A stretch of 64,000 bases of DNA from Cymodocea nodosa (Eukaryota; Streptophyta; Magnoliopsida; Alismatales; Cymodoceaceae): the NCBI GenBank assembly GCA_036874045.1, contig CM072343.1:15706001-15770000 (forward strand), in the 5' to 3' direction. The notes under the pieces are model-generated. The model saw only the letters and a list, made by a program, of their open reading frames with translations. It did not search any database and was not told the DNA's origin. Below are positions 1 through 64,000 of the stretch, one piece after another; the stretch's first letter is position 1; every line of letters starts with the position of its first letter. Position numbers and translations under genes: made by a program.

Positions 1-1187
1 ATGATAATTAAAGTAGGATAGAATCAAAGTACAAAATAAAATCACACAAAGTAATTTTAGGTAGTACACCACTAACGACTAATCCACCTTCAAGACATAG
101 CTTGAATTTCATTAAGTATTTAAACATTTATAACCCTTGCTTTCAGGTCAAGGTAAGAACCAATTTCTTGAGCTTTTAAGTAGAAGCTTAGTAACTAACA
201 CTTTGAACTTTTAAGTCTAAGCTCTTAATCAATCTTAAGTTTTAAGGTATAAACTCACGAACTAACACTTTGAAGTTTTCAACCAGAGCTTTTTATACTT
301 GAATATGCTTGAGTGTTCTTTAATTTTGCATTTGCTAAATCTGTATTATAATTTCTGTATAGTTCTGTGTATAAATGTGTATGATGATCGTTCCTCTTTT
401 TCTTTCACTTATTGATCATACTTATACCAGGAGGTATAATGATCATATTCTTTCAATAGTATTTGTTATTTTGTATTTACTGAATAATCAATCCCAAGTA
501 TAGTAAGTTACCGTTCAATATAATTTAAATATATTGTATTCTTAAAACCTTTCGAAAATTTGACTAATTATCTTGAAACTATCTAAAAAATTCAAACAGT
601 TATTCTGAAACTTGAACAATTATTCTTTTTGGCTTGTCACGTGAATCTTCAAGTTCTACATGTGAATTTTCTTAGTTTCGGATAGTTTGTTTGAAACCCT
701 TCGAAAACTTGAATAATTATTTTGTAACTATCCAAAAAACTCAAACAGTTATCTTGTAATTATCCGAAGAACTCGAACAATTATCCTTTTATGCTTATCA
801 CGTGATTCTTTAAGTTTTGCACGTGAGTTTTCTTAGTTTTGGACAATTTACTGGAAATCCTTTAAAAACTCGAATAGTTATCTTATAACTATTTGAAAAC
901 TCAAACAATTATCTTGTAATTATCCGATTGACCTTTCCATCTTGTAGTTGTTCTGTAATTTGAAATTTGGACAGTTTAACTTGAAACCTTTCAAAAAGAC
1001 TGTGAAACCTTTTGACCAACTGTGAGACTATTTGATTTACTGTAACTCAATAATTTTCTTTATTGTTCTTCTGAATCAATATTCCTTTAACATGTTTGAC
1101 CTTTGTTTGTCTTTCATCTATACCTGTGAAATACATTTTAATATCTCATATGAATTTTTGTATTATCAAAACATAAGGATTCTAACA
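1..1187 (-). repeat. 3' LTR of left-edge Copia
   Basis: In element sense it begins TGTTAGAATCC at 1187. It aligns with 6200-7197 through many shared words such as gatcatacttataccag and caattttgcatttgc. It contains several ~40-base repeats of the type aactcgaacaattatc, and CACGTG boxes near 638, 799 and 820. Its left end (60-260) holds diverged copies of the ~34-base unit that is clearer in the right-edge LTR. Confidence 0.82.
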
Positions 1188-4100
1188 ATCTTTTCCTTTT
1201 TGATAATGACAAAATCTTTTACATTAAATTACACGTATTTTATTTCCTAAATTATTTTTATATAAGGAATTATATAGAACATAAATGATACAAAAATTTA
1301 CAATTTGTATAGTATAATATAGAGTTAATCTCTCCCATTGTCTATGTGCTGATCATTTCTTAATATTGTAATATTCATATTTCTCCTACTTTTTGTCATT
1401 CTCTAAAAAGGATTTCTCCCCTTTTGATTTTGAGTTGTTTAATAGATTTTCATATTACTCTCCTCCTGAGAGAATGCATTAACTAAATTCCTACAAAAGG
1501 ACATGTTAACATAAAACAAGCTCCTATATGGTGAGCTTGAGTTGTGATGATAATATACATGAATAATTGCATCATAAGTCATATATGAAACAAATACCTA
1601 GATTTCTTCTAATATAATTAAATGTTAACTCATTTAAGGATTTAGTGAAAATGTCTGTAAGTTGATTTTCTATTGGGACATACTTAAGTGAGATATGACA
1701 TTTTTCTACATGATCTCTTAAAAAGTGATGTTTGATTTCAATATGCTTTAATTTGGAATGAAGTATTATATTTTTTGACAAATTTATAGCACTACTGTTA
1801 TTACAGTATATTTTTGTATTCTGAATTTTTAATCTATAATTGACTAATGTTTGTTGTATCTATAAAATTTGAGTACAACACAAACTTGTTGCTATGTATT
1901 CTATTTCAATAGTGGATAGTGAAATACAATTTTATTTTCTATTGAACTAAAAAATTAAAGAATTTCTAGAGTAGCTAATATGTTTCACTTACGCTTTTTC
2001 TATCTGATTTGCTATCTGCATAATCTACATCATTATATTCTGTTAACATTAAATTGCTATTAGTTGAGTAAGATACTCTAAAGTCTTTAGTGTCTTGTAA
2101 ATACTTAAATATTCTCTTTATTGATTTTAGATGTGATTCTTTTGATGATACTTGAAATCTTGCACATAAGCATACACTAAAAATGATGTTAAACCTATTT
2201 ACTGATAAATACAGAAGATATCCAATCATACTTCTGTATTTCTTTTGATCTATTGTAGTACTTGAATCATTACTTTGAAGTTTAGTATTTAAACTTATTG
2301 AGGTATTTGCAGATTTAATGTTTTCAAAACCAAATTTTTTCAAAATTTTCTTGTAGTATTTTTCTTAATTAACAAAGATGTCATTTTTCATCTAATGAAT
2401 TTGTAACCTTAAGAAAAATTTCAATTCTCCCATCAAGCTCATTTCAAACTTATTTTTCATCAAATTTTGAAACTCATGATATAATTTTTCAAATGTAGTA
2501 CCAAAAATAATATCAACATAGATCTAAACAATCATCATGTGTAAATCAATTATTTTGATAAATAAAGTGTTGTCCACTTTGATTATACTGAATTTATTAT
2601 CAATCAAAAACTTTTTCAGTTTATCATACCATGTCCTAGGTATCTATTTCAATCTATATAAGGTTTTGTTCAATTTGTAGATGTGATCCGATTTTTCTTC
2701 ATCTTCAAAACTTGATGGCTATTTAACAAAAACATCTTCTTGTATATCTCCATTTAGAAAAGTACAATTAACATTCATCTAATATAACTTGATTTTCATA
2801 TTACAACCAAATACAAGTAACATTTTAATGGCTTCAATTTTGACTATAGATGTAAAAGTTTCTTCATAATCAATACCTTCTTGCTGATTATATCATTGTG
2901 CAATTAGTGTAACTTTATTTTTAATAATGTTCCCTTCATCATCCAGTTTATTTCTAAATACCCATTTAGTTTCAATAATTGTTTTCCCAATTGGTTTCTT
3001 TACTAATTCTCAAATATTATTTTTTTGAAACTAATTTAATTATTCTTGCATAGTCATGATCCAATAATTGTTATTTCAAACTTCATCAACTGATTTTGGT
3101 TCAATTTCTAACATGAATGCATAATAGTTGCATATATTTTATATCCTGCTTCTTGTCTACACTCCTTTGTTTATGTTTTCAATTATTTATTTTATTGGAT
3201 GATCTATTCTAATTTTCTAAGTTTGTTCTTTCTGTTCTAATACCTGAGAATTGAATTTCTACTTAGATTTATCATTTTCATATTCTTTATTCTGACTTTC
3301 ACTATCAAACTTCAGATTTTTCATATTTTGTATCAAATCTTCATTAAACTGAACATTTATTGTTTCCTCTACTCTTCTATATTTTTAAAATATACTCTAT
3401 AAACTTTGCTTCTAAAGGAATAACCAACTAATGTGGCAGGAACTGATTTAGAATCAAATTTATCTTTTACATTTTTAGTATTTAAGACAGCATTTACATC
3501 CAAATGTCTTAAAATATTCAATATTTGATGTTTTTCCATACCATAATTTAAATAGTGTCTTATTTAAAATAGACCTAATGTGAGTTCTGTTGGAAATATA
3601 ACATACTATACCTACAACTTCAATCCAAAGAGACTTTAGTAAATTTATAGCATTCAATAAAGTTCTAACCATTTCTTATAATATTCTATTCTTTCTTTTT
3701 ACAACTTCATTTTAAGTTAAAATTTTAGGATAGGAGAATTCATGTAGAATAACAAAATTATTGCACAGGTTTTTAAATTCAGAATTCTCAAATTCTTCTC
3801 CATGATCACTTTTAATTCTCCTTATAGTTAGTTCTTTCTGGTTTTGAATTCTTATGCAAAAATTTTTGAATTTAGTGCATGTTTCACTCTTATGAGTAAA
3901 AAATATAACCCAAGTAAGTCTAGAGAAATTATCTATAATTACAAGTGTATATTTTCATCCTCTTAGACTTAAGGTTTAAGTTAGATTAAATAGATCCAGA
4001 TGTAGTAATTTCAATGACTTTCTAGTGGCAATGTCATTCTTGTCATATAGAGAAGAACTTTTTTACTTGCCTAACATATATTTACTACAGATTTTGTATT

Positions 4101-6199
4101 TCTCAAACTTTAGCTTAGACATTCCCCTAACAAGATTATGCTTGAATAATTTTCTATCTGTCATCATATTTACATATCTAAGTCTCTTATGTTATAATTA
4201 ATCATCCTCACTAGATGTCACTAAATAAGAATCATTTATAGAATTTTTACATAGAAAGTTGAATGCATATATGAAATTATTTTTAAAACCAGTAAATCTA
4301 ATTTTGTTTGAATCTCGATTAGTAACAATTTTTAGTAGTAAATAAAATATTATATCCTCTATCACATAATTGTATTACACTTAGTAAATTTTGTTTTAAG
4401 TTATTAACATGCAATACATTTTTAATTTTACCATTTTTAAATGTAATATTTTTTATAGCAGTAATTTTACATTTTTTATTATTGTCAAATTTAACAGATT
4501 TGGAATTTATTGTTTTAATAGATTCAAGAAATTTCTTCTTACTTATTATATACTTAAAGCATCTATTGTTAAATATCCATCTTAACATTTGAGCTTAAAG
4601 GTCCTTGCAATCTTGTAAATTATACTAAAGTTAAAACTTTTGGTACCTAAATCTTCTTAGGTTCAACAAAATTAGTCCTTAAAATTTTGAATTTATTGTT
4701 TCTTGGTAGTCATATATGATTAGATCTTCTTTTAATGACAAAGACTGTAGTGTCATTTCTATAAGATCAAATCATACCACCATAGTAAGGTATTTGTTAT
4801 AGTGTAGCATATTCAATGTCATATTTAATTCTATTTTGTCTTTGAGATTTTATTATTTTATTTAATCTTTTTTGTCATTGTGTAAACTTACATATAATAT
4901 TTTTCAAATCAATACTTTCATTTTTTAATTTTGTATTTTTTTCCTTTAGTTCAAAGTTATCACAACCGTATTTATCCATTTTAGTTTTTAAATTTCTATT
5001 ATCAATAAGAGCTTTTTCCAATTTAGCAAAAATATTTTCTAAATAAGAATTTAAGTCTTTAATTTCCTTCTTATAATTTTTACATTTTACATATAAGCTA
5101 TTGTTGTATAAAGGAGACTGTTTATATCTAAATTATTATCCTCATTTTCAGAACAATAAGGGGATGTGGAGCATACTTCATGTGTAGTAAAGTACACATT
5201 TGCAGAGGTCTCTTTCTTAGAATTTGAAGAACTACTTGAAGACCTACTATCATCCCAAATAGTTTTCAGTGCCATTTTTTTTTGTCCTTCCACCTTTTTT
5301 CTTATCCAATTGATCATCTTTTGATTGCAATGGACAAAAAGTTTATATATATCCTTGCCTTTTACATTTAAAGTATATAAAAATCATGCTTTTAGAAGTA
5401 CTAATCTTACTATTTTTCTCCATAAATTTTTTAAAATTTCTTGCCAACAAGAGAATCTCATTATCATTTGAGCTTTAAAGCTCCTTAATTGAAAGAAAAG
5501 CAATTTCTTTATTTTTCTTAGTTTGCTTTTCAACAGCTCATTCCTATTTATTTTAGTCTTTTATCTAAACTTCATAAGTTAGTAGATTGTCTAATAATTC
5601 TTCTACAGAGTAATTGTTGAGGTCTTTGGAGTATTGAATAGAAGTAGATTTTTATTTCTATTTCATAGTTAAGCTTCTTAAAATTTTTTGTACCTATTCA
5701 CACAGAAAATTTCTTTCTTAAGCCTTTCAAATTATTAATAATCTAAATGAATCTAAAAAACATCTCAGTAATTAATTCACTTTCATTCATCTTAAATAAT
5801 TCAGGTTTTCTTAATAAAATACTTATTTTAGTGTCTTTCACTTAGTTGATGTCTTCATGTGTAACTTGAAGGATTTTTCAAGTCTCATAAGTAAACTTAC
5901 ATGTAAAGACATTATATTATTCAACAAAAAATGCACAATATATGACATTCAACTCACACGTATCTAGTTAGATAAATTTCTCATCCTCCTCAGTCTAATC
6001 TATTTCATTATTGGTAGGAAGAGATGTTCCAAAAACAACCATCTTCTAGAGTTTCACATCTGAATTCTTGAGGAAATACTTTATTCTATTCTTTCAATAA
6101 TTGTAATTGAATCCATCCAATAGGGGAGGTTTGTAAATATTCCATCTCTCAGCAAATTAAGTCATAAATCTAGATGGTTAAATCTTAGCAGGGATTAAT

Positions 6200-7197
6200 A
6201 TTAACCTTAAGTTTTAAAATATAAATTCACGAATCAATACTTTGAAGCTTTCAACTAGAGTTTGTGCATAGAGAGCTTTCTATACTTGAGTGTTTTTCAA
6301 TTTTGCATTTGCTGAATCTGTATTCTAATTTCTATATAGCTCTGTGTATGAGTGTATATGATGATTGTTCTTTTTCTTTCACTTATTGATCATACTTATA
6401 CCAAGAGGTATAATGATCATATTTCTTTTAACAGTATTTGTCCTTTTGTATTTATTGAACAATCAGTTCCAAATATAATAAGTTACCATTCAATATAATT
6501 CAAATATATTGTATTCTTGAAACCTTTCAAAAATTTGATCAATTGTCTTGAAACTATCCAAAAAACTCGAACAATTATTCTAAAACTATCTGAAAAACTC
6601 GAACAGTTATTAAAAACTATCCGAAAAGCTCGAATAGTTATTCCTTTTAACTTGTCATGTGAATATTTAAGTTCTACACGTGAGTCTTCTTAGTTTCGGA
6701 TAGTTTCTTTGAAACTCTCTAAAAACTCGAACAGTTATTTTATAGCTATCTAAAAAATTCAAATAATTATCCTGTAACTATCTGAAAAACTCAAACAATT
6801 ATCATGTTATGCTTGTCACATGATTCTTTAAATTTTACACGTGAGTCTTCTTAGTTTCGGACAGTTTACTAGAAACCCTTTGAAAACTCAAACAATTATT
6901 TTGTAACTATTCGAAAAACTTAAATAGTTATCTTGTAACTATCTGATTGATCTTTCCATCTTGTAGCTGTTTTGTAATTTGAAATTTAGATAGTTTAACT
7001 TGAAACCTTTCGAAAAGACTATGAAATCTTTCGATCAGCTGTAAGACTATCTAATTTATTGTAACTCAATAATTTTATTTAATGTTCATTTGAATCAATA
7101 TTCCTTTAACTTGTTTAACCTTTGTTTGTCTTTCATTTATACCTATGAAAATAACTCACATGAATTTTTGCATTATCAAAACATAAAGGTTCTAATA
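6200..7197 (-). repeat. 5' LTR of left-edge Copia
   Basis: Partner of the LTR at 1-1187 and collinear with about 235-1187 of it. It lacks the inner tandem-repeat end seen in the other copy. The outer end at 7197 (tctaata) corresponds to tctaaca at 1181-1187. No clear target duplication could be checked because the other end is off the window. Confidence 0.78.
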
Positions 7198-7199
7198 GT

Positions 7200-8750
7200 C
7201 TTCTCTCTCCTAATGATGACCCACGTGATATGTTAGAGGATCCTCTGATGTTACCTAGTGTGCCTCCTCCATTGTAGGTTTATACTTGACAATCACGATA
7301 CGCTATTGATGCCTTGCCTCCATCCTCCAATTCCAGCTACGATGTCTCCTCCACCACCAACTCTAATGACCATCCCATTGCACATTATAAGGGCACTTAC
7401 ACATGTACTCAATACCCCTTATCTAATGTCATTTCTTATGCTAACCTAACTCTCACTTTTTGTAGTTTTTCCTTATCCCTTTTTGTAGAGCTAATTCCTC
7501 GAGATTATCACTAGACACTCCAGACTCAACATTGGAAGACTGCTATGGATGAGGAGATGACAACTGCCCTTTTTTGTGGCACTTGAGACCTTATTTTATG
7601 TCCTGCTGATGCTAATGTCGTCTCTTGCCGATGGGTCTTCACCATCAAGTATCATATTGATGACTCTATTAACTGCTACAAGGTTCACTTTGTTGCTTAA
7701 GGTTTCTCTCAAGAGTATGGTATTAACTATTTTGAAACATTTTCTCTCGTTGCTTGATTGGACTCTGTTCGGGTTCTTTTCTCTTTTGCAATTTGTCACT
7801 TTTGATTGGTTTACCAACTTAATGTCTTTTCTCTATGGTGACTTAGAAGAATAGATATTCATGGAGTAACCTCTAGATTATGTTGCTCAAGGGGTGTCTT
7901 GTATTTGTTGATTGAACAAAGCTCTCTATGACCTTAAACAAAGCCCTAAGGCCTAATTTGCTAAATTTACAACATTATGTAGAGTGTTTGTTTTGGAAGC
8001 TGTTAGGTTGACCATTCTATGTTTATTAAGAAAACTTCTCGCAACATTGTTATTCTTACAATCTATGTTAATGATATGCTCTTGATTGATGTTGATAAAC
8101 CAGGCTTTGATAATACAAAGTAATTCTTGAACCAACATTTTGCTACAAAAGATTTAGGCACTTTTCGATATTTCTTAGGAGTGAAATTTGCATACTCAAA
8201 CACAAAGAGTTGATTATGTTGAGACCTTTTCGTAGTGGTTTGTCTTGACTCTATCAGTATCCTTATCTCCATTGCTATCAATCATTCTTAGGAGATGCAT
8301 CAACTTAATGTCAAGAAGGTTTTCTTTATATTGATTTGTAGGATACAATCTTAATGGAGTAACCTCTTAAGTATGTTGCTTAATGAGAGAACATGATGTG
8401 TCAATTTAAGAAAACTATCTATGATTTAAAACAAAGTCTGTGTGTATGGTTCCACAAGTTTAATGTCATTATCACTAAAGGTGGTTTTACTTTGTGTCAA
8501 ACAAACTACTCAATTTTTGTGAGGAATACATCAACTAGACATATCATTATTATTATTTATGTTGATGACATTCTTGTGACATGAGAATAACTCTCTTAGT
8601 ATAACCAAAACCAGGGAATATCTTATGACTCACTTTGTCACTAGGGATATGGAAAGACTTAACTACTTCTTGGGTATAGAGTTTCTTACGCTAAAGAGAA
8701 AGTATCTCTCTTACAAAGAATGGTATCCACGGTTGTCCAAGTAACAATGT
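7200..8750 (+). mobile_element. Copia reverse-transcriptase scraps
   Basis: Plus-strand remains of two Copia pol pieces head to tail: about 7510-8215 and about 8215-8750. The first shows the WKTAMDEEM and CRWVFTIKY words of Copia RT. The second shows YVDDILV near 8560. No LTRs were found. Both are fossils with many breaks. Confidence 0.75.
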
Positions 8751-9957
8751 GAATTATATCTGACATATTGAAATTGCTAAATCAGAAAAAAGTATGAGAA
8801 AGATTGTGGTGATGGTTACCATGACATGATGATTATTCCTTTGAACCATTAAGCATTGGAGATTTGGGTAAGCTCACTACTTAACATACGATGAAGAAGA
8901 ATATCTATGGTACGACTCCTTGACTTCACCCTGCATCACAGCATTATAAAATTGAACTCATATATATTAAATATAAAGCATATACGAACACTTGGAATGA
9001 TGGATCACAAATATTTTACCCAATATGCTGCCTAATATTTGTACTTGGTGCCTCCTGAAGGAAAAAAAGATTTAGTCAGCATGGCACTAAGTCAATGATC
9101 AATGTACACCAATAAAATATTTCCATCAGTGCAGTTACAGATACGTAAGTGTTGAAACACCAGATGGACATGAATTAGTTATCTGGAAACAACAAAAATC
9201 CTACTGGAATATATATCATTGAGACAATAAATTTCTTTAAAGCAAGATGAACCAAAGGTTGTAAGAAACAATTTCATCTTGCATGCCAAGTGTACTCATG
9301 ATTATCAGTATAGAGTACCAGGTCTTCTCGTCCATATGTGGAAACCACTGTAATTTAGTTGATACCATCTTCAATCGATGATGAGAAAAGATTGAGACCA
9401 ACAAATTACATCTTCTTATATATGCTTGACATAGCAAAACTGAGAAATCAGTCATCTATTATTTTTCAATAAAAGTCACAGACATTATGTGGATGATGAC
9501 TGATTTTTAGTAATGATTTCTAGTTAGAGTCCAAATGGTGGTCTAGTGGCAGAGAAAAACATTCAAAAGGCAAGAAATTTTTGGTCATGAAATCTTTATC
9601 TTCAAGTCAACATCAATCAGAATCCCTGGATAGATAGTATTATGGGAATCAATATAATTATCTCCTTATTTATTGCTAAGAATGATAAGGATTAACTTAT
9701 TCAACATGTTTGACTGTAAAATCATTTTCCTGATTGACTACTTATGGGTATCAGAACTTATTTTTCTGACTTATCTCCTTGTTTACTTATTTTTCTTGCT
9801 TCTTTTTCACACCTTCTTCCTAGTACTTCCTATCCATCTTCACTTATTCAACAACGTATTTGGCCCTAAAATCAGCTTCTTGATTTTCTACTTTTGAATA
9901 TGGGAATTTATTTGTCTGACCTGTCTTCTTATTTACTTTTTTTCCTTTCATTTTGTT
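8751..9957. other. Unassigned 1.2 kb
   Basis: No gene or repeat recognised. A 72-codon minus-strand frame at 9237-9455 has no family resemblance I know. This stretch may be TPC1 3' flank displaced by the Copia insertions, but nothing proves it. Confidence 0.4.
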
Positions 9958-10038
9958 TATTGCAAGTGTAGTTGTGTAATTTCTGTGTAAGAGGGTGCTA
10001 ACCCTTATTAGGGTTTGTCTTATAACTGATTTTAGTGT
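9958..10038 (+). repeat. 5' LTR of Copia A, first part
   Basis: Matches 18792-18875 of the 3' LTR (gtgtaagagggtg, then ttagggttt) and stops at AGTGT, where Copia B enters. The second part resumes at 14907. Confidence 0.85.
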
Positions 10039-10166
10039 TATTGTACAAGTGAAAAAAGGTTTTGGTGTGTATTATTCTTGAAAGAGAAGATACAAGTACA
10101 TATATAGGAAGATAGGATCCATATAAGGATCCATTTACCCAGATAACAACACTAACAACTCTAACA
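10039..10166 (-). repeat. 3' LTR of Copia B
   Basis: 128 bases, in element sense TGTTAGAGTTG to TGTACAATA. It contains a 12-base extra piece (a repeat of the ggatccat word) against the other LTR. A TATA-like tatata lies near its middle. Confidence 0.92.
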
Positions 10167-13100
10167 CTCCCCCTCAAGCTAGAGAGTATATGTTAACTAG
10201 ACTCAGCTTGTTACATAGATAATTGAAAGTTTTGGTTAGAATATTAGCTCGTTCTTTAGAGGAGAGGATATGTAGAGTACAAACAACTCCTCTAGTGACC
10301 AAATTCCTTATATAGTGGCAATCAATCTCAATATGCTTCGTGCGCTCATGAAAGGTCTTATTCTTCGCAATGTATATGGCAGATTGATTGTCACAATACA
10401 TAGTCATTGTCTCATTAACTATCACCTCAAGTTCCCCTAAAAAGGAACTGAGCCATACCATCTCACATCCTGTGAATCTCATGGCTCTATACTCAGCCTC
10501 GACATTAGAGCAAGAGATCACACTTTACTTCTTGCTCCTCCAGGTGACTAAGTTCCCCCCATATAAGTTAGATACCCAGAGGTGGACTTCTTATCTCTTT
10601 TGTCTCCAGCAAAATCAACATCTGAGAAAGCTTCAACCTACAAATGTCCATAACGTTGATACAATAGACCCTTTCCTGGAGCTCCCTTGATGTATGCAAA
10701 CACTCGCAGAGCTCCTTGCCAATGTACACTTCTAGGCTGGTGCATAAATTGACTAAGCAGTTCCACAGTATATGCAATGTCAGGTCTGGTAACGGTGAGA
10801 TAAATGAGTTTACCTACTAGTCTGCGATAGCTCATAAGATCTGACATCTCTTCTGATGACGAATCCCAGAAAGGAGGGTTTTACTCAATAGGTGTAGCCT
10901 CTGGTTTGCACCCTAACATCTCTGTTTTTGTCAGTAAGTCAAAAACATATTTCCTCTGTGACAACATCAACCTCTCCTTTGAGTATGCAAACTCCACTCT
11001 TAGAAAGTACCCTGGACACCTTAGGTCTTTTATTTCAAAGACCGTGCCTAAATGCTCATTGGTTCTAGTGACCCCCTCCTGATCATCACTAGTGAGAAGA
11101 ATATCATTAACATATATTGCTAGAATAGTGTATCCTTGAGCAGACTTATGAATGAACATTGAATGATCAATTGCATGTCTTTGGAAACCACCACGGAACA
11201 AGACACCACTAAGTCTCTCAAATCAGGCTTGTGGACTTTGCTTCAGCCTATAAATCATTTTCTTTAGTCTACACAACATCTGGTCTCCCTGCCTGGTATA
11301 CCCTAGGGGTTGTGTCATATACACCTCTTTAGTCAAATCTCTATATAAGAAAGCATTCATTACATCAAGCTAGTGAAGCTCCCAATCCTTATTAATAGAC
11401 ATAGATAGTAATACTCTAATAGAATTGAGGCAAGCCACTAGAGAGAAAGTTTCTGCATAATCAACCCTATATTCTTGGGTGAAGCTCCTAGCCATAAGCT
11501 GTGTCTTGTGTCTCTCCACTGTATCATCTGGTTTGAACTTCACAGTGAAAACCCATTTGCAAGATACTAGATTGGCATTAGTAGGGCAAGGAACTAGCTC
11601 CCATCTACCATGTGACTACAAGGCTTGCATCTCTTGATCCATGACTTGTTTCCAAGAAGGACATTGTAAAGCTTCCTGGTATGTCTTAGGTACACCCTCA
11701 GACATGACAGATAGAGTAAAATTACGGTAGGAGAAGGTAAGGTGATCATAAGAAATAAACTAGGAGATGAGGTGTTGTGTGCAAGAGCGTGTACCTTTAC
11801 GAAGAGCAATCAGTAATTCATCTAAGGTGGTAGTAGGATCTAAATCTAAGGTGGTCCTTGGTGGAGCCACAGAGACAACCTCGGGTCGTTGTCGCCTTTG
11901 ATACACTTGCATAGGTCTGTCCACCCCAATATGTCAGGGGTCTCCTCCACATGTCTGTCATCAAGAGTGAGGTAAGGCAATAGAGGACTAGTAACATTAG
12001 ATTCCTCAATAGAATCGACCTGTTGTGAAAAATAGGGTTGATTCTTTGAAAATGTGACATCAAAGGAAGTGAAGTACCGTCTTATAGGAGGGTGATAATA
12101 TTTGTACCCTTTTTGGATCCTAGAGTACCAGACAAACACACATTTGAGGGCACGAGCATCAAACTTGTCTAGTCCTGGACTAAGATCCTAAACATAGGTT
12201 GTGCACCAAAATACTTTAGGAGTAAGGTGAAATAATTTCCCATCAGGATAGAGGCAATGTAGAGAAACCTCCCCCCTAAGGGGAGAAGAAGGCATCCTAT
12301 TAATAAGGTAGGCAGCGGTAAAAACAACTTTAGCCCAAAAATATTTGGAAACGTTCATGTGAACGAAAAGAGTCCGTGTGACATCTAGTAAATGACGATG
12401 TTTCCTCTCAGTCATCCTATTTTGTTGGGAGGTGTGAGAACATGTAATCTAACGAAGAACCCCCTTAGAAAGGTAGAAGTTTTGAAAATGAGAGCTCACA
12501 AACTCAAGGGCATTATCAGTCCGAAAACATTTAGAAGTCACAGAGAACTGAGTATTAATTTCATAAACAAAATTTTCAATATAAGTAATAATAGATTTTC
12601 TGTCCTTTAACAAGTACACTCAACAGACATGAGAAAAATCATCAACCAATACAAGATAATACTGATAACCTCTTAAGAAAGTTACCTGACTTGGATCCCA
12701 AACATCACAATGAATCAGATTAAACATAGCTAGGCTCTTTGTAAGAGACACACGGAGGTAAGAAGAACGACTATGTTTGCTAACTTGACAAGACTCACAT
12801 TGAAACTTAAAAATATCAATCCACGGTAATGCTTGCTATAGTTTGTGGATTGAAGGGTAACCAAGACGACGATGCCAGAGGAGAGGCGACACAGTAGTAG
12901 AGGATAATACAGTAGCCAGACCACGTGAAGGTGTATCTTGAGCAAGTATATACTTCCTGGTGCTCCTTTTATGGCCCAAACCAATTCTCATCCTCATACG
13001 TAGATCCTAAAAAGTACAATGGAAGGAAAAGAATGTCACAAAACAAGATAGCTGAGTAGTAATGATACTAATTGAAATCAAGTTAACGAAAAGTTCAGGG

Positions 13101-14389
13101 ACAAGAAGGGTGTTCTCAAGCTGAATATCTGGGGTGGCCTCAACAGTACTATGTTTAGATATCGGGCATGAGCGGCCATCAGCCACAGTGACACTGTGGA
13201 GACTCAGAATTTTCTGGAGACGAGAGAAAAAAGTAGGGCAACCTGTCATGTGCTGAGAGACACCAGAGTTGATAATTCAAAATTGTGCCTCACTTGTACG
13301 CATAGCCATACTAGAAGTGGAAGCCAAGGAAGCCATGGCAATGTGATTGGGGCCTTGTGCCCTCTTCAACCTCTCATACTCTTGTTGAGTAATCACCACA
13401 GAAGCCTCCCTAGATGTACCACCATCAGATTCTGTTACCACTCTCACTCAAGCTGGCTTGTCAAATTTCTCCCAACACTTCTCAGAATAGTAGTTAACTT
13501 TACCACAATAAATGCATGGAGTCTTACGTCACCCAGATCCCCTTTGACTAGATACAAAGTTGGGACGACTCTCTTGTCGGTCAGATGCCCCTTTTATTGT
13601 CAAAGCTGAGCTATCTTGAGTCTCTGTAATAGTCATATTGTCTGCCTTAGAGATACGGAGGACTCAAGCAAAGGCAGATCCTAGGTTAGGTGTAGTGTCT
13701 CCTCCTAGTAGGTGTCCCTGGACTTGAGAGACTAGCTCTGGAGGGAGCCCAAACAAAAACGCAGCGACCTGTAGATCATTCCTGTACCTCTGGAGTGTGG
13801 CCAAGTCAATAGTCGGAGGCTGAAGAGCATTCAACTTCTCAAAGAGTGACCTCATCGTCCCATAATATTCCTGCACAGATTGACTGCCCATCTTGAGTGT
13901 GAAAATCTGCTCATAAATATCATACACCTTCAAGATGTTCCTCTCTTCCACATACATTTGTCTAAGAGTATCCCATATTAGTTTAGCTGGACGAAACATC
14001 ATGACACCCTTAGCTACGGTTGGCTCAATGTTATTCTCTAACCAAGTAACTATAGTAGCATCATCAGCAAACCAGTTATCATACCTTGCCTCATTGATAT
14101 CCATCGGTGGCTGAGTTAGGTATTTACTCTTCCTCTGAGTAGCTACAAAGGTGAGGAAACTCAATGACCATGTGTGATAGTTAAATTCATTAAGTTTCAT
14201 AGATGGCCCTGATAAGGGACGAATCACAGACTCCCTAAACACCATCAAGCCAACAACTAGACCTTTTAGATGGTTTCAGCAGTCACCTTCTACAACCCCA
14301 ATGATTTCAGCAGCCACCTTCTACACTAGGTCAGTAACTCCAACTGACCTAATTACTCTTACTAGTCACCATTCAGGATGACAGTCACG

Positions 14390-14760
14390 GAAGATGTCTA
14401 CAGACAATAGACAGGTTGGCACCGGCAGCAATGGCAGTGGTGGTGCAACTAGTGGCAGCAGCGGTGGCGCGACCAGTGGCAATAGCGGCGGTGGCGATGG
14501 TGGCCACGACGGCTGAAGTGGCAACTCGATCGCGATGGACAGCAGCGGCCACGACAGACGGCGGCCATGACAATGGTGACTGCAATAGACGGTGGTAATT
14601 GGGAGCTACGATAGCAATGACTACGGCTGCGGCCCCAACGACGGCAACTGTAGCCGCAACTACAATGACTGTGGGTGCGACGACAGCGGAAACGGCGACG
14701 ACGACGTTGGCGGCAACGAAGACTGCGACGACCATGGCGATGGTGGCTGGGGGGCCCAGG
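14390..14760 (-). repeat. GC-rich triplet-like leader of Copia B
   Basis: A stretch rich in GCN and ACN triplets (gcggcg, gacgacgac, caatggc). It is open in more than one frame on both strands and reads as Ala/Thr/Val-rich text. It lies between the primer site and gag, so it is an untranslated leader, not a host gene. It is the most GC-rich part of the window. Confidence 0.75.
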
Positions 14761-14785
14761 AAAGTGTGCCCTAGCTCTTATACTA

Positions 14786-14901
14786 TATTGTACAAGTGAA
14801 AAAGGGTTTTGGTGTGTGCTATTCTTGAAAGAGAAAATACAAGTACATATATAGGAGGGTAGGATCTATTTACCCAGATAACAACACTAACAACTCTAAC
14901 A
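14786..14901 (-). repeat. 5' LTR of Copia B
   Basis: 116 bases, partner of 10039-10166, directly followed (minus sense) by the primer-binding site. Confidence 0.92.
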
Positions 14902-14982
14902 AGTGTAATACAGTAGCCGACTTTTCCTTCTTTTCTCTTCCACCTTGTGCCCTAATATTCTTCTCTATTATCACATTCCACT
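14902..14982 (+). repeat. 5' LTR of Copia A, second part
   Basis: Begins with the second copy of AGTGT (14902-14906), continues as the LTR (gccgacttttccttc, gccctaatattcttctct) and ends at ccact. The primer-binding site of Copia A follows at once. Confidence 0.85.
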
Positions 14983-17900
14983 AGGTATCAAAGCAACACT
15001 AGTGTTCATTACTATAGATCATCGAACATGCCTTCATCCATGTCTGGGCTTGTGTCAACCATGGGTTTGATGGATGCCAGGTTCGCCAGGCTGCTGGCCT
15101 AGTAATCCACCATTGGGTCTTGCCATTGGAAGACTCTATAGTTGCAATCCAAATTCCACGAGAGAAAAAAGTTGGACAATCACACTCAAGTCAGGAGATC
15201 AGATCTTGCTATCAAGTTCTGCCACAGGAACAAGCTGAAGATTCTGTTGTGGGGTTTTGTGTGCTTCTAGATGTGGTGAACCCAAAGTGAATCTGTCATG
15301 AGCATCTCCTTTTCCATCTATTCTCTGAGGTGATCCACCCTAGTTATCCCTTTTTTTTTCCTCTCTTGGTTAGTCTGCTTGTTATAGTTGGCAAATATGG
15401 ATTCAGTTGATGGTATACAAAAAATCTTAATAGAACCTTAGAGAAACTTAATGGAAAAAAATTATATTCAGTGATCACATAGTTTTTTAAATTTTTTGAT
15501 AGCTCATAGGTGTCTTCAATATATAACTCAGCCCCCACCTAATGAAAAATGCACCACCTATGAGGAATGGTGTGCTACTTGTGCAATTGTAAAATCATGG
15601 ATGCTTAATAGCTAAGAATTTGAAGTGGCTCAAAACATGGTGCTTCTCAAACTTGCAAAAGAAAATTTGGGACACTTAACTGATCATGTGTGGTTATGAA
15701 AAATATATTAGTAGATTTTTTGAAGTTTGTGAATAGATTTTTATTGGAAGTCAAGGTGAACATACAGTACAATAGCACTTCTTTGCTTTTCATGCTCTTG
15801 CAAATGAGCTTAAGTTGTATCAGCCCATTACTACTGATATGCATATGAATCATTAGTACAAGAATAAACTAGTTGTTGCAAATCTTCAAAGTCTTGATAC
15901 AGACATTGTGGGACTAGTTTGTATTTAGATTCTTGGTAGTAATACTATTCCAGATCTGCAAACTATGTTCTCTATGTGTAGTGTTTGTCTTCTTTAGTTT
16001 CACCAATAGTTATAGATCAATCAGCCATGGCTACAAGAGGCTATGGATGTTATGTTGGTTGAGGTGGTGGACAAGCAAGTCGTGAAAGAGTCCCTTGTGA
16101 GTATTGTGGATGCACTGGTCTAACAAGTGTTGGAAGAAATTTGAAAAGCCTGAATTCGCTTAGATGACTACGGAAGTGACAAATGCAACTCATGACACTA
16201 CAAGCACTACTTCTAGTTTATGTGGATTGTCTATTATTAATCTAATGCAAACTAAATAAGTTGATTTTTTGTGACTTAGAGGGTAACAGATTTCTGCTAC
16301 TACATCCCATGCTGTGCCCTCCACCTCAAGCACTACTACTCTTCTGACCTCACAAACTGAATCTTGAATTGAATTCTAAAGCCTCCTCAAAGATGATAGA
16401 TACCCATGACCTTTTTATTTGCATCTTATCTAATGTTAATTCTATTGTAGTAGCTAATGGGCAAACATGTACAGTTTCTAGTAAAAGGGTTGTCCAAGTT
16501 ACCTTAGACCTATCTCTTGATTGTGTTTTATTTGTTTCTAATTTCAATTAACCTTCTATTTATAGGTGTTATTATTGAAGCTCTTTCTTACATTGTAACT
16601 TTTTTCGTTTTTATTGCATTTTTCAGGAGTTATAAATGAGGAAAATTGGTTTGACCCATAAAACAAAACAGGTGGTGTACACTCTTATCCAAGATAGTAT
16701 TTCACAAGGATTGACACATCTTGTTTCTAAATCTAACTAATTTTATTTTGTAGCATTACCTGCTTGGATGTCTATCCTTTTATAACCTTCAAGAGGCATT
16801 ACCATGGGCTCTTATCTTTGTTTTTGATTGTGAGTTATGTTAGGTAAACATCATCATGTTATTTTTCATTGATTTTGTTTTGTATCAAGTCATGGTTCTT
16901 TTGATATTGTTCATTGTAACATCTAAGGTCTTACTAGAATTTCTTTTGTTAGTAGTTACTATTACTACATTATTTTTGTAGATGATTATTTGCAGATGTC
17001 CTAAGTCAATTTGTTAAAGGATCATCAAAATGTCTAGATGTTAAATGTTATTTTATTGAAATAAAAAATTTATTTTCTGTTCCCAAAATCTTTTGCACTA
17101 ATGCATTAGAACTTACTCAAATTGTGATGCAATCATATTGTGTTTTGTTGGAAATTACTCATCAAAATATTTGTTCTCATATCTCTAAACAAAATCATAT
17201 TGTGAAGTGTAAACATTAACACTTTCTTGATGTTGCTCACACATTAATGCTATATATATAAATTCCTACTCATCTGTGGTCAAATATGGTCTTAACTGTC
17301 ACTTATTTGATTAGCTGTATGTTATCTTCTCCTTTAAGAGGAGAAATTTCCTTGAGACATCTCTTCCCAATATAGAGTTATTTATTATTCCTCCTAACGT
17401 GTTTAGTTGTGTCACTTTTGTTTGTGACTTAACCCTTAGTCTTGATAAATTTGCTTCAAGGTCTATTAAGTTTGTTTTTGTTTGCTATTTTAAGACTCAA
17501 AAAGAATATCAATGTTATCATTCACTAACATGTAAGTATTTTATGTTGATTGATATTACCTTTTTTAAGTCCATCCATTTTTTTAACACACAGAATTAGA
17601 GATTGGATGATAGGCTTGTTCCCTTGCCAATGTCAACTAAATTGCCTATTACAAGGACTCAAAGCAAGATGAAAGACCCAATTCACCTCCTTTATAGGCA
17701 TCCCATCTAAGACAGGAGGTATTCTACCAGCCACAACCACCTCCTCTCACCAATGCAGGTCCTGATTCACCAAAGCCCTCTAAGCTTCTCATAGCCCTTC
17801 GAAAAGAGAGATGTACTTATTCTACCCATCTTATTTCTAGTTTTGTTTCATATCATCATCTAGACACTTCCTTTCATACCTTTGCTCTATCTCTTCTATC

Positions 17901-18791
17901 AGAGTCTATGCCTAAAAATTATCATGAGGCTTTATGTGTTCCACACTGGAAGACAACAATAGATGATGAGATTTCCACTTTTCATGCATGTGACACATCA
18001 AATCTTGTTTCTCAACCTACAGATGCTTAAGTAGTTAGTTGTCATTAAATGTATACAGTAAAACACTACCCTGATGGTATTATTGATCAATACAAAGTTC
18101 AATTGGTGGCCTGCAACTTTAGTTAGGTACATGGCATGGATTATGCTAAAAGATTCTCTCCAATTACTAGCTTGAACTCCATTTGGGTTCTTCTATTAGT
18201 GGCTATTAATCAAAATTGGGAACTATATCAGTTAGATATAAAAAATGTCTTCTTTTATGGTGACTTAAGAAGAGTAAGTTCTTGTGGAATAATCTCTTCT
18301 TATTTAGAGGTTGAAGTATATTCAGATTTAAGTTATGCTAGACATAGAGAAGATCGTAAATCCACCTCTAGCTATTTTATGTATTTTGAAGGTAATTTGG
18401 TGACCTAAAAGAAAAAGAAACAAAATGTAGTTCAAAGTCTAGTGCTAATTTTGAATATAAATCTATGTCCCAAACTGTAATTGAGTTTGATGTAAATAAA
18501 AAACTTCTTAACAAAGTTGAAGTTGAAGGTGTAATTTTCTATGAAGATATATTGTGACAACCAAGCAATTATGTGTATTATTTAGTATACATTATTTCAC
18601 AAGCAAATTAAACACATTAAAGTGGATTAACATTATATTCGAGATTTAGTGATGAATGGAATCATTTCTATTCATACTTGGTCATCAAAGGATAGTTCAT
18701 ATTTTTACAAAGGGATTAAATGTAAAATTTTTTGAGCTTTTATGTAATGAACTAGGCATGATTGATATATTTGCTTTAGTTTGAGGGGAAG

Positions 18792-18956
18792 TATTAAGTG
18801 TAAGGGTAGTTTTGTAATTTTTGTGTAAGAGGGTGTTGACCATTATCAGGGTTTATGTCTTGTAACTCTTTTTGGTGTACAATAGCTGACTTTTCTTCTT
18901 CCTCTCTTCTCTTCCTTCTTGTGCCCTAATATTCTTCTCTACCATCACATTCCACT
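18792..18956 (+). repeat. 3' LTR of Copia A
   Basis: 165 bases starting tattaagtgtaa and ending cattccact. It matches the split 5' LTR, with shared words gtgtaagagggtg, gccctaatattcttctct and cacattccact. Shortness and a missing TG start suggest age. Confidence 0.85.
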
Positions 18957-19029
18957 CCTCTTTTGATGTGTTCATGCTAACAATTACTTTGATCAATCTT
19001 CACTTGGTTGAATAAAAAGGAAAAGACTA

Positions 19030-19150
19030 AGACATTCTTATTTTAAAAAAATATCTTTACATCTACAAATGAGAGATTGTTTATTAAGTGAACCTGCGAC
19101 CAGAAGGTCATAGTAGAGGAACTTAACTGTTACACTAAAACTCATTCTTT
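19030..19150 (-). repeat. tRNA-derived SINE remnant (Au-like)
   Basis: In minus sense it reads gtaacagttaag (box A region), tatgaccttctggtcgcagg then ttca (box B region) and a tail resembling the aaacaatctct part of the widespread plant Au SINE. Diverged and incomplete. Recognised from memory of the Au consensus. Confidence 0.5.
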
Positions 19151-19154
19151 TGGT

Positions 19155-19953
19155 TGGAAAAGTAACAAAACTTATACAATAAACCAAACTCATTAAATAT
19201 TAAGGTTGTAAGGCTGCCAAAATGTTTCATTGGCACTATATGTAGAATTTCTAACCAGAGGTCATGGATCCTTGATTGCCTCAATAGCATAGATGGAGAA
19301 CAACTAGTACAAGGATCTTAAATAGCACAACTTGTGAACAATTGATTTGACTAATAGATATGATTAAAGTCATGGCTTTTGGAGGAAGCAAGGGATTGCA
19401 ATTTTTATATAAATCAACCTCAAACATAAGATCAACACTTACAATGTGTGTGGACTGAATGGGCAAGGAGTTGGAAGGCAGATGGAAGACACTTTTGGAC
19501 GTGATTGTATTGGCTTCACTGTAAAATCGGGTCACTCTCTGAGCGATGTTTTTTTGTGGCACTTTTTGTCTACTATGCTTTTCTTTTGCTTTGTACCCAG
19601 ATTAACTTCCTGGCAGTTTTCTTCTCTTTTTTGAGTTTTTGGTCTGCCTGTGGCTTGTGTAGGCCTCCTTGTTCTATTTTTGATTTTAATGAATTTATGC
19701 TTGTTACCACTTAAAACATATATAATGTGTTTATTGTGTATATGAATTTAGGTAGTTTATGCATAGGGAACTTTAGATGATACAAATTGTCTAATACATA
19801 ATTCTGAATAGGTAAACTATTTCATGATAACACAATTTGCAGGAGAGAAATTCATATATGACTTCAACATATACGAAGAAAAAAAATCTAGAAGAAAAAT
19901 TACCATTCATATGTTCAACAACTATGTTAAAAAAATGATTCACAATTAGTTAC
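19155..19953. other. Unassigned 0.8 kb beyond the last placed TPC1 exon
   Basis: The TPC1 terminal exon or 3' UTR would be expected about here. I read the minus strand and found no LLHHML-like coding. Open frames at 19281-19562 (minus) and 19446-19714 (plus) look like chance. Confidence 0.45.
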
Positions 19954-20040
19954 CATGCTTTCTACTCTGCATTCAGGTGTTGATGGACATGCTTCAAGTT
20001 TCATTTGTGCAAAAAATGCATCCAAGACAAATGCCAAAAC
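19954..20040 (-). CDS. TPC1: TPC1 exon: after S6, start of C-terminal tail
   Basis: 29 codons, phase 0: [20 protein letters not shown] then TPECRVESM. It matches the VVAFVLEAFF segment at the end of S6 and into the C-terminal helix. The acceptor is atttcag and the likely donor is gtaact. If that donor is not used, the frame runs nine more codons to a stop in the presumed intron. The expected last exon (RRR...LLHHML motif) was not found to the left. Confidence 0.85.
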
Positions 20041-23000
20041 CTGAAATAACATTTTCATAATGTAAGTCCTTTCATGTGGAAATAAACGTTAGCCTTCATA
20101 TACAGAAACAAATGAGAGTAAATGATGACCACAGCAAAGTGGATGGCAGCACTAGAAGTGGCAGATTGTGAGACAGGTGCAGAAGCAATACTCCAATGTG
20201 AGAAGATTTGGACTCCAAGGAATGAGCACAAAAAAGGAGAGGAATCATTGGATGAAAAGCATCAATGTTAACCCAGACATGGTTTGCAGATTTGTTGCCA
20301 TTTTATGACGTGGGGGTGGCTTTGTCCCTGGTAGAGGAGGGGTGGAATAACCATACATGGACAAAGTTCATGTGCTTAATTTGGAGGTTGGGAACAATAT
20401 CACAATAGAATGAGGTCAGTGTTGGGAATATAAAATGAAGATGATGCAAGCTGGAAGAATGATTGATGAAACCAAATGTGTTGTTCAAGGCTGTAGTAGG
20501 CAGAGTTGTTGCAAAAAGGTCAAACTGGTTGTTGATGGTGCTCATGAGAAAAATAAAACAAGAGCACAAGGGAGCTCCAGAAAAATGCAATGCAAAATGA
20601 GGCCTGATCATCTCAGGAAGGCAACAAAGATGCTGACAAATCTATACGATCTATTGAAAGAGGATCCAGATTCCACCCCATTCTTGACCAGAGAAGAAAT
20701 GGGAATGCTGCACCCCTTCTTGAAAGCTATGAATTTCCATGACTATCTCAAATAGCATGTAAGTGGGCATTGTGTAGGGCCCATGATACAAAAGAATTCT
20801 AACCGTTCCAGTAAAGCCAATACCAGGAAGATCGAACAAGTCTCGTCCACAAATAAAGTCTGTCTAGAAATACTACGAGAAAACAAATATAGCATAATGA
20901 CATCTTGGCTAAAGTATATTCAACATTTACATTATTTTATGCTATATTAGAGCCTACGAAGTAAGGATTCTTCTAGACATATATCACACCTATGCCCAGC
21001 ATGTGTTGGATACAACCAAGCTAGGATTCTTCAAGACTCATTTCAGACATGCCACATGGCATGTTCATGGTGTTTCTGATAAAAAAAAATGAATTTGCTT
21101 CACATATAATAAAGAACATTGGGGATACAACATGGATTTCATAGAATATATTTTTGGTTGTACATTACTAAAATAATAAGGGAGCAAATTTCTTAGTGGT
21201 GACACTAAATAACTTTCCTAATGTCAACCTTATTTCTTTTATAAATACATGGGAAGATGAAACAACATATAGATTTTATTATTAGATGACTATAAAAATA
21301 TGATAAGCTATTGGTCTTTGGTCTAATGGTTTTAAAATTCATCAATTTTGTCAAATTTCAAACAGTGATTTTTAAATGAAAATGACAAAGGATATTATTT
21401 AGATTAAGTTGAAAGATTAATACATAATAGATTATAGTATAGATTAAATAATTTATATAAATAATTTTTAATTTTAATAATTAATTAATTTAAAAAGTGG
21501 AGTGCCACCAGGAAATTTTCCTCATTACACCTGCAGTAAATTTGTACTGAAATAATATAGGATAACTATTTTGATATTTTTATGTATTTTATTGTTATGG
21601 TACTGTCATGTACAACTTGTCTACTTTATGTCATTTGAATGCATTATTTTAAATATTTTAATATTTATATTTAAATATTTTTTTATTTAATGTCATATCT
21701 AAGTTGAGTTGCATCTTAAACTTTAGAAAATTATCGAATCCTTGAATCTGAATCAGTCATAGCCAAATCCCTGTATTAGATTAGAGCCGACATGTTAAAG
21801 CGGAGCTCACCAGATTCAGTAGTAGCAAGATTGTTATGACATAGAAACTGACAAAATAAGCAAGTGTCCAAGATGTCCCAGTCAAATCCGTGTAGATCTG
21901 AAAAGTACACAAAATAAACTGAGGTTTAGTATAAAAGGAGATTTCAAAATTCTAGTATGTATAATCAGGTACAGAACAATAGAATAACTGTGTTACAAAT
22001 ATAAGAACTATGAAAACCGTGTCAGAAACCTAAAATAATGAGAAACAACTGACAATATTACCATCAAGAAAATCACATACCGTTGGCATCTTCAAAGCTT
22101 GTAAAGCTAACTAAACAAAGATTACCATAAAAGTAGAATTGGAAAGTCATGCACAACAAATTCAATAAAAACACTGATAAAGGTACCTTAAAAGCAACTC
22201 AAAATGATCAAAAATATCTTACTAAATCACAGTTGCAAGAAATTAAAAAAAGAAATAGAAGTTGACATGTGTGGGAAGTAATTTTCCTACTGGAAAAAGT
22301 TTGAATTCCAATAATATCTTTGTAACAAAGGCACATATCGAACTTGCAGAAAATTATACATCTTTTGTCACATTAGCTTCAGCACAAAAAGCTGAAAAAG
22401 GTAACTATTAGTCTATATACACAATGAAGAATGATCAAGAATATAGAATCCTACTCAGTTCTCTCATGAAAGAAAATGAGTTATCCAAGTTAATAATCCT
22501 AAATGAATTTCTCTCTAAAGGAGACACGGGTGCATGGATTCACTTCTGATAGGTGCAGCAACTCAACTAAAACATTGCATTAAATATGTTGGCTAACACA
22601 CAAATGTTAGCAGAACACCATGAATGAAATCAATAATCAGAAAATTACTACATTGGTCAAGTTGTATTTCTCCAAAATCTGTGCTTAGATTCAATTGGTG
22701 TAATTAGAGTAGCTCAATAGAAATAATTTTGTCAAAAATGTTCTCTACAGATAAATACAGGTGAATAAATATTATTGGAATATGAAATTAAAAGTTATAA
22801 AAAAAGCATTACCTGCATCCATGCTTGCCAGTTTCCCATAACCAAGATATTGAAAAGTGTCACCATCCCATTGGGGTAGTCGTTAAAATTGAAGAGCAGG
22901 TAACTGACTTTGTCAAGGTATTATTTGCAACTAAGATCAGACTGATAAGTCGAAAACATGTGAATTTATTTGCAATTCAGAATTATCAAACCTTTACAAG

Positions 23001-26000
23001 TAGGTTTCAAATGGCAAGATATCAAAGTCCATGCTAGAAATCACAAAGCATGTAATAAAGGATACTCATTTTCAGAAAAGTCAGTTCCTTTGATATCTGG
23101 ATTACCAGAGTTGATAATCCCACCAAAAAGCTATACATTAAAAAAATTATCACCATAATCAATATAAACATTCAAAAAATTACTTGATTTGAGTTGGAGT
23201 AACAAAATTTACAATTCTAAAATAACGTTGATTTTATTTATGCTGCTTGACAAAATACAATCTTGACCAAACACATAATATTATATTATAGTTATTAGAT
23301 AAAATGAGGATTAACTTAAACTCAAATATCTGGAACCTATTGATGCACTAATTACAAGGAAAGCTTAAGTTGTCCATACCAACATAAACATATCCTAAGC
23401 ATTTAACATATGTTATTAGATACCATAAAATCATCAGAAATAACTTTGGTAGGGGCTTCTAACACTGTAGGCAAGTCCATAAATGGATGAACCTAAAGCC
23501 AACATATCTATGATGACATGATGTATTTGGGTAAAGGAGAAAGAGAATTATCAATCTATCAATAAGCAAGGAGTTATATATATCCTTAGAATGTCAAAGT
23601 ATACATCAGTTAGAAAAGAAGAATTAATTAATGTGAAAAAAAAATTAAAAAGTAAAGAAGACTCAAAATTACTTGGTTAGGAATTGTGAAAAAAAATTTA
23701 AATTTATGCATTTTAATCGAAGATTTGGTCATAAATACAGATATAAGAAAAAAAATTCATGTGATCAACCTTACATAGTAAGATTATAACATGGGCTGTT
23801 ATTATTATTGTAGTATTTTCAAATGTGATACATCAAAAGTAGCATATAATATTGTGGAAAATGTAAAAATTGATTGATCTCATTAACAAATATAAGGTTT
23901 CCATGGAAGCTACATAAAAAGGTTAGTACAATTTAAACAACATAAGACTAGACCTACATGTGACATATAACATACAACACATATATAATATCTTAATACT
24001 CTCCCACAAACTAGAGCATCCAGTTTACAATAAACTTAATAATAATCCAATAAACTTAAACATAGAAAAAAATAATAGATATATAAAGAAACATAAAAAC
24101 TAGTTAATATAATGGTGGTAGTAGTAAAAGATAGTAATAGTTGTAGTAAAAATAACAATAATAAGAATAATTTATGATAGGTCTAAAAAGAACTATATCT
24201 CAGATAGTAATAAATTAATCATTGGATGATACAGTCAAAAGTAGTAAATAGAAAGACAAATATAGTCTATCTTCAAAAGAGTTATAGTTAATCCTACCAT
24301 TTACCAATGCTTAGTTGAATTTCGTTAGTGTAACATTTAGAATATTGGGCAAAAGTTATATTGCGTAAATGTCTATAGAGATCATAACAATACTTTGTTT
24401 TAATTAAATAATTAAATTTCCGTTGTTTGTATGAATTTTGAGTTAACCATTCCATGCCTAGGTAAGACTTCCCACAAGAGAATGTTCCTTGTCTATCTCC
24501 TTGTCAATGTGTAGTAACTTGCTCATGCCACAAATGCAGCTCAAGTAGTCTACCAACAACCAACAGGTTAAAGATTGCCTTCTTTCTCTTTTAGGCCTCA
24601 CACCTTAAATAGATCATAGATTTCTTACAAAAAAATATAGTCTATCTTTAAAAAGTATAGACAGGTAGTTAGAAGTGGTCTACCCTCAACACTTTTTTTG
24701 TGAAATTGATTTTTTGTGTTTTTTAAAATTCTACCCTTTTTAACATATTTTTTTACAAAAAATCCTCTTTATTCTCTTTTCTCTTTTCTCTTTCTTTCTC
24801 TCTTATTACCTTTCTTTCTCTTTTTTCCTTTCTCCCTCCCCCATCCTTCCTCTGTTTTTCTCCCCTTCTTAAACTTTTTTTGTCTACAACCTTAAAGCAT
24901 ATAGGCCACGATGATGGATGGGGGTAAAGGATAAAGTTGTAATGTTGGTAACACATCTTGTGGAAAAAGTTGGCACATCAATGGGAGAGAATTTAGAACT
25001 CAATGGTGAGGCTGTAGGCAAGGTGGTGGTACACATCATGGACATATTAGGGCAACAATGACTTGAATGGGCATTTTAATGGCCATGGCGGCAACAACAA
25101 GTTCTATAACCAAAAAAATGATGATCAGAGAAGAAAATAGTCTCAATGTGAACATTGGCATGTTGGATAGGGGTTGACAATGGTGGAAGAGGAGGAAAGG
25201 AAGGAAAAGAAGGCAAGGGAGGAGACAAAAGGTGGGGGCACAAGCAATGGACAATGGTTAAGAAGGGTGATGGTGCAACTAGTATTCATGTTGATGAAGT
25301 GCAATAGTGGCTAGAGAAAAGAAGGGAGTAGAGGTGTCTTGCAATTAGGGAGGAAAGGTCAAGGGTAGGTTTAGGGAGGTAGGTGGCAACAATGGAGATG
25401 AAAGTGGTGGGGGATCATAGATAAGGGAAAAATAAAAGAGCACTTCATAAAGGCATAGGGAAAGTAGGCATGAAGGTGGCAAGAGAGGGTAGAGATGACA
25501 TGTGCTACAATAAAGGAGTGGGCATCGGCAATTGTGGTTTTGGATTGGGGAGGAGGGTTGCTAGCAATGGCTAGTGTTTCTCTCCTCCCACTTTACATAT
25601 TTCTCTAAATGTTTTTTAAAACTTGAACTTTAATATCATATGAAAAACAAAAAATAGTAGGACAATAGTGTAGGCAGGCAATGGTGTAGCCAATCTTCAT
25701 ATCAATGAAGTGTGATAGCGGCTAGAGTAAAGTAGGGAGTAGAGGAGTCTTGCCATATAACATCAATTTATGCATTTCTAAATATATCTATTCATGCATT
25801 TTGTACTTCATGGAATATTAATTTGGTTGATTTAACAAGATTTGTAATTTAATTGATTATACATGAATTTAGATGAAAAAGAGTTTAATTAATTATTTTA
25901 ATAAAATGGAATACATAAATTGATTATGTAGAAATTTATTATTGTGGAAGCATTTAATTACATGCACTGTGTTGTTATTATCTTCTTTATTACTTCATTT

Positions 26001-29000
26001 TTATTATTGTGTTTTTGTAAGTTAACTCTATTTGTTAGAAACATTGGATGGAGATTGCAAAATTCCCACCCTATATTTAAGGCTTTTTTAGGGTAATGAT
26101 GGAGGGCCCAATTCTTCTCCTCTTTCATCCATTTCTTCTTCCCAACCACAACCACTCATCCACATTCTCTCTCGGGCTACACAATCATCTTCAGCAATAT
26201 GTATTATCATTGAAGATGTGCAGTAATCCATGTTGACTGGTGGCTGTCACTAGTGGGTTGTATAGAAGAGAAAGGGACATGGCTGTGTGGTTTGTCACTC
26301 TAGTCCAAGCTAGCATGCATGGAGGTCTTCCATCACTAGTGAACACAAGATTGTTGATACATGGAGCTGGAAGAGGAGTTGATTGGGTCGTACATATAAT
26401 TGATCATTGCAACAACAACACATAGTGCATAATAGACTTGATGATGATGTGTTATTATGGGTTTTTTTACTCCAAGATAAACTCCTCCTTTCGGTGGCAA
26501 ATTTATTGGTGACAGCAACAAAGTTTGCGTGAAGGGAGCTTGTTTCAAGTATTGTGTGTGAAGAGTTCAGAAGAAGATGATAGAGCTTGAGGTACACGAT
26601 TCTAAGGAGGGAATAGATCAATTATTTTATCTTGTAGAACTTTACATTTAATATAGGTTAGTGCATTACATGTAGTGTAGTTTTACTCCCTTGTTAGTTA
26701 AGATATTTGTCACTATCTTTTTATTAGAAAAAACCAATAGCTAAGTATTGAAAAAAATATATATATATTGCACATTTGTTCATATATGTGATGTAATTTT
26801 TATTGCATAAATTCAGGTGTTTGTATTTTTCTAATTTAGCGATCAATCAATATTTTTATTTGCACAATATTTGAAAAATTCTAATGTGTGAATTCCAATT
26901 TTCCCATAGATTCAACTCGTATTTGCATATGTTATAATTGACACCATGCGCTTGCAATAAAACATACAAAAGTTTTTTGTGCCATTGTTGGCAAACTTGA
27001 TAAAATTTACATCAGATTTTTCTTAACAGTGCTTTTACCTTTATTTTTATTTTTCTTTGGTGCCATTTTTCTTTTTTGTATTTATTTTAGAATTTTCATA
27101 GTGTCAGTTGTCCTTTTAGTTTACATACTTTATGTTTTGCATTTTCTTTTGTTTACGTTTCCATTTTCATAATTTACATTTTTGGTTTTTGTAGTTTCTT
27201 TTAATTTTAGTAGTTTATGTTACTTAATAGTAATAACAATAAAATATAATAGTAATAATATAATAATAATATATATATATATATATATATATAATCGGAT
27301 TTGAGTTTGGAATTTTGAGTTGAATTAACTTTTGGAAAGTTTTTAAGGGTATTAGTGTGTGGGGCCCTTGAGATTTAAAATTACCAATTTTGTGTTCTTA
27401 TTTTGGTATTGCCAACTATATAATATTTGAATTGAATTTTTATTTGAATAGTTGACATATTTAGAGTCTTCACACATTAATTAGTAAATTGAGGTTTTAA
27501 AATTGATTGATCGCAAATCTTTAAGGATTTAAATTGCTCTTTCTCTTAATGGTTTGACAACCTTTAATTAAGAGATTTAATTATCTCTCTTAATTGAGTG
27601 CCAACATTTTGAGAATTCATTTTCTCTCTTTCTTATAATTAATAAGAACACATTATTGCACCTTGATTCGATAATATCTCTCTCCTACGCTTCCTCCTCA
27701 TTATTTAATAATTGTTAAACCTCTTTATTTATTTTTGTTATATATATTACGAAATTGGATTGTAGTAATTTATATAACAATAATTATAGTTCATTTGTAT
27801 TTCATACATGTTCTAAATGTGGTTTTAGTGATCATGTTAGAGAAGATTGCCCCTTCTATTTGCTTAAAGAAGATTTAAACCCTTCTTCTCATCAAGAAAT
27901 TTCTATACATGAGCATGCCTTTAAAGAGGTTAATTATGATCATGCATCTAATACTTAATCTTATGCTAATATTGATTATTCATCATATGCTTATGAACAA
28001 TCTTATATTGCTAATGATTTTAATAATACCATGTCATCTTGTTCTTCTTTTAATTTAGAACATGCTATTGCCGAATTAGATAATACAATTAAACAATTTG
28101 AATTAAATGAAAATAATGATAGCAATGCTAATTACAAAATTGACATGAATATATTTAGTTCTAATTGTGATAACGAAGAACAAGCAAATATTGCAAACTC
28201 TTGCATAACCCTTAAATCTGGTAAAATTGTAGGTGAACCTGAAAATAAAGATCCAAAAATTACACCTACAATAGATAATGAAGTGTTAGTTCTTTATTTA
28301 TAGATTGAATTTTGATGATGAAAAACCTAGACAAATATTTTAATGACCTATTTTAATTATACGATTTTTGCCTAGTTGGTTTATCTAGAAATATTCCTAC
28401 AAATCTTTGAAAATGTGCTTTGAAAGGTTTCATATTCCTGAAGGTATGAAATTAGAGACTTTCACTGATAGTCACCGAAGCTTAAGTCAAGTCAGAAGGT
28501 TTCAACATTTAATGTTCTTTTCAAATGGTTTCATTTGAAAGTATCTAAAATATATTTAACTATTGGTGAGTTTCCGTTTTTAAGTTTTTTGAGTATTTTA
28601 TTTTTGAAAGTCACTGAAATGTTTTTCTGAATCAGAAGATTTCACATTTAAATATCAGATGGTTTCACTAAAACACTTAAAAAGTGTTTTTGCTACATTG
28701 AAACCACTCAAACAAAGGCTTGAGTGACCTAGAAAAGAAATTGACTATAATGGAAAAAGGGATTGAGTTGCTTGTCAAGTTGTCACCAACTTTGCTCAAA
28801 GGTCAACAACCATGATCAACCCATTTCTAGGATTGAACACTAAGTTAGCTAACCATGAGCCATAATGCCTAAGAGTAAGGAACCTTTCTTAGTCAAGTCA
28901 TTCCTAACTGTCGCATACAAAGCAATTTGGGAAGTAGAGAGAATCCTAAGGGACTGAATACTAGTTCATCTTGACTAGTGAGAGCACCCTAGTATTGGCA

Positions 29001-32000
29001 TGTATCTTTTATTTTGTTTTTTTTTTATTGTTTTGTTGTCATTTTTATTAGTGTTCTATTATCATTTTCATGTTTAATGTGTTTGCTCTTGTTTTAGTTT
29101 TGTCAATAAGTTGAATTAGGTACCCTTCTTCTACTTAAGCTAATTTTTCATATATTTGATTATGCTTGCATACTCATTCATATCATATTGCACCTCATGT
29201 CATGTTTAGGTATGAGGGGGTGCATCTGTTTTTGACTTTCTAGTATTTTCAGGTCTTTGTCTTTATAAGAGAATATGTTGAGTTATTTTTGTCATTTTGC
29301 ATTAGACTACATTTCTTAACCATGCTTTATTCATTTTTATGCATTATTATTGGATTTTAATACATTGAGGACAATGTATGAATTAGGTGGGGGGGGGGGG
29401 GGTTTCTCAAGTTATTTCTTGTCTTTTTAATTTTGTAGTAAGTCTTTGTGATTTATTAATATTAATAAAATTTTTTATGCCTATAGGTCCTAATTGGAAG
29501 AGTTTTTAGGATTCCTTAGTTGAAAAACAAAATGATAAAAAAAGAATGAAAAAAAAAAGAGCAAAAAATAAATGGGCAATGGATTTGGGGATAGAATCTA
29601 AGAAATTTCTTAAGTCACTTAGACTACGTAAGGTATGTGAATATGTAACTTTTTACATTTAGCATTTTCACATTCACACATATAAATGATACTCTATTTT
29701 CTTAGGATTGACATTTTAATGAAGAATTTAAATCTAATCCAATGGAGGATTAGAGAATCTAAATGGTGGGGACACAAAAGAGATAAAACTTAGGAGACTT
29801 AAATCACTCTACCATTGTTTAGGAAACCATGGGCATTTTTTTTGTTTTGCAAATTTTCCTTTCGTCATGTTTGTTTTCTTTTGGTTGTATATTTTTTCTT
29901 TTTGTTTTGTGTATTTTTATTTAGTTTTGTGTTAAGTATTGTGTTTTTTTAATTTTCATTGGATTTTGTAGGAATATCTGCTAAAAATCCTCCAAAGACA
30001 ATACTTTACCATTAAGGTGATCTAAGAGTTTAAAAGTTTGTTGCATGTACTAAATACAACCATGATTTCTATAAAAGTGAGTTAATATTTTTCTTTCAAT
30101 GTTTGTTTTGTTTTTCTTAATAAACACGTAATGTATGCTATCATTTACTTCTAATTTATTTTTAATTTAAGTTTTACATGAAACTAACAAAGTTTAGGTA
30201 TAGGAGATTTTGTATAACATCAATTTATGAATTTCTAAATATATTTATTCATGCATTTCGTACTTCTTCATGGAATATTAATTTGGTTGATTTAACAAGA
30301 TTTGTAATTAATTGATTATACATGAATTTAGATGAAAAAAAGTTTAAATGAATTATTTTAATAAAATGGAATGCATAAATTGATTACATAGAAATTTATT
30401 ATTGTGGAAGCATTTAATTACATGCACTATGGTATTATTATCTTCTTTATTACTTCATTTTTATTATTGTGTTTTTGTAAGTTAACTCTATTTGTAGAAA
30501 CATTGGGCGGAGATTGCAAAATTCCCACTTGATAGTTAAGTCTTTTTTAGGACAATGATGGAGGGCCTAATTCTTCTCCTCTCTCTTGTCCATTTTTTCT
30601 TCCCAGCTGCAACCACTCATCCACATTCTCTCTTGGGCTACACAATATCTTCAGCAAGATCTATTATCATTGAAGACATGCAACTATCCATGTTGACTAG
30701 TGGCTATCATTGGTGGGTTGTATGGAAGAGAAAGGGACATGGTTGTATGGTTTGTCACTCCATTCTAGGCTGGTGTGCATTGAATATAGGTTAGTGTATT
30801 ACATGCAGTGTAGTTTTACTCCCTTGTTAATTAAGATGTTTGTCACTATCTTTTTATTAGAAAAAACCAATAGCTAAGTATTGAAAAAAAAAATATATAT
30901 ATTGCACATTTGTTCATATGTGTGATGTGATTTTTAGTTTGTGATTTCATAAATTCAAGTGTTTGTATTTTTCTAATTTAACAATTGGTCAAAATTTTTA
31001 TTTATGCATTATTCAAAAAATTCTAATATGTGAATTCCAATTTTCCTATGGATTTGACCCATATTTACACATGCTATAACTAGCATTGTGCGCTTGCGAT
31101 AAAACGTATACACTTTCCAACAATGGTTAGGGTTTCTCTCTTCCCACTTTACATCTTTCTCTAAATGTTTTTTAAAACTTAAACTTTGATATCATATGAA
31201 AAACAAGAAATCATAGAAGTAGAATGATATCATTGACAAATATAAAGTTTATATATGGAGGCTATATAGAGAAGACAAGAACAATTTAAGTAATATGAAA
31301 CTAAAATCACATACATAATATTCCAATAGTCTAACAAATATCTCATACTCTTCTTCCAATATTTAGTGGCAACTGTTAACACTTAAGTATAGGATCTATT
31401 TAGGTATAGGATCCATTTATGTATAAATGGATCCATGTATATATATATACTCTTGTACTTCTTATTAGAATAGAGTGAGGAGAAAAACAAACCTTTTTTT
31501 TCGGTCCAACTTGGTATCAGAGCTTCTTCTCTCCCTGTCGAGCATCGCCGCCATCAGCCATTCCTCTTGCATCTCTCTCTTTCTCCCACCGAACACAAAC
31601 TGCGTCGGCCTCTTCCCTCTCAACAAAAGCGGCTCCCAACTCCAAGAGCCAGTCTTCGTGGTCAGTCTCGATGAGTCGTCGATGCTAACCACGAGGAAAA
31701 GCTTTGTGGCTCATTTGTTCTTCCCGGTAGGAGTCCTCCACCGGTTGCATGCAGAAGTCTGTCCGTAGTCATCTATCCTCTCCTGGTGAATAACATACGC
31801 AGTCACCATCATTTCTCTGCTTGAGGTCCGTCTCCTTTCATTGTTTGTCTCCACTTAAGGCTTGTTTGTCTTTGTTGCAACCTCGCCTCGTCTGAGGTCT
31901 CCATCTGCCACAAAGCCCTTCCTTTTGTCAGTTGAATAATCCGCAAATCATCTAGTATCCTCGCAACTGACAAGAGCTCGTTTGACCACAGAAGAGGGCA

Positions 32001-35000
32001 GTTGAACAGACAGGTCAATCTGCTATAGTTGAATAGACAGTGTAGTTGGACAACGGTAGCTCATCTTGAAAAAAGGGCATCTTTATCGTGAAGATGGCCT
32101 TGTCAGAAAGCTCAACCACAACCGCCTATCCTTCTTCTGGTCATGGAAGTGAATTGTTTATAAGAAACTTCCTAAGTATCTTTGAAAAATTGAATGGGTC
32201 TAACTACCTTTTATGGGCACTGAGTTTTAAACGAATTGTAATAGCTTATCAAAAAGAACAACACTTGTTTTGTCCTCTGCTTGATGACACCTCCACCGAG
32301 TATCGAGACTAGTATGCTGATGATGTGGCCATCAATTCCTAGATGTTGTTTAGCATGGTGCCCCAAGTTGCTTGTGATGTCTCTATGATGAAGACCTCCA
32401 GGGAAATTTGGGACAACCTCCATCAAACCTATGGTCATGAAAAGAACATTTCTAGAGTTTTTTAGGTCTATGAATCTTTATTCCGGCTTAGACAAGGTGA
32501 TCACTCATGTCAGGAACATTATAGCATCTTTCGAGGACTGATAAATGAGCTTAACATTTATCAGCCTCCCACCTCTGATGTTAATATATTCAGACATTCT
32601 AGGGAGGAACTTGTTGTGGCCTTCTACCTTACTAGTCTTAATCTAGATGTTGCATCTCAGATCTGAGGATATGTATTAGGTGCTGATAGAATGCCAGATT
32701 TAGTTGAGACCTTTTCCAAGGTCATGTGTGTCTCTACCTAATCATCCTATAAATCTACTCTTATACACGTTGAGCAGTCGGCTCTTGTTGTCTCTAGTAG
32801 TCGTGGACGTGGGCGTAATAGAAGGCGAAGTGACTGTCAACGACCCAAATGTCAATGGTGTAGATGTTTTAGGCACAAGTCTGAGAAATGCTAAGACAAA
32901 TTTCCTCATCTAAAGCCATCTCCACAAGCCAACCTAAGTGTAAATTCCTCTCGTATGGCGAATGTAGACTCAAATCAGATGGTCACCATTTCCCAATCAA
33001 ACTATGAGCACCTTCGTCAATCATAGGGAACTACACCTATAGCCATGGGAGCTCTTCAGATTATTCCAGTTTTTCATCCAAGTACGAGTACTACATTGAT
33101 TGTTTCTAGTGATGACCCTTGAGTTATAGATTCAAGAGCTTCTTTATACATCTCAGGTACATCTTCTTTATTTGACCGCCTAAATATTATTACCAACAAA
33201 TCTACCGTTAACATTGCTAATGGTTGTTCATGTCATGTTTCTAGTCAAGGGAAGGTTCAAACCTCCTCCCAACTAAGGCTGAACGATGTTCTTTATATAC
33301 CTGAATTTTCATTCAATCTCTTATCTATTAGAGCTCTTACTGTCCAACTACAATGCTCAGTTACCTTCTACCCTTTTCATGTTACCTTTCAGGACTTGCA
33401 GATGGGATAAAAGATTGGTTTGGGCCGTAGATGGACAATTGATAAGGTGTACTTGCTAGTTCACGACAATGTTCCTCATGGGTTAATCGCGTGTTTATCA
33501 AGTACAAATACTTCAACTTTGTGGCATCGCTGCTTGAGTCATCTCTCATGGGCCAAACTTCGTCAAGCTCTCCCATGGATGTTTGTTTCTTTTTTTGATT
33601 GTGAGTCCTATCAGCTTGGGAAACATCATCGTGCTACTTTTAAGCATCTTCGTCTTGCATCATCTACTAGTATATTTGATATTGTCCATTGTGATATTTT
33701 GAGTCCTAGTCGTGTTGTGTCTGCTTTAGTTCACAAATATTACATTATCTTTATTGATGATTTTTCTTAGGTATCTTGGGTGTATATGTTGAAAGATCGT
33801 CAAACTATTCTAGATGTTTTTCAAACTTTTTTAATTGAAATAAAAAACCAATTTTCCATCTGTCCAAAAATTTTAACTGACAATGCACTTGAATTTGTTT
33901 AACATGAGTTTCAAAATGTGTGTGTTTCTCATGATATCATTCATCAAACGACTTGCTCTCACATCTCTCAACAAAATAGAGTGGCTGAGCGTAAACACCG
34001 TCATATTCTTGATGTAGCTCGCATTCTCTTGGTTCATATGCATGTTCTCAAGTATCTCTAGTCTGATGTCATTCTTACTGCCATTTATTTGATCAATAGA
34101 ATGCCCTCCACCTCCTTGAGAGGTGCTATCCCTATTCGACGTCTTGTCCCTGAAACTGAACTTTTTTCTATTACCCCTTGTGTGTTTGTCTATGTGAGTT
34201 TTGTTCAAAATCTCTCACTAGGGTTAGAGAAATTATCCCCCAGGTCTATTAAGTACATGTTTATCGGGTATTCTTGCACTTAGAAGAGATATCGTTTGTA
34301 TTATTCTTCTACCAAAAAATATTATACTTCCATGGATGTGACATTCTTTGAGTCTCAACCCTACACTATTTCTATGAAAGCTTCTCCAATAGGTCATGTT
34401 TCTGAAAGTATTCCTATTCAAACCTGCTCTCCTCCATTGAGTCTTATTCCTCATGTCCCAGAATTTGCAAATGTTAATACCAATGATATTGATGCAACCC
34501 TAGATACTTATGCTATAGATTCTAGAAATCAACCTGTACAAGACACAAATGATCAATCTACATACCAGGTATATTGTCGAAGACCACGGCCTCTAGCTTT
34601 GCCTACACCCCCTCCTTCCATTACTTCTGTCGATGAGTCTATTTCTTTGTCGCCTGATGATAACTTACCTCTTGCCTTACAGAAAGGGACATGCTCGTGC
34701 ATACATCCCTTATCTTATGTTGTCTCCTATACTAACCTAAATTTCAACTTTCGTAACTTTGCTCTATCTATTACTTCTGAATACTTACCTAGGGATTATC
34801 ATGAAACACTCCAGATACCTCATTGAAAGATTGCTATGGATGAAGAAATGGATGCTCTACTCTCTCGTGGTACTTGGGATTTGATTCCTTGTCCTGATGA
34901 AGGTAACATAGTTTCATGCAAGTAGGTTTATACCATCAAATGTCGCCCAGATGGGTCTATTGATAGGTACAAGGTGCGATTGGTGGCTAGAGAATTCTCC

Positions 35001-38000
35001 CAAGAGTATGATATTGATTATTCAGAGATATTTTCTCCTGCTGCTCGCCTTGATTCCATTCGTATGATTCTATCTATAACTGTGAATAAATCATAGGGGT
35101 TGACTCAACTTGACGTCAAGAATGCTTTCCTATATGAAGAATTTGATAAACAGGTATTTATCTAGGGAAAAATCCATTTTCATGGAGCTCAAGAAAACAG
35201 GATTTTGTAATACAATCTACTACTGAAACTGAACTAGTTGCCGCCAATGTTGTAGGAAACCAAACTATTTGGATCAGAAAACTTCTAATTGATTTGCAAA
35301 TGAAACAAACGGACTCAACAACAATTTTTGTTGATAATCAGGCTACACTTGTTATCTCAAAAAATCCAATTTTTCATGGGCATACAAAACATTTTAATAT
35401 AAAGATATTTTCTCTAAGGGAATTCCAGAATTTAAAGTCTATAAAACTAGAATATTGTCATTCTAACATATAGTATGTAGATATTTTTACTAAAGCTCTG
35501 GCAGTTGGTAAATTTCAGTTGTTACGAAGATGTCTCTATGTTGAAGACCTTCAAGCCATGGGGGAGTGTTGAACGTAATGTCTTGAAGACGAGCTTTTAC
35601 TATCTTTAGTAATGTCCGTTGTGTGTCAATGTGTGGTTCTCATTTATTATGTTGATCGTGGTTACATGATTGTGGTTATGCATCCGTATTTTGTGATGTT
35701 AAGGTCATGATAGATGGTTAGTGTTAGGGGTGATTTTCTCATCTATTTATGCATGTACTCTGTGTGTATAAATAGATTTTTTCAACATCAATGAAAATAG
35801 TGATTCCGCAAATCTTGGTGTTCTTCTTCACATCTTCTCCTCTTTCATCATATTTGTTAATCTTGATTCACAGTTATTATAGTAATCCATCTGTGATAGT
35901 AATATGTCCCTATTAGCATTCCAAATTATGTCACCTCTTGCTCTAGTTTGATTTTTGCAAGTCCTATCCATATTTAATTTTAGTCTACCAATTTGAGGTT
36001 TCATCCATCTAATCGATCTGGCTCTGATCATATTGCCTTGAGTATCTGTCAGTTCATAAGTCCTGATAGAGTTGTCTAAGTTGCTCACCATATTCCTCTT
36101 GATTTTAGCAAAGGAAGCTCTCTTCTCTTTAAATAGAATTTTACACCTGTGTTTCTAGAATTCCCACAAAAAGTTATCTATAGCAAACATCTGATAACAA
36201 GGCAGTTTACCTTTACTCCAACTCTGTAGAGTGCATAAAATCCAGTACTTTATGCCTCTTGGTTAGAAAGATTTAACTGAAGAATACGATAGAGCCAACT
36301 TCTACTAAGAAATGCCCATTCACCCTCAAAACACGTGTGATCAAAACAATCAATATTCTTAAAAGAACTGCAGCAAACACACATTGAAGTAAATGGAGAA
36401 GCCATTTTTTTAACATTCTCCTCCATAGGAAGAGCATTGTTAAATCATTTCCATAGAAAAAAGAAGTTTTCATGGGGATGTAGGACTTCCAAATGCTAAG
36501 GTTCTATCTCTTGATTTCAATCTTTGCACAAGAAGCTTCCCAAGCAATCTTCACCAAAACTCTACCATTCTTCTCTCATATTCATTGATACTGATCGTCC
36601 TCCTTACTTAAGAATTGAAATTTATTAAGGATTTCTTGAAAGTACATGCCCAATAGGATTGATTTTTCTGCTCGAATATAAAATAGCAGTCTTCCATCCT
36701 ATCAATTTCCTGTGAAATTTCTGTAGAAGTCCATCAAAATATACTATTTTGGTTTTACCTTTAAAGATAAGACAACCCAAGTATGTGAAAGAGAGAATCC
36801 CTTGCTTGAATCCCATAGCCTTAGAAATCTTTTGTGTTCGAACTTCAAAGCTGTTTCTAGAAACAATGAATGAGCTTTTATACTGATTCACCTTCTACCT
36901 TGAGAAAATTTGATACCAGGCTAGAATGTCCATTACTTTCTCTGAACTACTTTTTTCTACCATTTAGGAATAGTATGGTATTGTCAACATAAAGTAAGTG
37001 AGATATTACAAGGCTAGCATAATTAGTGTTGCATGGAATAATCTTCCTTTCCTCCTCTAGCTTTGTTAGGCCATAGCTAAGAACTTTTTCAACTAAAATA
37101 AATAAACCTGGTGATAGGAGATCACCCTAACATAAACCCTTGGACAACCTAAAGAATTCAATAGAAGCACCATTTGGGAGAACGAAGAGAGCATTATCTT
37201 GTATTTATCCTTTGATCAGCTAAATAAAGTTATTAGAAAAACCAAACTTTTCCAACACAATATAGATAGAATCCTACTTGATTCTGTCATAATTCTTTTC
37301 ATATCCAGGTTCATCACCACATTGCCACCTCTATATCCATTATCAATTCTTTGCACAAGTTCCTAAGTGAGAGTCACATTATCAAATGTTCTACCTTTGA
37401 TAAAGACACCTCAAATATCTGAGATCGATTTAATCAAAGTACTATGCATGCACCTAGTAAGAATGGTAGCAATAATTTTGTATCTTACTTTAGACAAATT
37501 TATGGGTTTTACTAATTTAAAATCTACTAGATTCTCCACTGTAGAGATTAGGGAAAGAAAAGTCACTTTCCATGACCTATCCAGAGTACCTACATAGAAG
37601 AATTTCAGGATTACTTGAACCTAGTCCTTTTCAATAATTTCCCAGCAATGTTGATAGAATTCTACTATAAACCCATTTGGTCTAGGAGCCTTGTCCTTTC
37701 CCATCTCAAACACCATTTCTTTAATTTCAACAGTTGTCATCCAACATAGCATATCATTCTCACTGTCCTCCACTACCATAGGCAGGATATCTGCCAAATT
37801 CTTGTTCCATTTCTCTCTCTTCGTAGAGAGTAGTCTTGAGTAATAGGTCCAAGGTTTGTTTCTAACTACCTCCACATCATCATTAGCATCTCTATTTATT
37901 TGAGCAAAGTACTTATTCTTCCTCCTTTTGTTCAGCACCATGTGAAAATAGTGAGAGTTGCGATCACCTTGTTTCATCCATTTGATCTGAGATTTCTAGG

Positions 38001-41000
38001 CAAGGAAGATAACTCTTCTATGATCATTCTCATGAAGCTCTTTTTGAACTTGATCCAACTTAGCCGATGTCTTTAGATCCCACCCATATGTAAGGAGGAT
38101 TCAAGTTGTTCCACCATGTTCACTAATCTCCACCTTTGAACCTCTACATCCCCAAACACCTGTTTGTTCCATATTTGAAGATAACACTTGAGCTTATCTT
38201 GATAAGGAAATTGTTCAGCATTGTGTTCCACACATTAGCCATTTTTTATTTAAATTGACCGTGTTGTAGCCACATAGATTGAAATTTGAAGGAGATGGTC
38301 CAAGTTTACCATCATTCCTATTTTTAACAATGATAGGAGAATGATTGGAATGCATGCAAAGCTGGTAGCCCACAACCAAATTAAACTATTCTTCCATGCT
38401 ATTATTAAGGAGAACCTTGTCAAGTCTTCTATATTTCTTGCTTGGCCCCATGTGGTTATTATACCACAACAAGGAATCTCCAATATGTTGCAGCTCATCT
38501 AGCTTCAAGTTATCAATAATGTCATTAAACTCTACCAAAATTTCATAGTTTAATCTAACAACATTAATTGTTTTTGAAGCTTTTCAAACAACATTGAAAT
38601 CTCACCCAACAATACATGGTAGGTCTCCAACCTCCTCTTTTATGTGCCTAATAAGTTACATAGTTGTCAGCGGGTAACCAAGTTGCAAGATGCATACACC
38701 ATTGTGAAATGAAAAGGATTATAATCAACTCCTTGGAAGGAACCAAAGATTGTCTATTCATCTTCTACAAGAATCTAAAACTAAATCTCATCCTTTGAGA
38801 ACAACCAGATTTTACCACTTATTGACGAAGATCTACTGTTTTCCATCTATAGGGTTCTTGCTATTGTTTCACAGTAATCAAACCTTAAAAAAGGTTCCAT
38901 GATTGCAACAATCATAATGTGGTACTTCAGAATTAGTTCTTTAACATGTTGTTAGGTAGCCTTGTTACCAAGGTCTCTGCAATTCCAAATTAGGATATCC
39001 ATTTATAATTGACAAGTAATGATCCTTTGAGTCAGCAACTTAGATCTAGCCTATCATAGCCACTTGGGTTGTATGTCTCCCTTATTTCAGCATCAATAGC
39101 ACTCAACATGCTTTTATCCAAATCTATTGCTGAGCACACCTTAAATGATAAGACTTGGCTTCTACTATATAGTTTCCTGGTTTTTCTCTTGATTCCTTCT
39201 AAGTTTGATTTGTATGACATTTCATTCATCCAATCTGGTGGCTTTTCTTTCTCAATATCAATTTCAATGCCTAGATCAAGACACTCATGATCAACACCTG
39301 TCTAATTATACTCTCCATTGTTTAGTTATTCATCTTCTTCCTCCTTTAGGTTAAACTGATCATCCTGGTCTGTCCAATTGCAATTCCGTGCAGTCTATTT
39401 GATCTCCTTCTGTTGGACTTGAATTACATGTTTCTCTTGATCTTGAGTTCCCTCTTGGGTCAAATTTTGGTTTTATCTACATTGTCTTGCTCATCTTTAG
39501 CAGTTAAACCACAATCCTTTCCAACCAAATGTCTTCAATTTAGAGCTATTCTTACATGTCTTTGTATGTCCATATGCCCTCCCTCCTTTTGATTGTCATC
39601 TTCCTTCCTCTATGGGGACTTTTCCTATGTTCCATTTCCAATGGTTGGCTGAACTGGTTGATTTTTGTCACATTCTGGAGTAATCTTTGAAATTGTTTTC
39701 ACCTAGGCTCCTTGTTTACCTCTATGATTTCTTTTCATTTTGACTATCACCCACTCCTCCTAGGTATTTGCCTATTACTCTTCTCTTTCCAACCACCTAT
39801 ATGTCTATCCAACTCCTCATCATTTTCTTTATTTGTCCAAGTTTGTACACCTCTTCCCTCCACCTCCTAATTAACCAAGCTTCTTTGAGTGGACATCCTA
39901 CCCCAACACTGTTCTTGCATATCGCCAAAATGACAACATTTTATATAATATCTACGGACATTCTACCCATATTTGACTGGCTAAACAACCTCATCACCAC
40001 ATTTGATCTTTGATAATGCTAGGAAGAGGTTTGGATACATCTATTTCAACACACAAGGCTGTAAGACTAGGTCATGTGAATTTGGGGATATCATTGTGCA
40101 TGCAAAAGTATCTACCCAACATATCAGCAATAGATTTAATGGCAGATTGTCATGCCATAACTTACAAGACAACTTTGGAAATGGAATTCAATCTTTCTTC
40201 TAGTAGCCATGGATTGGTTAATCAAGACGGTAATTAATTATCCAATACTGCTGCCATTTTTCTATTTTGGCTACTGACTGACCACCATCAGCTAGTTATT
40301 GCACCTGCCAAATAATGCTACCTATAATTGAGTGATTACCAAATCAGCCAATTAAGAGAAGCTAGCCTTATTTAGCTACTACTGAGATGTACTTAAACCC
40401 CATGAGGGGACTATCCTAGGTGTAGAATAGCTTGGGCAACTTGCCTATGATATTCTAATCTCACCTCTATCAATAAAACCATTCTCTTCTTCTCTAGTTT
40501 CCCTCTCCTCCACCCTCCGTTGGCATAATGGCACCAGTCTCCACTAGATGGCAGCAACGCTCTCGGCAAGGGCACACCACAGATGAAGCTTGCAAATGTG
40601 CACATAGTTTGGGAAGGAAGACTCAAATAGGAACCTACGATAACTCAAACCTAGGAGAGAAAGAAGGAGACCATCAAGAGACAATCATCTTCTTTCTATT
40701 GATCAACCAGGAATTCTTAACATAAGCACTTGTGAAGTCCTCCCTGTTCTTGAATCGTAGGAGCACATACCTAGAATCCAATGCTTTTAGAAAGAAGTCC
40801 TTTAGATGCCCCCAATTCATTTCAGTACAAATAGAATTTTGACCATAGGGAGTCTAGCTGAGAAGAACCTAAACAGCATCCATTGCAATGCCTCTACCAA
40901 CGCTAACACTTTCTCAATAGAGAACACTATCATCCACTTGCCATCTGCCAAGCTAGGCTCCCTAATCAAAAGTTCAGCAAAATTCAGTAGAAGTAGCATG

Positions 41001-44000
41001 TCTTTCATCATGGCCGCAAATGACAACCTTTGTGGTGCATTCTTCTAACGACATTGCTCTTAGGGATTAAAGAAGGTATTTGGGGAGAGAGGCGGTGAAT
41101 CCATCTCCCCTAGAAGGGGCACCTCTGATGTCAAGAAATCTTGACGACACCTAAGGTTGCATTCACCTCTCTTGCCTCTCCTCCTTATGCAATATATCAT
41201 AAATAGTAATTACTTATTATCATGAGGAACCAAGGAAGAAATTGTTGATGGATTCTTGGTGCTAGTGGTTGGAGGAATGGTTCCTTGTGGCCAAAATATG
41301 GTCAACAACCACAAATGGTGATTTGGTAGTTTTCAATATGAGAGAGTGAAAGGAAGAGGAAAGAAGAAAGGAATAACAAAGAAAGAAGATAGAGATTTAC
41401 TTGGTCAAAATTGCCATAGGTTGGACTATGTACGTATGTCACTCCATGTGTTCTATATCAGCTGAAAAAATCACCCATGTTGATCAACATAGCATGTGGT
41501 CATGTGCATACATCATTTCAAATTTCCATTAGTTACCTATATTCCAATATGCACCCATATACCATGTCCCTAAATTTAACACGTGCCAATAAAATTACAG
41601 ACAAATGTTGAAGTTGGAATGTTGGACGCCATCTTAGGACCACAGAACCTAATGTAACTCTTTTACTTTTTGCTCTACTTTTCTTTTGTTAATTATAAGA
41701 CTTATGCTGGCCTCACATGCTTTATTTCAACTCCTAGAACAACTTGAACAATTTCAGTAAGATCTTTTGGATATCTACAACTAACACACAGGCCTGAAAT
41801 TAGACCATATCATAACATTAGCATAACCTTTAATTTGATTACTGAAATTCAACAAGAAAAGTGATTCTGTAAGAAAAAGGAAATGAATGATTTTTTTTCA
41901 AGTCTATAAATCCAGTACTTATTGAGTAGGTGACATACCTGCAAACCTAGTGAGCAGTAAATACACATTACACAAAATATGGTTCCAAGATATGGCATCA
42001 AACTTGGGAACAAAGTAAAAAATGTTGCAAGAAATACTCGATAACACTGAGCATGCATAAAAAGCCTTAGAAGACGCAACATCCTTGCTATCAGAAGGTA
42101 GTGAATCCTGTTGCAGAAAAATTATCCATCAGTAGATGCTCAGCAGTATCTGAAGCACAAGCTGTTTGCAACAGTTCTATAATGGCAATATATGATATTG
42201 TCTGTAAAGAAAAATAGTGCCAATAGACTTTTGAAAGAGGGAATTTGGTGCATTTGCAAAATATCATTATGGAGCAGTAGGAAACTGGGTAAACTTTTAC
42301 AAGTTATATCTACCAGATTTTTTATAAACAAATTTAAAAAATTCAATTGTAGAATTACAATATGTCAAACTGGAAAGTGCTAATACAATGCAAAATATTA
42401 CAGTTAATTCTTTGGCAGGTTAGTCTGAAGGAAACCTTGACAAAATTAAAATCATTTCAAATCAAGGATTATATCTGAATTGATTAAGTTATATTAGTTA
42501 TGACTTACCAATATCATGCATGGACTACAGTACCACTCAATGTCAGATTATAGGAATGAGAATATTTTGGTAATATTGTGAAAAAACAAGAAAGCATGGA
42601 TTCTTTCAAAGATACATCACATCTGCACTCAACACATGTCAGATAGCATGATTAGGATTCTTTTCAGATGGACTTGGTGAGGTTATCTTGGCATAAGAGT
42701 GTAGTGGACTATGGTGGCACTTCTTTCAGATGGCACTTGAAATTGCAAATATTGAAGCCTGATCTTTGTTGCTGGAACAAAAACCATTTTGGAAATATTT
42801 AAACCAATGCTAAGCACTGCAAATTGAAGGTTTTAACTTTGCAGCATGAGTTGAATGATCACTTTTCAGATCAAGTTTTCCAGGAAATAATTGAGGCAAA
42901 CACCATGAGGAAGTGTTGAACTAGAAGGAACTTTTCTGGGTCCAAAAGGCTCATTACAGGTGGCTTTAGGAGGAGGGCAGTGAAAATAATTTCTTCTTCC
43001 ATAACCTTGTCAAGCAGTGCTCACCATCATGGCTACATTACTGTGATCAAGAACTTGTCAGGGAATTTGATTCAAGATTTGGATGACATCAAAAATGTAG
43101 GCATTGCCATGACAGCGAACAGTGGGAAGTGACACTCAAATCACAGGAGTGAACACCATGGGGTCACAGGACTGACAGAAGCAGTCTGGGTGACAGTTCT
43201 CCTGGCAACAGTGGGCAACGGTAGTGGGCAGAGGCATTGGGGGAAGTTAGGGTTTCAATGGTGCTGGGGTTGGGAGAAAGAAGGATTAAGGTTCCTGGTG
43301 CTATGATACCATGTGGAAAAAGAGATTAAAGGAATAAGGAGTGATTAACATTACAATTGCAGATCATTACATATATATAAGATGATTATATGGATCCACA
43401 TAACTGGATATCCATTTAACCACCCAAAGCTTAATATATTCATTTAAGACACTCATCACAGATCATACTTGATATTGTATGACATCTGTAATCTATTTTC
43501 GTATCCATAGAGGTTTTAGAAACCAAACGAATCATCTGCATGCCCTTTAAGCCTAATCATTCTAAAGAACTCTTTCTCCTCAAGTTTTAGCATGCATGTT
43601 GACACAAAGTAGAGGATTATTCCTCAAGTCCTGTCATGATTGTGTAGTCAATGTAAAAGAGAGGCATTACCCACTTTCACTCATGCACCCATCGTCTAGA
43701 ATTTCCTAATGTTGTCCATTGAGAATCCATATGTTCAAACTTAGAATAGGCTTCACTAATATAGGTGTCCAAAAAGGGGGAAAACAAATTATTGATAACC
43801 TAGAAAGCACAGATTGACATTGACAAGCAAGGGAGGGTTACACTACCATAAGGCCTATGGCAAGAGGCCCTGGTAAGTCAGCAATGGCACCTCAAATCCT
43901 TACTAGAGAGCAAGAGACAAGAAGTTATGTTGATGGTGGCAGCAGTTTTCAGAATCAACAATCCCACAATGATCTCTGACAATGCAAAAATGATTTCTAA

Positions 44001-47000
44001 TGTTGATTGCAGTGATGGCTGCTGCTTTAGGGTTTAGGTTATTTTAGTGACGTACAAAGATCATTTGAAGACAAAAAAGGTATCAGAATAGATTTATTAT
44101 GCTAAGGTATATATGCAAGATTAGAATTAGAATTTAGAATAAAATACAATTATATCCCTAGTTCTCCATACATTACAAAATATCAACAGAATTTTATGGA
44201 AGAAACAATTAATATCATCAAAAGAAATTCAGCATGGTATAGTTTTTTTATACATCATCAAACATACTAATGAAGAACAACGTACACTCACCATTCCCCA
44301 TTTGAAAGTAAAGGAACTCCCTTAGGAATAAAGAAAGTTGCTGCTTCTCCGATAACTGCAACATAAAAATAAAATTAGGATGTATCATGTTGCATCTTTG
44401 ATTATTTTCTCTAACATTTCAAGCTAAACTTTATGCACATGATCTCTTGAATAAACCAGTATGACAGATATGCTACATTATAGACTAAGAATCATGTCAT
44501 ACAATAGAATACTTTTGGCTGTTTCAAAATCTACTGACCTATTATGCACGTGACCACAAAGTCAAACTGGTTTTGACCTTCCATCCAGTATTTGTCAAAT
44601 CCAAAGGAATAAATTTTTAAAATGACCTCTATGACATAAAGCCAACCTGTGCAAAAAAAGATACATAGTTAATTATGTACAGTGCAACAAGCAAACAATA
44701 TATTGAGAACTGAAGAATGGACAAATATTATTGTGTAATAAAAGAATGAATACATTCACTACAACTGTTTGACTAACAAGAAATCAATCGATTTAACAAA
44801 AGAAAAATCCCTGATCTATTTGTGAGGTGGAGGCCCAAGAAAAAGAGATTACAAGGGAAGGACTAGGCCTAATCCTCAACAAAAGAAAAGAGGATAGAAA
44901 ACCAAAAGCTAGGCTTGGGTGATAACCACTAGTTTCATACCTTGTGAGTGGATGGAATACCCCACTTATCTAACTTCCAAACACCTCTAACTATCCTAGG
45001 AAGATCCTTAACATCTCTATAGATTTTAGACACCCTAGCATGAGTACCCTCCTTAGTTAGAAGATCTATTGCAATAGTGGCTTCCCTGAAGATATGTCTA
45101 ATAGAATGAGTGTTGGATTAGGTCCACAATATAACCCTAGAATGAGAAGGCCTACTGATCGTAAAAGGTACTTGGACAAGAGGGGAACAACTTTGCTCGA
45201 GCCATTGGAAAGGGTAGATGGTCTAGCCAGTGTTGGACATTGGCCTTTTGGTGATGGTTGGTGGCAAAGGATGCATGGATTACTGGTGGCATCAATGCTG
45301 TCCAAAGCCTTATCTTCCAAAGCCAATCCACTTGTCTAGAGCTTATCTAAAACAATTCAAAAGTTCGAGCAGGTTTCATATTGAACCCACCAAAAATAAT
45401 CTAAAATGGGAAAAAATCAACAATTCAGATTGATATATGAAACCATGGTTAGAGTAAATAATGCATTAGGATTATATGTGTTAAGGATTTAGTCAAATGT
45501 TACTAATGTATTAGGGTTATATGAGTGTTAAAGGTTTAGTCTAACATTACTAGGTGGTGTTTGTCCCTCTTATATAGTCTCTATATATAAAGATTTTATG
45601 TTTACTAATGAATTCGTTTCTCTTTCACTGATTTCTTATGTTCTCACACATTAAACCTAAAATCTCACCCCTTTAATCATAAGACTCTCTTAGCCTTTCA
45701 ATGCATAGAATTAAAATGGAGATCCAATTGCTTTGAACTCATTGGCTTATGATCTTGACCATTTGATGTAAAGACAATGGATGTTAAGGAAAATATTAAA
45801 AAAAAATAAATTAACAACATATATTTAATTTAGTGGATTCAACATTACCCCATCATGCTTTCACACTTAGGTTGCCTACCTTTATATCCTAGTTAAAAAC
45901 TAATGGGGAGAATGTCAAATATATTGTTATAGCTTTTGTTCTAAAATTTTGTTGAATGTCCATGATCTACAAATGTACATGCAGAGTGAAATATGGATAT
46001 TAAGATTTGATCAACTGAACTAGAAATTTTGGATTTAAAATTTGAATTCAAAAATTAAAAGTTAAACGTTGTTATATGTTGATAATCATATAAATAATTT
46101 GTTAAATTATTTGCAAATTTAGAAATCCAAAAACATGATTGCTATGGATTGTTGAGCAAAAATTGGAAGTTGTCATTAAGCAATTAAAACTTTTGCTAAG
46201 GATTATTTTATTTTGTGTTTTGATGATGAAAAATTAAATTAAGTTATGAATTACATAATGGATAAGTTAAATTATTAGTGCAGATTTCATATTATAACTT
46301 ATATGATTGATTGGGTGAATAATATGCCTTATTTATATAGTTGCTGTAATTTAAATTTAATGAAACAAATTGTGAGACTTTGAGATTAAGCTCTACACAC
46401 GTGGACATGATTTGACATTATTTTTGTAGTATCTTTGGAATGACAAATTGATGGTCATGACTGCTGTAAATTCATAGACAGAAAATAAAGTAGTTTATTT
46501 TGCTGAAATTGATATTACCTTATTAAATCGATTTTGACCTAGCAAAATGGATATTATGTTGTTGGTAATCATTTATTTAAGTTCATAAGCATCATATCTA
46601 AATGTTATCTAAGTTTATTTACTTCTGAAAATAAGTTTAAGCCTTGCATTTGATTTTCAAATGAAAGGGTGAGCTAAATTAGGAAATTTCTGTTGCATTA
46701 GTTATTTTTTTAGAATGGATGTATAACGATTTTTTTGACTGCCAATTTAGAGTCAAAGATTTGAAAGACTTACCTAACATATGAACCATATAAAGGAAAT
46801 GCCAAATAAAATTTTGAAAGATGTTTGAAACATTGCTATAAATGGAAAAGACAGAGATTATAGAAATTAGACAAAATGAAAATTACTGTTGCTATAATTA
46901 AAATTCCCTACAAAATTAAGGGGAATGTTGCTGCACTTCAAGGGACATCGAAAGAGCTTGGAGGAGAAGGCCGAACATGAAGAGAAGTTTCAAGGAGGCG

Positions 47001-50000
47001 TACAAAATTCTTGTAGGAAGATAGTCCACAAGAACAGAAAATTGAAACTCTGTTTTGATTTTCCACTCGATTTTCTTTATAATTTTTTCTAAATTTTGAG
47101 AAACACTTGTAAGTTGTTCTTTCCATCCTTTTCAGTGTTTTCTCCTATTCCAAACATTATTTTAAAGGTTTAAAACACCTAGACCATCGGGTTGTGGTGG
47201 TGGAAAATTATAAAGTTGGTGCTTTATAATTTTCTTAAACTTAAGGTTAATGCCTTAAGTTATGTGTTGAATTTTGCAAGATTGGAGCCTTGTAAAATGG
47301 CTGAGAGTTGAGGGGTTCATCTGTAAATACCTGGACTACTCAAAGTTGGTGCTTTGAGTAGTGATTTTTGTATCTATGTGTGGTGTTGAGTTGTAGCTCA
47401 AAAAGATAAACACAAAAATAATAAAAACTCTTAAGTTAAGGCTTGAAGAGTGGACTACCCATTTTAGAAAATCACTATAAAAATTTCTTATATTCTTTGT
47501 GATTGGATGCATGTTTCTATTAGCTGAAATCAAGATTTTAATCTTCTATTTTTAAGATTACAAATTTAGATTTTCACTTGCGCTCTATTTCAACTTATTA
47601 TAACTCAAGTTTTTAAGTTCACCTAAATTTTTAACTTCCCTATTTAGGTGGGGTTTGTGCATTCAGAATTTGTCGGAATTGAAAATTTTTTCCGTCAAAT
47701 TCCGAGTCATGAGGTATTCGTGCATTTTGAAATTTAAATTCCTTAAGAAATTGAATTTTAATCATGAGTAAAAGGTTGGAATTCATTTTCCAAAAGGTTA
47801 CTCAACACTCGCCCTCATGCTTGCCCTCACCCTCACGGTCGACGCTCGCCCTCCTACGTGATTCTGAGCTTCACCAACAACAAAGTCGATGAAGATGGCT
47901 CATGAAGTATGTCTTCACAACGTTCGATGGGATGTACGTCATCGACAGGGCCTCGGAGCCTCCGCTCGATGTGGCCGCTAGGTACAAGGTGAAGTGGATC
48001 GACTTCACCCACACATTCATGAAGCTGGCCATCTTCATCGCCATCATCGTCCTTGACCAACAACCTTTGTTGTGCCTCTACCCAGACGCATCGTACCTCT
48101 TTATCTTGTCCCTCCAGCTCGTGCCCCTCTTCATCGTTTTCATTTGTAGCACTCTGCTCATCAAATTCCCCACCACCCGCCATGGCATCGGCTTTCCGAT
48201 TACTTCTCAATGAAGGTCTTCTTTCTAGTAGTTACTAGCTTACATCTTTCTTTGTCCATTCTACCGAGAAAATGATTAATATTTAAGATAGTTATATGTA
48301 TGGTCTACATTTTTTATTTTTATGGGCTTGTTATTTGTCGTATTTTTCTCCAAAATCAATATATAATTTTTTTCCCTTGTCGCCATAATGATGTTACAAC
48401 CATGACAATCCACTTGAGAAGGCAATGGTATTTATCTCTCTAATTTTTATTCTTATATTGCTGGGAAAGAATCACCTTCAATCTCTCGTCTCAACGGTGA
48501 ACTAACAAGAGTAAATCAAGCAAAACAATATGACTTCACGTAATAAATCAATTGTTTAACCTGTGGTTTTACAAATAAAGACGTATGTTTGTCATTGTTG
48601 CATTTATTCTTCATTACTCTAAATCGCTTCAACCGTAGTCAAAAATGTGAAAGTTTAAAAAATGGTTTAAATTAATAAAGTTTAATTTATTGATAAATGA
48701 TATATAAACATTTAATTTAATAATATGTTCATTTATTAATGTAATTAATTCATTTCTTGATTAATTACATTTTCACTAATTACTTTAATTCGTTACTTAA
48801 CTTTATTAAAAATCAATTCTATTCAATTCTGTCATATACACAAACATCTAAATTTCAATTTTTGTCAAATTTCTGAACATGTACAAACACCTAGATTTTA
48901 AATTCTTTTTATCAAATTCTATAGAATTCAAATTCCGTTAAAATTCAAATTCTACGTAATTCAAATTCTGAGTGCATAAACAGACCCTTAGCCTCCTCTC
49001 TAGTGAAGCTCAATCCAACAACCTTAAAAGTAGTCATTACATTTGAAGGTTTGACTTGTAGAAAGGACTAAACATTTTCTTAGATATCCATTGAAAGCTT
49101 TTTGTGACAAAAGTCATTCCAAATGTCTGCCTTGAACGTTTGTTAAGGCGTTTTCCCTAATAATTTACTCTAGACTTCCAATAAAGTGTAAGACATGAGT
49201 ACATCAGATAAAAACATGCATATGTGAAACTAATTGACTTCCAATAAAGTGTTTTGACCTCTTCTTCAAAAAGCCTAATTGCATGTTTCCTAGGAATGTT
49301 ACTCATAATATTTGTCTCCCTACAACCTATGTACAACCTTGATTTCAAAGATTGATCCAGATCGGCAATTTTTTGCTGATCCAAATAATTTTTTGGCAAC
49401 TTTGATACAAAATTTACCTAAAATTCTGGATTGAACAACCATACTTGCAACGACTATGCTGAAGACACCACATCAGATCCATCCTCCTTTCACTTACATC
49501 AACAGGGGTTTGCATTGACAAAGACTACCACCTCCTTTCCTCTCTGCCACCATTGTAACCCATTAGGGTTTTCAATTGAGGAGAGGAAAACAAAGAAAAT
49601 GAATGAGAGGAGGGAGTGTATGTGTTATTATAGTTGGATAGGGTCCTAGTAAATAACATGGTTAATTTTCAGCCTTTAGTCAATATGTACCTCATTCCCA
49701 TTCAGATCATCCTCTAATGATCCTTTCATTGACAGAGATCCATTGACCCAATAAGGTCCCTTTCTAGTTTTAGTGAATGTGGACCTTGCACCCAAATTTC
49801 CACAACTTGGTGGAAGGTTTATGAAATGCAATTGAAGTCCATGTCCTTTGTGTCAATTAAATAAAAGGTTGGCAAATGTTAAAATGCATCTCAAGCACTG
49901 GAATTAGGCAGTCTTTGGGCATGTGGAGCAAAAGAGTTCTCAACTCCTACAAGAGATCAAGCTAGTGGAAAGTAGGCTTAAGGAGGGCTAGGATGAAGAA

Positions 50001-53000
50001 ACTTCTTTGCATCTTGATTTTCTACGAAGTAAGTTCTTTAACAGAAGTTAGCAATGAGATGTCTTCTACACCTAGAAAGCTAAGATCCATTGACTTAAGG
50101 AAGGTGATAGTAACGCAATGTTTTTCCACAATGTCGTTAACTGCTAGTGAGGTGCCAACTAGGTTGCGCCTCTCATGGTTAACTTAGGGTCAAGCTCATT
50201 GGAGGTGGTTAGATGCTAGGGGAGGGAGTTTTACTCCTCACTTCTTTCAACAAAAGGGGATGAAGGTCAGCTTTATATTTTGGAGGCTATTCCTAGAGTG
50301 GGGAAGAGGAGAATCATCTATTTGTGAAGTTCCTACTATGGAGAAATTAAAGAGGTTGTTTTTCCATGGACTAGGATTACACCTTTGGTCTTGATGGTTT
50401 TACAATGAAGTTCTTTTGCTTTTGCTAGAACATAGTGGCAATAGACTTGTCTCAAGTAGTGAGGTTTTTTTAGACTGAAATGTTAGACAAGCCTTGGAGG
50501 GCTACTTTTCTTTCTTTTATTCTAAATGTTGACAATTTAATGAACTTTAGGGACCTCTAGCTTATCAACCTATGCAAGGTGAGGTACAAGGTTATTGTCA
50601 AAATCCTAACTAAATGGCTTTCCACCTACATCCATAAGTTGATCCCTCCAAGTCAAGGTGCCTTCATTGAAGATTGGAGTATTTTTTACAATGTTACTCT
50701 CATGCAAGAGTTGGCCTTGCACATCAACAAGGGGCAAAGGGATGGTAATGTAATTCTTAACCTAAATATGAAAAAGGCCTACAATAGGATGGAATGATAG
50801 ACCATATTCTGAGTATTAGATAGATTTGGTTTCTTAGACTAGAGTATTAAGTTACTCAAAGGTTGCATTAAGAATATCAATTTTTCATTCCTATTAAGCA
50901 ATGACTCTATAGAGTTTTTTCAATTGTCCAACCTATTCATTATCACTGAAGAGCTTTTGAGTAGGAATTTACAAAACTTGATTAGTAATAGGAAAATCAT
51001 TCCTTACAATTATGGTAAGAACTTTTTGGTTGTCTCTCATCTTCTTTATGCTAATGATACCCTCCTATTCCTAACAAGGAAAAGAAGAGTTTGGAGGGAG
51101 TCATGACACTTTTCATGATTATCAGAAATTTCTCTAGGCAAAAGATTAACAAGAATAATAGTTTTTTGTAGCTTCCAACAATATCTTTGTTCCTAGAATT
51201 GAGCTTATCAAGTCTATCACAAGCTTCAAAGAGAGTTGTTTCCCTTTTCAATACTTCGGATATCCCATTTTTAAGAGGAGAATCAAAGGAGTATACTTTG
51301 AAAGTTTGCTTCTCAAGATACAAAATAAACTTACAAGGCGGAAAAGTAGAGCTCTTTCCCCTAAAGGCCACATCACCCTATTAAGGCATGTTCTGTCAAG
51401 CCTTCTAGTTCATCTTATGAGTGTTTATGACTTATCCAAGAGCACCATTAGTAGGATTCATTTAATCTTTGCTAACTTTCTTTGGGGTGAAGGCAAATTT
51501 CACTAGATGAAATAGTCTCAGATAGCCAAACCAATGGAAGAGGGTGGTCTTGGTGTCTGAGACCTTAGCAAGATGGTGGATGCCTTGAGGATGAAAATGA
51601 TATGGAGGTTGTTTGTCAAGAATTCCATCTAGGCTGTAGTCACAATTTCTAGGTACAACTTTCCCTTCTAGACTTATGGTTCTTGCACCTCTAGTAGTGC
51701 TTACGCCCTTCAAGTCAATTGGGGAAGATTGCACCTTATGCTAGGTGGTTGGAGGGTCGAGGTAGGATCAATCTATGGAGAGATTAGTGGATTGCATTTG
51801 ATCCCCTTGATAAAGACACGGGGCATCACATTTGCTTTAAGGGTGATTGGACTATCCTTAGCAAATTCTAGATTAACAGGAGACTAGGCCTACACTTGCA
51901 AAACCAAATAAAATGGAAAAACTACACTTGGTGCACCTTAGCTTCTATTGGTAAGAATCTCGCTACCAAATGTCTCAAGTTCTTAGTGGCAACTATCCTT
52001 TGGGAGGGTTGGAAAGAGAGATGCATGCCTATTTACAATAACAAGAGAGGACCTTTTGGAAACATTAAGAATTGCAATGAAGCTACTTTGTCGACTTTTG
52101 TGAATGCTCATAAAGACACGAGGCACCAATTAAGGAGACCTTTGTCTTGGATAGTGTTGGTTTTAGATTGTCTTATTGCTCAGAATGTCATATTATGCGA
52201 TACACTTAGGAGAAGTTGGCCAACATTAATGAATGTTTAGAAAAAAGTTATTAGATGAATTGCATATTCATAAAGTAACCTATTATTAATTTTAAACCAA
52301 GAAAGCCATCCATGTCTCCTATAGAAATGGTTTATTGGAATTTTGTTTGGTCTCTAAAAGGTTCACCATAGATATTTACTAGAAAATAAATATTTCAGAC
52401 TTCAATCAAGGAACATTTTTGAATTGCTAAACTTATCAATAAATTTTCCTACTTCAATGTTTTTTGAAAAGTTTGAAAGAAATAGTGCAGCTATTTATGT
52501 CTCTACATTTTTGATAATTGATTATTGTTCAAATGTTACATTACCATCCCTTTTCACTTCTAATTGTTGCTAATATTTCTCAACATCAAATATATAATAA
52601 ATCTTCATTCAAAAAAGAAAGGTTATTGGAGATAAAGAAGTACTAGGCACAACACACTCTTCCCTCACTCACTTTGTTCCACCCTTCTCATCTTCCCTTA
52701 GGTGGCTTATGCCCCTTCTCCTGACCCTCCTTTGGAAGCACAACTCTCACATCTTCCTCCTTTGCCATAGGACACATTGGGGCACTAGACACAAACCTTT
52801 CCTTTGAGCGATAGTTCAAATTTCTCACCTCTCATCCAAAGGTCTCGAAACCTTGCCCTCTCACCTTGTCCTCTCCTTGTCCAAAGGTTCTCTAAGCTTA
52901 CCCTCTCTCTTTTACTCACTTAAGACATTATTCACAGCATTAAAATAACTAATTAATAGTCAAGGTTAGTTGTTTGGCCTAGAATTGAACTTCTCTTTAG

Positions 53001-56000
53001 ACTAAATCTAAGTAATCCAAATCAAAACTTAACTTTAATAACATATTCATTGCTTTTGCATTCTTGATCTTTTTATGTGTTTGTTCTTGATTTACAAACT
53101 AAACAAATTTCACCCAATCTCACAAATTAGGACACATCACTTAACTTGGACAGATTACACAACCATCTCTCTTTCATCTCCTTTTCCTTAGGGTAGGTCA
53201 ATCCAATTCTCTTATCTATTCTTTTCCCTTTTATCTCTTTGGGCTAGTAATGTTCATGTCCTATCTTATCTTAATTTCATCCTAAGTGAGTGACCATTGT
53301 CTACTCCCACTCATCTTCCCTGTTTTTACACTTAGAATCACTACATGACACATGCCTAGGACCAACATGTACTAAACTAAGAAGATATGAGAAGTCAAGC
53401 ATACAAAAGTTCCTAACACCTTCCTTTGGTTCATCCCTATCACAGCCTATCTATTTAGTGGTTCAAAAGACACATCATATACACTACTCATGTATATCAT
53501 ATAGGTTTTTTTTAGTTTACCCTTAAAATTGTATTAGGTAACAACTTCATTTCTTCTTCCCTTTTTCAGAGGACACTCACATGTAAGGGGCAATGTGATG
53601 GTCCACCACCCATACAAATCCCTCTCTATGGAGAAAGCATACAGAGGTCAACATTAATTTTTCTTCTTAGAAGTTTATAGAACAACTCTAGCAACTGTCT
53701 CACTTTTTCCACTGAAGATCAATTAAACAACTTTAAGGCTCTGTTGACTTGCATGATTGTATCTCTAGTAGGAACTAAAAATCCGGGAGTTCAAAATTAG
53801 ATTCCAAGTATAGTTTGTGGATTTGGTTCCAATTTCCAACTCTCGAATTTTAAGCTTGTAGTATTTGTTTACTACTTGATCATTTGATAACAAGGATTTG
53901 AGCTGTTGTCATAGATATGATTCCAAGAACCCTTGTGGTGAAGTTCCCTCTCCACAGTAAAGGGGGAAAAATGGAGCTAGAAGGAAGATCTGGTCTATCC
54001 AACTCTCCATCTTGTTGGTTAAAGTAAAACTTGAATGACTAAAAAACAAACCCAATAATGGAATTTCAAGGAATTCCTACAAACATCTAGTTCTAATAAC
54101 TTTCATAAACTGAGAGAATTGGATAAACAAGAGGAACATCTATTAAAAATCCGTGGAATAATTTATGTATTCCCATTTTCCACATTTTGATCTGTCCAAA
54201 TTGGAAAATAACTGAGGCAAACAAATTGAAAGCATACATTTGTATACCACAATACAAGAATGCAGTGTACTTATATTTTGAAGTTCAGTTATCAACAGGA
54301 AGGATACAACAGATAAAAAGAACTTTGACTATGATAGACTTGAGAATAGTCATATATTACCAAATAAAAACTCGACCTTCTGCCAAAATATCTGACCAGA
54401 ATTATTCTGAATATCAAGCTGCAATTACAGAAAAATTTTTAGTGCTGACTGGAAAAATAATTTCATGCAAATTAAATATTGTTTCAAATTATAATTAAAA
54501 CATCAAATAATACCACAAATAAAAGAAATGAAACATGTTCATGAATGTAAAGCTCCCATCCTCTTTTGTTTTTCATATACTTTTTAAGGTGCCAAGGTGC
54601 CTGAGCAATAGGAGAGGGGACCTTGGATGTCTAGGCACTTATTCAAATATCCATTTTTCTGATTGTTTATGAATATTATATACATATATAACAGTAATTA
54701 TGTATGCTTTTAGCTCTTTTCTTTCCTAAATAATATTGAGATAAATAATTATAAGATAACATAAAAATGAGAAGTGCAATAATACTAATATATATTTCAG
54801 AAATATATATGATTATATATTTCAATAATTTCGTATATTGCAGTAATATTCAATCAAAAAATTTATATTTAAGTTTTATGTAAGGAAAAATATTTAAAAA
54901 CCTTAATATATGTATATATTCAATTAAATGAATCTGACAAAAGATCAACATAATTATGACAATCCAAGGTGAGTAACCAGGGCATGATCAATTCACGGAT
55001 TGGCACCAAGGTACCGCCTAAGTGCACACCTGAAAATGTATGGTTTTTCGGTTCCTCAATTCATTTTCATCAGACATTTATGTTCTAACAATATAAAATG
55101 CTTAAAGATATTGTGTTTGGTAATACTTGTCAACTATGACTCCAAAAAGAGTGTTGCAGGAACCCTTCAAGTGTTGTAACTTCTTATCTCCTCCATATGA
55201 CCTATCCCCTAGCCCATGCTCCTGTCAGCACAGCTTCCAAAAATACTCAAACTCTCAACAGTACCCCTAAGAGAGTGCTACTTCCCTATTGATCCACCCC
55301 TAGGGATGCATCAACCTCATGCCCAAGTTAGAAAATGCTTCCCTCCCAACCTGCAAGGTTGCCTGCCACAAGGTGTTCATCCAATTTGGTTCTTATTTTA
55401 TGTTGTAAAAAGATATACAGATGTCCAAGCATAGATGGAAATGCACAAGAGACCAGGGACTTGGCAATCCATGCTCATGTATAATGGGAGGGGGGGACCC
55501 ATCATCATACGTGCATATGTTTCCATGTATGTCCATCCCCAATATCCTTTTATGATTTTACTGCTGTTCGGCAAACTAAACCATAGAGTCAACTCTGATG
55601 GAATAATAGCTTATGGAAGCATTAAATAATTAAACTAATGGAGGTACGAAAGAATTTTTTTAACACTCCACAGTTTGCACAAATTGCATATTTGCAGTAA
55701 GCCATACCGTTGTTTCTATGATTACAACAACAAAATTTAGAACGAGCACAGAATCAACAATGTATCCAAATACAGGACTCATCACAAAAGCTTTCAATTT
55801 TTTGCTGGGTCCACTATGGTAAAATGAAGGATAGCTTTCAAGCCAAGATGGCTGCAAAAGAGATACAAAGTATCAGTAACATAAACCCACCTATTTGTGA
55901 GTACTATACAATCACAAAAGAAACAAAGGCAAATATACAATTATGTAAAAAATAACAAATAGCATAGAGTTATCTTAAAAATACAATGCGTAAGAGTTGA

Positions 56001-56071
56001 CTTACCTTGGGCTTCTTTGGAAACTTCATGGCAATAGCATCGCAGAGGTCTTCAAACTCCTCCTCGTTGAT
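19954..56071 (-). CDS. TPC1: Two-pore vacuolar cation channel TPC1, partial gene (10 exons)
   Basis: This is the plant TPC1 channel, a vacuolar-membrane, Ca2+-regulated, voltage-gated cation channel (the SV channel) made of two 6-TM domains joined by a cytosolic EF-hand linker. Ten exons in order, 56071 down to 19954, total 939 nt or 313 codons, and all junction phases agree. The fragment covers EF-hand 2, then S1 to S6 of domain II. The domain II S4 has the R-x2-R-x2-R pattern (ARMLRLLRL) and the pore has the VMGNW filter. Known TPC1 proteins are about 730 residues, so the first ~370 and the last ~40 residues are absent. No internal stop or broken splice site was seen, so the gene may be active. 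Nine introns span from 154 nt to 18.8 kb and carry most of the transposons here. Identity rests on remembered family sequence; a TPC1 paralogue is possible. Confidence 0.92.
20041..21810. other. 1.8 kb TPC1 intron
   Basis: No transposon recognised. A plus-strand open frame at 20435-20755 (106 codons) lies here and has no known match. At 20950-21060 and again at 42590-42660 there is similar text around the words ggattctt and acatgt, perhaps an old dispersed repeat. Confidence 0.5.
21811..21897 (-). CDS. TPC1: TPC1 exon: S6
   Basis: 29 codons, phase 0 at both ends: [19 protein letters not shown] followed by [10 protein letters not shown]. This is the post-pore loop and S6 of domain II, almost identical in pattern to Arabidopsis (DLTGTWW and [15 protein letters not shown]). 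The acceptor is ttttcag and the donor is gtgagc. Confidence 0.95.
21898..22812. other. 0.9 kb TPC1 intron
   Basis: AT-rich, with no repeat or coding pattern seen. It separates the pore-filter exon from the S6 exon. Confidence 0.7.
22813..22903 (-). CDS. TPC1: TPC1 exon: pore helix and selectivity filter
   Basis: 91 nt reading [20 protein letters not shown] then [19 protein letters not shown] and the VMGNW filter are the most conserved part of TPC1 domain II, so the ion-selectivity residues appear kept. The acceptor is agtcag and the donor is gtaatg. The intron on its 5' side is only 162 nt. Confidence 0.95.
23066..23130 (-). CDS. TPC1: TPC1 exon: pore loop start
   Basis: 65 nt reading [20 protein letters not shown], then Asn and GA of an Asp codon. 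It corresponds to the FGG-x-x-N-x-GN turret between S5 and the pore helix of TPC1 domain II. The acceptor is tgtatag, and the donor gtatcc is inferred from phase: GA plus T of the next exon gives Asp, yielding the family motif DYLLFNFND. Confidence 0.9.
23853..23998 (-). repeat. 3' LTR of Copia C
   Basis: About 146 bases ending next to the purine tract at 23999-24015. Partner of 31195-31328; boundaries are approximate. Confidence 0.6.
25268..25753. repeat. Diverged tandem duplication inside Copia C
   Basis: 25268-25344 resembles 25679-25753 (shared words ggctagag, gggagtagagg and gtcttgc). 25556-25665 resembles 31118-31205 (shared ctctaaatgttttttaaaac and atatcatatgaaaaac). The simplest reading is a ~410-base duplication whose second copy was later entered by the Gypsy element. 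Confidence 0.65.
25754..26968 (+). repeat. 5' LTR of Gypsy element
   Basis: About 1215 bases, collinear with 30211-31112 (tataacatcaatttatg at one end, ataaaaca/cgtataca at the other). Confidence 0.85.
27269..27293. repeat. (AT)n microsatellite
   Basis: About 12 AT units following a run of taa triplets, in the leader of the Gypsy element. Confidence 0.9.
27755..28303 (+). pseudogene. Gag remnant of the Gypsy element
   Basis: Shows a CCHC-type knuckle ([14 protein letters not shown]) and, further on, a [13 protein letters not shown] word like the ITLRSG motif of Athila-type Gag. A fossil with breaks. Confidence 0.65.
29389..29402. repeat. 14-base G run
   Basis: An unbroken G14 after cattgaggacaatgt; in relatives this spot reads tgtgggg. 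It is likely a slippage expansion, and a place where assembly errors are likely. Confidence 0.85.
30211..31112 (+). repeat. 3' LTR of Gypsy element
   Basis: 902 bases, starting TGTATAACATC and ending ACGTATACA, shorter than its partner. A purine-rich tract (aggtataggaga) lies just before it. Confidence 0.85.
31195..31328 (-). repeat. 5' LTR of Copia C
   Basis: About 134 bases with the primer-like site ctttgatatca at 31184-31194 on its inner side. Boundaries are approximate. Confidence 0.6.
31374..31508 (+). repeat. 5' LTR-like end of Copia E
   Basis: 135 bases with repeated ggatccat words and a tatatata box, ending just before the primer-binding site. No second copy was found at the 3' end. 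Confidence 0.7.
35567..35831 (+). repeat. 3' LTR-like end of Copia E
   Basis: Starts TGTTGAACG right after the polypurine tract. A TATA box (tataaatag) lies at 35768. It stops where the minus-strand LINE begins. It is unlike the 5' end repeat. Confidence 0.65.
35768..35776 (+). promoter_or_regulatory. TATA box in the Copia E 3' LTR
   Basis: tataaatag about 200 bases into the LTR, a usual place for an LTR promoter. Function is not shown by sequence alone. Confidence 0.4.
35832..39002 (-). pseudogene. LINE ORF2 (endonuclease, RT, RNase H) remnant
   Basis: Open pieces at 38250-38498 (endonuclease), 37621-37977 (start of RT with the DKAP motif), 36625-36891 (RT thumb) and 35828-36091 (RNase H start). 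The RT active site reads YVDN, so the second catalytic Asp is lost. The reading frame is interrupted many times between the pieces. The 3' end is missing. Confidence 0.82.
39050..41100 (-). pseudogene. LINE ORF1 remnant
   Basis: A minus-strand DUF4283-type RNA-binding text, seen in the pieces at 40817-41026 and around 40700, with the LCVEID region near 40080 that precedes the knuckle in plant L1 ORF1 proteins. Frames shift and stop repeatedly. Confidence 0.65.
41939..42107 (-). CDS. TPC1: TPC1 exon: S4 voltage sensor to S5
   Basis: 169 nt, one base completing Trp and then 56 codons. It begins [16 protein letters not shown], with three Arg three residues apart as in the main voltage sensor of TPC1, then the S4-S5 linker and S5 ([20 protein letters not shown]). 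One residue stands out: AQCYR where Arabidopsis has VQRYR, a lost charge just after S4. The donor is gtatgt and opens an 18.8 kb intron. Confidence 0.95.
42108..44291. other. 2.2 kb TPC1 intron
   Basis: Mostly unassigned. At about 43300-43320 on the minus strand is a sequence like the tRNA-Met primer site of Copia elements, followed outward by about 130 bases that look like a short LTR. The rest shows no coding pattern. Confidence 0.6.
43300..43440 (-). repeat. Possible solo Copia LTR with primer site (Copia D)
   Basis: gctatgataccatgt at about 43302-43316 is, on the minus strand, a near match to the ATGGTATCAGAGC primer site. The bases to its right (tacatatatataagatg, ggatccacataactggatat) resemble the short LTRs of Copia B and E. 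No coding was found beside it. Confidence 0.5.
44292..44355 (-). CDS. TPC1: TPC1 exon: S3-S4 loop
   Basis: 64 nt, reading [20 protein letters not shown] after a split Val codon, and ending in TG of a Trp codon. This is the S3 end and the S3-S4 loop of domain II; the NGEW motif before S4 is shared with Arabidopsis TPC1. The donor is gtgagtg and the acceptor is gttgcag. Confidence 0.93.
44539..44646 (-). CDS. TPC1: TPC1 exon: domain II S2-S3
   Basis: 108 nt. After two bases completing Gly it reads [20 protein letters not shown], then [14 protein letters not shown]. The E-x3-K-x-Y and F-D-F-x-V-T motifs are the S2 and S3 helices of the TPC1 second voltage-sensor domain. The acceptor is gcacag and the donor is gtcagt, a little unusual but valid. 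Confidence 0.94.
44800..45430 (-). mobile_element. LINE 3' fragment (RNase H end)
   Basis: On the minus strand 44950-45110 reads [15 protein letters not shown] then [16 protein letters not shown]-x-x-A-D-L-L is the C-terminal end of the RNase H domain in plant L1 elements. The upstream part (45120-45430) is too worn to read. It could be the severed 3' end of another LINE, as the LINE at 35832 lacks this part, but they are 9 kb apart and separated by exons. Confidence 0.6.
45459..45551. repeat. Tandem duplication of a ~47-bp unit
   Basis: Two units side by side: taatgcattaggattatatg, running on to aatgttact, and taatgtattagggttatatg, running on to aacattact. After it, tatataaagattttatg looks like a promoter/LTR end; perhaps a solo LTR. 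Confidence 0.7.
47204..47451. repeat. Five successive hairpins with 6-8 base loops
   Basis: Stem/loop positions: 47204-47233 (12-bp perfect stem AAAATTATAAAG, loop TTGGTG), 47238-47261 (9-bp perfect, loop TTAATG), 47271-47298 (10 bp with one G-T pair, loop ATTGGAGC), 47335-47362 (11-bp perfect ACTACTCAAAG, loop TTGGTG), 47427-47451 (about 9 bp with a bulge, loop TTAAGG). The stems differ in sequence while the loops resemble one another. Possibly the transcribed leader of an old LTR, by analogy with the 34-base units of the right-edge LTR. Confidence 0.8.
47647..48987. mobile_element. PIF/Harbinger (Tourist)-like DNA transposon carrying a DMP gene fragment
   Basis: 1341 bp. Inverted ends GGTGGGGTTTGTGCATTCAG (47647 on) and GGGTCTGTTTATGCACTCAG (minus strand from 48987) agree at about 20 of 26 positions. 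Flanked by TTA on both sides (47644-47646, 48988-48990), the 3-bp target duplication of this superfamily. No transposase; the inside holds a GC-rich host-gene piece at 47858-48213 in AT-rich surroundings, as in Pack-type elements. Confidence 0.78.
47858..48213 (+). pseudogene. DUF679 membrane protein (DMP) gene, captured 3' fragment
   Basis: Plant DMPs are small four-helix membrane proteins of ER and tonoplast; members DMP8/9 act in sperm-egg fusion and DMP loss gives haploid induction. The piece from ATG 47902 reads [14 protein letters not shown], then [20 protein letters not shown] (TM3), [14 protein letters not shown], a last TM, and the family ending [11 protein letters not shown], then a stop at 48211-48213. 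Just upstream, [14 protein letters not shown] (47861-47899) fits the preceding loop but lies in another frame, so there is a frameshift near 47900. The first two helices are absent: about half of a ~200-residue protein remains. The ATG is internal, so it is not a native start. GC content is far above the surroundings. Paralogue not assignable. Confidence 0.85.
49680..52616 (+). mobile_element. L1-type LINE, 5'-truncated, degenerate
   Basis: Plus strand. It begins near the endonuclease/RT border (49680), then [14 protein letters not shown] at 50587, [17 protein letters not shown] at 50645, [11 protein letters not shown] at 51038 (FADD site changed to YAND), RT thumb near 51300-51500, zf-RVT region at 51896-52240, and a 3' tail ending aaatcttcattcaaaaaag near 52616, a typical plant L1 3' end. 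ORF2 is interrupted by stops and frameshifts; no RNase H was recognised. Strand is opposite to TPC1. Confidence 0.82.
54361..54418 (-). CDS. TPC1: TPC1 exon: S1-S2 loop
   Basis: 58 nt reading [19 protein letters not shown] plus the first base of a Gly codon. It fits the TPC1 S1-S2 luminal loop and the start of S2, where Arabidopsis has LDIEESS and then WQVAEFVFG. The acceptor is ttgcag and the donor is gtaata. The split Gly codon is completed by the next exon, 9.7 kb away, which supports both calls. Confidence 0.92.
54419..55707. other. 1.3 kb TPC1 intron
   Basis: AT-rich. Near 54585-54650 and 54965-55035 are facing stretches rich in the words ggtgcc and aggcac, possibly the worn ends of a small inverted-repeat element. 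They are too diverged to delimit. Confidence 0.5.
55708..55851 (-). CDS. TPC1: TPC1 exon: linker and domain II S1
   Basis: 48 codons, phase 0 at both ends. It opens with [13 protein letters not shown], then [15 protein letters not shown] and a hydrophobic S1 helix ([14 protein letters not shown]). The spacing and the F-x-S-P-x-F-G-Y motif are those of the TPC1 linker into domain II. The acceptor is tttgcag and the donor is gtatgg. The intron before it is only 154 nt. Confidence 0.93.
56006..56071 (-). CDS. TPC1: TPC1 exon: EF-hand 2 end
   Basis: 22 codons, phase 0 at both ends, reading [17 protein letters not shown] near its start. This matches the acidic helix after the second EF-hand loop of TPC1. 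The acceptor is ctgcag and the donor is gtaag. The exon upstream, carrying the EF-hand loop itself, was not found between 56072 and the right edge. Confidence 0.9.
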
Positions 56072-57480
56072 CTGCAGCTTAATGCTGTTAATTAGTTATC
56101 ATACAAAACATAACAAAACTGATACAGTTACTTATAAAAGCCAAAATAGATGACACTTAGGATAACCATGTCAATTTCCATAACAATCATATGATAATAG
56201 TTGCCACATGATGAAGAATCCCTTCATTCATAACTAATATGGTTATTGTGTCTATCTGAACAAATTACATGAGATTATATTTCATTGTTAGCTTCTGTGT
56301 GTTGATATCATATTAGTAGATCGATTATTTCCCCCATGGGCATGCATGAGATAAAGAATCTTGAATTACTTCTATGTAATGAATTTGAATACGAAAAAAT
56401 CTCAATAGTAGAAATTGAAGTAGACAAAAACAAGGATGATAACTCAGCAAAAACAAGGAATTAAACTTCAGTTTCATGTTGAACTTCAATTTGACAAAAG
56501 TATGAAACTCAAACTTCAGTAGAAATATCAGCAAAAACCCATAAAACGTGGAAGTATACAAAAATAGACTAGGAACTACAATTTTCAATTAGAAAGTTTA
56601 GAGCAAGCAAAATAACTAATTATACATATATAAACTCTATATTTAACTTTTAGGGATTTAGGATACAAATAAAGTTTTAGCGTCTAGATGAATGGTTTTG
56701 GTAGGTTGGCCATTGTGTCTAAGAGAATGAGCCCCGGTAGTAAGAATGTGGTCATTGCTGGTGATCAGATGGCTTTTTTTATTTTTTTTAGGTGATCTCA
56801 GGCTTAGTAGGTGGTGACTTATAATTTGCAAACCATATGTGGGTTAAGACTAGGGGTCCATTTGTGTACCTAAAAAATAACAAAAAGAAAAATTTAGAAA
56901 TAATGGAAAATGATTGAAATAGAAATAATGAAAAGTAAGTTATTTTCCTAATATTTTTGCACATAATAAAAAATGACAATTGAAATTTGAGTATTTCTAC
57001 ATGTGACGGAAAATGACAGAATTTGAAATTAGATAGTTACATATCATATAACAAATGAATCATTTATAAATTATAATATTCATAATTATTATAAAATATA
57101 TCAATACAAGTGAATAAAATTCAAATATAAAACATGAAAATTGAAAATCACAAATTTCTATTATCCTTCTCATAATATCTTACGCATTTTATCAGTAATT
57201 TTCTTTTTACATTCTTGATTTTGTCTAACAGTAACACATTTCTTCTTCTCTTTCCATATCTTCCAAAACTTCTAGAATTGAAATTTTTTTACTATTTCAA
57301 GCAAAAATTCATAGGCTACAAGATAACTTGTGCTACAAAATTCAGGTTTGGACTCACAAAATTCAAATTTGGAAGTTTCACAATATATTGCTATAAATAT
57401 TAAAATAATATACATTCCCAACGAAGCATATGAATTTGGTGATTTCAATCTTTGGTTTCCTCTAGTATAAGATTATTATA
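56072..57480. other. TPC1 intron or 5' part, nothing identified
   Basis: AT-rich. The minus strand was read for the next TPC1 exon (EF-hand loop) without success. No transposon recognised. Confidence 0.5.
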
Positions 57481-57489
57481 ATGTTTTAT

Positions 57490-59350
57490 TGTATAAGATT
57501 ACTGTAATCTTTGGTTCCCAATAATCAATACACATGCTTCACCCATCATCTTTCTTTTTAACTAACAAAACTAGTGAAGAAAATTCACTAATACTATGTC
57601 TAATCTGTTAGTTTGCCAAAAAGTTTCTACTTGTTTCTCTATTTCGTTTCTGTGAAAGCAAGCACACTTGTACAGCTTGACCTCCGCAACTTTTGAAGGG
57701 TCTATAAGTGAGATTTTGTGATCGTTTGTCCTGATATCTGGCTGCTATTTTGGCTCCTCAAATAAGGTCTAGTATCTCAAAAGTAATTTCTCTAGTTCTA
57801 GTTGCATGGTTTTCATGTTGCCTTCTAATTGTTTTTCATGCTCTTCTACCTATATCAAGGCCATGTAAGCTGCCCTTTTAGTGTCCTTCATCAATTCTTC
57901 AATATTGGTCAATTGTAGATCTTTTGGAGGTCAACCCCTCCACATTACTTTCCTACCATCCAACATGAATTGATAGGTCATTTCCCCAAAATTCAATGTA
58001 ACGTATCCCCTTAGCTACTACAACCACATACAAGTCTAGCTTGATAAGGGTTCCCTCAACATCAACAAGAACGTTAAGGCATAGCCCTTCGCAACCTACA
58101 AAATCCCCAAAAGCCAATATTACTGCAAGTCTTTTTCTCAGGTTCACTTGTAGTTTCAATTTCTTAACAGAATTCTAACTGATTAAATTATATGTGTTGT
58201 CTGAATCCACTAACAAAGCTACCTATTTGCCTAAGCCCCATTAATCTAATTGTGTCAAGGTGATTCTCTCCTGTTAAAGCTTGTAATGAAATTTTAGGTG
58301 CCTCCTCATCTCAATTACCCTCATCATCTATTTCATCCTCTATCTCTTCTTGTCTAACTGTGTCTTGCATTAGGAGCAACTTTTTCTTTTTACTGATGTA
58401 ACCTTTATGAGATTTTCATCACACTTAAAACAAAGCCCCAAGTTCCTTTTTCTTTGTTTCTCTTCTAGTGTCAATCATGTGTAAGGGACTATTTTAGTCA
58501 AGCTACCTACCTTGGTCCAATTCTTTCATGGTGATTGCTTCCTCTAGACCAAACCATTGTTCAACTAGTGCCTACAGCTATATGACTAACCCTAAGATTG
58601 CTCGTCTTTTCTTTGTCTTGCACTAGGATTGTGGTAACTTTACCAAGGAGATAGTCATCACTAGATTTGCTGACTATAGGCATTTTATTTCAATCACAAG
58701 GTCCTCCCTTAATCCTCCCACAAAACATGATAACAAGTTCAAACCTATCAAACTCGAAACTCTAGCTGACAATGGAATAATCTCATTCAAGTATTCTTGC
58801 ACCATCCCCTATTGTTGAGGTTTGTAAAGCTCTTTTTGGTAGTCTGTTAATAGACTCTCCCTAAAACAAGCCACCAAACCTTTCACAATATCTCCCCAAT
58901 CTAGTCATTCCTTACCTTTCTTAAACAACTAAAACCACTGCTTAGCTATTCCCCACAAGTTGAACATAGCAACTATAACTCACTCTTCTTCATCTACACT
59001 ATGATAGGCTAGTAACAATTTGAAGGTACGAGCCCATTATTTTGGGTCTTCCCTTCTATTAAATAGAGGAAAATCTAGTTTGAGGTTTTATACCTGACAA
59101 TCACCCTCTCCTCTAGTTTGAGCTTTCCCCCTCTACTGGCCCTTGCACTTGATTAGAGATTGTTGCAACTGTTGTATTGAGTGAATCTTGCTTGTTCTTG
59201 AATATGCTCATCTTAGCATCCATCTTCTTGATGAGATCCAAGTCAGGTTCTTTTGATTCCATCATTTTCTTTCCTATCTCCATCATGTAGTTTGCCACTC
59301 ATCCCAAAGTGTGCAGTTCTACTACTACCATATTGTAATAACCATTTCAT
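57490..59350 (-). mobile_element. Ty3/Gypsy fossil fragment (gag, protease, RT start)
   Basis: Minus strand. Gag about 58560-59350 (coiled Lys/Met-rich start near 59113-59298, capsid-like text through 58650), protease-like region about 57950-58250, and the opening of RT about 57490-57760 (an LVKKKDDGW word near 57560). No LTRs. Broken and old. A different lineage from the Gypsy element at 25754. Confidence 0.75.
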
Positions 59351-59472
59351 TCTCAAGCTGTCCAACATTGATAGTAATGAAATCAAGTTGGATCTACAGT
59401 GCTTGGATAAAGTAACAAGGTGGAATGGAGTGGGGAAACAAAGATTTGGGTTACATTCAAGAGGTAGTTGAC

Positions 59473-59923
59473 TAGAGGTGTCGATGGGCCAGGCTGGCCC
59501 AGCCTAAAAATTGGCAGCCCATGTGGGCTACGGGTCGGGCCAGGCCAAGTTGAGCCGAAATTTTTTAATTTTTTTTTAACAGCCCAATCCAGTTTGAAAT
59601 TATTTCAAGGCAGCCTAACCTGATCCGAAATGTTTTCGAGACAACCTAGCCCAACCTGACTAAAGCAGAAGTTTTTTTTTTTTTCTTTTAATTTTTTCTT
59701 CAATCAGACCATTAGACTAGTTTCAATGCGATTGATAGAATTTTATTTTATTTTTTCTTCGATCCAACTAATTGAAGTTTTTTTTTTTTTTTTTTTTTTC
59801 CTTCCATTAGACTAAAACTCAGACTTCCGTCTGACTGAAATTTTTTAGTTTTTTATTTTTTTTCAGTTGAACCGAAGCTTAGACTTGAAAGTCCATAATG
59901 GCCTAGCCCAATTGACACCTCTA
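59473..59923. mobile_element. hAT-type MITE
   Basis: 451 bp. Inverted ends TAGAGGTGTCGATGGGCC and, from the other end, TAGAGGTGTCAATTGGGC. The flanks tagttgac (59465-59472) and tagctgac (59924-59931) form an 8-bp target duplication with one mismatch, as in hAT elements. Inside are GGCC-rich ends and T/A runs; no coding. Lies just beyond the Gypsy fragment. Confidence 0.9.
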
Positions 59924-59931
59924 TAGCTGAC

Positions 59932-61139
59932 TCTCCCAATATCATATCATGTAACATCAAAAAGTTAATGTTCAAGAAATTACAAGCATCATAATGTACT
60001 CTTTTACCCATATTACTACCTAATTACTTCACTAAAGTCCAATTACAATATGTCATTACAATATAGTGAGATTTCCATCATTTTCAAAGGGTAGAGGGGA
60101 TGGAAAATCAATCAAGAAGTGCATTTATACCCTAACAAATGTTGAAATTCAATACCAACATTTGCTAGGTGCACAAACACCTTGAAAATGTTAGAAAGAA
60201 ATTCCATCATTTTCTTACTGATGTTTTCAAAGTGCATAAATGCCCCTTAGATGCTAAACAACCAAGAAATTGGTTGGTTTTGATTGACATTTAGTGTATC
60301 AAAAGATGATTGTCTATCCATAAATGTAAGGGGGACCAAGGTCTCCTTAATGCTTGAGTTTGGCAAATAAGACAAGGGCGAACATTAGGTTTAAAGAATA
60401 AGGGTTTCATAAGGGATTACCTTGTGTCCAATAATAGGTGTATTAATAGACTATTTATTGTTGTAATGGCCAATAGTAATAGGTAGAGGTCAACCAATCA
60501 CCAATTCAAGCATGTCCAACCACTATTGGAGGATGGAATAATCACATATTACTCTTTTGGTGATGGTGCGTCTTACTTTTTTTGTTTGAGGTTAGATTAT
60601 AAATAATTTCTGTTATTTTCATTATTACTGTAACTTCTTGATGTTATATCTCTTTTAATAGGTATCAACCTTATAATATTAAATATGAGATTTTTTATAT
60701 GTTAAAATTTTATTTATATATGTTTTCTTCTCTTTAATATTACGGTGATTGTCATTTTCCTTTTTGGAGGTGTGGCAATTTAATACTAAAAATATTTGAC
60801 ATTTCAATAGTAGTCAATCAATTGAGCAACGTCAATGAGGGAGACCAATATGTGATCTAAGGAATTGGTTTCCTAATTTTGCTAAAAAAAGATAGGCAAG
60901 GAAGTTGTGTAGAATTAGAAGGTACGTCGGAAGAGATTATCAATTAACATAACAAAACCTTCTATTTATAGTGGTTACACAAAAAAGACCAATACATCTT
61001 AAACAATGTAGAACTAAATCTACTTACACATAATATTATAAACTTTTATACTAGAAAATCCACCTCCAAGTATTGTACTTACCTTGGAAGAAATCTTGTC
61101 ACTTGATGTAATAAGAAGCAGAATTTTGTTTTCACCTTT
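59932..61139. other. Unassigned 1.2 kb
   Basis: AT-rich, with short repeated words (aagtgcat..a, caacatttgctag) near 60110-60250 that may be a worn small element. A splice-like gtaagt on the minus strand near 61080 was considered and dropped. Confidence 0.5.
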
Positions 61140-61459
61140 AGTTGTGAATCAAAATATAAAGGCATGTGAAATATAGAGCAAGAAATTGTATGGATACATA
61201 ATTTCCTAGCAAAATTGGGGGTGAAGGTCCCTACACCAATTCTCATTTACTATGACAAGTAGGTTGTAATTTATATTACTAGTAATGAGATATTTCATGA
61301 ATGAACCAAACATATTGAAGTGAACTACTATTACATTTGACAACTCCTATTAGGAGTTATCTCCACCCCATTTGTTCTGTCTTCTTAACAAATTACAGAT
61401 ACTTTTACTAAAGCATTAGCTACTAGTACCTTTACCTTCTTATGTTCCAAGCTAGGATT
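61140..61459 (+). mobile_element. Copia RNase H scrap
   Basis: Plus-strand text with ILIYYD, FHERTKHIEVNYYY and TDTFTKALATS words of Copia RNase H. It differs from the RNase H of the left-edge family, so it is probably another element into which the right-edge Copia entered. Confidence 0.7.
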
Positions 61460-62803
61460 GTATATGAAAGGATCTTTATATTTTGATAATGTAAAAACCA
61501 ATATGAGAAGTTTTTTGTATTTCATTGGCATAGATGAATAGGCCAACCAGGGAATAATCAAGTCAACTTAAAGAGTATAACAACTGAAAAATAACTATAA
61601 ACAGAAGAAAAAGTCGAACAATTATTGTATGAGCAAAGTAGGAGTCAGATAGTTTAAGATAACTATTCCAGTTTCTTGAAAGGCTCTAAAACAATTGTTC
61701 GATGTTATAGAATGCTCACGTGAGTAACTTATAATTTCACGTGACTAAGAAAAAAAGAATAAAAAGAAAACTCGTATAATTATGAGTTAACTGTTTGAGT
61801 TTCTTAAATAGTTAAAATAACTCTACGACTTTATCACCAGCGTAACTTATAATATCATGTGATTGAAAAAAGAAAGGAAAACTCATATAATTATAAGTTA
61901 ACTATTTGAGTATCTTGAATAGTTAAAATAACTTTACGACTTTACAAAGATCTCACGTGTGAAAATTAAGTCATCACGTGACAAGTTTCAGAGAATAATA
62001 GAAGAAAACATTTGTACATTTATGATCTAATTGTCTAAGTTTCTCAAAGTGTTATGAGTTAACTATCCATGTTTCAATAGAGTAACAACTAGATTCTCTA
62101 ATAGTCAAATGAACGATAACTTTCCATTTTTAAGACTAGCATATTGAAATACAAAAGAATAATAACATTAGAGAAAATGTGATCGTTACAATTACAAGTA
62201 TAAATACATCTAGATCAATTAACAAGATGATAAGAGAGAGCAAATACACATTACACAAATATATACAAGAGATAGAGCTATTACATAAAGAATACATTCA
62301 AAAGGCAAAGTCAATTTACAATAGCACAAAATCTCAAAATTCACTGAAGCTCTCCATGTGCCATAAAATTCTAACATAGGAATAGTTGTTGGTTCCTGGC
62401 TTTGACCTCAAAGCCTAAGTTATTGGTTTCCAACTTCAACCTTAAAGCTTGAGTTGTTGGTTTCCGACTTCGACCTCAAAGCCTGAGTTGTTAGTTTCTA
62501 ACTTCAACCTTAAAGTTTGAGTTGTTGGTTAAAAACTTCAACTTGAAAGTTAAAGGTATTGGTTCTTACTTCAATTGAAAGTAAATGTATGTAAGTGTTG
62601 AATTATTTAGTGAATCTTAGGAGTAAACTAGCCAAGTTGATGATCTACCTAAAAATTATTTATGTTCTAATCTTTTATTTCTACTATGCATATTTTAATT
62701 TCCTAGCTATGATAATTTTGATTATACTTTTGCCATATAAATTTATATTAAATAAACATTATTCCACTATTCACCCCCTTCTAGTGGTTATCTTATCCTA
62801 ATA
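61460..62803 (+). repeat. 5' LTR of right-edge Copia
   Basis: About 1.34 kb. Aligns with the left-edge LTR in reverse (tattttgataatg, gtatttca..ggcatagatga). Four CACGTG boxes at 61717, 61738, 61954 and 61975. The start is approximate; the end is fixed by the primer site. Confidence 0.8.
62383..62586 (+). repeat. Array of about six 34-bp units in the LTR
   Basis: Units start at about 62388, 62422, 62456, 62490, 62524 and 62558, each opening with ttggtt or ttagtt and containing acttcaaccttaaagc-like text. Each unit can fold on itself (for example GGCTTTGA-CC-TCAAAGCC at 62398-62415). Diverged units of the same kind lie at 60-260 on the minus strand. Confidence 0.82.
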
Positions 62804-64000
62804 ATTAGTATCAGAGCAAGTTCATTTTATTATACAAATCTAACCATCTTAGATCATGACTTTTCATCCTAAAGAAAGACAAAACATCTATTGACTTTCT
62901 CTATTTAATAGTAACAATTATAACTATTGGAAAAATAAGATGAAATATTTTATTAAGAACTCAGATGTGAAGCTCTAAAAATTGGTTTTACTACACCATT
63001 TCCAACCAATCATGAAGATGATTGGATTGAGAAGAAGAAAATCATCTAGATGGATGCTCATGAAATGAATGCAATTTATTGTACACTTGTTATTGAATAA
63101 TATAATAAAATTTCTACATGTAAATCTGCTCATGAAACCTAGAAAATCCTTCAAATAACTTATGAAAGAACCTAAAATTAGCATTTTATTGAGAAAATAT
63201 GAATTGTTTAGAATGTTTGATAATGAAAATATCATTGATATGTTTTCAAGGTTTACAGAAATTATAAATGAATTGAAAGGCCTTAGAAAAGAATTCTTTA
63301 GTCGTGAACATGTACAAAAGATTCTGAAGAGTTTGATAGCTGAATGGAAACAAAAGTCAACATTCATACAAAACTCAAAAGATCTTAACAATTATTCAGT
63401 TGAATATTTATTAGGAAATCTTCTTACTCACGAGGTTTAAATGAAAGAATAAAAGAGGAAGCCACTGAAAGAAAAGCTAAAAAAAAGAAAGAATTAGTCT
63501 TTCCTTCAACAAAAGAACAACAACATTTAGAAGAAGACGAAGTATTACTACTAGCCAAGAACTTTAGAAAAATGATGAAACGAGGAAGTAAAGCTAGCAC
63601 CTCCAGATCTAAAGTCCCTATATGCTATAAATGTAAAAATTAGAGACATATTCAAATTTATTACCCATTATTGTAGGAGGAGGATCAACAAAAATAGAGA
63701 AAGAAGAACAAGAAGAAAATAGCATTGAAAGACACATAGGATGATAGTAGTTTATCCAGTAGTTCTTTAGATTCTAATGAGAATGTGTCTACAAATGTGT
63801 GTTTTCCAACACAAGAGATATGCTCTATATCTCCTTATTGTTTTGATAACAAAATGATAATCTAGATATAAAGAGTCTTCTTTGTATAGTAGATAACTTA
63901 TATGTAAAGTGTAAAAATTATAAGAAAGAAGTTAAAAGTTTAAATTCTTGTTTAGAAGATGCATTTACTGAATTAAAAAAAGCCTTAGTTAATAATAGAA

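What the first reader, a model, noticed from the sequence alone, without database searches (positions are those of the whole stretch)
47647..48987. PIF/Harbinger-like element has captured the 3' half of a DMP gene
Matching inverted ends, TTA on both flanks and a GC-rich, clearly DUF679-coding interior show a gene piece carried by a DNA transposon. Pack-MULEs are well known; Pack-type PIF/Harbinger elements are less common, and DMP genes matter in fertilisation and haploid induction. The captured part keeps an almost intact C-terminal half with two membrane helices. If transcribed it could act in trans on its parent gene, but that is inference.
Basis: partly seen in the sequence, partly recalled or inferred. 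Interest (0 to 1): 0.75.

Follow-up and report, generated by a model that had tools for sequence, protein, structure and literature searches.

The report
Jumping gene carrying fertility-gene fragment
A short plant transposon that cannot move by itself here has picked up the second half of a membrane-protein gene of the DMP family; it is a well-formed example of a known kind of gene capture, and nothing so far shows that the fragment does anything.

Summary
At 47647-48987 lies a 1,341-bp unit bounded by TTA on both sides and by inverted ends that match at 20 of 26 positions. Of 9 TTA/TAA pairs in the window with the PIF/Harbinger end motif at both ends, it is the only good one (next best 12/26); 1 of 300 shuffled windows reached 20. 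Inside is a GC-rich block (change points 47806, 48199) whose frame is DUF679/DMP (Pfam E 4.8e-23, profile positions 67-163 of 163; from 50 across a frameshift). No other Pfam family passes its cut-off in six frames of the element. Best explanation: an old, non-autonomous Pack-type PIF/Harbinger element carrying the 3' part of a DMP coding sequence. New detail: TIR-like copies lie stacked inside the right end, and more weakly the left, as expected of subterminal repeats or of an element made by fusing neighbouring insertions. Pack-PIF elements are described in maize and PIF transduplication in grapevine, so this is a new member of a known kind. No host genome was held, so copy number, parent gene, empty site and expression are untested. 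An effect on fertilisation is speculation.

The parts
47644..47646 (.). left target site duplication TTA
47647..47672 (+). left terminal inverted repeat, G(N)5GTT motif kept
   Evidence: 20 of 26 against the right end
47712..47758 (+). weak inner TIR-like copy at the left end, same orientation as the left TIR
   Evidence: score 35 against the right inner copy, 7 of 1412 AT-rich chunks as good; against the outer TIRs it is not unusual (88 of 1914 chunks, and the opposite strand scores higher)
47806..47854 (+). GC-rich start of the captured block; may be more DMP sequence (hydrophobic frame) but unproved
   Evidence: GC change point; only +1.1 bits in Pfam, about what a wrong frame gains
47855..47901 (+). 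5' piece of the DMP match, in another frame than the main piece
   Evidence: score rises from 82.3 to 91.9 bits, profile start from 67 to 50; wrong-frame control 83.3
47902..48213 (+). main DMP/DUF679 fragment, open from the first ATG to a TGA stop (103 codons), two hydrophobic stretches
   Evidence: frame; PF05078 positions 67-163 of 163; hydropathy
48214..48812 (.). AT-rich filler, origin unknown; possibly the parent's 3' flank or element sequence
   Evidence: GC 26% after 48199; no Pfam match above cut-off in six frames
48813..48850 (-). innermost TIR-like copy of the right end
   Evidence: score 34 against the neighbouring inner copy, 4 of 1430 AT-rich chunks as good
48853..48891 (-). inner TIR-like copy of the right end (core 48866-48888)
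   Evidence: score 27, 0 of 1914 chunks as good; 37 against the left TIR (no control computed for that figure)
48962..48987 (-). right terminal inverted repeat, G(N)5GTT motif kept
48988..48990 (.). right target site duplication TTA

Best explanation
A degenerate, non-autonomous PIF/Harbinger (Tourist-like) element of 1,341 bp that carries the 3' part of a DMP (DUF679 membrane protein) coding sequence: a Pack-type PIF element. Shown: paired ends, 3-bp duplication, DMP homology confined to a GC-rich block inside the ends, no transposase match inside, TIR-like copies stacked inside the right end and more weakly the left. Inferred: a PIF-type transposase made elsewhere moved it into a TTA site; the DMP piece was acquired earlier, perhaps when two neighbouring related insertions came to move as one unit (the Pack-TYPE model of Gisby and Catoni); the cargo is now passive and has taken at least one frameshift. 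If it does anything, feeding small RNAs against its parent gene is likelier than a working protein, because the first part of the domain is missing.
For: TTA duplication plus G(N)5GTT at both ends with 20/26 identity, the only such pair of 9 in the window, 1 of 300 shuffles. DUF679 match E 4.8e-23, extended upstream across a frameshift with a wrong-frame control. Coding block and GC change points lie wholly inside the ends. Six frames of 47600-49100 give DUF679 and no transposase. No DUF679 match in six frames of 45001-47898. Stacked end copies. Precedent for the kind: PMC8903248, PMC2528002.
Against: Only 9 of the outermost 14 bp agree, one mismatch more than the 4 in 14 allowed in the Medicago survey (PMC2213677). 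A 3-bp duplication is short. No second copy of the element in the window (best other matches to its ends are AT-rich, E 0.003 or weaker), and no host genome to look in. The search for an upstream DMP piece also failed to see the known piece at 47855-47899, so it could miss a short remnant. No parent DMP sequence, so border and age of capture cannot be fixed. A 4-bp TTAG duplication fits too if the left end starts one base later.
Confidence: 0.8

Rival explanations
1. A native or tandem-duplicated DMP gene that decayed in place, lost its 5' half, and lies between end-like sequences by chance or because MITEs landed on both sides.
For: The DMP piece runs to the end of the profile and a stop codon, as a decaying gene's 3' end would. 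No empty site could be shown: no match to the joined flanks spans the junction elsewhere in the window.
Against: No DUF679 match upstream in six frames of 45001-47898, though that scan also missed the known short piece at 47855-47899, so it is limited. End pairing with TTA and motif was reached by 1 of 300 shuffles.
Confidence: 0.1
2. A gene fragment carried by a TIR element of another superfamily (hAT, Mutator, Tc1/Mariner, CACTA) with eroded ends.
For: Ends are eroded; TA is shared by the flanks at two of the offsets tried.
Against: With each end moved by up to 4 bases and duplications of 2-10 bp tried, no shared flank is longer than 4 bp, so no 8-bp or 9-bp duplication. Both ends fit G(N)5GTT, and the first ten bases of the right end differ at one base from the MtPH-A6-1 consensus (consensus).
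Confidence: 0.04
3. The fragment is under selection as a short two-helix membrane protein or as a regulatory RNA acting on the parent DMP gene.
For: 103 codons from ATG to stop remain open and two hydrophobic stretches remain. A review reports captured fragments as small-RNA sources that can silence donors (PMC13317346, passages).
Against: An open run of 106 codons arises in 17% of shuffles of the block. First part of the domain absent, frameshift present. No expression data.
Confidence: 0.04

Closest known systems
Pack-PIF elements of maize (Zm-Pack-PIF, PMC8903248, passages seen)
   Same: Non-autonomous element with PIF-type ends, TTA or TAA duplication in most, and a captured gene piece inside
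   Different: In the example shown, cluster 18, 72 Pack elements average 535 bp with a 163-bp captured piece of a known parent; here one copy is known, the parent is unknown and the captured block is about 0.4 kb
Pifvine-3 transduplications of grapevine (PMC2528002, passages seen)
   Same: PIF elements carrying exon or intron sequence of the host
   Different: Pifvine-3 is described as a PIF family with canonical coding regions and an added 5' region of up to 3.5 kb; here six frames show no transposase
PIF/Harbinger-like elements of Medicago, MtPH-A6 (PMC2213677, passages seen)
   Same: TTA/TAA duplication, G(N)5GTT TIRs beginning GGGTC; [quoted passage not shown]
   Different: MtPH-A6-4 repeats are 60-bp units; here the repeated unit resembles the TIR itself
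DMP (DUF679 membrane protein) genes (PMC11477165, passages seen)
   Same: Profile positions 50-163 of 163, two hydrophobic stretches; most DMP genes lack introns
   Different: Start codon and first part of the domain absent; one frameshift

Membership tests
PIF/Harbinger superfamily | 3-bp TTA/TAA target site duplication | tested here: met
   TTA at 47644-47646 and 48988-48990
PIF/Harbinger superfamily | TIRs of 14-25 bp with G(N)5GTT | tested here: met
   both ends fit the motif; 20 of 26 identical (definition from PMC2213677)
PIF/Harbinger superfamily | no more than 4 mismatches between the first 14 bp of the TIRs (Medicago survey rule) | tested here: not met
   5 mismatches in 14. This is one survey's search setting, not a biological definition; I read it as a sign of age
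PIF/Harbinger superfamily | moved by a DDE PIF/Harbinger transposase | not testable with these tools
   no host genome; no transposase match in six frames of 47600-49100, as expected of a non-autonomous element
Pack-TYPE element | piece of host gene between the ends, no transposase | tested here: met
   DUF679 piece; no transposase match
Pack-TYPE element | parent gene elsewhere in the genome | not testable with these tools
   no host genome
Pack-TYPE element | related copies with the same ends | tested here: inconclusive
   none in the 64-kb window; rest of genome not held
DUF679/DMP family | match above Pfam's curated score | tested here: met
   82.3 bits, cut-off 25
DUF679/DMP family | complete domain (four to five helices as a rule, PMC11477165) | tested here: not met
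   positions 67-163 in frame, 50-163 across a frameshift: a gene fragment, not a DMP gene

The most novel reading that the evidence does not exclude
The TIR-like copies stacked inside the ends (counting the outer TIRs, two on the left and three on the right) are fossils of earlier neighbouring insertions, so this single element records how a Pack-PIF captured a gene: by fusion of adjacent copies around a DMP locus. A bolder addition, without direct evidence, is that the cargo still makes small RNAs against a fertilisation-related DMP gene.
Probability: 0.15. Interest if true: 0.5.

Novelty: new member of a known kind. Interest (0 to 1): 0.3.

Why it matters
It adds a clear Pack-PIF candidate whose cargo comes from a gene family linked to gamete fusion (PMC10514519, abstract start in the listing) and haploid induction (PMC11477165, passage), and its stacked ends offer a testable case for the adjacent-insertion model of gene capture. 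It would matter more only if small RNAs or transcripts from it were shown to touch the parent gene.

Tried and rejected
Searching the host genome for copies, parent or empty site: not possible, none held. Relatives of the DMP fragment in prokaryote genome contigs and viral contigs: none (51 and 17 pattern stretches, none confirmed). TIR pattern in viral contigs: none. TIR pattern in genome contigs: 2 contigs of one Alteromonadaceae MAG (L001, L002). They are related to each other (78% over 1.1 kb), read like bacterial coding sequence to my eye (not tested), and match the window over 22-23 bp only, so I take it as a chance match. Solved structures: no match for the main fragment. Empty-site copy within the window: no match to the joined flanks spans the junction. 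tRNA genes and Rfam families in the window: none. Bacterial-type promoter and terminator scan of the element: 1 and 0, fewer than in shuffles, and of no meaning for a plant. Extension of the DMP match into the hydrophobic frame upstream: +1.1 bits, about what the wrong-frame control gains (+1.0), left open. The left inner TIR-like copy is not unusual against the outer TIRs (88 of 1914 chunks; its opposite strand scored 22, its own 20) and is supported only against the right inner copy (7 of 1412). Weak Pfam matches below cut-off and not pursued: zf-C2H2_7 (E 0.13), Meg (E 0.11) and DUF6812 (E 0.15). Literature: a search with a TIR start as a term found it in none of the 12 papers listed of 291.

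Full report
What is there. The stretch 47647-48987 (1,341 bp) is flanked by TTA on both sides. Its left end and the reverse complement of its right end agree at 20 of 26 positions, best in the inner part (18 of 20) and poorest in the outermost 14 bases (9 of 14). Both ends have G, five bases, GTT, the motif by which PIF/Harbinger TIRs were mined in Medicago (PMC2213677, passages seen). I counted every pair in the window with TTA or TAA, that motif at both ends and 300-10,000 bp between: 9 pairs, one at 20/26, the rest at 12/26 or less; of 300 dinucleotide-preserving shuffles, 1 had a pair at 20 or more. Without the motif, a poly-T pair also reaches 20/26, and none of 10 Markov sequences did. 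A free local alignment of the 260-bp ends finds an inner AT-rich stretch rather than the tips and is much weaker (7 of 1987 random pairs as good, 21 of 1987 with looser scoring); the case rests on the joint pattern.

The cargo. The frame 47893-48210 on the plus strand matches Pfam DUF679 (PF05078) at E 4.8e-23, profile positions 67-163 of 163. A second piece in another frame, from about 47855, lifts the score to 91.9 bits and the profile start to position 50; the same upstream DNA read in the wrong frame gives 83.3. So at least one frameshift lies near 47897-47902. A hydrophobic frame further upstream, inside the GC-rich block, adds 1.1 bits (93.0), about what the wrong frame gains, and stays open. 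GC change points fall at 47806 and 48199; GC is 54% inside the block, 32% before and 26% after within the element; third codon positions are 75.5% GC. From the first ATG (47902) to the TGA at 48211-48213, 103 codons are open, with two hydrophobic stretches. An open run of 106 codons arises in 17% of shuffles of this block, so openness alone is no sign of selection. Six frames of 47600-49100 give DUF679 and no other family above its cut-off, so no transposase.

Native gene or cargo. Six frames of 45001-47898 hold no DUF679 match, so no well-kept first half of the gene lies within 2.9 kb upstream. The scan has a limit: on its own it also missed the known piece at 47855-47899, so a short or badly broken remnant could be missed. 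Together with the paired ends the result favours cargo. No match to the joined flanks spans the junction elsewhere in the window, so no empty site was seen. DMP genes mostly lack introns (PMC11477165, passages), so intron loss cannot tell a DNA copy from an RNA copy.

Inner structure of the ends. The right end holds an inner copy resembling the TIR (48853-48891, minus strand; score 27 against the TIRs, 0 of 1914 window chunks as good; 37 against the left TIR, without a control) and a further one (48813-48850; 34 against its neighbour, 4 of 1430 AT-rich chunks as good). The left end has a weaker one (47712-47758): not unusual against the TIRs (88 of 1914; the opposite strand scores higher) but similar to the right inner copy (7 of 1412). 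These copies point the way of the outer TIR on their side. Subterminal tandem repeats occur in MtPH-A6-4, and the Pack-TYPE capture model has neighbouring insertions fused into one with dead inner ends (PMC8903248, passages). The data fit either; I lean to subterminal repeats as the more ordinary reading.

How it works. Shown: an end-bounded unit with a gene piece and no transposase match. Inferred: a PIF-type transposase from elsewhere moved it; the DMP piece was captured before that; it is now passive. Any effect on the parent gene is inference.

Place among known things. Pack-PIFs in maize, PIF transduplication in grapevine and a 2026 review of gene capture (PMC13317346, passages) make this a new member of a known kind. 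I found no report of a captured DMP gene: 2 papers hold DUF679 with transposon and pseudogene, neither about capture by title and start of abstract, and of the 10 papers listed of 46 none holds DUF679. That is a limited search of an open-access library.

Limits. No host genome; the prokaryote and viral collections gave no relative of the fragment and no useful match of the ends, so species, parent, copy number, age and expression are unknown.

Noticed in passing
31500-35999 +: Decayed Copia-type LTR retrotransposon: gag, integrase and RVT_2 reverse transcriptase matches in one frame with stops read as X.
   Followed up: partly
13664-14275 -: Copia-type gag fragment (PF14223, E 6.4e-09).
   Followed up: partly
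228-1195 and 6200-7205: Direct repeat of about 1 kb at 81% identity with internal repeats; possibly a pair of LTRs or a duplication.
   Followed up: no
25756-26966 and 30213-31108: Direct repeats at 85-90% identity about 4.1-4.5 kb apart.
   Followed up: no
4994-6109 and 62915-64000: Inverted 1.1-kb repeat at 69% identity across the window; the second copy reaches the window end.
   Followed up: no
48912-48969: Short tandem array of period 16 (TCAAATTCTATAAAAT) reaching into the right TIR.
   Followed up: no
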